From a virus, in IMG/VR virus record IMGVR_UViG_3300044640_001478, positions 1 through 38,105 of that record: a DNA stretch of 38,105 nucleotides. The stretch is one strand, 5' to 3'. This document shows, in pieces, positions 1 to 38,105 of the stretch. The notes under the pieces were generated by a model, which had not been told where the DNA came from, did not search any database, and saw nothing but the letters and a program-made list of their open reading frames with translations. Every line of letters begins with the position of its first letter. Within the stretch, counting starts at the first letter, position 1. The translations under genes were made by a program, and so were the position numbers.

Positions 1-102
1 GACGGCGGCGCTATGTATGATCAGGCGAATTTGCAGCCGATTTGCTCGCCATGTCACACCAAGAAGACGCACAAGGAGCGCATGAAACGGATGAGAAGGT
101 AG
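1..102 (+). CDS. HNH endonuclease, C-terminal fragment
   Basis: The first 33 codons of the window end at TAG 100-102 and have no start. The peptide contains DGGAMYDQANLQPICSPCH, which matches the second half of the HNH (ββα-metal) fold: the conserved Asn (NLQPIC) and the CxxCH that closes the zinc/metal site. In HK97-type cos phages a small HNH protein directly precedes terS/terL and assists genome cleavage and packaging; that is family knowledge. The matching N-terminus lies at 37984-38105, but the two pieces do not join in frame, so an internal segment including the first half of the motif is missing. The gene is followed by a run of eleven G (102-112). Confidence 0.8.
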   Translation, partial: DGGAMYDQANLQPICSPCHTKKTHKERMKRMRR

Positions 103-196
103 GGGGGGGGGGTTGAAAGTCCAGATGAAAATTAACCCTAGACCGCTAAGGGGTTAGCCATCCGTAGATTAAATCTCGAAATCAGGTAATCAAGCG
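103..196. promoter_or_regulatory. HNH-terS spacer; candidate cos/packaging region
   Basis: This non-coding stretch starts in an 11-G run (102-112). It holds an imperfect inverted repeat around 136-157 (AACCCTAGACC...AAGGGGTT) and an AT-rich part before terS. In HNH-containing cos phages the cohesive-end site usually lies between the HNH gene and terS, so this is the natural candidate, by position only. No consensus cos core could be recognised. Confidence 0.3.
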
Positions 197-469
197 ATGA
201 AACCAAAGGCCACCCACGGCGGCGCGCGCCCTGGCGCAGGGAGACCGCGCAAAGCGGCGGCGTCGTTCGCCGGCGACGCGCGAGAGTTCTTGCATCTTGT
301 CATGCGCGGCGAGATCGAGGCTGCGCCTGCGCAGATACAGGCAGCGAAAGCGCTTCTGCGTCTGGACGGCGGCGGCGTAAAAGCCGAGCGACAGCGCGAG
401 GCCGAGCACGTCGTCGCCGGCAAATTTCAGCCAATGCCAACGCCTCTGAAACTCATTGCCGGTGGCTGA
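197..469 (+). CDS. terminase small subunit-like protein
   Basis: 90 aa, just upstream of and overlapping the large terminase by 14 nt. It has an N-terminal basic Gly/Arg motif GGARPGAGRP (residues 8-17), common at the start of phage small terminase subunits and thought to contact DNA, followed by a short helical region. At 90 residues it is short for a TerS, and no full HTH is evident. Its expected role is to recognise the packaging site and load TerL. Function rests on position and the N-terminal motif. Confidence 0.6.
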   Translation: MKPKATHGGARPGAGRPRKAAASFAGDAREFLHLVMRGEIEAAPAQIQAAKALLRLDGGGVKAERQREAEHVVAGKFQPMPTPLKLIAGG

Positions 470-2147
470 TCCTTGGTGGTCAACTGCCTGCCTTGACTGG
501 CAGCGCAGGATCATTGCTGGAGAGTCGCTGATCCAGTTCTCGCCGCTTTACCCCAACAAGGCTGAAGAGGCGCTGCGGTACTTCGCCGAATTGCGCGTTG
601 TAGACATGGCAGGCAGCCCTCGCATGGGGGATGCAGCGCGACCGTGGGTGCGCGACATCGTGGCGTCGATTTTTGGAGCCTGCGATCCAGAGACTGGACG
701 TCGGGCTATCCGAGAGGCCCTGCTGCTGATAGCGAAAAAGAACGGAAAGAGCACGATCGCCGCAGCGATCATGATTACGGCGCTGCTGCTGAATTGGCGG
801 AAATCCGCCGAGATGGGCATCCTGGCTCCGACACTCGAGGTCGCCAATAATGCCTGGGCACCCGCGCGTGACATGATACGCGTCGATCCTGAACTGTCCG
901 CGCTGCTTGCCGTGCAGGATCACATCCGCACGATCACGCACCGGACGACGGGTGCCAAGCTGCAAGTAGTGGCCGCCGACAGCGAGACGGTTGCCGGCAA
1001 GAAGTGGTCGATCACGCTGGTCGACGAACTCTGGCTGTTCGGCAAACGTCCGAACGCGCACAAGATGCTGCTTGAGGCGACCGGCGGCATGGCGAGCCGG
1101 CCCGAGGGTTTTGTCCTTTATTTGTCAACGCAGTCGGACGAAGCGCCGAGCGGCGTGTTCCGCGAAAAACTGCTGTATGCGCGCGGCGTGCGCGACGGAC
1201 GCATCGTTGACCCAGAGTTTTTGCCCGTGCTGTACGAATTTCCGCCATCGATGCTGGCGGACAAATCGTACATGGACGAGGCCAACTGGCGCATCACGAA
1301 TCCGAATCTGGGTGCCAGCGTCGACGCCAGTTACATCCGGAGAAAGCTGCGCGAAGCGGAAGAAGGATCTGGCGCGACGCTGCAAGACGTGCTGGCCAAG
1401 CATTTGAACGTTGAGATCGGCCTCGCGCTGGCGCACAACCGTTGGGCCGGAGCCGACTACTGGGAGCAGCAGCGAGTAGACGGAGGGCTGACGCTGGAGC
1501 AGGTGATCCAGCGCAGCGAAGTGCTGACCGTTGGGATCGACGGCGGCGGCCTGGACGACCTGCTCGGGCTAGCCGTTGTAGGGCGCGACGCGCAAACCCG
1601 TGAGTGGTTGCTGTGGACGCGCGCGTGGGCGCATCACGTGGCGCTTGAGCGCCGCAAAAGCGAGTCGTCGCGGATGCGTGACTTTGAGCAAGACGGAGAT
1701 TTGCGCGTTGTGGATCGCATCGGCGACGACGTGGCAGAGGTCGCTGCGACCGTCGCGCAAGTACACGAGAGCGGGAAACTGGATCGGATCGGAGCAGACC
1801 CCGCCGGAATCGGAGCAATCGTCGATGCAATCGTTGCGGAGGGCGTCGAGCAGGATCGAATCGTAGGGATATCGCAAGGCTGGAAAATGACTGGAGCCAT
1901 CAAGACCACGGAGCGCAAGCTCGCCGAGCGCGCGCTGTGGCACGGCGGCCAGCGGCTGATGCAATGGTGCGTAGGCAACGCCAAAGTCGAGCCGAGAGGT
2001 AACGCAGTGACGATCACAAAGCAAGCGGCAGGAACAGCGAAGATCGACCCGCTCATGGCGACTTTCAATGCGGTATCTTTGATGGGGCTGAATCCGGCAG
2101 GCGGTGCGTCGCTTGACAGCATCATCAATTCTCCGATCAGCGCATGA
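456..2147 (+). CDS. terL: terminase large subunit
   Basis: 563 aa packaging motor, Terminase_1 (HK97 type). The ATPase domain has a Walker A-like LLIAKKNGKST (about 90-100) and a Walker B ending in VDE (189-191, in ITLVDELWLF). STQSDE near 224-229 fits the coupling motif. The C-terminal RNase H-like nuclease is marked by VGIDGGG (Asp362) and later acidic residues (DPAGIGAI, KIDPLMA). The start is TTG at 456 inside the small-subunit gene; a GTG at 462 is an alternative. It cleaves concatemers and pumps DNA into the prohead through the portal encoded next, with which it shares an ATGA overlap. Confidence 0.96.
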   Translation: MPVADPWWSTACLDWQRRIIAGESLIQFSPLYPNKAEEALRYFAELRVVDMAGSPRMGDAARPWVRDIVASIFGACDPETGRRAIREALLLIAKKNGKSTIAAAIMITALLLNWRKSAEMGILAPTLEVANNAWAPARDMIRVDPELSALLAVQDHIRTITHRTTGAKLQVVAADSETVAGKKWSITLVDELWLFGKRPNAHKMLLEATGGMASRPEGFVLYLSTQSDEAPSGVFREKLLYARGVRDGRIVDPEFLPVLYEFPPSMLADKSYMDEANWRITNPNLGASVDASYIRRKLREAEEGSGATLQDVLAKHLNVEIGLALAHNRWAGADYWEQQRVDGGLTLEQVIQRSEVLTVGIDGGGLDDLLGLAVVGRDAQTREWLLWTRAWAHHVALERRKSESSRMRDFEQDGDLRVVDRIGDDVAEVAATVAQVHESGKLDRIGADPAGIGAIVDAIVAEGVEQDRIVGISQGWKMTGAIKTTERKLAERALWHGGQRLMQWCVGNAKVEPRGNAVTITKQAAGTAKIDPLMATFNAVSLMGLNPAGGASLDSIINSPISA

Positions 2148-3391
2148 GCTTTTTGACAACTTTTTCGCGCTGGCTTGGGCGTAGTGCCGTACTTGCGGAT
2201 CGCACTGGCGATCAACTCGTGCTGCCCGCGTCGCCGCTGGTCGAGAACACCCAGCCGCTCGGGCCTGACTCGGCACTGCAGTTAGCGACGCTGTACCGCT
2301 GCGTCGATCTGCTCAGCAAGACCATAAGCACGCTCCCGCTGTTCGTGTACGAGCGCGACGGTGCCGGCCAACGCCGCCTCGCGCGCAACACGGTGCTGTG
2401 GTCGCTGATGCACGATGCGCCCAACGCCAGCTCAACCGCATCCGAGTTCTGGGGCGCGATGGTGCTCAATTTTCTCCTGCGCGGCAATGCCTACGCGCGG
2501 GTGCAGCGCAACGACCGCGGCGACCCTGTGGCGCTGTGGCCCATGTCTTCGGAACAAGTAGTGCCTTACATCGACCCGGAAACTGGAGTTCTGTTTTACG
2601 AATACCAGCGCAATACCGAGCGCTGGCTGCTGCCTGCCGAAGAAGTTCTGCATGTGCGCGACACCGGCAACGGCATCGTCGGCCTATCGCGGATTGACTT
2701 CATGCGCGCCAGCATCAACGAAGCCGCGCGCGCCCAGGCTCAAGCAACGCGCCTGTTTTCTAACGGCAACAAGCCTACCGGTTTGCTGATGGTGCCCGCC
2801 AAGCTGAGTGACGATCAGCGCGCGCGCCTGCGGCAAAACTTTGGTGAGATCGCCTCGGGACTTGAGTCTCGGCTTTTTATTCTCGAAGCTGATATGAAGT
2901 ACCAGCCGATCAGCCTCTCGCCCAATGATGTCCAGCTGCTGGAAACGCGCCGCTTCAGCGTCGAGGAAATCTGCCGTTGGTTTGGCGTGCCGCCGGTACT
3001 GGTCGGCCACAGCAATGTCACGACCTGGGGCAGTGGCATCGAGCAGATTCTCGACGGCTTCTATAAACTTACGGTTCGGCCCATGCTCACCGTGATCGAG
3101 CAAGCCATCGCGCGCCGCGTGCTCACACCAGCGATGCGCAGTAGATACACCGTCGAGTTCAGCTTTGACGCCCTGCTGCGCGCCAATATCAGAGACCGCA
3201 TGGAGGTCTACGCCAAAGCGGTGCAAAACGGCATCATGACCCGCAACGAAGCGCGCCAGTTAGAGAATTTGCCGCTAGTGGACGGCGGCGACGTCGCCAC
3301 CGCTCAAACCAATCTTGCCCCCCTGCACATGCTTGGGCAAGTCGGATCCAAAGGAGCCACTGATGCTTTGCAAGACCCTGTCTCTCAGTGA
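2144..3391 (+). CDS. portal protein, HK97 family
   Basis: 415 aa, normal length for the HK97/Phage_portal family. It forms the dodecameric ring at the head vertex that is the packaging channel and neck attachment. Family features are visible: the N-terminal LYRCVDLLSKTISTLPL region, a long central α/β body, the FGVPPVLVG segment and a C-terminal RNEARQLENLPLVDGGD tail. Its ATG overlaps the terL stop (ATGA), and its 3' end overlaps the protease start by 29 nt. Confidence 0.95.
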   Translation: MSFLTTFSRWLGRSAVLADRTGDQLVLPASPLVENTQPLGPDSALQLATLYRCVDLLSKTISTLPLFVYERDGAGQRRLARNTVLWSLMHDAPNASSTASEFWGAMVLNFLLRGNAYARVQRNDRGDPVALWPMSSEQVVPYIDPETGVLFYEYQRNTERWLLPAEEVLHVRDTGNGIVGLSRIDFMRASINEAARAQAQATRLFSNGNKPTGLLMVPAKLSDDQRARLRQNFGEIASGLESRLFILEADMKYQPISLSPNDVQLLETRRFSVEEICRWFGVPPVLVGHSNVTTWGSGIEQILDGFYKLTVRPMLTVIEQAIARRVLTPAMRSRYTVEFSFDALLRANIRDRMEVYAKAVQNGIMTRNEARQLENLPLVDGGDVATAQTNLAPLHMLGQVGSKGATDALQDPVSQ

Positions 3392-4055
3392 CGCGCAGGT
3401 CAAGTTTGCTGACGATGGCGGCGGCAAATTTGCTGGCTACGCCTCCGTTTTCGGCGGCGTAGACTCGTATGGCGACACCATCTTGCGCGGAGCCTACGAT
3501 TATTCGCTGCGCACGCACGGCAAGCCCAAGATGTTCGTCAATCACGACAGCATGGGCCTTCCTGTCGGCAAGTGGCTTGTTGCCAAGGAAGACGATCACG
3601 GCCTGTACGTCGAGGGCGAGTTCACGCCTGGCATGGCCCGCGCAGAAGAAGCGCGCGCCTCGCTCAAGCACGGAACCGTCGATGGCTTGTCCATCGGCTA
3701 CCTGCTAAAGAAGGGCGACTACGACGAAATGGAAGACGGCAAGCGCGTGATTCGCCGCGTGAGCCGTTTGTTTGAGGTCTCCGTGGTCACGTTCCCGGCA
3801 GATCAAGCCGCGCGCGTTGACCTTGCCAGCGTAAAGAATGATGAGGTCGAGGCTATCGAGACCGTTAGAGATTTTGAGTGGTTCCTACGGGACGTAGGGG
3901 TCGATCATCTCAGCAAAGGGCTGGCGAAAGCGCTTGTCAGCCGCGCTCGAGTGCTGTTCGGGACGGAGGAGCCGGCCCCGGACGACACGCAAGCGAAATC
4001 CGCGCAAGAAGTGCAAGCCATGTTGCAGCGGATGCAGCAGCGCCTTAATCCCTGA
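3363..4055 (+). CDS. prohead maturation protease, HK97/U35 family
   Basis: 230 aa. I start at ATG 3363 because AAGGAG lies 7 nt upstream; earlier in-frame starts would lie deeper inside the portal gene. Herpesvirus-assemblin-like serine protease fold: VNHDSMGLPVGKW holds the catalytic His (61) and GLSIGY the nucleophile Ser (110). The Ala/Gln-rich C-terminal tail may be removed on maturation. It trims the N-terminal delta domain of the capsid protein encoded next. Confidence 0.93.
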   Translation: MLCKTLSLSDAQVKFADDGGGKFAGYASVFGGVDSYGDTILRGAYDYSLRTHGKPKMFVNHDSMGLPVGKWLVAKEDDHGLYVEGEFTPGMARAEEARASLKHGTVDGLSIGYLLKKGDYDEMEDGKRVIRRVSRLFEVSVVTFPADQAARVDLASVKNDEVEAIETVRDFEWFLRDVGVDHLSKGLAKALVSRARVLFGTEEPAPDDTQAKSAQEVQAMLQRMQQRLNP

Positions 4056-4091
4056 TCCATAACCACTCCCAAACCCAAAGGAAATACAGCA

Positions 4092-5255
4092 ATGGATATG
4101 TCAAACATCATCAAGGAAATCGGTGCTCTCGAAGCAAAGCTCAACAGCTACGCAGAGAAAGCCCAGCAAGAGATCAAGGCCGCCGGCTCCGCGTCGGTGG
4201 ATACCAAAAACGCCATTGACTCGCTCGGCATTCAACAGCGCGAGATCGCTGACCGATTGCTGATGCTCGAGCAAAAGCAAGGCGCGCCGCGCGGAGAGGA
4301 GAAAGTCGTACAGAGCATGGGGTTCGAGTTCACGTCGACAGAGCAATACAAAGCGTTTGTCGGCGGCCAGGTGCGCACCGTGCGCATTGAACTGAAGAAC
4401 ACCACCGTCGGCAGCGACGCTACGGTCGCACCCGACCGCCGTCCTGGCGTCACCAGCGGCGCGTTTCGCAGGTTCCTGGTCGAGTCCGCCATGAACGCGC
4501 TGCCGACAACCAGCAACGCTGTCGAGTTCACTCGGGAAGCCACGTTTGTCAACAACGCGGCGGAGACGGCGGAAAACAGCGCCAAGCCTGAGACCGATAT
4601 CACGTTCAACCTGCAGACCGCGCCCGTGCGCACCATCGCGCACTGGACTCGCATCAGCCGTCAACTTGCGGCTGACGCGCCTGCTGTGGCCGCGTACATT
4701 AACACGCGCATGCGCTACGGCGTCGATCTGCGAGTCGAGAACCAGCTAATCACCGGCAACGGCAGCGGTGCCAACCTGTCCGGCATTTTCAACACTGGCA
4801 ACTTCACGCCGCACGGCTACACCGCCGCCAACATGACCGCGTGGGTCTCCAACGCGCAGCGGTTCGATTTGATCCGCCGCGTGATTGGTGACCTGCAGGC
4901 TGCCGATTACCCGCCTAACGCCATCCTTCTCAACCCCGTCGACTGGGCGGTGATCGAGGCGCTCAAGGACTCGCAGGCCCGGTACCTGCTCGGCAACCCC
5001 AGCGGCTCCGCGCCGGCGGCCATCTGGGGTATCCCGGTCATCCCGACCAACGCTGTCACCGCCGACACGTTCCTGGTCGCCGCGCTCGACATGGCTGCCA
5101 CGATCTACACCCGTGAAGGCGTTGCGGTGGCGCTCAGCGAAGAAGACGCGAGCAACTTCACCACCAACCTCGTCACCATTCGCGCCGAGCGCCGCCTGGC
5201 GCTTGCCATCGAGCGCCCGGCGGCTATTCGTGGCGGCGACCTGACCCCGGCCTAA
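4092..5255 (+). CDS. major capsid protein, HK97 fold
   Basis: 387 aa, typical for a delta-domain-containing HK97-type capsid protein. Residues 1-75 form a predicted coiled coil (helices rich in E/K/A/Q) corresponding to the scaffold-like delta domain, followed by the capsid body with TREATFVNNAA, the WTRISRQLAADAP helix and the C-terminal ERRLALAIERPAAI strand. Placement after portal and protease is canonical. RBS AAAGGAAA is about 10 nt before ATG 4092. Confidence 0.95.
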   Translation: MDMSNIIKEIGALEAKLNSYAEKAQQEIKAAGSASVDTKNAIDSLGIQQREIADRLLMLEQKQGAPRGEEKVVQSMGFEFTSTEQYKAFVGGQVRTVRIELKNTTVGSDATVAPDRRPGVTSGAFRRFLVESAMNALPTTSNAVEFTREATFVNNAAETAENSAKPETDITFNLQTAPVRTIAHWTRISRQLAADAPAVAAYINTRMRYGVDLRVENQLITGNGSGANLSGIFNTGNFTPHGYTAANMTAWVSNAQRFDLIRRVIGDLQAADYPPNAILLNPVDWAVIEALKDSQARYLLGNPSGSAPAAIWGIPVIPTNAVTADTFLVAALDMAATIYTREGVAVALSEEDASNFTTNLVTIRAERRLALAIERPAAIRGGDLTPA

Positions 5256-5289
5256 TCGGCCATCCGCATCAGCGCAGATGGAGCAACGT

Positions 5290-5517
5290 ATGCAGCGAAT
5301 CAAGTTCAAAACCACCGTGTTCAGCACCACTTTCGGCACGCTGGCTGATGGTGATCTGCTCACGTGCTCCGCTGCGCATGCGGAGCATTTTGTTGACGAG
5401 TTGAAAGTCGCCGAGCGCGTGCTGCCGGCCGCTGCTGTTGCGCCTGCGGTCGGAGAGGAACAGGACACGTCGGCAGAGTCGACAAAGGCTCGCAAGCGCG
5501 GCGGTTCCGCCAAGTAG
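5290..5517 (+). CDS. small structural-region protein, unknown
   Basis: 75 aa from ATG 5290, which has GGAG at 5280-5283 six nt upstream; a longer 79-aa form from 5278 is possible but lacks an RBS. The N-terminal half is β-rich (IKFKTTVFSTTFGTLADGD) and the C-terminal tail is low-complexity, Ala/Glu then basic (KARKRGGSAK). Short proteins with an acidic/basic tail often follow the capsid gene in such phages. No family recognised. Confidence 0.65.
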   Translation: MQRIKFKTTVFSTTFGTLADGDLLTCSAAHAEHFVDELKVAERVLPAAAVAPAVGEEQDTSAESTKARKRGGSAK

Positions 5518-5585
5518 CCTTGCCAGTCGCGAGCGCATCAACGGCACTAATCTTTTGCAAGCACCATTTACTTTCGCGAGGCCAT

Positions 5586-6239
5586 ATGGATCAATTTACC
5601 GCTAACGGCAGGCAGGGCCTCGGCACTGGCTTGATCGATCTCGACACCGCCGTCCTCAAGGCTGCGCTGCTGCGCGGCTACACCTACAACGCTGCGCACA
5701 CGTTTGTCAGCGACATCACCGGCGCAGGCGGCACCCTCGTATCTACCAGCAGCGCGCTTGGCGGTGTGTCCTTTGCAGACGGCGTGCTCGACGCCAACGA
5801 TGTCACCTGGACTGCGGTTGCCGCCGGCGCTGCAATCCCTGCCATCCTGCTGTTCCAGTCCAGCGCAGTGACTGGCGGTGCAGACGTTGCTGCCACTGCC
5901 CAGCGGGTAATCGCCATTCTCGACGGTCGGTTCAGGTTCACTGTGGCCGCCACCGCCTCCAGCGGCGCAGTGGCTGTCACGGTCGACGCGCTACAGCTCG
6001 GGATCGCAAACGGCGCAGTAGCCTCGCTTATCAGCGGCACTGGCCCCGCCACCATCACGCTGTCGTCCACCGCAAGTGCTGGCGCGCGGTCGATTACCGT
6101 TTCCGCGCTCGGCAGTGCGGCGAGCGCAGAGGCCGTGTACGAAGTCGGGTACAGCAACAGCAACCTGCCGATCACGCCGAACGGTGGCGACATTACTGCG
6201 GCGTGGAATAACGGCGCAAACCGCATTCTTAGGATCTAA
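5586..6239 (+). CDS. putative capsid-associated structural protein
   Basis: 217 aa from ATG 5586, preceded by GCGAGG. The N-terminus (LIDLDTAVLKAALLRGYTYN) is of a type recurring in phage virion genes next to the capsid gene. The rest is Thr/Ala/Ser/Val-rich β sandwich-like sequence with almost no charged residues. A decoration or head-fibre protein is likely from position and composition, but no catalytic or binding motif is visible. An upstream extension to 5520 in the same frame lacks an RBS. Confidence 0.7.
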   Translation: MDQFTANGRQGLGTGLIDLDTAVLKAALLRGYTYNAAHTFVSDITGAGGTLVSTSSALGGVSFADGVLDANDVTWTAVAAGAAIPAILLFQSSAVTGGADVAATAQRVIAILDGRFRFTVAATASSGAVAVTVDALQLGIANGAVASLISGTGPATITLSSTASAGARSITVSALGSAASAEAVYEVGYSNSNLPITPNGGDITAAWNNGANRILRI

Positions 6240-6242
6240 TCT

Positions 6243-6656
6243 ATGGCGGTCGCAAAGTGGTCTAGCGTTTCTTCGCGCTCCAGCAACCTTGCGAGCACCT
6301 CGGTCAACTCGCTGGCCAACGGCTCGGAGTCCAGCCGCGTCACCTACGACAACAGCACGACCCGCGATTTGTATGCGTTCGTGACGATCAAGCTCGGCAG
6401 CATCACGCCTGCGACGGGCGGCAGCATCACGCTGCGCGTCACGGCGACGGACGGCACGGATCTAGGGGATGCTGTCGGCGGCGACCTTTACACGATGCCG
6501 CTGACCACTGGCGCGTCGGCAAAGGTAGTCAACGTTCCGCTCGTGCGGCTGTATCCGTTTTCGCTGCGTCTCAGCGTCATCAACAACGCTGGCGTTGCTC
6601 TCGCCGCGTCGGCTAATGAGATTTACGTCACGGCCTATAACGAGGACGTGACCTAA
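6243..6656 (+). CDS. putative virion protein, unknown
   Basis: 137 aa starting 3 nt after the preceding stop and sharing a TAATG junction with the next gene, so translationally coupled. The sequence is β-rich (ITLRVTATDGTDLG, VVNVPLVRLYPFSLRLSVI), with an N-terminal Ser-rich helix. It resembles small capsid-vertex or fibre-base proteins in composition only. It lies in a four-gene block between capsid and head-tail connector genes, a slot often used for head decoration. Confidence 0.65.
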   Translation: MAVAKWSSVSSRSSNLASTSVNSLANGSESSRVTYDNSTTRDLYAFVTIKLGSITPATGGSITLRVTATDGTDLGDAVGGDLYTMPLTTGASAKVVNVPLVRLYPFSLRLSVINNAGVALAASANEIYVTAYNEDVT

Positions 6657-7480
6657 TGCCTCGCGGAGTCTCGCCTGTCGATGAAGCGCGGTTGCAGGGG
6701 CGGCTCTGGACGCCTGCGCAGGTGCGGCCGTCGTTGTGGCTGGACGCCGCCGACCTGTCGACGCTGTCCATGAGCGGGAGCAGTGTCACGGAGTTGCGGG
6801 ACAAAAGCGGCAACGCCCGTCATGCCACGACGACGGTACGCAATCCGGGCATCACGAGGGTCAATAACCTGAACGTCGTCAATTTCACGGCGTCCGGGGC
6901 GACGAAGCTGGACACGCCCGATTTCAACATCGCGCCCGGCCGTCAGTTCTGCTCTTTCGTGGTTGTGTCCGGGGCGGGGCTTCTCGGTGGCTCGACGTTT
7001 CCGCGCATTTGGGTAGCCAAGGGTAGCGGGGATGGTTCTGGCGCAGGGTCAACATACCCACAAGGATATTTTGGTGCTGGCTCTAATGCTGGAACTGCAT
7101 TGCAAATTGCAGGTGGGGCTGGCATCACCTCTCCGGTGATAACTGGCCTTGGCACCGGCCCGCAGTTGCTGACCGGCGCCTTCGGGACGGCGGGTCTTGC
7201 GGAAAACGAAAACTCCATCTCTGCAAATGGTGGAACGCGGTCAACGCTGACAGGTCAATCGGGGGCACTCAGCACCACGGGCATCCGCGTGGGGTCAGAT
7301 GTAGGCCCTTCAGGCGTTAGTTCGTGGAACTCGTGGATAGGCGAACTCGTCATGACGCTCGCCCTTTCATTCCCGCAAGTCCGGGCCGTTGAGGGCTACC
7401 TCGCCCATAAGTGGGGCCTGACCGCCAATCTGCCCGCCGCGCACCCGTTCAAGAACCGCCCGCCGCTGATCGGGGACTAG
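6656..7480 (+). CDS. LamG/concanavalin-like lectin-domain virion protein
   Basis: 274 aa. It carries the hallmark opening of phage-borne concanavalin A/LamG-like domains: PSLWLDAADLSTL (26-38), then a DKSGNARHAT loop (49-58), and the closing VEGYLAHKWGL...LPAAHPFKNRPP near the C-terminus. Such domains are jelly-rolls that bind glycans and are common on head or tail fibres. Its place before the connector genes favours a head-surface position. Codon use and GC drop around 7030-7140, in the middle of the domain. Whether it binds sugar is inference. Confidence 0.75.
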   Translation: MPRGVSPVDEARLQGRLWTPAQVRPSLWLDAADLSTLSMSGSSVTELRDKSGNARHATTTVRNPGITRVNNLNVVNFTASGATKLDTPDFNIAPGRQFCSFVVVSGAGLLGGSTFPRIWVAKGSGDGSGAGSTYPQGYFGAGSNAGTALQIAGGAGITSPVITGLGTGPQLLTGAFGTAGLAENENSISANGGTRSTLTGQSGALSTTGIRVGSDVGPSGVSSWNSWIGELVMTLALSFPQVRAVEGYLAHKWGLTANLPAAHPFKNRPPLIGD

Positions 7481-7481
7481 G

Positions 7482-8405
7482 ATGCTTCGCGTCCGCGTCC
7501 CACAGATAGGCGCGGTGGGTGGGGCCGCCGCGCAAACCGCTGCGCTTGGCGGCACGACCGAGCGTGAGCGGGCGGGAGGCGCACAGGCGCTCTCTGGCAC
7601 AGTTACCGTCCAGCCTGGCGGCAGAATCGAACGTGAGGCGGCCGGCGGTGCAAATGTCAGCGTCGCAAGTTCCGGTCAAACGGTCACGCCAGGCGGCTTT
7701 GCAACTCCCGAGCGTGCCGGCGGAGCGCAGGTTGTCGGCAGCGTTGCCACCATGCAAATCGGCGGTGTTGCCGAAGCTGACCGCGCTGGCGGCTTGGTGG
7801 CCGTGCTCGGCGGGGCGTTTATCGCTGCGGGCGGCACAGCGCAGCCTGAAGCCGCTGGCGGCCTTGCTGCGGCGGCTAGTGCAGTCATCCTGCAAGTGGG
7901 CGGCGCTGCTGATGCTGACCGCGCTGGCGGATTAGTCGCCGCACTCGGAGGGGTGTCGCTGGAAGTCGGCGGTGCGCGCGAAGTTGAGCGTACGGGCGGC
8001 CTTGTCGCTGCGGCTGGCGTTGCCACCATGCAGGTTGGTGGATCGGCTGAGGCATCGGGTGCCGGTGGGCTGGTTGCCGCGTTTGGAGGGGCACCGCTGA
8101 ATTTAGGCGGCTACGCTGGACGCGAGGGTATTGGCGGAATCGCTATCGCCGCTGGCTTGGCGGCCATCGCCATCGGCGGCGTGCGCGAGATCGACCGTGC
8201 AGGCGGCGCGGCGGTCGCCTTGGTGTCCGTCAACTCGCTGCAGCCTGGAGGGATCGCTGATATGTCTGGTGCTGGCGGTGCAGCAATACTGCGCACTGTG
8301 ATGCCTCCGGCAGGCGGCGGCGGCAGGCCGCGGGAAGAGCGTACCCGGCGGTTCATCCAGATCAACACTGCGCGCCCGGCGCAACAGAACACCGTGAGGA
8401 ACTGA
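7482..8405 (+). CDS. Gly-rich 23-residue repeat protein
   Basis: 307 aa made almost entirely of about ten tandem 23-residue units of the form GG-xxxxDRA-GG-LVAALGG-xxLxV, spanning residues 18-265. The unit length is strictly 23 except for insertions of one or two residues in two units. The C-terminus is basic (RPREERTRRFIQ). The regular GG pairs suggest a thin solenoid, polyglycine-type bundle or fibre; this is inference. It is coupled to the downstream connector gene. No family recognised. Confidence 0.75.
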   Translation: MLRVRVPQIGAVGGAAAQTAALGGTTERERAGGAQALSGTVTVQPGGRIEREAAGGANVSVASSGQTVTPGGFATPERAGGAQVVGSVATMQIGGVAEADRAGGLVAVLGGAFIAAGGTAQPEAAGGLAAAASAVILQVGGAADADRAGGLVAALGGVSLEVGGAREVERTGGLVAAAGVATMQVGGSAEASGAGGLVAAFGGAPLNLGGYAGREGIGGIAIAAGLAAIAIGGVREIDRAGGAAVALVSVNSLQPGGIADMSGAGGAAILRTVMPPAGGGGRPREERTRRFIQINTARPAQQNTVRN

Positions 8406-8971
8406 TGGGACTCATTCGAGCATCCGGCCCTAGCAGCGAGCCTGTCACGCTGGCTGAGGCCAAGCTGCGTCTTCGCATCGACAACAACGATGAAGACGCC
8501 CTGATCGGCGCGCTCATCGCCTCTGCGCGCGAGTCTGCCGAACATGAGCTTGGCCGATCAATCATCGCCACCACCTGGGTGCTCACGCTTGATAGATTTC
8601 CGACCAGCATCCTGCTGCCCATGCCGCGCGTTACCGATGTCACGCGTATCGACTATCTCGATGACGACGGCGTCGCGCAGATCATCAGCCCGGCGGGCTA
8701 CCAACTCATCGCCGCCAGCGAGTTCGAGGCCTGGATCGAGCCAGCCTACGGCTACACCTGGCCGACCACCCGCCAGCAGCCAGAGGCAGTGACGGTCACC
8801 TACGTGGCCGGCTGGCCCAACGCGGCTGCGGTGCCCTCCGGAATCAAGGACTGGATCCTGCTAGCGGTCGGCGACCTGTACCACTACCGCGAGCGCAGTG
8901 CCGAAAGGCCTGCTTTGCCGCACGGTTTTGTTTCATCGCTGCTGAATCCGCACCGCGTGTGGGGCGTCTAA
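8405..8971 (+). CDS. head-tail connector, HK97 gp6-like
   Basis: 188 aa of the Phage_gp6 / phiE125 gp8 family. The signature N-terminus reads EPVTLAEAKLRLRIDNNDED followed by an α-helical core, and the C-terminal AVGDLYHYRERS helix is typical. It forms the ring beneath the portal that begins the neck. Its TAA overlaps the next ATG (TAATG at 8969-8973). Confidence 0.88.
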   Translation: MGLIRASGPSSEPVTLAEAKLRLRIDNNDEDALIGALIASARESAEHELGRSIIATTWVLTLDRFPTSILLPMPRVTDVTRIDYLDDDGVAQIISPAGYQLIAASEFEAWIEPAYGYTWPTTRQQPEAVTVTYVAGWPNAAAVPSGIKDWILLAVGDLYHYRERSAERPALPHGFVSSLLNPHRVWGV

Positions 8972-9297
8972 TGCACGCCGGCATGCTGGATCAGAGGGTG
9001 ACGCTGCGAGCGCCGACCGAAACGCGCGGCGCGGAATTCGGCGACCCGCAAATAGTGTGGGAGGACGTGGCTACGGTGTGGGCTGAAGTCTCTCCGATCA
9101 GCGGTCGCGAGTACTTTTTGCAGCGCGAGCAGCAATCGCAAATATCAGTGCGCGTGCGCATCCGCTACCGCGCCGACGTTACATCCATGTGGCGTGTGCA
9201 GCACGCGGGCAAGGTGTACGAGATCGAGAGCGTCATCGACGAGCGCAGCGCAGGCGAGGAGATGATACTGATGTGCACGGAGTATCGCAGTGGCTAG
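8971..9297 (+). CDS. head closure protein (Phage_H_T_join, SPP1 gp16-like)
   Basis: 108 aa. It starts HAGMLDQRVTLRAPTET, the standard opening of the head-tail joining family (SPP1 gp16 / HK97 gp7-like), and continues with EVSPISGREYF and a β-barrel pattern ending YEIESVIDERSAGEEMILMC. It caps the connector so packaged DNA does not leak. ATG 8971 is preferred over an upstream in-frame ATG because of its TAATG coupling. Confidence 0.88.
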   Translation: MHAGMLDQRVTLRAPTETRGAEFGDPQIVWEDVATVWAEVSPISGREYFLQREQQSQISVRVRIRYRADVTSMWRVQHAGKVYEIESVIDERSAGEEMILMCTEYRSG

Positions 9298-9838
9298 AGG
9301 ATTTGTAACGCTGTCCGCAAAAATAGAAGGACTGGTGGAAATAGAACGCCGCCTGTCGGCAATGCCTGTAGTCATACAACGGCGCATCTTGCGCGGAGCG
9401 TTGCGCGCTGGCGCAAGAGTATTCCGCCGGCACATGGTGCAGGAGGCTCCTATCAGCGGAGAGCGGCGGCTCGACTACACAGGGCTTGCGCCAAAAATTC
9501 CTGGCGATTTGCGCAGGTCGATCCGCGTTGGCAAGCCTTACATAGACAGAGGCAGACTGTCTATTACAACCAAAGCCGGCAACGATAAAGCTTTTTACGC
9601 GCAAATGGTTGAAGTCGGCGTGCGCCCTCACACAATCAGTCGCCGCCGCAATCTCGGGAGAAGCCGCAATGTGCTCGTTATCGCAAGACAATTTGTCAGC
9701 GGGCCAGTAAGACATCCAGGCTTTGCTGGTAGATTTTTTGCACGGTCTGCGCTGGCCTCTGGAGAGGGGCCTGCAGTTCTTGCATTTAGAAACTACTTTG
9801 ACAATCGCGTGCAGCAGTATTGGGTGACAGGAAAATGA
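9290..9838 (+). CDS. tail completion protein, HK97 gp10-like
   Basis: 182 aa with a GTG start (9290) overlapping the previous stop by 8 nt. It matches the HK97 gp10 family pattern: an N-terminal LVEIERRLSAMPVVIQRRILRGALRAGA helix, then VQEAPISG and a β-rich half with YAQMVEVGVRPH. It contributes to the neck / tail terminator interface. Codon choice in this gene and the next is less GC-biased (AGA, ATA, TTT) than in their neighbours, hinting at mosaic origin. Confidence 0.85.
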   Translation: MARGFVTLSAKIEGLVEIERRLSAMPVVIQRRILRGALRAGARVFRRHMVQEAPISGERRLDYTGLAPKIPGDLRRSIRVGKPYIDRGRLSITTKAGNDKAFYAQMVEVGVRPHTISRRRNLGRSRNVLVIARQFVSGPVRHPGFAGRFFARSALASGEGPAVLAFRNYFDNRVQQYWVTGK

Positions 9839-10227
9839 AGGCGGAAAAAGCTGTATTTGCTTTGCTGTCTTTGTCCAGTGGGATTTCTGCCATCGTCGGT
9901 CAGCGTGTGTTTCTGATTGCCGCTGCAGAAGAAACGCCAGCCCCGTTGTTGACATTTCGCAAGACATCCGCGCAACGCTCAACGCAGATTTCGGCGGGTA
10001 CGCAGTTAGTGAGCGCGCAAATAGAAGTGCTGTGCATTGCCACCACAGGACAGGAATTGCTTGAGCTTGCCGAGCAGGTGCGTTTAGCGCTTCTACACCA
10101 GTCGGGCACGTTCGGCGGCACGGAAGTGATCGTCGTGCGCGACGCGGACGAAGGGCCGCAAGAGTACGAGCCAACACTGCGCGAGTTCGTACAGACGTGG
10201 ACGTTCACGCTGGATTTTGAAGAGTAG
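9835..10227 (+). CDS. tail terminator/completion protein, DUF3168
   Basis: 130 aa. An ATGA overlap with the preceding gene fixes the start at 9835. The pattern AEKAVFALLSLSSGISAIVGQRVFL, then PLLTFRKTSAQ and VLCIATTGQELLELAEQVRLAL fits DUF3168, the gpU-like tail terminator fold that ends tail-tube growth. Position between the gp10-like and tube genes agrees. Confidence 0.85.
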   Translation: MKAEKAVFALLSLSSGISAIVGQRVFLIAAAEETPAPLLTFRKTSAQRSTQISAGTQLVSAQIEVLCIATTGQELLELAEQVRLALLHQSGTFGGTEVIVVRDADEGPQEYEPTLREFVQTWTFTLDFEE

Positions 10228-10277
10228 CGGAAACCCCTGCCCGTTCCGCTCGGGCATCACGAAAGAGGAAAATCATC

Positions 10278-10937
10278 ATGGCACGCACTGCTGTAAACGG
10301 TGCGGTGCTGGCGATTGCCAGCGCCTACGGCACCGCATTTAACTTCACCGCAGCGACCAACGCCACCGAGTGCGTGGTCACGGCTGCGGTAGGCCACGGC
10401 ATCATCGTCGGCGATATTGTGGAGGTCGTCACAAGCGGATGGCAGCGGGCTGAGGCACGCATTTTCCGCGTTTCTGTGGTAGCGACCAACAACTTGACCT
10501 TGGAAGGCTTTAATACCACGAGCGCCACGCTTTTCCCGACCGGCTCCGGCGCTGGCACAATGCGCAAAATCAACACTTGGCAGAACGTTAGCCAAGTCAT
10601 CAATATCTCGCAGTCTGGCGGTGAGCAGCAGTTCTTGTCCTATCAGTATTTGGATCAGGACATCCAGTCGCAAATTCCGACTACGCGCAACCCAACCGCC
10701 TTGCAGCTTGAGTTGCACGACGACATCACACAGGCTTTCTACGCGACGATTACCGCCGCGCAGCAGTCACAATCGCTCACCGCATTCCGGATCACCGCGC
10801 GCGACGGCAAGAAGTGGTTCGGCAATGCCTACTTGAGCTTGGCTGGCTTCCCGACGATGGAAGCTAACAACGTGCTACGTCGCACTCTGGACATGGCGCT
10901 GGTTGGCGATCCGCCGGCTACCTCCTACTCCACGTAA
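10278..10937 (+). CDS. major tail tube protein
   Basis: 219 aa, preceded by AAAGAGGAAA as RBS. The β-rich sequence has an Ig-like/tube fold pattern (VVTAAVGHGIIVGDIVEVVTSGW, TMRKINTWQNVSQVI, QYLDQDIQSQIPTTRNPTAL), as in the Phage_TTP family. It stacks as rings around the tape measure. It is followed directly by the G/GT chaperones, the standard order. Confidence 0.88.
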   Translation: MARTAVNGAVLAIASAYGTAFNFTAATNATECVVTAAVGHGIIVGDIVEVVTSGWQRAEARIFRVSVVATNNLTLEGFNTTSATLFPTGSGAGTMRKINTWQNVSQVINISQSGGEQQFLSYQYLDQDIQSQIPTTRNPTALQLELHDDITQAFYATITAAQQSQSLTAFRITARDGKKWFGNAYLSLAGFPTMEANNVLRRTLDMALVGDPPATSYST

Positions 10938-10946
10938 GGGGTTGAC

Positions 10947-11330
10947 ATGGACTTTGCCGACATTGCCCGACGTGCCGCGGCTGCGCGTGAGTTCACACAC
11001 ACAATCAACGCGGCGCAGTTCACGTTGCGCTTGCCAACCCGGCACGAGGCCACTGTTGCCCTGCTGCGCGCCAGCGGCGGCGGAGACTTTGCCGCGGCGG
11101 CCATGGTCGAGTTTCGCCGCGCTCTGCTCGCTGCCGGCATCGTGGGTTGGGGCGGCATCGTGGTGGGCGACATCGTGCCTGGCGGCGGGGACGAGTCTTT
11201 GCCCTGGGCAGCGGCTGCCGTGCCGCTGCTGCTCGACAACCGGCCCGACTATGCAGACGCGCTGGGCGAGGTCTACATGGCCCGCATGGCAGAGCGCACC
11301 TCTGCTACCGAGGCCGCAGAAAAAAACTGA
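10947..11330 (+). CDS. tail assembly chaperone (G-like)
   Basis: 127 aa zero-frame product. The first domain is an α-helical adaptor (FADIARRAAAAREFTH, RLPTRHEATVALLRA) like those that bind the tape measure protein. The last codons are GAA AAA AAC TGA; the A7 run (11320-11326) followed by C forms a slippery heptamer A AAA AAC directly before the stop, allowing the longer GT product. Confidence 0.85.
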   Translation: MDFADIARRAAAAREFTHTINAAQFTLRLPTRHEATVALLRASGGGDFAAAAMVEFRRALLAAGIVGWGGIVVGDIVPGGGDESLPWAAAAVPLLLDNRPDYADALGEVYMARMAERTSATEAAEKN

Positions 11331-11581
11331 CCGAGCGCCTGCGCTGGGACAGGCGGGCTGCGCGCCCACAGCCAGCCGCGCAGGCGCTGCTCTTTGAGGA
11401 CGACGATCCGCCCCCGTACAGCCTGGAGGCGGCGCAGGCGCTGCACTGCTGGCAGTGGTGCGGCGGATGGGCTCCGGAGCGCTGGCCGCTGTACGCCACG
11501 CTGCACCACGTAGACGACTGGGATAGACTGCCCCTGTACCTTGCGGCGATCCGCGACGAACTGAACGCCCCTTTGGACTGA
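10947..11581 (+). CDS. frameshifted tail chaperone (GT-like), -1 shift at 11321-11327
   Basis: A -1 shift on A AAA AAC leads out of frame 3 into the frame that reads LTERLRWDRRAARPQP and ends at TGA 11579-11581, adding about 84 residues. The extension has a Trp-rich C-terminus (HCWQWCGGWAPERWPLY) as in other GT extensions. The frame relation is exactly -1, and the extension has no start codon of its own in a sensible place. In lambda the G:GT ratio controls tape measure folding and tail assembly; this is inferred here from order and frame geometry. Confidence 0.82.
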
Positions 11582-11587
11582 CGCCGA

Positions 11588-13417
11588 ATGCCGCGCAATG
11601 AAGCAAAGATCACGCTGACTGCAGAAGACCGCGCCAGCGCCGCGCTGCGCCAAGTGCGCGCGGAAGCCAGCAAACTGCAGCCGGCTATCGGCCAGATTCG
11701 CGATGTCGCCTCCAGCATCGGCCTGTTGGCCGGCGGCGGCATCACGCTGTCGCTGGCAGGTGCGGCCTCTGCCATTCGCACGATGGTGGGCGCGCTGGAT
11801 GACCTTGATGAGGCATCGCAGGCGGCGGGCGTGTCTGCGGTAGCGCTGGCGGAACTGCGGCAGGGCGCAGCGCAGGCAGGCGTTGGCGCATCGGAGCTTG
11901 ACACAGCCGTCACCAGGCTTAACGTCAAGCTGGCTGATGCCGCCGCAGGCAACGAGCAGGCCGCTGCCCTGTTCCGCGCGTTGGGCGTTGCGGTCACAGA
12001 CACCAACGGCAAAGTGCGCGACACGGACGCCGTGCTGGCCGACGTGGCCGAGCAGTTTGCCGGCTACGCGGACGGCGCAAACAAAAGCGCGCTGGCGGTC
12101 GATCTGTTTGGTCGTGCCGGCGCGCGGCTAATCCCGTACCTCAATCAGGGCGCGGACGGGCTGCGGGTCTACTCCGGTCTGACCGAGGAAACGGTCAAGC
12201 AATCCGCGGCGCTGCAATCCGAGTTCGACAAGCTGTCAGCGGCCACCAAGCGCTGGGGGTATGAACTGGCGGGCGTTGTCGTGCCGGCCCTGAACAAGCT
12301 CATCGATATCGTGCCGCGCATTGACTTCGGCGAGGCCCTGCGCGGATTCGGCACTGGCGGCATCGGCGGCATCTTCAAAAACCTGGAAGGTCAGGTAGCT
12401 GCCATCCGGTCGGCGTCGCAGGCGCTCGAATCGCAGCGAAGAGTCGAAGACCGCGGCTTCACGCCAGGGCGAGAAGCTCCTGTTGTGCAGCGTGCATCCG
12501 CGGGCGGCTCCAACGCCGCCGCCGTTAAAGAGCGGCGCACTGCCGAGAAGGACATCAACGTCATCATGCGCGAGCGCTACGAACTTGCGCTGCGCGAGGC
12601 CAATGGCATCCAGGCCGGCATCGACGCCGATCGCGCTCGCGCCGCCGGCCTACAAAAGCAGATTGAAGATCTTGCCGGCATCACTCGCGCGCGCGAGCAA
12701 CTCTCTGCGCAAAACGAACTCGACAAGGCTTTTTTCGATGGCTACGTGCAGGTGCTGGAAGACGGCACACAGGTGCTACGGCAACTCACGCAGGCCGAGT
12801 ACGACCTTGCTAGCGCGCGGAATCAGGGTATAGTTCAGGCGGCGCAGGATATTGAAAAAGCCAGCGACGCCGCAGATCAATTTGCCCTGACCATGACCAG
12901 CGCAGTGAGCCAGCTAATTACTGGCGGCGGCAGCGCCGGCGATGTTTTCAAAGCGCTGTTGCAAGACATTACTCAGTTAGTTGTCAAGCTCACGGTACTA
13001 GAGCCGTTGGCTGCGCAAATCAAAGATATTTTTGGCGGCGGCGGCGCTGGCGGAGGCGGTTCAGGATTTTTGTCTTTGTTTAGCTCTCTCTTTGGGGGCG
13101 GGCTAGCCTCTGGCGGCCCAGTGCAAGCCGGGCGTACTTATCTAGTGGGTGAGCGCGGGCCGGAACTGCTGGTTTCCGGCAGCGCAGGACGGGTGATCCC
13201 CAACCACGCCATCGGCGGCGCAAACGTGTCAATTAGTGTCATTAACAACGCGGGGGCGCAGGTATCTGCTACCAGCCGGCAGGACGGCGGCGGCACGTCA
13301 ATCGACGTCATCATTGACTCCGTGGAGTCCGCCCTGGCTGGCAACGTCACGCGCGGGCGCGGCTCTCTGTACAGCAGCATGCAGGGCGCATTTGGCTTGC
13401 GTTCCGCCGCGAGGTAA
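11588..13417 (+). CDS. tail tape measure protein
   Basis: 609 aa. The N-terminus resembles lambda-like tape measures (EDRASAALRQVRAEASKLQ). It has hydrophobic/Gly-rich segments around 40-60 (SSIGLLAGGGITLSLAGAA) and a long helical coil. The C-terminus is the lambda gpH type: GGGLASGGPVQAGRTYLVGE, RGPELLVSGSAGRVIPN. Using about 0.15 nm per residue, tail length would be near 90 nm (inference). It scaffolds the tail tube and enters the host envelope at infection. Confidence 0.93.
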   Translation: MPRNEAKITLTAEDRASAALRQVRAEASKLQPAIGQIRDVASSIGLLAGGGITLSLAGAASAIRTMVGALDDLDEASQAAGVSAVALAELRQGAAQAGVGASELDTAVTRLNVKLADAAAGNEQAAALFRALGVAVTDTNGKVRDTDAVLADVAEQFAGYADGANKSALAVDLFGRAGARLIPYLNQGADGLRVYSGLTEETVKQSAALQSEFDKLSAATKRWGYELAGVVVPALNKLIDIVPRIDFGEALRGFGTGGIGGIFKNLEGQVAAIRSASQALESQRRVEDRGFTPGREAPVVQRASAGGSNAAAVKERRTAEKDINVIMRERYELALREANGIQAGIDADRARAAGLQKQIEDLAGITRAREQLSAQNELDKAFFDGYVQVLEDGTQVLRQLTQAEYDLASARNQGIVQAAQDIEKASDAADQFALTMTSAVSQLITGGGSAGDVFKALLQDITQLVVKLTVLEPLAAQIKDIFGGGGAGGGGSGFLSLFSSLFGGGLASGGPVQAGRTYLVGERGPELLVSGSAGRVIPNHAIGGANVSISVINNAGAQVSATSRQDGGGTSIDVIIDSVESALAGNVTRGRGSLYSSMQGAFGLRSAAR

Positions 13418-13420
13418 CAC

Positions 13421-13783
13421 ATGGCAGCATGGCCCACCTACGCGCGGATGGAGGCCGCCATCACTGAGACGCGCGAGTCCGCTCTGCTGCGGGAGGCCGT
13501 CGAGTCCGGCCCGCCAAAACAGCGTCGCACCAAGTCGCGCGTAATGGTCACGCTTGCTGGCACAGTGCTGTTCCGCACGGCGGCGGACTACGCCGCCTTC
13601 ATGACGTGGTTCGCCACCACGATCAAGCACGGGCAAGACTGGTTTGATTTCGTGCACCCGCGCACCGGCGCTATCGTGCAGGCGCGCTTTGTCGGCGGGT
13701 CTGAGCTTGGCGCTGGCGAATACCTGCGCTCCCGTGGCAGCTTGATTAGACAGCCAGTGACGCTGGAGTACTGGAGCGCATGA
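13421..13783 (+). CDS. minor tail protein (lambda M-like position)
   Basis: 120 aa between the tape measure and the DUF1833/L-like gene, the slot of lambda gpM. It shows ALLREAVESGPPKQRRT, then a YAAFMTWFATTIKHGQDWFDF segment and ARFVGGSELG, typical of this small β-rich tail-tip family. It probably sits at the distal tail. Its end overlaps the next ATG by 4 nt. Confidence 0.72.
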   Translation: MAAWPTYARMEAAITETRESALLREAVESGPPKQRRTKSRVMVTLAGTVLFRTAADYAAFMTWFATTIKHGQDWFDFVHPRTGAIVQARFVGGSELGAGEYLRSRGSLIRQPVTLEYWSA

Positions 13784-14250
13784 CCTACTCCGCGAACTAT
13801 CGAGCCGACGTGCAGTCGGTCAACGGAGACGACGTATCGATCTTGTTGCTGGAGATCACGCATGCGGATCTTGCTGGCCCGGTGCGCGTATGCAACAACA
13901 CGGAGGACGTGGTGAGTGGCGGACAGAACTACGTTGCCACCGCCTTCCAGTTTTCGCTACCGGACGACAGAGACGGCCAACCCCCGCGTGCTACGCTGAC
14001 TTTTGGCAACGTGGGCCGCGACCTGATGCAGTGGATCGAGCAGGCCGGCGGCGGCGAAGGCGCAGCCCTTACCGTTCGTCAGATACGCGCTGGCGCGCCA
14101 GATGTGATCGAGTACGAGATCACGGTTTCGCTGCAATCCATAACCGCCACGGTGTCGAGCATTACCGCCGAACTCGGCTACGACGCTTTGCTGGATCGAC
14201 CTGTGATGCAACTGCGCTACGACCCATCCGTAGCGCCAGGGATTTTCTGA
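13780..14250 (+). CDS. DUF1833 tail tip protein (lambda L-like)
   Basis: 156 aa. It matches DUF1833 in pattern: ILLLEITHADLAGPVRVCNNTEDV, FSLPDDRDGQPPRATLTFGNVGRDL and a C-terminal LDRPVMQLRYDP. These proteins occupy the place of gpL at the tail tip, linking the tube end to the central fibre. TGATG coupling to the next gene. Confidence 0.85.
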   Translation: MTYSANYRADVQSVNGDDVSILLLEITHADLAGPVRVCNNTEDVVSGGQNYVATAFQFSLPDDRDGQPPRATLTFGNVGRDLMQWIEQAGGGEGAALTVRQIRAGAPDVIEYEITVSLQSITATVSSITAELGYDALLDRPVMQLRYDPSVAPGIF

Positions 14251-14663
14251 TGGCGGACGCGGTCGTAATCGAGCGTTACGTGGGACTGCCCTACGTGCCG
14301 GGCCGCTACGACTGCGCCGACCTGGTGATACAGGTCGCGCGCGAGGTCTACGGGCGCAGCGTAACGCTGCCGCAAGACCGCCCGCGCCCGACGCGCGTCA
14401 TGAGCATGGCGCGCACCATCGGGCGTCTGCAAGCGTCAGTCGCTGCGCCGCGCGCCGCTGGTGAGCCGCCGCAGGACGGTGACGGTGTGCTGCTGTCTCG
14501 CGGGTTAGCGCGTCCTACGCATATCGGCATCGTCGCGTATCTGGCGGGCGAACCGTGGGTGCTGCACAACGACGACTGCTGGGGGTCGAGCATCCTTACG
14601 CGCGTGCGCGATCTGCGCGCTGCGGGGTGGACGCTGCACGGGGTCTACACGTGGATATCGTGA
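14250..14663 (+). CDS. NlpC/P60-like tail tip protein (lambda K-like)
   Basis: 137 aa. Cys22 lies in the NlpC motif PGRYDCADLV, and His91 in RPTHIGIVAYL gives the catalytic pair of an NlpC/P60 cysteine peptidase. It lacks the JAB domain found in lambda gpK, so it is the peptidase half only. Expected role: local peptidoglycan cleavage or tip assembly during DNA entry. TGATG coupling to the preceding gene; its stop overlaps the J-like start. Confidence 0.85.
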   Translation: MADAVVIERYVGLPYVPGRYDCADLVIQVAREVYGRSVTLPQDRPRPTRVMSMARTIGRLQASVAAPRAAGEPPQDGDGVLLSRGLARPTHIGIVAYLAGEPWVLHNDDCWGSSILTRVRDLRAAGWTLHGVYTWIS

Positions 14664-17600
14664 CGACGCAGCCTGCCGGCCGAGTGCAGCCGCAGGCGAT
14701 CATCGGTGCAGACCCGCTGGGCATCGGGCGCGAGTACGGCTACGTGCTGCTTGCCCCAGGTGAGACGCTGTCCGGGTACTTCGACCGTGTTGGCATCGAC
14801 ATTGCCCGCCCGGTGGTGGTTAGGCTTAATGGCGCTCGCGTGCCGCGCGGGATGTGGGCGCGCACGCGCCCGCACACTGGACAATTGATCGAGGTGCAGG
14901 CAGTAGCGCATGGCGGCAGCGGGCGCAGCGGCACCAAGATCTTGGCCGGGGTGATCCTGGCTGCAATTGGCGCGGTAAGCGGACAGGCGTTTTTGTTGAA
15001 CTTTGGCGTCGGCATTGCGCTGGCCGGGGTGTCGTCGCTGCTGACCAAGACGCCCCAACTGAGACAGTTTCGCAGCGAGCAAACGTCGCCGACTTACAGC
15101 CTGACCGGTGCCAGCAATAGCGCCCGCGCCTACGAGCCGCTGCCGATGGTGCTCGGCACGCACCGCATCGTGCCAGACTACGGCGCTGCGCCGTACACGG
15201 AGTTCGAGGGCGACGATCAATACCTGTACTGCACATTCCATTTCGGTTTGATCTGCCACGGCTTGCAGGTATACGACCTGAAAATCGGCGACACGTCCAT
15301 CAACGAGTATCAGGGCGTCACGCTGCAATGGTCGGGAGACGACGGCGCGCTGACGCTTGCGCGCTCCAACGTTGACACGATTGCGGGCGGCTCTCTGACC
15401 AATGCCGGCGGCCCCGTAACGCGCACGTCGTCCGAAGACACCGTCGAACTTGCGGTCGACATCGAGGGGTATTTGTTCCGCCAAGGCGACAACGGCATCG
15501 AGCCGCGCAGCGTGACGCTGATCGGCGAATACCGCCCCGTTGGCAGCGGAACCTGGCTACCATTTTTCACTTCAGGCTTTGCGACTGCTACGGAGTACTG
15601 GTCGGAAGGGTACTACGACGGCCCAAACTGGGTGCAGTACAGCTTTGACCCATCTGCCTCCGCACAGCACGTCGATGGGGCGTTTTCGCGCACGCTGACC
15701 ACCTACGTCGGCGGCGACTCTGGTGGGTACGTCATCAGCACTGATCTGTATTGGCGACGCGTGACCTACAGCGAGGCGGCAGCGTCGCAATACCAAACGC
15801 CGTCGTCGTACTACCCCAGCGGCAATGCTTCCGCGCAAGTGATCGAGCACGGCAGCACCAAACCGCTACGGCTGACCTACCGCCGCAGCGTGGCGCAGGG
15901 GCAATACCAAGTGCGGTTGTTCCGCTCGTCCGCAGATGAGACGGACAGCCGCGTCACGTCGCAGATCGCATGGAGCGTGCTCCGAAGCTATCAGGCCGAC
16001 ACCGCTAGCTATTCGGGCCAGCGCAGGCTCGCCGTCAAGATCAAGGCAAGCGGTCAGTTGCAAGGCACGCTTGACAATCTGAGCGCCACGGCGCGCCGAG
16101 TGATCCCGGTGCGCGATGCAGTGGGCAATTGGTCGCTGCTAGAGAGCGGAGGCAGCAACCCGGCATGGCTTTTTGCGTTTGTCGCCCGCGGCTGGCGTCA
16201 AGGTGGGCGCTTGGTGTGGGGCGCGGGGTTGAGCGACGCGCAGATCGACTTTGAATCGCTGTACGCTTGGGCGCAGTTTTGCGCCTCAGCCAACCTGACC
16301 TTCAGCGGGGTGATCGATACCAGTGCCACAGTGGGCGAGATGCTGACAGCGATCTGCTCGGCAGGTCGCGGCAGTTACACCTTTACAGGTGGTCGACTGG
16401 GCGTCGTTTGGGACGCGCCCAATCTGCCCATCTCTGGAGTCGTCGGCATGGGCAACATCGTTGCCGGCAGCTTCTCCGTGCAATATGTGACCGAGCGACC
16501 TTACGACGAAGTGGTTGTCGCCTTTCTCAACGCCGCCAATGGATACGCGCAAGAAGAAGTGCGCGTCACAGTGCCGGGCGTGACTGCGCCGCGCAAGACG
16601 CAGCGTGTCGAGCTACTTGGCGTTACCAGTCGCGACCAGGCGGGCCGGGCCGCAAACCTCGCGGTGGCAGCGCTGGTTTACAGAAAGAAAATCGTCTCGT
16701 GGACGATGGACATTGAGGGGACACTGCTGCGTCGTGGCGATGTCGTCGCTATTTCGCACGACATGACGCAATGGGGATACGCCGGGCGTCTGGTGGCGCT
16801 GACTGGCGACGGCTTGGCAAACACGACCACGCTGACGCTTGACCGGCGCGTGCCGTTCAACTCCATCGTGCCGGGGGATACCTGGATTGGCGTGCGCGCC
16901 CCTAACGAGTCGAGTTACCGCGTCATGCGCGTGTCCGTCGTTGGCGTTGGCGCAGACGTCGACAACGACGTGGTGACGCTTGTGCAAGACTGGCCGCCAT
17001 CGGTGCCTCTGCCTGGAACGACTCGTCCAGCCGTCGATTATCTCTACATCTACGACTTCGACCCAACGCCTGGGGCGCGCTACAAGGTGCTCTCGCGCGT
17101 GCCGCGCGTCACGTCCGACGGCGGCGTGCAGGTCGAGTTTCAGGCGGTGCCCGACCCTGCGCAGTACTACGCCGCAGAGGGGGGCACGTATGACGTAGTG
17201 GCACCCGACACGCTGCTCGACACCACGGCGTCGATCAGCAACCTCACGGTGACGGAGCAGGTTATCCCCTCGCAGGGCATCGAGACGATAGAGCTTACGG
17301 CCACGTGGTCGGCAAACACGCAGTACGCGACCGCCAAGGTGTGGGGCGTGGTGGGCGGCGAGACAGTGCAGATCGGATCCGTCGATGGCGGTCGCCGCAG
17401 AATCAGTTGGACGGCTCGCCACGGCGAAGTGTGGACAATTTACGTGCAGCCGTTCAACGCACTTGGGCAGCCTGGCACAGTGCAGTCTGTGCAGTACACG
17501 GTGGGCGGGCTGGTTACGCCAAGCCCTGGTACCTTTGCTGTTGCGGTCGCCGCCAATGGCACGCGCATCTATTCGTGGACGCTGCTTGGCGACACCTGGC

Positions 17601-18181
17601 CGCGCACGCTGCGCGGAGTGCGCATCCGCTATGGCTTGGGTACAGGCCTGCTGTGGGACGCCATGCAGCCGCTCGACACTGACGGTGGCGCGTACCGGGT
17701 CAGTCCGGTGCACAGCCTCTTCCCTGGCCCGTCTGGGCACTACACATTTGCCTTGCGGGCTGAGGATACGGACGGCAACCTGTCGGCAACGGTGCTTTAC
17801 ACCGAGTTGACAATCGCCTACGGCGCGCTGCTGGATGACACTAGCATCTACGGGTTCAAAAGCCTGTTTCAGAACGCCTACACGGGCGCATCCGCCCTCG
17901 CGCTGGTGGACAACGGCAAAGCGCACGTCAAGACCGATGCGACGCGCGTAGACGTGCCGGCAAACCTTCCTGTCGGCATGCTGAGCACCATCATCAACGA
18001 CAACGACAGCGGCGCGTGGATGCAGATTGCATTTGAGTCGTCTGTGGCGGTAGTGCAGGGTCGATCCGATACCGATGGTCTGGACACCTGGTATCTGGCA
18101 CCCATGCAGATGCTGAGTTTGACCAAGCTTCGGCAGAATGTGTGGCTGATCTCTGGCCGCGTGCTGGCGGCTGCGCCATGA
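14660..18181 (+). CDS. tail tip/host specificity protein J-like, with N-terminal gpI-like region
   Basis: 1173 aa from GTG 14660 (GTGA overlap with the peptidase gene; GTG 14651 is an alternative). Residues 1-80 look like the ubiquitin-like gpI region (VVVRLNGARVPRGMW), then a hydrophobic stretch (ILAGVILAAIGAVSGQAFLL...GVSSLL) like the gpI membrane-type helices, then the J core beginning SNSARAYEPLPMVLGTHRI. Fibronectin-III-like domains follow in the last third (TVTEQVIPSQGIETIELTATW onwards). It is probably the baseplate hub and central fibre; the C-terminus should carry host specificity. The apparent I-J fusion explains the absence of a separate I gene. Confidence 0.88.
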   Translation: MTTQPAGRVQPQAIIGADPLGIGREYGYVLLAPGETLSGYFDRVGIDIARPVVVRLNGARVPRGMWARTRPHTGQLIEVQAVAHGGSGRSGTKILAGVILAAIGAVSGQAFLLNFGVGIALAGVSSLLTKTPQLRQFRSEQTSPTYSLTGASNSARAYEPLPMVLGTHRIVPDYGAAPYTEFEGDDQYLYCTFHFGLICHGLQVYDLKIGDTSINEYQGVTLQWSGDDGALTLARSNVDTIAGGSLTNAGGPVTRTSSEDTVELAVDIEGYLFRQGDNGIEPRSVTLIGEYRPVGSGTWLPFFTSGFATATEYWSEGYYDGPNWVQYSFDPSASAQHVDGAFSRTLTTYVGGDSGGYVISTDLYWRRVTYSEAAASQYQTPSSYYPSGNASAQVIEHGSTKPLRLTYRRSVAQGQYQVRLFRSSADETDSRVTSQIAWSVLRSYQADTASYSGQRRLAVKIKASGQLQGTLDNLSATARRVIPVRDAVGNWSLLESGGSNPAWLFAFVARGWRQGGRLVWGAGLSDAQIDFESLYAWAQFCASANLTFSGVIDTSATVGEMLTAICSAGRGSYTFTGGRLGVVWDAPNLPISGVVGMGNIVAGSFSVQYVTERPYDEVVVAFLNAANGYAQEEVRVTVPGVTAPRKTQRVELLGVTSRDQAGRAANLAVAALVYRKKIVSWTMDIEGTLLRRGDVVAISHDMTQWGYAGRLVALTGDGLANTTTLTLDRRVPFNSIVPGDTWIGVRAPNESSYRVMRVSVVGVGADVDNDVVTLVQDWPPSVPLPGTTRPAVDYLYIYDFDPTPGARYKVLSRVPRVTSDGGVQVEFQAVPDPAQYYAAEGGTYDVVAPDTLLDTTASISNLTVTEQVIPSQGIETIELTATWSANTQYATAKVWGVVGGETVQIGSVDGGRRRISWTARHGEVWTIYVQPFNALGQPGTVQSVQYTVGGLVTPSPGTFAVAVAANGTRIYSWTLLGDTWPRTLRGVRIRYGLGTGLLWDAMQPLDTDGGAYRVSPVHSLFPGPSGHYTFALRAEDTDGNLSATVLYTELTIAYGALLDDTSIYGFKSLFQNAYTGASALALVDNGKAHVKTDATRVDVPANLPVGMLSTIINDNDSGAWMQIAFESSVAVVQGRSDTDGLDTWYLAPMQMLSLTKLRQNVWLISGRVLAAAP

Positions 18182-18789
18182 CCGCCGTACAGCAGTACTG
18201 GCACATCCGCGCGGGTGGCGCGTATGCGTCGCAGCGCTACCCACTGCCGGCTGGCCTCGATGGATTCCAGACGGCGGCGGTATCGCTGCTCGGCTCGCGC
18301 GTGCTGTCCTACCGCGACCCGCCGCCAGAGGGCTTTTTGTCTTCGGTCGCGCCGATTGCCGCGCGCCTGTCTGCGTCGCCGCGACTGCCGCTGCCCTACC
18401 AGCCGCCAGAGGGATTTGCGTCGACAGTGCAGCCGTTGTCGGCGGCGGTTGTGCAGTACACCCGCATCACGCTCGCGCCGCGGCCTGCTGAGGGCTTTGC
18501 GTCAGCCATGCAGCCGTTGTCGGCTGCGGTGACGCATTACACGCGCGTTTTGCTGGACGACCAGACGGCAGAGGGATTTTCCTCGACGCTTTTTCTGGCA
18601 GAATCCGAATCGGTATCGAACGGATATCGGCTGCGGACGCAGGAGGCTGAGGGCTTCGCCACGGGCGTGCTGCATCTGATCTCTGGCGCGTTTGGCGAGC
18701 CGCCCGACGTTGATCTCGGCCCGAACGACTTCGACTTGCGCCGCGCGCGGTCAACGGACAACAACTTCAACCTTGCGGAGCTTCGATAG
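18178..18789 (+). CDS. tail fibre-associated protein with 27-residue repeats
   Basis: 203 aa, ATGA-coupled to the J-like gene. Residues about 45-165 consist of four to five tandem 27-residue units, each starting P-(P/A)-EGF followed by SSxxxPLSAAVxxYTRxxL. The last part (DLGPNDFDLRRARSTDN) is unrelated to the repeat. Position suggests a distal tail or fibre component; function unknown. Confidence 0.75.
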   Translation: MTAVQQYWHIRAGGAYASQRYPLPAGLDGFQTAAVSLLGSRVLSYRDPPPEGFLSSVAPIAARLSASPRLPLPYQPPEGFASTVQPLSAAVVQYTRITLAPRPAEGFASAMQPLSAAVTHYTRVLLDDQTAEGFSSTLFLAESESVSNGYRLRTQEAEGFATGVLHLISGAFGEPPDVDLGPNDFDLRRARSTDNNFNLAELR

Positions 18790-18791
18790 AG

Positions 18792-19880
18792 ATGCCATCA
18801 CATCCCGTCAAGTGGTACTCCAGCGCCATGCCTGGCGCGCCAGCGCTGCGCAACGTGGCCGGCGATCTTATCGCCGTGCTCGACTGGTGCATCGTCAACG
18901 GCAGCGCGACCACGGCAGTGCAGTCGCTTGTGGTCGCGGTCAACGTGGCCACCGTGACCTTTGCCAGCGCGCACACGTTCCAGAAGCACCAGATCATCGA
19001 GATTGCGGGCGTGACCGGCGCGCTGACTGCGCTCAATAGTCAGTGGCGCGTCACCAGTGTGACCTCGCTGACGCTGACCTTTGCTGCGACCGGCATCGCC
19101 AACGGCACAGCGGCGGGGACGATCACCTGCAAGACGCCTAGTGTGGGGTGGCAGAAGGCGTTTTCCGGCACGAACAAGGCAGCGTATCGGTCGCAGGACG
19201 TGACCGGCACCAGGTTGTACCTGCGAGTCGATGACACCGGGACAACTACCGCGATCCCGACAGGTTACGAATCGATGTCCGGCGTCGACGTCGGAACCAA
19301 TCTGTTTCAGCCTTCGTCAAACAATGGCATCTACAAGTCATTTTCCTCAGCGCCGGCCCCGTGGTTTGTCGTGGCGGATGCGCGATCTGCATATTGGTGC
19401 GTTGCGGTTTCTGGGCTTGAGGCTCTGAACAACGTCTACGGCGGCGGTTTTGGCGACTTCGATGATTATGCGGTGGGGTCGCAGTACGGCTGCGTGCTGG
19501 GCGCTTACCTCGCCGGACAGGCTGGGATACTTAGCCCCGGCGGCACGGCAGGTATCGTGGCCGCACGCGGCTACTCCCTGGCCCCTGGCGAAGCGTCTCT
19601 CGAAAGAGGCGCGACCCCTGTCGCCAACGGTGCTTATCCAAACCCCGTGGACAGCGGGTTGCTCACGCTACGCCCGGTACTGCTGGTTGAATCGTCCAAT
19701 GTACGTGGAGCACTGCGCGGCGTCTTGGAGGTACTACCAAATGCAGGGCCGGCCGTGGGCACCATCATCGACTCCGGCGTGGGTTACGACGGCTTGGCGA
19801 TGATCGTGGCTACGTCTGGCGAAAATCCGCGCAGCGGTGGCGGACGGCGCAGCGCTATCGACCTGGTTGGGCCGTGGTGA
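18792..19880 (+). CDS. putative tail fibre/structural protein
   Basis: 362 aa. It begins MPSHPVKWYSSAMPGAPALRN, has a β-rich middle (VVAVNVATVTFASAHTFQKH), and contains aromatic/Gly-rich segments (YGGGFGDFDDYAVGSQYGC) as in receptor-contact modules. It lies in the fibre block after J. No enzymatic motif seen. Confidence 0.75.
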   Translation: MPSHPVKWYSSAMPGAPALRNVAGDLIAVLDWCIVNGSATTAVQSLVVAVNVATVTFASAHTFQKHQIIEIAGVTGALTALNSQWRVTSVTSLTLTFAATGIANGTAAGTITCKTPSVGWQKAFSGTNKAAYRSQDVTGTRLYLRVDDTGTTTAIPTGYESMSGVDVGTNLFQPSSNNGIYKSFSSAPAPWFVVADARSAYWCVAVSGLEALNNVYGGGFGDFDDYAVGSQYGCVLGAYLAGQAGILSPGGTAGIVAARGYSLAPGEASLERGATPVANGAYPNPVDSGLLTLRPVLLVESSNVRGALRGVLEVLPNAGPAVGTIIDSGVGYDGLAMIVATSGENPRSGGGRRSAIDLVGPW

Positions 19881-20173
19881 TGCGACTGATCGTTGGCGTC
19901 TTGCGCCGCGCCGACTTTGTTACTGGCGGCGCTTTCCGCGTGAGCGGCACCGTCACGGTGTCCGGAGCACCGGCGCAGCGACGCGTGGTGCTCTTTGATT
20001 CCGCGACCGGCCCGCGCCCGCTGCAACCTCTCCGCGCGACGTGGAGCGCCGCAGACGGCAGCTACAGCTTCCCCCGCATCGCTAACCGTCCGTACTTTGC
20101 CGTCGCGTTCGATCACGAGGGCACCTACAGATCAGAGATCGTCGATCCCGTAACCCTGGAGCCGATGCCGTGA
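19880..20173 (+). CDS. carboxypeptidase-regulatory/Ig-like β-sandwich tail protein
   Basis: 97 aa. ATG 19880 is chosen for its TGATG junction with the previous stop; in-frame GTGs at 19874 and 19877 are alternatives. The body RVSGTVTVSGAPAQRRVVLF...DGSYSFPRI is the standard CarboxypepD_reg/transthyretin-like β-sandwich pattern found in phage tails and adhesins. A short accessory domain of the fibre, coupled to both neighbours. Confidence 0.78.
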   Translation: MRLIVGVLRRADFVTGGAFRVSGTVTVSGAPAQRRVVLFDSATGPRPLQPLRATWSAADGSYSFPRIANRPYFAVAFDHEGTYRSEIVDPVTLEPMP

Positions 20174-21039
20174 GGATTCATTCCGCCATAGATGGGCGCT
20201 GGTCTATCCGCGTGAGCGGGCATCTGGTCGCCGAGTTTGCAAACCTTATAACCGACGTTGGACTGCACGGTTTGCAAGGGCTGCGCGTCGGCCAAAGTGC
20301 TGCGCTCGGGACGGACACGGCTGCGCCGTCGAACACAGATACCTCGATGGCCGGCGCGGTGTACGCCACGTCGATTATCGACACGACTACGTCCACCAGC
20401 CAGTCGCCGTTGTACCGCGAGTGCAACGTGACCTACCTGTGGGAGGTTGGGTCGATCAGCGGCGGGAACTTCTCCAGCATCGGCGTCTACGTCAGCAACG
20501 GTACGCTGTTTTCAAAGGCGCGGATCCTCGACGCACTGGGCCAGCCGACGACCATTAGCGTGACGCCGACGGATTTCATCGAGGCAACCTACACGCAACG
20601 GGAGTACATCGCCACTACGGACGCGACGTTCGCGAACTTTGTTGTCGATGGCATCTCGTACAGCGGCATCATCCGCCCCGTAACCGCGCTGAGCGGCCCG
20701 ATGGCAATGCCGGTTGCAGGCGCTATGCAGGAGACGATTCTGGCGGCCTACTCGGAGCCGCTGGGCGCGCTGCCAACCAGCCAATCGCCAAACGGCTTGC
20801 TCGGGAGCGTCTTTGGCGTGCTGGCAGCTTACGCCAACGATTACCAGCGTCAGGCAACCTATACATTCAGCCGCACGCAGGGTGTAGGAAACATCAAATC
20901 GCTGGTAATGTTGCGCGGGCAAAGTTCGAGTCTGCCTTACATGCACGCAATGGGGATCCAGTTTGCGAATCCCATCCCCAAGCCAGACACGCTGCAACTT
21001 GCAATCACGCTCGGCTGGAGTTGGGGCCGTGCTGCCTGA
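20170..21039 (+). CDS. putative tail fibre protein
   Basis: 289 aa with a GTG start overlapping the previous stop (GTGA at 20170). It has an N-terminal β region (WSIRVSGHLVAEFANLITDVGL) followed by Ser/Thr-rich sequence with YRECNVTYLWEVGSISGGNFSS, which resembles distal fibre proteins. The C-terminus ends with aliphatic strands (LQLAITLGWSWGRAA). No named family recognised. Confidence 0.72.
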   Translation: MRIHSAIDGRWSIRVSGHLVAEFANLITDVGLHGLQGLRVGQSAALGTDTAAPSNTDTSMAGAVYATSIIDTTTSTSQSPLYRECNVTYLWEVGSISGGNFSSIGVYVSNGTLFSKARILDALGQPTTISVTPTDFIEATYTQREYIATTDATFANFVVDGISYSGIIRPVTALSGPMAMPVAGAMQETILAAYSEPLGALPTSQSPNGLLGSVFGVLAAYANDYQRQATYTFSRTQGVGNIKSLVMLRGQSSSLPYMHAMGIQFANPIPKPDTLQLAITLGWSWGRAA

Positions 21040-21613
21040 CGGCGTACTGCGTGAGTCGGACGGCGTCGCAGAATTTTTGCCAGGCGACGACTCGCCAAAG
21101 CTCAGCGCAGTGTCGCGCGAACTTGGGCCAACAACCTTGCGCGCACCCGATGTCGTCGATTTGTTGGCCCGGATGTGGGTGTGCGAGCTTGTGGCCCCGA
21201 ATGTGATCCTTTATCCTGAGAGCAATCCACTGTCTTCGGAAACGCTTTTTGCGGCACCGGCAGGGGCTAAAACAGTGTCGCTCGCGTTCTCGCAAACCGG
21301 CTGGCCGCACGTGGTCGTCGGCGGAGACGGCGGAGCATGGTTATGGTGGTACGACACACTTGCGCAGCAATACGCGACGCTGGTACTGCCGGACTTGGCG
21401 ACGCCGATTTTGACGATGGACGACAAGCGCCGAGATGCGAGTTTGTCAAACCGCAACGACATCATTTTTTTTTACATCGCAGAACCTGGTCTATGCTATC
21501 GTTTGCAGCGTCAGCGATTTGCGACGGAACACGTGGCCGCCCACGACGTAGGCGGGGCTATTGTGCGTGCAGGGATGGCCGCCGATTGGCGGTTGTACGT
21601 CGAGATTGAGTGA
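21029..21613 (+). CDS. unknown protein at end of tail module
   Basis: 194 aa from GTG 21029, supported by GGAGTTGGGG 5-12 nt upstream and by an 11-nt overlap with the preceding gene; an upstream in-frame ATG (20963) would overlap more deeply. It contains WMWVCELVAPNVILYPE-like and VVVGGDGGAWLWWYDT segments with β-propeller-like strand character. It is the last gene before the membrane/lysis block. Could be a fibre assembly or tip accessory protein. Confidence 0.68.
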   Translation: MLPDGVLRESDGVAEFLPGDDSPKLSAVSRELGPTTLRAPDVVDLLARMWVCELVAPNVILYPESNPLSSETLFAAPAGAKTVSLAFSQTGWPHVVVGGDGGAWLWWYDTLAQQYATLVLPDLATPILTMDDKRRDASLSNRNDIIFFYIAEPGLCYRLQRQRFATEHVAAHDVGGAIVRAGMAADWRLYVEIE

Positions 21614-21626
21614 AAAGGAAAAATAA

Positions 21627-21812
21627 ATGCGGGAATTCATGTTGGGTATCGCGCTGGTTGCTCTTATCGTTGCGCTCGCAAGGGCGCGGGCGGACTCAAA
21701 ATACTGGGACGACGAAGACATCGGCACCACTAAGTTGCCTGCGCTTCCTCGCAGCAGATCGGCACCCGTGTCTGCCAAGCCAGGCGGCCCAGGCACGCCG
21801 AGACGGCGGTAA
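21627..21812 (+). CDS. small membrane protein
   Basis: 61 aa. One N-terminal transmembrane helix (MREFMLGIALVALIVALARA) followed by a polar, Pro/Arg-rich tail. RBS GGAAAA is upstream, and the stop overlaps the next ATG (TAATG). It could be a lysis regulator or superinfection exclusion factor; no specific evidence. Confidence 0.65.
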   Translation: MREFMLGIALVALIVALARARADSKYWDDEDIGTTKLPALPRSRSAPVSAKPGGPGTPRRR

Positions 21813-22237
21813 TGCATACGCTAATCGTTGCCGTACTCGCCGCGGTTTTCTTGCGGCACATCGGCAGCGAATGGTTTGCGTACCTGTGGGCTGACCCGGC
21901 AAACCCGTTGGCTGTGCCGGATGCCGAGCGCGAGCTTTACTACATTTTCGGCGGATTGCAAGGCGCGGTGTTGCTGGTCGCCTTTGCGGCTTTCGCTGCG
22001 CGCTGGCTGCGTGGCTGGTGGTTGGCGTCAATTTATGCGCTGATGGTCTACGGAGTTTTTCAGGAAACGCTGGTCGCGTTATGCGGCGCTGCTTACCTTT
22101 TTCTGAACGGCCCAGGCCCGTCTGATGTCGACAAAAGCGCGGGCATGTGCAACGCGGCGCACGGCTTGGAGGGATGGCTTGTGCTCTCCGTCGTTGTTTT
22201 GTCGGTGCTGTTGTGGAGCGCGCGCAATGATCGCTAA
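21812..22237 (+). CDS. multi-pass membrane protein, unknown
   Basis: 141 aa with about four hydrophobic segments: residues 3-20, 44-65 (YYIFGGLQGAVLLVAFAAFAA), 70-95 and 118-136. It starts inside a TAATG junction. It stands in the lysis block and may be a holin-type or exclusion protein, but it is longer than typical class I-III holins. Confidence 0.65.
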   Translation: MHTLIVAVLAAVFLRHIGSEWFAYLWADPANPLAVPDAERELYYIFGGLQGAVLLVAFAAFAARWLRGWWLASIYALMVYGVFQETLVALCGAAYLFLNGPGPSDVDKSAGMCNAAHGLEGWLVLSVVVLSVLLWSARNDR

Positions 22238-22586
22238 TGAGTCAATGGCAGCAAAATCTGCAATCGTTGGTGCCGCGGCTATCAGCATCGATAGCGTCTC
22301 CTGGCTGCTGTTCGGAGTGTCTCCGTCGGTGTGGGCCGGATCGTTTTCCGGGGCTCTGTTTGGCGCAACATGGTTCCACTGGGATTCGCGAGTCGGCAAA
22401 CCTTTGGCAGTAACGACAAATACTCTTGCCGGCGTGTTTTTGTCTGCCCTTTTCGCGGCGCACTTTTCAATTGGCGCAACGACGCATAGCGGCATCGGGT
22501 TTCTGATCGCTTGCGGCCCAGCGCTGATAATCCGCAAGATGCGCAACAGATTCCTGAGCGGCTCACACACGGGTGATAAACCATGA
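22227..22586 (+). CDS. putative holin-like membrane protein
   Basis: 119 aa from ATG 22227 (11-nt overlap with the preceding gene; ATG 22245 is possible). Three hydrophobic stretches: SAIVGAAAISIDSVSWLLFG, AGSFSGALFGATWFHW and the LAGVFLSALFAAHFSIGA segment. The C-terminus is charged (RKMRNRFLSG). Layout and position before the lysin candidate suit a holin or its antagonist. No direct family match is claimed. Confidence 0.6.
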   Translation: MIANESMAAKSAIVGAAAISIDSVSWLLFGVSPSVWAGSFSGALFGATWFHWDSRVGKPLAVTTNTLAGVFLSALFAAHFSIGATTHSGIGFLIACGPALIIRKMRNRFLSGSHTGDKP

Positions 22587-22849
22587 TCGACATTCTTTTT
22601 GCCGGCATTTCTAGTTTCGTCGCTATCGCCTCGATAATTGCGGTCAATAAATTTAACGACACCAGTGCGCTGGCAGAAAAAATCGCTGTGTCTATTGTAG
22701 GTGGTGGCGCGCTGATGAATCTCGTTGGGTTGTTGTCGTCTCAACTGACAAAAGTGCCTGCTGACTTGATGCTGCTGTCTGGCATTGCCATCTACATGAC
22801 GTTTAAATATCTGGCGCGGGGGGAAAAACCTGAGAAGGCAACAAAATGA
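22583..22849 (+). CDS. putative holin
   Basis: 88 aa, ATGA-coupled on both sides. Two to three hydrophobic helices: 3-20 (DILFAGISSFVAIASIIAV), 34-53 (IAVSIVGGGALMNLVGLLS) and 62-76, with a basic C-terminus (ARGEKPEKATK). Size and topology fit a small holin that would form membrane holes, and it directly precedes the DUF5675 lysin candidate. Confidence 0.6.
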   Translation: MIDILFAGISSFVAIASIIAVNKFNDTSALAEKIAVSIVGGGALMNLVGLLSSQLTKVPADLMLLSGIAIYMTFKYLARGEKPEKATK

Positions 22850-23262
22850 ATCTGTTATTGCGACGCGTGGAGCGCTGGCCGGGATCGACTATCGGAGAAC
22901 TATCAGTAGATAAGCAATTTGTTTGCTACACTGTAGAGGATGTTGTCAGGCCAAATAGTGTCAAGGTGCCTGGCGCGACGGCCATCCCTGCGGGCCGATA
23001 CCGGGTGATCGTTACGCACTCTCCGCGCTTTGGCGTGCCCCTGCCGCTGCTGCTCGACGTGCCTGGGTATTCTGGAGTGCGCATTCATCCCGGAAACACG
23101 GCGGCGGATACTGAGGGCTGTATACTGCCAGGTCTGGAGATGTGGGAAGGCGGGGTGCGCAAGTCTCGCGCCGCATTTGCTGCGTTGTTTTCCGGCATTC
23201 GTGCTGCCCTGGAATCCGGGGAAGAGATCTGGATCGAGATCGATGAGTCGTGGAAAACATGA
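22846..23262 (+). CDS. DUF5675 protein, lysin candidate
   Basis: 138 aa. It shows the DUF5675 pattern: FVCYTVED (25-32), IPAGRYRVIVTHSPRFG, and VRIHPGNTAADTEGCILPG, where His81 and Cys92 sit like the His/Cys pair of L,D-transpeptidase-type active sites. The biochemical role of DUF5675 is not established. No lysozyme, amidase or transglycosylase occurs elsewhere in the window, and this gene lies between the holin-like genes and the spanins, so a cell-wall role is plausible. Confidence 0.7.
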   Translation: MNLLLRRVERWPGSTIGELSVDKQFVCYTVEDVVRPNSVKVPGATAIPAGRYRVIVTHSPRFGVPLPLLLDVPGYSGVRIHPGNTAADTEGCILPGLEMWEGGVRKSRAAFAALFSGIRAALESGEEIWIEIDESWKT

Positions 23263-23420
23263 GTCATCGCACGCGCGGCACGGGCATCACGGACGCGCAG
23301 CGATACTGTGCCGAGCAACTGCACACCAGCCTGCGCGCCTGGCAACAGTGGGAGCGTGGCGAGCGGCGGATGCACCCGGCCTTCTACGCGCTCGCGAGAA
23401 TCAGATTGGAGCAAGCATGA
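23259..23420 (+). CDS. small XRE-like helix-turn-helix protein
   Basis: 53 aa, ATGA-coupled to the DUF5675 gene and to the following gene. The segment AEQLHTSLRAWQQWERGERRM is a recognition-helix type HTH (S-x-WQQWERGERR), followed by HPAFYALARIRLEQA. A single HTH this small inside a lysis operon could regulate it or be a degraded repressor remnant. Confidence 0.65.
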   Translation: MSHRTRGTGITDAQRYCAEQLHTSLRAWQQWERGERRMHPAFYALARIRLEQA

Positions 23421-23827
23421 ACTGCCAATTACTGCGAGAGATCACCGCGTGGCCTTGCCGAACGGTAACGGGGACTAACGGGGAAAGCGCGTTTGTGGTG
23501 GCTCCTCCAGTCAAGTTCTGGGATGGATCGTTGGTGCCGATGTATGTAATCGACCGCGGCGAGAGCATCGAGATAACAGACGATGGCTCACTCCTCCAGC
23601 ACTTGGACGCATCGGGCTTCGCGGTGAGCGCCGACGTGCGCCGGAAGAAGAGTCTGACTAACGCGCTTGCAAAGTGGGGCGTAGCACTCGATGACGAGTT
23701 GCGGATCGGCTGTAAGCCGCAGGATCTACGCCAAGCAATTCACCGCTTCATGGGAGCGCTGTTCTCCGCTGCGCACTGGGAACGTGCCTATAACACACAC
23801 ATGGCAGCCAGCAAGTCGGCGAGATGA
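23417..23827 (+). CDS. DUF1828-like protein
   Basis: 136 aa from ATG 23417 (ATGA overlap). PPVKFWDGSLVPMYVIDRG and IEITDDGSLLQHLDASGFAV correspond to the DUF1828 pattern (hydrophobic strands, then a D-D-G turn). DUF1828 often accompanies defence or toxin genes in bacteria; here it is in a late phage operon. Function unknown. Confidence 0.7.
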   Translation: MNCQLLREITAWPCRTVTGTNGESAFVVAPPVKFWDGSLVPMYVIDRGESIEITDDGSLLQHLDASGFAVSADVRRKKSLTNALAKWGVALDDELRIGCKPQDLRQAIHRFMGALFSAAHWERAYNTHMAASKSAR

Positions 23828-24162
23828 TCAGCCTGCCGCTGTCCTGGTGGATCGCCGTTGGCGCGGTATGCGCTGCGCTGGCCGTCGGCGGAGTGCAGTC
23901 GTGGCGGCTTGACCGCTGCCAGTCGGCGGCTCGCGATCTATCGGCGGAGCATGCCGCGCTAGTTGCAGCGGCAAATCGGCAGTCGGCAGCGGTAGAGGAA
24001 CTAGAGCGTACTGCGCAAACCAGGCTTGCAGACGCGCGCAGAATAACGCAGGCGGGCAAACTGCGAGCGCAGGCCATGGATGCACAGGCAGCCGCAATGC
24101 GTAACGCTCAAGCAGAATCTTGCGAGGCTGCGGTAAAGATCGTGCGGGATAGTCTGCGATGA
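23824..24162 (+). CDS. i-spanin (Rz-like)
   Basis: 112 aa with one N-terminal transmembrane helix (WWIAVGAVCAALAVGGVQSW, 8-27) and a long periplasmic helix rich in Ala/Glu/Gln/Arg forming a coiled coil (about 35-105). Ends ...AVKIVRDSLR. Classic Rz topology. It should fuse inner and outer membranes together with the next gene's lipoprotein during lysis. ATGA overlaps on both sides. Confidence 0.85.
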   Translation: MISLPLSWWIAVGAVCAALAVGGVQSWRLDRCQSAARDLSAEHAALVAAANRQSAAVEELERTAQTRLADARRITQAGKLRAQAMDAQAAAMRNAQAESCEAAVKIVRDSLR

Positions 24163-24425
24163 TTGATTCGCGTTATTTGATTGCAAAAATTGCAACAATT
24201 GCAACCTGCGGCTGCTCGTCCACTCCGCCGGTAGAAGTACGCGTACCAGTGCCTGTACCGTGCGTGGCCGCCGACGACGTGCCGCAGCGCCCGACGATTA
24301 CGGACGCGGCAGTGTTGCGTGACCTGCCCGATGGTCGGCTGGTGCTGACGATCGCAAGCGAGCGCGCAGCGCTGGCGGCATATGTGGAGCGCGCTGCGCC
24401 GCTGCTGGACTGGTGCGCGCGTTAG
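24159..24425 (+). CDS. o-spanin lipoprotein (Rz1-like)
   Basis: 88 aa. N-terminal signal sequence and a lipobox-like ATCGC around residues 15-19 (Cys17 or Cys19 as the lipidated residue), followed by PPVEVRVPVPVPC, the Pro-rich pattern of Rz1-type outer-membrane spanins. It overlaps the Rz gene only by 4 nt (a separated rather than embedded arrangement). It closes the rightward late operon; its stop sits in GTTAGAT. Confidence 0.8.
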   Translation: MIDSRYLIAKIATIATCGCSSTPPVEVRVPVPVPCVAADDVPQRPTITDAAVLRDLPDGRLVLTIASERAALAAYVERAAPLLDWCAR

Positions 24426-24511
24426 ATCACATCGCAGTTATGCACCCTCTCCACCGTCACTACCTCGCCTCGCCGCGCCTGGCCCACTTCCGAACTCCCA
24501 CCCTCCTGCCG

Positions 24512-24536
24512 AACTTGTAAGAGACCCTTACAAGTT
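24512..24536. terminator. perfect hairpin between convergent operons
   Basis: AACTTGTAAG - AGACC - CTTACAAGTT: a perfect 10-bp inverted repeat with a 5-nt loop, lying between the rightward lysis operon and the leftward cassette-like genes. There is no T tract on either side, so it could be a factor-assisted terminator or an operator instead. The rest of 24426-24608 shows no coding potential; a GTTATGC box at 24437 resembles an attC half-site. Confidence 0.5.
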
Positions 24537-24608
24537 GCCTGTTCCGCCAGCTCCCCCTCGGCATAGACCGCCTTTGCGTGCTGGGTGATGTTTTGGGGCG
24601 TGGTGTCG

Positions 24609-24667
24609 AACTAACGTGTGAGTTAAGGCCGCTGCGCAGCAGTCGGGCCTTGAACGACGGGTTAGGC
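24609..24667 (-). repeat. attC-like site A
   Basis: 59 bp. On the minus strand it reads R'' GCCTAAC, then CGTTCAAGGCC as L'', a GC-rich hairpin tip, GGCCTTAAC as L', and ends at an R'-like GTTAGTT. This is close to the layout of the aadA-type attC, including the one-base difference between TTCAAG and CTTAA that gives the extrahelical base. By that asymmetry the site points left. Confidence 0.85.
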
Positions 24668-24703
24668 GTCACCCGCGACGACGCCGCACACAAAGGAAAC
24701 GCA

Positions 24704-24892
24704 ATGTTTGGAATGCTCGAATCTCTGGCCAAAGCTGCTACCGCCGTGGTAACGGTGCCTGTTGCCGTTGTTGCCGATGTGGTGACGCTGGGCGGCGCAC
24801 TGACGGACAAGGACAAGCCCTACACCGCCGACGCCGTGGGCGACATGGTGGACAACCTGAAGGACGCCGCGCGCCCCAATGGTGGCAAGTGA
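24704..24892 (+). CDS. small conserved phage/plasmid-type hypothetical (cassette gene)
   Basis: 62 aa with RBS AAAGGAAA 3 nt before ATG 24704 (a longer in-frame start at 24578 would run through attC A and is rejected). It has an amphipathic N-terminal helix, VVTVPVAVVADVVTLGGALT and KDKPYTADAVGDMVDNLKDA. Similar short proteins recur in proteobacterial phages and plasmids; role unknown. It is the only rightward gene of the array, flanked by sites A and B, with its TGA one nt before attC B. Confidence 0.75.
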   Translation: MFGMLESLAKAATAVVTVPVAVVADVVTLGGALTDKDKPYTADAVGDMVDNLKDAARPNGGK

Positions 24893-24893
24893 C

Positions 24894-24944
24894 GCCTAAC
24901 CTGTCTTATCGTTTTCTCCCGTGCATAACACGTCGCAGTTAGGC
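24894..24944 (+). repeat. attC-like site B (degenerate centre)
   Basis: 51 bp with perfect outer boxes GCCTAAC (24894-24900) and GTTAGGC (24938-24944). The inner complementarity is weak (TGTCTTATC against GCATAACA), so orientation is uncertain. The right box supplies the TAA stop (24939-24941) of the leftward gene beginning at 25151. The sequence before the right box (CGCAGTTAGGC) resembles the half-site CGCAGTTATGC at 24434. Confidence 0.65.
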
Positions 24945-25151
24945 AGCACGGGCAGCCGCCAGCGCCACCAAGATTGCGTCCAGTTCTTCCCACCGGAACG
25001 CGCCAGCCATCCGCAACGGCATATCTGGCCCTGCGCCGTGCACCATGATCGAAGCGCCTTCGCAGTTCGACCAGGTGTTGATGGTCACGGTCATCTTGCC
25101 GGCGTCCACGAAAATCTCTTTGCTGTCGGTTTTCAGTTTTTCGAGTTTCAT
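24939..25151 (-). CDS. small conserved hypothetical (cassette gene)
   Basis: 70 aa from ATG 25151, preceded on the minus strand by GGAGAAACGA as RBS. An upstream extension would read through attC C and is unlikely. The C-terminal half (TWSNCEGASIMVHGAG, RMAGAFRWEELDAILVALAAAR) has a pattern seen in short proteins of proteobacterial phages; function unknown. Its TAA lies in the right core box of attC B. Confidence 0.75.
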   Translation of the reverse strand: MKLEKLKTDSKEIFVDAGKMTVTINTWSNCEGASIMVHGAGPDMPLRMAGAFRWEELDAILVALAAARAA

Positions 25152-25162
25152 TCGTTTCTCCT

Positions 25163-25216
25163 GCCTAACTGCCCGTTCCAGCGGACGCATTCGCGCTGCT
25201 GAACGGCGCGTTAGCC
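25163..25216 (+). repeat. attC-like site C
   Basis: 54 bp: GCCTAAC, CCGTTCCAGCGGACGC, short tip, GCGCTGCTGAACGG, GTTAGCC. The left arm has one extra C compared with the right arm (TTCCAGC versus GCTGAA), the asymmetry expected of an attC, giving a rightward orientation. It is the most typical short attC of the array. Confidence 0.88.
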
Positions 25217-25393
25217 CGCATTCCATTTCCCTGCACACAGATCGAGAAAGTCCTCGGGGTCAAGCTCAACAACGTAGTCGCCGTCGCCGTGGGACAGTGG
25301 GTCTGACTTCACATCAGCTACGAGTCGTTCCGCCTTCGCAATCTCTTTACCCCAGTTCCTTTGCATTTCTGCGGTGTATTTCCTCTTTTCCAC
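25211..25393 (-). CDS. small hypothetical (cassette gene)
   Basis: 60 aa with a GTG start at 25393 (GAGAGGA about 5 nt upstream on the minus strand). It is charged and helical in the first half (KRKYTAEMQRNWGKEIAKAERLVADV) and acidic later (DGDYVVELDPEDFLDLC). No family recognised. Its TAA is formed by the right box of attC C. Confidence 0.65.
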   Translation of the reverse strand: MEKRKYTAEMQRNWGKEIAKAERLVADVKSDPLSHGDGDYVVELDPEDFLDLCAGKWNAG

Positions 25394-25430
25394 TTAATTC
25401 CTCTCGTCGAGGTTAGCTCGAACGTTAGGC
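25394..25430 (+). repeat. attC-like site D, left half degenerate
   Basis: The right half GGTTAGCTCGAACGTTAGGC (25411-25430) is a standard L'-R' end, almost identical to the right ends of sites E and H. The expected left GCCTAAC is absent; only a short CCTC/GAGG stem (25402-25414) stands in its place. Probably a truncated site, perhaps no longer recombinogenic. Confidence 0.6.
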
Positions 25431-25556
25431 CGCTTGGGGCCGCTCGGGGCGCATGCACTTGCCGTTGTGCGCGCAGTGCGGTTGCCATACGCAGTCGTGC
25501 TCGGTGGCGCACTTCCGGCTGCTCTCGGTTGCCAGCGCGTCACGCAAGCGCTGCAT
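25425..25556 (-). CDS. small Cys/His-rich protein, possible 3' part of the upstream gene
   Basis: 43 aa: RLRDALATESSRKCATEHD...CVWQPHCAHNGKC. Four Cys and three His are spaced like a small metal site. The start ATG 25556 lies in the last 48-bp repeat, and the frame overlaps the end of the coiled-coil gene, 17 nt before its stop. This pairing suggests either translational coupling or an old single gene split by a frameshift at the repeat boundary. TAA in the attC D core. Confidence 0.55.
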   Translation of the reverse strand: MQRLRDALATESSRKCATEHDCVWQPHCAHNGKCMRPERPQAA

Positions 25557-25800
25557 GCAGCCGGCGCAACTCTTTGGCGGCTTCGTACTTCTCCAGCGCT
25601 GCATGCAGCCGGCGCAACTCTTTGGCGGCTTCGTACTTCTCCAGCGCTGCATGCAGCCGGCGCAACTCTTTGGCGGCTTCGTAGTACAGCCGCTCCCCGT
25701 GCTGCAATCCGTGGTCTTCCAGCCGGTCAGCGAGCGGCCTAACCCCTCGCCCAACCTGACCCAAATGGGCAGGCTGCGCCGTCTCTTGTTTATGCTTCAT
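25540..25800 (-). CDS. coiled-coil repeat protein (cassette gene)
   Basis: 86 aa from ATG 25800, which lies inside attC E with GGGGCAGCAG as a possible RBS. The N-terminal part has LADRLEDHGLQHGERLYYEAAKELRRLH-like sequence common in short phage proteins; the C-terminal part is three copies of the 16-residue unit KYEAAKELRRLHAALE encoded by the 48-bp repeats. It stops at TGA 25540-25542, where the frame is broken relative to the following Cys-rich ORF. Confidence 0.65.
   Translation of the reverse strand: MKHKQETAQPAHLGQVGRGVRPLADRLEDHGLQHGERLYYEAAKELRRLHAALEKYEAAKELRRLHAALEKYEAAKELRRLHAALA
25549..25683. repeat. 48-bp tandem repeat, about 2.8 copies
   Basis: Identical units start at 25561, 25609 and 25657 (the last truncated by divergence at 25683), with a 12-bp leading remnant from 25549. 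The copies are exact, so the expansion is recent or actively varying. The unit is a multiple of three and encodes 16 residues on the minus strand. Not a CRISPR: there are no spacers. Confidence 0.95.
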
Positions 25801-25838
25801 CTGCTGCCCCTTTAATCAGGTTAGCTCAATCGTTAGGC
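25737..25838 (+). repeat. attC-like site E
   Basis: 102 bp. GCCTAAC (25737-25743) and GTTAGGC (25832-25838) are the outer boxes; the inner arms are CAACCTGA and TCAGGTTAG. The right end TTAGCTCAATCGTTAGGC is of the canonical type, so the site points right. The tip region contains the ATG (25800) of the leftward coiled-coil gene. Confidence 0.85.
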
Positions 25839-26087
25839 ATCAAAGCGCAGCGCCTCCAGTCGCGCAAGTTGCCTGCGCACGCTGGCAATCTTTACTTTGC
25901 GCATTACCTCGGCGCGAGCCAAAGCACTTTCGCGCGTGCGGTGCCACTGTTTACCCTCGCCGTGCAGGTATTCTTGCCGGGGCAGCGATCCGACCCTGAC
26001 AATTGAGCTGCCAACTTCCCCATATTCCTCGCCCTCTTGCTCGATCAATCCCTCTGTAAGGGCGTATTTGCTGTTCCAAATCTTCAT
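25833..26087 (-). CDS. conserved small phage-type hypothetical (cassette gene)
   Basis: 84 aa from ATG 26087 with GGAG 7 nt upstream. It starts KIWNSKYALTEGLIEQEG and ends KIASVRRQLARLEALRF, a pattern shared by a group of short proteins on proteobacterial phages and plasmids (helix at the end, β at the start). Function unknown. TAA in the right box of attC E. Confidence 0.75.
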   Translation of the reverse strand: MKIWNSKYALTEGLIEQEGEEYGEVGSSIVRVGSLPRQEYLHGEGKQWHRTRESALARAEVMRKVKIASVRRQLARLEALRFDA

Positions 26088-26104
26088 TGCTTCTCCAAGT
26101 TGAT

Positions 26105-26162
26105 GCCTAACTCGCGCTTCGAGCCGACCGCCTAGCGGCGGCAGCTCCAACTGGCGTTAGGC
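26105..26162 (+). repeat. attC-like site F
   Basis: 58 bp: GCCTAAC, CTTCGAGCCGACCGCC, TAGC tip, GGCGGCAGCTCCAACTGG, GTTAGGC. The left arm matches the canonical TTCAAGCCGACGCC closely, which favours a rightward orientation, though the arms are nearly symmetric. The right box gives the stop of the gene from 26393. Confidence 0.85.
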
Positions 26163-26393
26163 CTTCTTCATTGCGGCCAAGCACCGACGGCCTAGGGCTT
26201 CTCTGGCGTCATACCAGGCATCTTCAAGTGCAGACAGTTCGCCAACTTCAAAGTCAATGCACGCAATGGCGTCTGTGATGTACTGAATTGCTCCCATCAA
26301 GTCCCAAAATGCAGCCGCCTCGGCGTGTACCGCGTAGTTCTCTTCGGCCCACTTCGCCACTGCGTCGCGCTGCTTTTTGCTCATGTCTCTCAT
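26157..26393 (-). CDS. small helical hypothetical (cassette gene)
   Basis: 78 aa, likely start ATG 26393 with AGAGGACA upstream; ATG 26384 is possible. Predicted all-helical, acidic in the middle (IACIDFEVGELSALEDAWYDA) and basic at both ends. No family recognised. The TAA is in the core of attC F, and attC G lies just before its promoter-side end, so the gene fits exactly between two sites. Confidence 0.7.
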   Translation of the reverse strand: MRDMSKKQRDAVAKWAEENYAVHAEAAAFWDLMGAIQYITDAIACIDFEVGELSALEDAWYDAREALGRRCLAAMKKA

Positions 26394-26423
26394 CTTGTCC
26401 TCTCATCTTCGTCTACCCTGCGG

Positions 26424-26509
26424 GCCTAACTGTGCGTTGAACCGGACGCCTGACGACGTCCTTGTGTCAGCATACTTCGGGGCGGGCACCGGTTAACTCC
26501 GCGTTGGGC
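26424..26509 (+). repeat. attC-like site G
   Basis: 86 bp: GCCTAAC, CGTTGAACCGGACGCC, longer variable tip, GGCACCGGTTAACTCC, GTTGGGC. The left arm GTTGAACCGG has an extra G compared with the right arm (CCGGTTAAC), the expected extrahelical base, giving a rightward orientation. The leftward ORF from 27198 enters this site, and its last residues (PNAELTG) are encoded by it. Confidence 0.88.
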
Positions 26510-27198
26510 GTGTGTCCGCGTTCGTCGCCGGCCTCCAGAATGCGCAACAGTCCGCGCAGGTTAATCCGCGCAATTGCGCTGGTCATGGCGTCCACGTCTT
26601 CTCCGGTCGGGTGCAGCACTTGGCGCAGAAGCATTGCGTAGTAGGCCGCGCTGTCGCCACGGATGAACACTCCGCACCAGTCGTCCCCGAATCGCGTCGG
26701 GCCAGTCTCAACACGCGGCATCTGAGGCGGTAGCTCGCGCACGCCTAACCCATCTCGCAAGCGCGACCCATCGCAACGGGTGGCGTCGTGGTTCTCGGTA
26801 GCGTCAGTGGTCATCGGTCTGGGCGGCTTAGCTCGAACGTTTGGCTTCAAGCCTCGTAATTGTCCGGAAGGTTGTTGCTGCCTTGGCTGTGCTGTGGCGC
26901 TTTGCGGTACTGGTAGCAGGGCAGGCTCATCGCTAGCCGCAGCGCCATTTTTGTTGGCCGGTTTTCTCCGTAGCCTCGTCACGAGACGAAGCACGTCATC
27001 ACGCACGCACTCATCGTGCCCAGGCATGTAGGTGTAGTGGCAGCCTTTATACGTCATCCCGCCATAGTGACGTGCGATGCTGAAAAATCCCATGCTCACG
27101 TCGCACAGCACAAACGGCGCGCGTTTGTGCAGAGTTTGCGCGGCCTGAACCTCGTCTGCTGTCAGGTAGCTAGTGCGATTTCGGCCGTTGGCTTTCAT
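26467..27198 (-). CDS. hybrid ORF read through attC H; two joined hypothetical domains
   Basis: 243 aa from ATG 27198 (22 nt after the SSB stop). Residues 1-115 form one domain (SYLTADEVQAAQTLHKRAPF, YMPGHDECVRDDVLRLVTRLR). Residues about 118-152 are translated attC H sequence (Arg/Asp/Thr-rich). The last 90 residues (VETGPTRFGDDWCGVFIRGD...SAAYYAMLLRQVL) resemble short stand-alone proteins encoded next to attC sites in other bacteria. The second domain may also be made separately from GTG 26744 or ATG 26721. An in-frame fusion created by cassette insertion behind an existing gene is the simplest reading. Confidence 0.6.
   Translation of the reverse strand: MKANGRNRTSYLTADEVQAAQTLHKRAPFVLCDVSMGFFSIARHYGGMTYKGCHYTYMPGHDECVRDDVLRLVTRLRRKPANKNGAAASDEPALLPVPQSATAQPRQQQPSGQLRGLKPNVRAKPPRPMTTDATENHDATRCDGSRLRDGLGVRELPPQMPRVETGPTRFGDDWCGVFIRGDSAAYYAMLLRQVLHPTGEDVDAMTSAIARINLRGLLRILEAGDERGHTPNAELTGARPEVC
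26743..26845 (+). repeat. attC-like site H
   Basis: 103 bp. GCCTAAC (26743-26749) and GTTTGGC (26839-26845) with arms CGCAAGCGCGACCC and GGGCGGCTTAGCTCG. The right end matches those of sites D and E. Rightward orientation. Unlike the others it lies wholly inside an open leftward frame. Confidence 0.8.
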
Positions 27199-27220
27199 GG
27201 CTGTCGCTCTTTCTCTGTCG

Positions 27221-27652
27221 TTAAAACGGCACGTCGTCATCTATCGACGCGAGCTCCGGCATTGGCAGCGCGTCTGGCTTTTGCTGCGGCTTCTGAACCT
27301 GTGCAGGTGCGGCGGCAGCAGAATCTCCGCGCTCCGCACGCGACCCAGCAAGCTCAATCTCGCTCACCCGCGCAGCGAGCTTGTAGCCAGTGCTGCCGTC
27401 GCGCTTGACGTACTCCTCGATGTGCGGGTCTGTGCACGTAACGCACACCTGCGTCCCTGCCGTCAAATACTGCGCCAGCGCCTCCGCAAGTTTGCCCCAA
27501 AGCGTGGCCTCTACCCATTGCGTCGGGCGCTTGCCGTCGTTGCCTTTGAGTCCGTAGGCGAAGGCGAGCGAGAGGTTGCAAACCGGCGTGTTGTTCGCGG
27601 TGTAGCGCAGTTCGGCATCGCGGCCCAGGCGGAACAGTCCGGTGAGGATCAT
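27221..27652 (-). CDS. ssb: single-stranded DNA-binding protein
   Basis: 143 aa. OB-fold pattern GLFRLGRDAELRYTANNTPVCNLSLA, WVEATLWGKLAEALAQYLTAG and YVKRDGSTGYKLAARVSEIEL, then a disordered Ala/Gln/Pro linker and the acidic tip DDDVPF that recruits partner proteins. Coats ssDNA in replication and recombination. Start overlaps the Gp157 stop (TAATG), so the pair is co-translated. Confidence 0.93.
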   Translation of the reverse strand: MILTGLFRLGRDAELRYTANNTPVCNLSLAFAYGLKGNDGKRPTQWVEATLWGKLAEALAQYLTAGTQVCVTCTDPHIEEYVKRDGSTGYKLAARVSEIELAGSRAERGDSAAAAPAQVQKPQQKPDALPMPELASIDDDVPF

Positions 27653-28155
27653 TATTTAATCTCCAGTCGTTGGTTTTGCGTGAGTCTGCATCCGGGCACA
27701 TCTGCTCCTGCTTTGAGCGCAGCGGCTACGGCTTTCTTGTCGACCGCAAGCGGCGGCGGCTCTGGCTGGCGCAGGTACTCCGCCGGCACCTGTTTGGCAT
27801 CGAACACGTCCACCTTGGCCGGGTTGCTGCGCACGGCCAGCGTGAAGTACGGCGACTCGATCTTCTCGATGCCGGCGCGCTGCATGTTGGCGAGCAGGTA
27901 GTCGCGCAGGCGCTCTTCACGTTTTTCCAGCGCCTCCGCCTGTTTGTACAGTTCATCTGCTGCGGCAACCTTAGCCTTTGCGACAACCGAGAGATTCCGC
28001 GCGAACATAGCGACATTCGTCGCCTTCTCTTCCAGATCGCCACGCATGCATTCCAGCGTGTCGCGCACGACTTCATCCGGCAGCGACATGTCGGCAAGCT
28101 GCTCGGCAACCTGCCGGTATTCGTCGGCCAGCACGTACAGGGCGGGGAGCGTCAT
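27652..28155 (-). CDS. siphovirus Gp157-family protein
   Basis: 167 aa matching the Gp157 layout: helical N-terminus with a long coiled coil (VAAADELYKQAEALEKREERLRDYL, about 65-90), then ESPYFTLAVRSNPAKVDVFD and LRQPEPPPLAVDKKAVAAALKAGADVPGCRL. It is usually found between recombination and SSB genes of siphoviruses, with a proposed but unproven role in phage recombination or resistance. ATGA overlap with the upstream gene. Confidence 0.9.
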   Translation of the reverse strand: MTLPALYVLADEYRQVAEQLADMSLPDEVVRDTLECMRGDLEEKATNVAMFARNLSVVAKAKVAAADELYKQAEALEKREERLRDYLLANMQRAGIEKIESPYFTLAVRSNPAKVDVFDAKQVPAEYLRQPEPPPLAVDKKAVAAALKAGADVPGCRLTQNQRLEIK

Positions 28156-28826
28156 GCGGCCACCTGTTCAGGTTGGGCCTGTGCCGCACTCTGGTCGGCC
28201 TGTGCAGCCGTCGCTTTCAACGACTCGCTTTCTGCCTTCCAAAGATCTGCGTAGCGCGGCGCGGCTTTCAGCGTTGTGTGGACGCGCAGCAGTTCGGCGG
28301 TTCCAGACATTGCGGCCTCGCGCAGCTTGGCGAGAAGCTCTACCTCGACGGTGCCCATGTTGCGCGGCGGGGGCTGGTCGTCAAACCCATCGTCCGGCAC
28401 TTCTTCTGCTGGAGTGGTCGATAGCCCCGCGTTCATCATCACGACAACATGCGCGAAGGCGGCGCGGCATGCGCGACTGATTGCGCGGGTCTGCGCCATC
28501 GCGCGGCGCGCGTACTCGGGGCGCTTGGCCCACATGCTTTCGTCGTCGCCGACAAAGCCCTCGCTCTCGGCGATCACCTGGCCGGTGTCCATGCGCCGCA
28601 CTACGCCAAGCGCGCGGAACCCGCCAGCAACTTTCTCGACTTGGCTTGCGCTGGCGACGCATCCGTGGGCGATGGCGATGCTTTGCCAGCCCTCGACCTG
28701 CACATACTGCCGGCCCTGAATCTTGCGCGCGGTCTTGAGTACGATTTCCTTGCACATTCCCGCCGCGTCGGTGGACTGGCGGAAAAGCGCCGGCCCGGTG
28801 TTGATGGTGGTCAGTTCGGTAGACAT
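28152..28826 (-). CDS. putative single-strand annealing/recombination protein
   Basis: 224 aa from ATG 28826 with AAGGA about 10 nt upstream. The core KIQGRQYVQVEGWQSIAIAHG, GGFRALGVVRRMDTGQVI and YARRAMAQTRAISRACRAAF is a conserved phage pattern whose TRAxSRACR helix recalls annealing proteins of the Erf/Rad52-like group. It is adjacent to Gp157 and SSB, the usual recombination set. Annealing activity is inferred from context and weak similarity. Confidence 0.65.
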   Translation of the reverse strand: MSTELTTINTGPALFRQSTDAAGMCKEIVLKTARKIQGRQYVQVEGWQSIAIAHGCVASASQVEKVAGGFRALGVVRRMDTGQVIAESEGFVGDDESMWAKRPEYARRAMAQTRAISRACRAAFAHVVVMMNAGLSTTPAEEVPDDGFDDQPPPRNMGTVEVELLAKLREAAMSGTAELLRVHTTLKAAPRYADLWKAESESLKATAAQADQSAAQAQPEQVAA

Positions 28827-28975
28827 TCGACGATCCTTTCGCTGTTGATCCAGTTCGGCACTTCTGCGCACGGTGGCGCGTTGTCTTGTGCGCCGTAGCG
28901 CGGTTCTTCCTGTTGCCAGAGTTCGAGCGGCTGCTGCTGCTGCCACCAATCGGCACCTCCTGTGTCGTCTCTCAT
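28811..28975 (-). CDS. small Trp/Gln-rich hypothetical
   Basis: 54 aa; ATG 28975 overlaps the preceding stop (ATGA) and has GAGGACAAA upstream. Sequence DWWQQQQPLELWQQEEPRYG then CAEVPNWINSERIVECL. The stop overlaps the start of the annealing-type gene. Good coupling on both sides supports expression; no family recognised. Confidence 0.5.
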   Translation of the reverse strand: MRDDTGGADWWQQQQPLELWQQEEPRYGAQDNAPPCAEVPNWINSERIVECLPN

Positions 28976-29238
28976 TTTGTCCTCGCCATCCGCGCCGATC
29001 CGCCAAAGCATCCGCGCTCGTCCCCGCTATAAGTGTGGATCGTGTAGGCCAGTTCTCCGCGCCCGCACTTTGCCATAGCGGCTTGACGGTCGGCTTCGAT
29101 CAGCGCTCGGGCGTCGCGCTCGCCGACTGCGGTGAACCACCACTGCACGGGGCCAGCAATCAGGACGGCAGCGACGATCACGGACACGATGCACCCTGCG
29201 GAAAATCCACCAACGTAAACTGTGCGTGAGTCAGTCAT
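28972..29238 (-). CDS. small membrane-anchored hypothetical
   Basis: 88 aa with one transmembrane segment (VGGFSAGCIVSVIVAAVLIAG, residues 9-29), then FTAVGERDARALIEADRQAAMAKCG and a Cys-containing C-terminus. RBS is not evident; the gene lies 34 nt downstream of attC I. Unknown function. Confidence 0.6.
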   Translation of the reverse strand: MTDSRTVYVGGFSAGCIVSVIVAAVLIAGPVQWWFTAVGERDARALIEADRQAAMAKCGRGELAYTIHTYSGDERGCFGGSARMARTK

Positions 29239-29274
29239 TTTAGTAATCCGTGATTTTCTAATTCGACAGCAAAA

Positions 29275-29331
29275 TGATCAATCGTTCGAGCTAAGATGCC
29301 GTTCGCGGTCAGCTTGAGCGAGATGTTATGC
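29275..29331 (-). repeat. attC-like site I
   Basis: About 57 bp. Read leftward: GCATAAC, CTCGCTCAAGCTGACCG, short tip, CATCTTAGCTCGAACG, then a degenerate right box ATTGATC. Both inner arms match the canonical attC (TCAAGC...CTTAGCTCGAACG). It directly follows the HD hydrolase gene, whose TAA is in the GCATAAC box. Orientation is the same as the gene, unlike sites C-H. Confidence 0.7.
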
Positions 29332-29841
29332 AGCACTGTTAGCCCCACTCGCCTGCATCCGCGCAAGCGCCAGCAGGCGCTGGTCGGCTCCAGTCAGTCG
29401 GGCCAGCAGCATGCGCTTTTCCTCAAGGTACACGGCTGCAAACTTCGGGTTGTGCATCACGATGCTGCTGGTGTTGCTGATGAGGTCTGCGCACTTTATG
29501 GTCTGCATCCAGCCTGGCGCGTTGCCCAGGCGGTCGCGGCTCATGGCCTTGCGCTCGGCGCGGTTGCCTTTTTCCAGGTCGCTCAACAGGCGCACGCCAT
29601 CGGCAACGGCATCGCCAAACGCGGCGCGTAGCGACGTGACGGTCACGCCTTGGTCTTCCACGCAGTCATGCAGCCACGCCACCGAAACCATCATGTCGGC
29701 AAAGTCGGGCGGCGCCACGGTTGCCACGATGCCAGCCACTTCGGCCAGGTGGTCGGTGTACGGGTTGTTCGTGTACTTGCGGCGCTGGGCTGCATGTACC
29801 TCGCGGGCAAACATCATTGCTTGGTAGGCGGTTCGGTACAT
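29326..29841 (-). CDS. HD-domain (p)ppGpp hydrolase-like protein (MESH1/SpoT-type)
   Basis: 171 aa from ATG 29841, with GGAG 10-13 nt upstream. Single HD domain: His31 in PYTDHLAEV, His58-Asp59 in WLHDCVEDQGVT, Glu62-Asp63 of the VED motif, and Asp119 in IKCADLISNTSSI. This order (H...HDxVED...KxADxxxN) is the hydrolase half of RelA/SpoT and the small MESH1-type hydrolases that remove pyrophosphate from (p)ppGpp. No synthetase domain. It would counter the host stringent response or act on related nucleotides. Flanked by GTTATGCAGCAC and GTGCTGCATAAC (inverted), so it looks like a cassette. Confidence 0.82.
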   Translation of the reverse strand: MYRTAYQAMMFAREVHAAQRRKYTNNPYTDHLAEVAGIVATVAPPDFADMMVSVAWLHDCVEDQGVTVTSLRAAFGDAVADGVRLLSDLEKGNRAERKAMSRDRLGNAPGWMQTIKCADLISNTSSIVMHNPKFAAVYLEEKRMLLARLTGADQRLLALARMQASGANSAA

Positions 29842-29892
29842 TTTCTCGCTCCGGAGTTGGTGCTGCATAACTTTGACATTTGTATCCTCCTG

Positions 29893-30216
29893 TCAGGCAG
29901 CCGCCGCGCGCCGCACCAACGCCACAGCAATCGTTTTGCCCTCGCCGCCGCAGTGAAAGCGCCACCCTGGAAACTCAGGAAACTCAATCTTAGTGTCTTG
30001 CGTGCAGTCGTCCCGCGACACGTACAGCACCGGGCATCCGTCGTGACTTTCCGTGCTGCCGCTGATATAAGCGCGGTCGTAGGAGTCGATGTAGAAGCAC
30101 ACCGCATCTTTCCCTCCGGCCATCATGTAGCCTAAGCAGTGCACCATACGCACGTCGCCTTGTGTCAGTATTCTGAAAGTCGTTTTTTTAATTTGTCGTT
30201 TTTTCAGGTTTTTCAC
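29893..30216 (-). CDS. hypothetical protein
   Basis: 107 aa with a GTG start at 30216 and GGAG 7 nt before it. Basic N-terminus (KNLKKRQIKKTTF), then β-rich VHCLGYMMAGGKDAVCFYIDS and DGCPVLYVSRDDC; ends RRAAAA. The start lies 12 nt downstream of the methyltransferase stop. No family recognised. Confidence 0.6.
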   Translation of the reverse strand: MKNLKKRQIKKTTFRILTQGDVRMVHCLGYMMAGGKDAVCFYIDSYDRAYISGSTESHDGCPVLYVSRDDCTQDTKIEFPEFPGWRFHCGGEGKTIAVALVRRAAAA

Positions 30217-30228
30217 GTGTCGCTCCGC

Positions 30229-30993
30229 CTAATTTGCACTAGCCATTACAAAGCGGGCCGCAAGCTCTGGCACTATGGTATTGCCAAATCCAGCCAGGAT
30301 CGCGGATAGCCCATCATGGTTGCGCACAAGAGTGGGTCTACGTTCGCCCCCACGATCCGATTTCCACCAGCCGCCAAATACAGTGAGGCCAGGTAGTCCT
30401 CCAGGTGCGATCTGTGGTCGCCACTCTCCGCCCGTCTCCAGCACACCGTGTGCGCCCCCATGCTTGCCCGTGGTGTCGGCAGCCACCCAGTAGATGCGCG
30501 CTCGTGCGTGCGATCCACCGATGCTTGCAGCCGGCAAATCTGCCGCCGCAGCGGCGTAGTCTGCGCTCTCCAGGTCAGACGCCACATGATCCCACCATGC
30601 GTATCCAGCAGCGCCGGCAACCTGTTCGCCAAAAACGCTTGGAGGGCGACACTCGCGGATGAGGCGGAAAAACTCAGGCCACAAGTGGCGCTGATCGGAA
30701 AAGCCGCGCCGCTGTCCTGCCACGCTGAACGGCTGGCATGGACAAGACCCCGTCCAGACAGGTCTGTCATCGGGCCATCCTGCAAGACGCATGGCTGCGC
30801 TCCATCCGCCGATGCCGGCGAAGAAATGGCACTGTGTGTAGCCTCGCAAGTCATCGGGTTGCACCTCTGTGATGCTTCTTTCGTCGACGTCGCCTGGAGC
30901 GATTTTGCCGGACGCTATCAGGTTGCGCAGCCACTGAGCAGCAAATCGGTTGTGCTCGTTATAGTAATTTTTCGCGGCGATTGTTTTTTCCAT
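30229..30993 (-). CDS. phage C5-cytosine DNA methyltransferase
   Basis: 254 aa, shorter than cellular enzymes. Motif I CHFFAGIGGW (55-64), motif IV GSCPCQPFS with catalytic Cys86, motif VI replaced by FGEQV (EQV rather than ENV), motif VIII SHARARIYWVA, and C-terminal motif X GFGNTIVPELAARFV. The N-terminal 50 residues are an extra helical part (YYNEHNRFAAQWLRNLI). It likely protects phage DNA from restriction. Its start lies inside the end of the upstream gene; a second long frame is embedded within it. Confidence 0.88.
   Translation of the reverse strand: MEKTIAAKNYYNEHNRFAAQWLRNLIASGKIAPGDVDERSITEVQPDDLRGYTQCHFFAGIGGWSAAMRLAGWPDDRPVWTGSCPCQPFSVAGQRRGFSDQRHLWPEFFRLIRECRPPSVFGEQVAGAAGYAWWDHVASDLESADYAAAAADLPAASIGGSHARARIYWVAADTTGKHGGAHGVLETGGEWRPQIAPGGLPGLTVFGGWWKSDRGGERRPTLVRNHDGLSAILAGFGNTIVPELAARFVMASAN
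30273..30854 (-). CDS. ORF embedded out of frame in the methyltransferase gene
   Basis: 193 aa, same strand as but in another frame from the methyltransferase. It starts ATGACTTGCGAGG (MTCEATHSAISSPASADG) at the DNA encoding motif I, includes ALQAFLANRLPALLD, RLTWRAQTTPLRRQ-ICRLQAS and TGWLPTPRAS, and ends near MMGYPRSWLD. From memory, predicted proteins of this form (MTCEE..., TWK..TPSGRS, GWPTP) recur beside phage cytosine methyltransferases. It may be a genuine overlapping gene or a by-product of conserved codons; coding status is open. Confidence 0.4.
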   Translation of the reverse strand: MTCEATHSAISSPASADGAQPCVLQDGPMTDLSGRGLVHASRSAWQDSGAAFPISATCGLSFSASSASVALQAFLANRLPALLDTHGGIMWRLTWRAQTTPLRRQICRLQASVDRTHERASTGWLPTPRASMGAHTVCWRRAESGDHRSHLEDYLASLYLAAGGNRIVGANVDPLLCATMMGYPRSWLDLAIP

Positions 30994-31540
30994 TGCGTTT
31001 TTTTGGCTGAGTTGCTTTTTTTGCTGAGTCGGCTATGTTTAGTTGTTCAGCACCAACAGCCGCCACTTGCGCGGCCAGGTCTGCGCACTCGCGCTGCACG
31101 TAGGCCAGCGGCTTGTACGTCTCGCCGTGGTGCGCCGTGAACGGGTAGCCGCGCGTCAGCGCATAGTGCTCGTCTTGCGGGCTGCGGTCGCCGCTATGGG
31201 CGCAATCGAACCCGAACCACCACACATGCTCCGGCTCGCCTGGCTCCGGGATGTGGCACACGCCGCGCGACTCGTCTTCACCGGGCTGGCACCTGTTAGC
31301 AAACGTCAGGCCGCCATGCACTGCCGCGTCCACGTCGTACCATTTCTTGCCGTACCACGGGTGCCCATCGGCAACGCCAACGTAGCCGCACCAGTGCCCG
31401 CGGAGCTCGTGTCGCACAGCCAAGCACGGCAGGCCGGTGGCCGCGTCGGGCCATTGCAGCTTGTCGGGCTCGCTGTCCCACGGGCCAGCGGGCCAGCCCA
31501 GCGCGGCACGGTCAATCGTGGTGTAGGTCTTTGCTTCCAT
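30959..31540 (-). CDS. conserved phage hypothetical protein
   Basis: 193 aa. It has the pattern of a frequent phage family: KLQWPDAATGLPCLAVRHEL, HWCGYVGVADGHP, VHGGLTFANRC, VWWFGFDCAHSGD, and a C-terminal AYVQRECADLAAQVAA helix, ending basic (KKRNGKNNRREKLL). Conserved Cys, His and Trp suggest a small metal or nucleotide fold; function unknown. The start region is preceded by GGAGAAG on the minus strand. Confidence 0.8.
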   Translation of the reverse strand: MEAKTYTTIDRAALGWPAGPWDSEPDKLQWPDAATGLPCLAVRHELRGHWCGYVGVADGHPWYGKKWYDVDAAVHGGLTFANRCQPGEDESRGVCHIPEPGEPEHVWWFGFDCAHSGDRSPQDEHYALTRGYPFTAHHGETYKPLAYVQRECADLAAQVAAVGAEQLNIADSAKKATQPKKRNGKNNRREKLL

Positions 31541-31565
31541 CTTCTCTCCATTGCAGCGCAGTGCT

Positions 31566-31605
31566 GCATAACTGTTGCTTTAAGCGGACGGCCTACGGTC
31601 GACGC
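31566..31605 (+). repeat. attC-like half-site J
   Basis: GCATAAC (31566-31572) followed by TTTAAGCGGACGGCC looks like the left half of an attC. I found no matching right half. The preceding GTGCTGCATAAC is repeated exactly at 29860-29871 and inverted at 29325-29336. The stop codon of the gene from 31918 falls in TTTAAGC. Confidence 0.45.
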
Positions 31606-31918
31606 TGATCGCTGACCTGGACGGCCACGGCATCTGGTCACTGTCCACCACGGCGCGTTCCTGTGTCACGGCCAGTGCCTCAACAGGATTAACAAGCTGC
31701 GCACGCGCGCGCGCAAGTTTGTGAATCGCTGTGCTGATGGAGTTTGCGAGTCGCGCGCGCGCGTCGTCGCGCGTCACCGGAAACGAAAAAATGTCAGCCT
31801 CTACGTGATTGTCCAGACTATCCTGAACTCCGTTGAGCACTGCGATTGCCGACAGCACGACGTCTCGCGTGCTGTACAGGTGCCCGTCGTCGCCCACTTT
31901 GTAGCTGTTGCAGTCCAT
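31580..31918 (-). CDS. first gene of leftward early operon, hypothetical
   Basis: 112 aa from ATG 31918, RBS AGGAGCAAAAG. Acidic/neutral, mainly helical (VVLSAIAVLNGVQDSLDNHV, ISTAIHKLARARAQLV). The last residues (WPSRSAISVDRRPSA) are encoded by DNA overlapping half-site J, so the original 3' end may have been replaced. Directly downstream of PL. No family recognised. Confidence 0.65.
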   Translation of the reverse strand: MDCNSYKVGDDGHLYSTRDVVLSAIAVLNGVQDSLDNHVEADIFSFPVTRDDARARLANSISTAIHKLARARAQLVNPVEALAVTQERAVVDSDQMPWPSRSAISVDRRPSA

Positions 31919-31968
31919 CTTTTGCTCCTGTTTGGTTTAGTTGGTGCCTCGTAGTGGGCACAGAAAGG

Positions 31969-31996
31969 AGAATACCGCAATCGGTAGCTTTGTCAA
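31969..31996 (-). promoter_or_regulatory. leftward early promoter PL
   Basis: On the minus strand TTGACA (31996-31991), a 16-nt spacer and TATTCT (31974-31969) form a near-consensus sigma70 promoter about 50 nt before the first leftward gene. The -35 box overlaps the left operator by two bases (31995-31996), suggesting repression by the Cro-like protein. Confidence 0.75.
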
Positions 31997-32057
31997 CCGT
32001 TTTCGGCAGAATTACCGTAAACGCGCGATGCGCGCTCGTTATCTTCCGAAAACGGTT
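31995..32057. promoter_or_regulatory. divergent operator pair
   Basis: AACCGTTTTCGG (31995-32006) and its exact reverse complement CCGAAAACGGTT (32046-32057) flank a 39-bp spacer; a weaker copy, ATTACCGTAAACG, lies at 32010-32022. One copy overlaps the PL -35, the other abuts the PR -35. Layout expected for binding sites of the adjacent Cro-like protein; binding is inferred. Confidence 0.7.
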
Positions 32058-32084
32058 GCATTTTCTCTTCGATCCCTCTATGCT
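32056..32084 (+). promoter_or_regulatory. rightward early promoter PR
   Basis: TTGCAT, a 17-nt spacer and TATGCT (32079-32084). The start point would be about 7 nt downstream, at or next to the ATG of the Cro-like gene (32091), so the message could be leaderless. Confidence 0.65.
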
Positions 32085-32090
32085 GCGCGA

Positions 32091-32282
32091 ATGGACATAT
32101 TCAGCCCAGTTCGCCGCTACCTGCAGTCAGTGACTGAGTCGCAGGTAGAGGCGCTAGCGCGAGATACAGGGGTTCCACTTGCGACTCTGCTCAAGATCAA
32201 GTACGGGCAGACGCGAAACCCTCGCGTAGCCACCGTGCAGGCTGTGTACACGCATCTTTGGCCGTCCGGGGATGCATCATGA
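32091..32282 (+). CDS. Cro-like small HTH regulator
   Basis: 63 aa. SVTESQVEALARDTGVPLATLLKIKYGQTRN has the helix-turn-helix pattern (A.DTGVPLATLLKI as the recognition part), flanked by FSPVRRYLQ and AVYTHLWPSG. No dimerisation/protease domain as in CI. There is no RBS before ATG 32091, consistent with a leaderless message from PR. It is the only regulator near the divergent promoters and should bind the inverted operators. Confidence 0.75.
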   Translation: MDIFSPVRRYLQSVTESQVEALARDTGVPLATLLKIKYGQTRNPRVATVQAVYTHLWPSGDAS

Positions 32283-32292
32283 ATCCAGTCAC

Positions 32293-32365
32293 CGCGGGCA
32301 TGCGCGCGGAGCGCAGCCGGCCACATAGCCCGGCCCGTGCGGGTTCGACTCCCGCGCCCGCAACC
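32293..32365 (+). tRNA. initiator-tRNA(fMet)-like element, anticodon CAT
   Basis: Acceptor CGCGGGC / GCCCGCA leaves a C1·A72 mismatch as in bacterial initiator tRNAs, followed by A73 and CC (no encoded A76). T arm GCGGG-TTCGACT-CCCGC is perfect; variable loop CCCGT; anticodon stem CCGGC/CCCGG has one mismatch with loop CACATAG (CAT at 34-36). Odd points: A at position 33 instead of U, A instead of U at position 8, and a D loop of only five bases. It may be a degenerate or specialised phage tRNA. A rho-independent terminator follows. Confidence 0.45.
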
Positions 32366-32377
32366 TTTTGCTCCTTC

Positions 32378-32412
32378 CCCGCCTTGTGAGTCCTTCCAAG
32401 GCGGGTTTTTTT
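32378..32412 (+). terminator. rho-independent terminator
   Basis: CCCGCCTTG / CAAGGCGGG perfect 9-bp stem with a 10-nt loop followed by seven T. It ends the Cro-like/tRNA-like transcription unit and would separate it from the next rightward genes unless antitermination occurs. Confidence 0.92.
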
Positions 32413-32434
32413 GGCCTTTACTTTGGAGAATGAA

Positions 32435-32644
32435 ATGCAAGCCAAACGCATGACTCCAGCAGATATCGGCACTGGGTATGTGAAATGCCATACCTGTGAC
32501 GGGAAGTTCTCGCACGTTTTTTCGCAATCCGCAATGCAAAGACTACCGAAAAACTACAGCGGCGAGATGTGTTCTGACTGCAAACTGTGGATGTGCAGGA
32601 CAGACATGCTGGCGTCGCCAGTGGAGGTGGAGGTAATGGCATGA
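32435..32644 (+). CDS. small zinc-ribbon-like protein
   Basis: 69 aa from ATG 32435, RBS TTGGAG. Two CxxC pairs (Cys18/21 and Cys46/49) in VKCHTCDGKFSHVF and GEMCSDCKLWMC would bind one zinc. Unknown function; ATGA overlap with the next gene. Confidence 0.65.
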   Translation: MQAKRMTPADIGTGYVKCHTCDGKFSHVFSQSAMQRLPKNYSGEMCSDCKLWMCRTDMLASPVEVEVMA

Positions 32645-32820
32645 GCGCGAAGCGCGAGTTGTGGGTGATAGAAAAAGGCTCGCTGGGAGATTGGGAGTTT
32701 TTCGCGTGTTATGACGAGCAGTCGAACGCGCTCGATCGTATGCGCGACATGATCTACGATGGATTCGAGCCAGAGCGCGTTCGCATGGTGCGCTACGTGC
32801 CGGAGGGGGACAGCAAATGA
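32641..32820 (+). CDS. small hypothetical
   Basis: 59 aa (SAKRELWVIEKGSLGDWEFF..., DGFEPERVRMVRYVPEGDSK), ATGA-coupled to both neighbours. αβ-type small domain of a sort common in early regions. No family recognised. Confidence 0.65.
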   Translation: MSAKRELWVIEKGSLGDWEFFACYDEQSNALDRMRDMIYDGFEPERVRMVRYVPEGDSK

Positions 32821-33143
32821 AAGCAACACGCACCGTCGAGCACAGCGGCGGGCGCAAGGTGCGCATGCCTACGCGTCAGCCGAAGCCTAAGCCCGTGGAT
32901 CTGCTGGCTGCCTCGCGATCCGCTATCTCGTGGCACCTGGCATCCGGAGCTACTCGAGTGCTGGTTACGGTGACTAAGCGAAAAAATATCGATGTGCTGC
33001 ACGACGGCAACCCTGCCGCGCGCATGGCGCTGGAGCAGGTCGAGCGGCTGCCGATCGCAGACGGCATCGCAGGCTGCTACACGCGCCTTCCCGCTGTCGA
33101 TGCGTTGCGCGACGACCTGATCGCTGCCGGGTGGCGGGCATGA
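32817..33143 (+). CDS. hypothetical early protein
   Basis: 108 aa. Basic N-terminus (GGRKVRMPTRQPKPKPVDLL), then β-rich VLVTVTKRKNIDVLHDG and a C-terminal DALRDDLIAAGWRA helix. Unknown; coupled by an ATGA to the previous gene. Confidence 0.65.
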   Translation: MKATRTVEHSGGRKVRMPTRQPKPKPVDLLAASRSAISWHLASGATRVLVTVTKRKNIDVLHDGNPAARMALEQVERLPIADGIAGCYTRLPAVDALRDDLIAAGWRA

Positions 33144-33149
33144 CCGCAG

Positions 33150-33410
33150 ATGACATGCGCGACGTGCGAAGACAGGGCAGCAGGAACGATCAGGTTCCGC
33201 GCGGACTGCCCCGCGTGCCTGCGCGCGCTGTGGCGCTGGCTGCCGGCGGAGACGCGAGACGGGATCACGGTGCAGTTGCTCGGGATGCACGAGGGGCGGC
33301 AGCCGTTCGGCGCGATGGAGGACAAGCTCCGCGCGTCAGCCGGAATGGAACCCGCCGACAGAACGCCAAAACGTCCGAAACGATCCAGTTCAGCGGTGAC
33401 GCTCAAGTAA
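33150..33410 (+). CDS. small zinc-finger-like protein
   Basis: 86 aa starting at ATG 33150, 6 nt after the previous stop; RBS weak. Two CxxC pairs (Cys3/6, Cys20/23) in TCATCED and DCPACLRALWRW, then a helical and a basic tail (DRTPKRPKRSSS). A competing frame over the same DNA runs to 33550 but lacks a good start. Confidence 0.55.
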   Translation: MTCATCEDRAAGTIRFRADCPACLRALWRWLPAETRDGITVQLLGMHEGRQPFGAMEDKLRASAGMEPADRTPKRPKRSSSAVTLK

Positions 33411-33475
33411 GATGGATCATCGCAAACGGTGGAAACGGCAGCAACGGATATGAGGCAGGCAAGCGCGCTTACGTG

Positions 33476-33637
33476 CGCATCAAGCCCGTTCACACTCCGT
33501 CTGAGTACGAGGAATTTTGCCGAGCGCTGGCGCGGGCTTGCGGATTGTAGACATGTGCATCAAGCCAAATGTCATTTGCTTGAAAATCAATAGCAAGCAA
33601 AATTTCTGTGCGCTGGCGCGGGCTTGCGGGGTGTAGC
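33476..33637 (+). repeat. imperfect tandem duplication in gene-poor spacer
   Basis: Direct copies of GCGCTGGCGCGGGCTTGCGG occur at 33525 and 33611, each preceded about 50 nt upstream by GCATCAAGCC (33478 and 33557). The encoded tails are CRALARACGL and CALARACGV. The first copy may be the 3' end of a lost gene. 33411-33638 has no convincing complete gene; the second copy sits in an unusually AT-rich stretch (33551-33608). Confidence 0.7.
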
Positions 33638-33638
33638 T

Positions 33639-34607
33639 GTGAACTCTCTCATTACAGCCGTCGAATCGGCACCTGTATGTCAGCGCGATACACAGATCGT
33701 TGCTCTGTGCGACCGCGCGATTGTCGACCTACGCGAGGCGCGCACGATTGAAGATGTGCGCAGCATCGGCGACATCGCCGCCGCGTTCCGCGAGTACGCC
33801 CGCAAAATTAAGGCGGCTATCGAAGCGCAAAACGCTACGCAAACTGTGGTGCTTCTTGCCGAAGCCCGCATCGGCGCGGAACTGAAAGCGGCGCAGGAAC
33901 GGGGGGAACTGGCGCGGGCTGGAGATAACCCGAATGTCCGGACTTCGGACAATCAAAGAACAACCCTAGACGCTCTCGGCATCCCCCGCCAGCGCGCCAG
34001 CGAGATGCGGCAGCTTGCCGACATAGGAGAAGTCGGTATCCGCGAGGCGGCGCGCGTGGCGAACGATGCCGGCGAACCGTTGACGCGATCCGCAGTGTTC
34101 AATCACCGCGCGCAGGGCACCGGAGAAAACGAGTGGTACACGCCCGCCGAGTACGTTGAGGCCGCCCGCTTGGTAATGGGCGGGATCGACTTAGACCCGG
34201 CTTCTAGCGAGACAGCGAATCGCACTGTCAAGGCTTCGCGCATCCTGACTCAAGAGCAAAACGGCCTCGCGGTTTCGTGGCACGGGCGCGTGTGGCTTAA
34301 CCCGCCATACGCGCAGCCGTGGATTGCGCAATTCGCCGAGAAGATGGTCGAAGAGTTCAAGTCCGGGCGCGTGCGCGATGCAATCACGCTAACCCACAAC
34401 TACACGGATACACAGTGGTTTCACGCGTTGGCCGGCTCCGCCGCTGCCGTTTGCTTCACTCGTGGGCGGATCGGTTTTCTTTCGCCAGACGGCAAGCGCG
34501 CTGCTCCTACGCAGGGCCAGGCGTTTTGCTACTTCGGCGCGAACGTCCCCCAGTTCGCCGAAGAGTTCGCTCGGTTTGGCTTGGTGATGGTGCGCTATGC
34601 GGTTTGA
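33639..34607 (+). CDS. phage DNA N6-adenine methyltransferase with N-terminal extension
   Basis: 322 aa from GTG 33639. The C-terminal part is the Dam/phage adenine-methyltransferase domain: ENEWYTPAEYVEAARLV, GGIDLDPASSETAN (SAM-binding side) and the catalytic NPPYAQPW, then AVCFTRGRIGFLSPDG. Residues 1-140 are helical (IVALCDRAIVDLREARTIEDV, AEARIGAELKAAQERGELA), like ParB/regulatory extensions seen in phage methylases. It may mark origin or whole genome DNA. 11-nt overlap with the next gene. Confidence 0.86.
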   Translation: MNSLITAVESAPVCQRDTQIVALCDRAIVDLREARTIEDVRSIGDIAAAFREYARKIKAAIEAQNATQTVVLLAEARIGAELKAAQERGELARAGDNPNVRTSDNQRTTLDALGIPRQRASEMRQLADIGEVGIREAARVANDAGEPLTRSAVFNHRAQGTGENEWYTPAEYVEAARLVMGGIDLDPASSETANRTVKASRILTQEQNGLAVSWHGRVWLNPPYAQPWIAQFAEKMVEEFKSGRVRDAITLTHNYTDTQWFHALAGSAAAVCFTRGRIGFLSPDGKRAAPTQGQAFCYFGANVPQFAEEFARFGLVMVRYAV

Positions 34608-35151
34608 AGAGTCACTGTCCATAGGCCGCGCCTCCGAGAGCGCAATCGCCAAGTGGCTGCGCTCAAGGGGCTGGGCCGTGCTGCCGGCATACGAAAAGGC
34701 CGGCAGCGAGTTCAAGGGGCCGCAGGTGTTCTTCCCGGAGTCTTGCGCGCTGGTGGCTCCAGACTTCCTTTCGTGGCGGGGCAAGTGCGCGCGATGGATC
34801 GAGGCCAAGCACAAGACCGCATTCTCGTGGCATCGAATCACGCAGCGATGGGTAACTGGAATCGACCTGCGCCACTACATGGATTACTGCGCGCTAGCAG
34901 ACAAGTCGCCGTGGCCCGTCTGGCTGCTGTTTCTTCACACAGGCGGGCAGGCGAAGGATTCGCCCGTTTCCCCTGCCGGCCTGTTCGGTCAGACGCTGGA
35001 CGAACTGCGGCTCCGAGAAAACCATCGGTCGTCGCAATGGGGGCGCAGCGGGATGGTGTATTGGGCGGTTGATAGCTTGATCCGCTTGGCCGACGCCGAT
35101 TCTCTGGCGCAGGATGTGGCGGAAAACGATGAGTGCATGGTGGCCGCATGA
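34597..35151 (+). CDS. PD-(D/E)xK nuclease-like protein
   Basis: 184 aa. APDFLSWRGKCARWIEAKHK provides Asp56 and the Glu69-x-Lys71 pair of the restriction-endonuclease fold; the N-terminal ESLSIGRASESAIAKWLRSRGW helix fits the same fold. Followed by WHRITQRWVTGIDLRHYMDY. Possible Holliday junction resolvase or end-processing nuclease. Coupled to the downstream zinc protein by an ATGA overlap. Confidence 0.75.
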   Translation: MRFEESLSIGRASESAIAKWLRSRGWAVLPAYEKAGSEFKGPQVFFPESCALVAPDFLSWRGKCARWIEAKHKTAFSWHRITQRWVTGIDLRHYMDYCALADKSPWPVWLLFLHTGGQAKDSPVSPAGLFGQTLDELRLRENHRSSQWGRSGMVYWAVDSLIRLADADSLAQDVAENDECMVAA

Positions 35152-35576
35152 GCGACGTTGGCTTGTTCCTCTCGAAGCTGCGCAAGGTGCGCAAGACCGG
35201 CGATGGGCGCTGGCGCGCTGTCTGCCCTGCGCACGATTCGCGCAACGGCACTCAATCGCTGGCCGTGAGAGATACCGGCGACGGGCGAATCTTGGTGAAG
35301 TGCTTTGCCGGCTGCGGCACCGGTGACGTGGTGGCCGCTGTCGGCATGGAGCTTGCCGACTTGATGCCTGAGCGCAGGCTGACCGATGTGTCGATGCCGC
35401 GAGAGCGCGCGCCGTTTTTGCCGTCGGATGCGTTCGACGTGCTGCGCCAGGAGGTGACAACGGCGTGGGTGATCGTGCAGCAGGCGGCTACAGGCGGCGC
35501 TGTGGACGTTGACCGGCTGACACTCGCCGCGCAACGGCTGGATATAATCGGGAGAGCCTGCTATGGGCGCGCGTGA
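35148..35576 (+). CDS. primase-type zinc-binding domain protein
   Basis: 142 aa. WRAVCPAHDSRNGTQSLAV...ILVKCFAGCGTGDVV is the CHC2/toprim-primase zinc ribbon pattern with Cys26, His29, Cys52 and Cys56. No catalytic TOPRIM or polymerase domain is attached; the rest is helical. It probably works with the RepA-like helicase, which begins 14 nt inside it. Confidence 0.8.
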   Translation: MSDVGLFLSKLRKVRKTGDGRWRAVCPAHDSRNGTQSLAVRDTGDGRILVKCFAGCGTGDVVAAVGMELADLMPERRLTDVSMPRERAPFLPSDAFDVLRQEVTTAWVIVQQAATGGAVDVDRLTLAAQRLDIIGRACYGRA

Positions 35577-36936
35577 GGCCGTAAAGATGGAGCGCACTCC
35601 AGAGGCAATCCTTGCCGACGCTGCGCGCCGAATCCGGCTGGCGCTTGTCGGCGGGACTGCGGTGACTATGGACGACCTGGACGCGATCCCGCCGCCGGAA
35701 GAGTTCACGATGACAGAAAAGCCGGCGGTGAAGGCGGACGCCTGCGAAGCCCTGCGAGCCACACCGTTCAAGCTGGTGCAGCCGTCAACAATCCCGCCCC
35801 GCCGCTGGCTGTACGGCGGTCACTACGCGCGCCGCTACGTCTCGGCAACAGTGGCCGCCGGCGGTGTTGGAAAGTCGAGCGTGCAAATTGTCGAAGCGCT
35901 GTCCATGTGCTGCGGGCGCGATATTCTGCGCGGAGGAAAGCCTCTCCCAGGCGGCGCGCTGCGGGTGTGGCTGTACCAGCTGGAAGACCCGCGCGACGAG
36001 ATTGAGCGCCGGGTAATGGCGGCTGTCACTCACTACAAGCTGCGCCCGGAAGACATAGAGGGACGCTTGTTCGTCGACTCTGGCCGCGACCGCGCGTTGA
36101 TCGTGGCGCACGAAGATCGCGGGCAGATTATTCCGGTGCCGGCTATAGAAGAGGCTGTAGTGGCGGAGGCTCGGGCCAACGGAATTGACGTTTTATCCGT
36201 CGATCCTTACGTTTCAAGCCACCGCGTAAGCGAAAACAACAACACGATGCAGGACGCGGTAATGCAGATTTGGAAGCGCATCGCCGATGCAGCAGATATG
36301 TCGATTGAGTTCGCGCACCACACGCGCAAGGGCAGCGGAACAATGCAAGAGGTAGACGCCGACGATATGCGCGGTGCCGGCGCACTGAAAGAGGCGTGCC
36401 GGTCTGTGCGGGTGCTGGCGAACATGACTAAGGAAGAGGCGCAAAAGTACGGCGTCGAAGTCGAGCGGCGACGCTTCTACCTGTACATGCGCAGCGCGAA
36501 GGTGAACATGAAGCCGCCCGTTGACTCGCGCGACTGGATGCACCTGGCGAGCGTAGACCTTGGCAACGGCGACGGCGTATGGCCGGCGGACTCGGTTGGC
36601 GTGGCCGAAGCGTGGTCGCCGCCTAGTGCGCTGGAGTCCGTAACCCGCGACGATTTGGCCGCCGTGTGCTCGCAGATTGCGAATCTGAGCGACGAAGAGC
36701 GCTTGGCGATGGCGTCGGTATCCGCCCGTGGCGTCGGCTGGCTCGGTCACATGGTCGGAAAGCAGATCGACGTGGACAGCAGAACCGACGAAGGGAAAGA
36801 ACAGATCAAGCGCATTCTCGAAGCGTGGCGGGCAAGCGGTGCGCTAGCCATTGTGCCGATTGTGCGCAGCGGCAAGGGCGACAAGTACAAGGGGCGGTCA
36901 AGCGATTGTTACGTAGTCGGGAAGGCGGGGATATAG
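35563..36936 (+). CDS. RepA-like replicative helicase (AAA_25)
   Basis: 457 aa from ATG 35563 (GGAGAG upstream). RecA-like core with Walker A AAGGVGKSS (98-106), DVLSVDPYVSSH as Walker B, and FAHHTRKGSG plus MRGAGALKEACRSV as sensor/finger segments of hexameric RepA-type helicases. C-terminal winged-helix-like region (EQIKRILEAWRASGALAIVP). It unwinds DNA at the origin; the iteron field lies immediately downstream. Confidence 0.88.
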   Translation: MGAREAVKMERTPEAILADAARRIRLALVGGTAVTMDDLDAIPPPEEFTMTEKPAVKADACEALRATPFKLVQPSTIPPRRWLYGGHYARRYVSATVAAGGVGKSSVQIVEALSMCCGRDILRGGKPLPGGALRVWLYQLEDPRDEIERRVMAAVTHYKLRPEDIEGRLFVDSGRDRALIVAHEDRGQIIPVPAIEEAVVAEARANGIDVLSVDPYVSSHRVSENNNTMQDAVMQIWKRIADAADMSIEFAHHTRKGSGTMQEVDADDMRGAGALKEACRSVRVLANMTKEEAQKYGVEVERRRFYLYMRSAKVNMKPPVDSRDWMHLASVDLGNGDGVWPADSVGVAEAWSPPSALESVTRDDLAAVCSQIANLSDEERLAMASVSARGVGWLGHMVGKQIDVDSRTDEGKEQIKRILEAWRASGALAIVPIVRSGKGDKYKGRSSDCYVVGKAGI

Positions 36937-36939
36937 GCG

Positions 36940-37155
36940 ATGTTTCCCCAAACTTTCCCCAAACTTTCCCCAAAGTCTGGCGCCAGAAAACGGTGCGAAG
37001 CGGCTCCCCAAACTTTCCCCAAACTCTCCTCCCCCCCTTTAGGGGGGGAGAGTTTGGGAAGTTTGGGGAAACGCGCCGATCCGGTTGCATTGCGGGAATG
37101 CCAATTCCCCAAACTTTCCCCAAACTTTCCCCAAACTTTCCCCAAACTCCAATGA
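36940..37155 (+). CDS. ORF of FPK/FPQ repeats overlying iterons
   Basis: 71 aa; ATG 3 nt after the helicase stop and TGA 37153-37155 overlapping the next ATG (ATGA). The protein is low-complexity (FPQTFPKLSP units) because it is read from the 11-bp repeats. Coupling on both sides argues for translation, but the DNA repeats themselves may be the selected feature. Confidence 0.4.
   Translation: MFPQTFPKLSPKSGARKRCEAAPQTFPKLSSPPLGGESLGSLGKRADPVALRECQFPKLSPNFPQTFPKLQ
36946..37150. repeat. 11-bp iteron field with hairpin, candidate replication origin
   Basis: CCCCAAACTTT occurs in three direct clusters (36946-36978, three copies; 37006-37027, two; 37107-37150, four), with two inverted copies near 37053-37068. 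The 11-bp period is about one helical turn. Between clusters 2 and the inverted copies, arms at 37018-37037 and 37042-37058 form a strong hairpin with a TTTA loop (C7/G7 stem plus CCCAAACTCTC). Arrangement next to a RepA-like helicase suggests an origin. Confidence 0.75.
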
Positions 37156-37463
37156 CGCCAACCGCCCGCAGCAAAGCCCACCTGGAAACCGCCGGCTACC
37201 TTGTCGAGGTGGTCGAGCGCTGGAACGCATGGGCACGCATCCGTCAAGACCTTTGGGGGTTTGCCGATCTGCTGGCTATCCGTCGAGGCGAAGTCCTCGC
37301 CGTTCAGGTGACAAGCCGAGACAACATCTCCAAGCGTGTCTCCAAGATTGCAGGGAGCGACAAAGCTCCTCGTGTTCGCGAGGCCGGCATCCGCATCGTC
37401 GTCCACGGCTGGGGCAAAATGGCTAGCGGACGATGGGGACTCAAGGAGGTGGATTGCTCATGA
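37152..37463 (+). CDS. nuclease-fold protein, possibly resolvase-like
   Basis: 103 aa. ETAGYLVEVVERWNAWARIRQD, WGFADLLAIRRGEVLAVQVTS and IRIVVHGWGK have the PD-(D/E)xK fold pattern with Asp39, but the usual ExK is replaced by QVT (52-54), typical of a phage subfamily and possibly inactive or of altered metal use. Coupled to both neighbours by ATGA. Confidence 0.7.
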   Translation: MTPTARSKAHLETAGYLVEVVERWNAWARIRQDLWGFADLLAIRRGEVLAVQVTSRDNISKRVSKIAGSDKAPRVREAGIRIVVHGWGKMASGRWGLKEVDCS

Positions 37464-37891
37464 CGCGACACAACACCGCAAGACATATGCGATCAGTCCA
37501 CGATGTGCTGTCTGAGCACCATGAAACAGACGCACGGCTGCGCAATTGGGCGCGCTGGGGGCGCGAGCGCTCAGGGCCTGGGCGACTGCGATGCCAGTCG
37601 GCGGAAGGGCGCTACAGGCCTGAGGCAGGCGAGGTCTGGGGAAACGCTGTTGCTGTGATCCCAGTAGACGCGCGTGACGCAGCAATAGTCGAGCGCGCCG
37701 TATGTCGGCTCGGGCGAGCAGGCAGGATTCTCGTTCGTGCATGGTATGTAGACGGCGCTCACGCTGGAGCAAAGTGGCCCGCTTTGCGTCGCCGAGCATG
37801 TCGTGTCGCAGGGGTATCCTCTTCTGCGTTCGATTCAATCCTTATCGCCTCTGTTGTAGAAATAGCCACGTCAATCCATACCGTGGCTTGA
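37460..37891 (+). CDS. late antitermination protein (Q-like)
   Basis: 143 aa. Pattern VERAVCRLGRAGRILVRAWYVDGA...RRRACRVAGVSSSAFDSIL resembles phage antitermination Q and related late regulators with a C-terminal HTH-like part. Last early gene, immediately before the late promoter and the HNH/terminase genes, the usual position of Q. It should allow late transcription of the packaging, structural and lysis genes. Confidence 0.72.
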   Translation: MTRHNTARHMRSVHDVLSEHHETDARLRNWARWGRERSGPGRLRCQSAEGRYRPEAGEVWGNAVAVIPVDARDAAIVERAVCRLGRAGRILVRAWYVDGAHAGAKWPALRRRACRVAGVSSSAFDSILIASVVEIATSIHTVA

Positions 37892-37915
37892 CGTAGTTGA
37901 TTTTCGATTTACAAT
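37888..37915 (+). promoter_or_regulatory. late promoter candidate
   Basis: TTGACG (37888-37893), 16-nt spacer and TACAAT (37910-37915). TTGACGT also forms the right arm of an inverted repeat with ACGTCAA (37868-37874). AT-rich spacer in an otherwise GC-rich region. It lies across the Q-like stop codon and reads into HNH and the late genes. Confidence 0.6.
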
Positions 37916-37983
37916 ATCCTCACCGATAGACAGACTGTCGAGATTGCGCATGCCGGTTGGCAGGCGAAATCGTCAATGCCAAA

Positions 37984-38105
37984 ATGCGCGTCCTTAAACC
38001 GCGACTGCAAACGCTGGACACGAGGACGATAAAGCCACAGGCATGGAGTCATGAGCACAGACATGCGCGCCACAACAATGCAGCATGGGACGCTGCGCGC
38101 AGAGC
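37984..38105 (+). CDS. HNH endonuclease, N-terminal fragment
   Basis: 40 codons plus two bases, running off the end. RVLKPRLQTLDTRTIKP is the characteristic basic opening of terminase-associated HNH proteins, followed by NNAAWDAARR, the helix before the first His. The C-terminal part is at 1-102. Frame arithmetic shows the ends do not abut exactly, so probably about 100-150 nt are absent between them. Confidence 0.75.
   Translation, partial: MRVLKPRLQTLDTRTIKPQAWSHEHRHARHNNAAWDAARR

Follow-up and report, generated by a model that had tools for sequence, protein, structure and literature searches.

A paSpo-like alarmone hydrolase gene very probably carried as an integron gene cassette in a phage genome

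Integron gene cassettes are swappable units that spread antibiotic-resistance genes among bacteria. Among 10,705 phage genomes 17 CALINs have been recorded, and three phages had their attC sites tested (Qi et al. 2023, PMC9892861); the systems described there comprise attC clusters without the integron integrase (IntI), complete integrons in prophages and junctions of the form G|TTRRRY (the bar marking the integrase cut), and the main text of that study mentions no hydrolase or ppGpp-related cassette. Small alarmone hydrolases (SAHs) have separately been described from phages, paSpo being one of seven SAH subgroups (Atkinson 2011, PMC3153485). PaSpo of Salmonella phage SSU5 (gene SSU5_099) neutralises toxic small alarmone synthetases (toxSAS) and clears tRNA of the mark added by FaRel2 (PMC11559606; PMC7644958, citing Jimmy et al. 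2020), and has been used together with CapRel (PMC9712102). Among the substrates of orphan bacterial SAHs are (p)ppGpp, pppApp and NADPH, and these enzymes influence growth (PMC9765508); Aph1 (p)ppApp hydrolases adjoin MuF-Apk2 toxins of prophages, as immunity genes (PMC12226406).

Here we describe an SAH gene in a phage sequence of 38,105 nucleotides (IMG/VR record IMGVR_UViG_3300044640_001478), the whole of which is termed the window. The window has attC clusters and junctions like those of Qi et al. (PMC9892861) and, in addition, a stray cassette at a secondary site and, relative to a near-identical locus (L001), a gene inverted inside its cassette. A preliminary description of this DNA had proposed a phage-encoded, MESH1-like alarmone hydrolase acting against the stringent response or related defence nucleotides, an idea that agrees with published work; since phage SAHs are already known, the new part is the integron cassette context and not the SAH itself. 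All evidence considered is the sequence of metagenome contigs. The gene and the elements of its proposed cassette are as follows.

29326 to 29841, minus strand: SAH coding sequence, 171 aa, coordinates including the stop codon (PF13328, phrog_990, PDB SAHs, AF2 model)
29276 to 29331, minus strand: attC belonging to the SAH cassette; its R'' (GCATAAC) immediately follows the gene, and it ends CTTAGCTCGAACG|ATTGATC (21.7 bits, E=6.5e-4)
29283 to 29870, minus strand: whole putative inserted SAH cassette, 588 bp, from the T of G|TTATGC to the G of ..GAACG|ATT
29325 to 29336, plus strand: 12-bp inverted-repeat arm GTTATGCAGCAC, R core at the cassette end
29860 to 29871, minus strand: 12-bp inverted-repeat arm, cassette start G|TTATGCAGCAC
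29871 to 29879, minus strand: 5' piece of the split small ORF, ATGTCAAAG after AGGAGG, as seen when the flanks are joined
29235 to 29282, minus strand: 3' piece of the split small ORF, giving the joined product MSKIDHFAVELENHGLLK and a stop that overlaps the ATG of the next gene

The ORF reported in the preliminary description was recovered at the same coordinates, on the minus strand, and the residues named there (H31, H58-D59, E62-D63 and D119) are numbered exactly from the start at 29841. That start is favoured over the ATG of a longer ORF at 29868, because a GGAG Shine-Dalgarno sequence precedes it and near-identical L001 retains the same start context. The reading frame is no product of chance: the protein matches Pfam HD_4 (PF13328) at 44.1 bits against a cut-off of 27.2 (E=2.3e-11) and phrog_990 at E=1.9e-34, while TIGR00691 spoT_relA (E=6e-11) and NF008303 match over the HD part only; at 171 aa it comprises one domain, with no synthetase, TGS or ACT domain. 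Ten residues of the catalytic and substrate sites (R21, H31, H58, D59, E62, D63, R97, K98, D119 and N123) are invariant in the protein and 20 viral relatives of 56-98% identity. The full set of SAH catalytic residues is present and aligns to that of Mesh1 (3nqw), and the RRK, ED, ERK and D-x3-N motifs are as in Mesh1. PDB structures retrieved by sequence were SAHs, Mesh1 and the hydrolase domains of Rel/SpoT.

The preliminary description named a structure siding with other HD families, such as nucleotidases, as grounds for refuting it, and the predicted fold did not refute it. The AF2 model (pLDDT 91.1, pTM 0.88) aligned by VIA-align with the SAH of P. aeruginosa (PaSAH, 6yvc), human MESH1 (5vxa) and Drosophila Mesh1 (3nqw) at Z-scores of 23.1, 22.9 and 22.6, and with SpoT at 18.2; other top matches from Foldseek and VIA-align were C. 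glutamicum RelH and a Leptospira SAH, the top group spanning Z 21-23. The HD superfamily is common to SAHs and to nucleotidases and deoxynucleotide-directed enzymes, and weaker structural matches to YpgQ (12.8), YfbR (7.4) and DatZ (7.3) were found, which would favour a nucleotidase or dNTPase; a Z-score gap of at least 10 separates these from the SAHs, however, and the four motifs are of Mesh1 type, which makes another HD enzyme type extremely unlikely. The protein is almost certainly an SAH-type hydrolase and is predicted to be a Mn-dependent HD 3'-pyrophosphohydrolase resembling paSpo.

PaSpo of SSU5, at 42% identity, is the closest characterised phage homologue. Both proteins are phage-borne stand-alone hydrolases with common motifs, including D-x3-NTSSIV-x3-P-x-F-x3-YL-x-EK, whereas PaSpo has 213 aa with a longer C-terminal tail that the window protein lacks, and no attC was detected around the SSU5 gene. 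The cellular enzymes PaSAH (6yvc) and MESH1 (5vxa, 3nqw), of which MESH1 also acts on NADPH, have the fold and catalytic residues in common with the window SAH at 22-27% identity; by these pairwise figures (42% against 22-27%) the window SAH is a candidate member of the paSpo subgroup. Relatives are encoded in 208 of 50,697 phage records, spanning phages of Rhizobium, Escherichia, Acidovorax and Salmonella as well as giant phages of Pseudomonas and Erwinia, and in 270 plasmid records, some of which are probably phage-plasmids. Burkholderiales chromosomes rarely carry the family (3/399 genomes at E<=1e-20).

To inventory attC sites we used a covariance model whose training set consisted solely of five attC sites from class-1 integrons on plasmids. 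At E<0.005 it identified seven sites in the window: the one listed above, directly after the SAH stop, and six at 24609-26845.

24609 to 24667, minus strand: attC of the cassette cluster (33.8 bits, E=1e-7)
25163 to 25216, plus strand: attC (26.2 bits, E=2.5e-5), its R' G|TT being one edge of a cassette indel relative to L001
25737 to 25838, plus strand: attC (28.9 bits, E=3.6e-6)
26105 to 26162, plus strand: attC (22.5 bits, E=4e-4), at the edge of a second cassette difference from L001
26424 to 26509, plus strand: attC of a cassette missing in L001 (30.2 bits, E=1.4e-6)
26743 to 26845, plus strand: weaker attC match (19.1 bits, E=0.004), R''/R' pair GCCTAAC..GTTTGGC

Eight core R''/R' pairs occur in the window, against a mean of 0.58 and a maximum of 5 in 100 shuffles, and seven of these, some overlapping, are clustered at 24.9-26.8 kb. 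The model also matched sites in L001, in a second locus (L002) and in three other phage contigs, whereas 31 other loci totalling 305 kb, among them the other phages with SAHs, gave zero matches at E<=1. Because no attC lies near the other phage and bacterial SAHs searched, residence of an SAH in a cassette appears special to the window, L001 and L002. The window encodes no IntI and hence no complete integron, but a CALIN plus a stray SAH cassette; the integrase activity for mobilisation would therefore have been supplied from another source or by a genome portion that the contig lacks.

Other features of these regions were also recorded. Several attC sites, of up to 48.7 bits, occur on four IMG/VR phage contigs, three without an SAH (L041, L042, L043) and one, L044, which is the L002 contig, with both SAH and intI; cassette clusters thus look recurrent in this phage group. 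ORFs of the window's cassette cluster lie mostly on the minus strand, against the plus polarity of attC, and belong to no clear family. At window 31042-31640 the 5' end of gene 30959-31540 (phrog_2164) bears a further GTTATGCAGCAC core with an L''-like block, and just beyond the counterpart of this segment L001 has roughly 0.7 kb of additional DNA starting G|TTAGCC; the segment is probably a second decayed cassette, for which the attC model gave no match.

The borders of the SAH cassette are most readily described from its attC site. Its L'-R' end, CTTAGCTCGAACG|ATTGATC, is identical up to the cut to that of the array site at 26743-26845, CTTAGCTCGAACG|TTTGGC. The SAH attC is among the weaker matches and its R' core is not GTTRRRY, a departure that we read as replacement of R' by target-site sequence; the counterpart in L001 scores 29.6 bits (E=8e-6). 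The 588-bp insert, comprising cassette and attC, splits a small ORF at G|AT. When the flanks are joined they form a Shine-Dalgarno sequence followed by ATGTCAAAG|ATTGAT, i.e., AGGAGGATACAA-ATG TCA AAG|ATT GAT..., restoring an ORF of only 18 codons whose TGA overlaps the ATG of the next gene (28972-29238), an arrangement to be expected if a circular cassette had inserted at a secondary G|AT site. By this route, the SAH gene would have been acquired as an integron cassette and inserted within the small ORF, co-directionally with a minus-strand early operon. We consider carriage of the SAH gene on an integron gene cassette very probable. A natural copy of the empty SAH site was looked for and none was seen. 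An empty hairpin site of the form GTTATGCAGCAC-N5-GTGCTGCATAAC was considered and set aside, as none occurs in viral contigs and the G|AT target accounts better for the borders. Locus L032 was also set aside, as a chance pattern match.

Comparison with L001, whose flanks are about 97% identical to the window, documents both gain or loss and reorientation of cassettes. Where the window reads TCGCAG|TTATGC...GGCGCG|TTAGCC, L001 reads TCGCAG|TTAGCC (TTAGCCCGC after the bar), an indel of 774 bp with exact G|TT borders corresponding to window 24436-25210. A second difference occupies 26157-26503, L001 also being without the cassette that ends at the attC at 26424-26509; the border that follows is somewhat divergent. 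The SAH segment itself is inverted (window 29325-29871 relative to L001 4971-5517) inside the 12-bp repeats GTTATGCAGCAC/GTGCTGCATAAC, one arm of which contains the SAH stop codon TAA. A simple crossover within these repeats was rejected as the route of inversion, because the four nucleotides beside the arms (TGTT, GTTG) remain with the flanks. Further copies of the 12-bp repeat precede other genes and occur on other phage contigs, next to a TAAC-N6-TTCAAGC-like block that, by its sequence, resembles the R''/L'' half of an attC site. Elsewhere in L001, a 202-bp piece at 2455-2656 matches window 2894-3095, which follows the terminase gene, at 95.5% identity but is inverted and adjoins the Gp157 region; L001 also has two copies of the 91 bp of window 32889-32979. 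These reflect either rearrangement or assembly error.

An integron that includes an integrase accompanies the SAH gene on the L002 contig, which also carries tail, endolysin and phage-integrase genes. Its SAH is 89% identical to that of the window; the two coding sequences differ at 67 nucleotides, 39 of them at third codon positions, with 33 synonymous and 19 non-synonymous codon changes. The intact IntI of 345 aa matches TIGR02249 at 427 bits against a cut-off of 265, attC sites bracket the SAH gene (L044 12271-12333, 12877-12978 and 13323-13396), and array polarity is canonical, with intI divergent from attC. SAH and attC polarities are opposed in L002 and L001 and the same in the window, where the gene also runs along the minus-strand operon. 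Part of this integron may be host DNA beside a prophage, although one gene beyond the SAH matches phrog_20828. Close relatives of this integrase in viral contigs are confined to three loci, one being L002 itself.

These observations bear on another account, in which chance palindromes or transcription terminators would explain the repeats and attC-like sites, with the SAH an ordinary operon gene and the inversion an assembly artefact. The SAH attC, taken alone, is modest at 21.7 bits. When its DNA fold is ranked by stability among stretches of equal length from this GC-rich window, it does not surpass 57% of them, a stability so ordinary that we did not use fold energy as evidence for attC. 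Chance or terminators would not, however, account for clustered matches at E<1e-4 to an independently built model that is silent in the 305 kb of control loci, for the exact G|TT indels between window and L001, or for a true IntI with an SAH between attC sites in L002; and assembly k-mers are usually longer than these 12-bp repeats, which argues against artefact. We regard this account as largely refuted and, taken as a whole, very unlikely.

What the cassette would contribute to infection is less certain. The preliminary description had noted hydrolase motifs without a synthetase, and a search for RelA_SpoT (PF04607) bore this out: neither the window nor any of 21 related virus records contained such a domain, the control being detected in 12 of 14 genomes. 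A local toxSAS partner or MuF-Apk2 toxin was thereby ruled out and, with no synthetase domain beside it, the SAH does not serve as antitoxin to a local toxSAS; nor does it have the adjoining synthetase that marks Aph1, with which it otherwise compares as an alarmone hydrolase borne by phage or prophage. PADLOC models of defence systems gave no match. If expressed in the infected cell, the SAH would remove the 3'-pyrophosphate of (p)ppGpp or (p)ppApp, that on the 3'-CCA end of pyrophosphorylated tRNA, or both, undoing the product of host stringent factors or of toxSAS of the CapRel/FaRel type, so that with the alarm mark removed translation and growth would be maintained for the phage. Such reversal of host-made 3'-pyrophosphate marks is the best-supported role that we infer; whether the main benefit lies in countering alarmone or tRNA-pyrophosphate defences we judge to be evenly balanced.

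Orphan bacterial SAHs act on (p)ppGpp, pppApp and NADPH and affect growth (PMC9765508), and given this promiscuity the main substrate could differ and the benefit be metabolic, through lowered ppGpp in starved hosts or adjusted NADPH, with no defence defeated. The authors describing phage Adele suggest reprogramming of the stress response (PMC12846349), and our synthetase search disclosed no local defence target in the window and 21 records; yet the nearest characterised homologue, PaSpo, neutralises toxSAS, and a patchy, cassette-borne distribution is more in keeping with an accessory gene for counter-defence than with core metabolism. We therefore hold a metabolic benefit to be possible but rather unlikely. 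Integron cassettes normally serve the host, and prophage MuF toxins have universal immunity proteins in the Aph1 hydrolases (PMC12226406), so the SAH might act as a promiscuous antitoxin for the host's benefit, in lysogenic conversion or as immunity to competitors' (p)ppApp toxins. This is improbable in view of the lack of Apk2 or any other synthetase domain in the window or relatives and of the placement of the SAH in a minus-strand block with Gp157 and methylase genes. Taken together, a paSpo-like SAH, acquired as an integron cassette and used in counter-defence, is a likely explanation of this locus.

Among the other genes of the window, a Gp157 family gene (PF05565, 27652-28155) lies in the same minus-strand block as the SAH, and two DNA methyltransferases, of C5 type (PF00145, 30229-30993) and Dam type (PF05869, 33624-34607), are possibly anti-restriction enzymes. 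Searches for near-identical DNA gave none in the phage collection for window 1-25000 and none in plasmids for window 25001-38105.

A search of the literature, with most subscription journals and preprints outside it, retrieved no description of a phage integron cassette encoding an alarmone hydrolase, so that within the literature searched the link between phage SAHs and phage integrons, each known separately, is new. We tentatively suggest, as a wider possibility that is at present doubtful, that a group of phages of Burkholderiales type use phage-borne integrons, as cassette arrays that in some cases include an integrase, to capture, shuffle and reorient counter-defence genes, the SAH, acting on alarmones or pyrophosphorylated tRNA, being one cassette whose orientation relative to the early operon can flip. 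A cassette of this kind opens direct tests, of attC recombination during infection and of rescue by the SAH on CapRel-type hosts. A toxSAS-undoing hydrolase on a mobile cassette would provide a route by which phages and integron-hosting bacteria could trade counter-defence genes, and phage counter-defence cassettes would mirror the bacterial integrons that store anti-phage defences.
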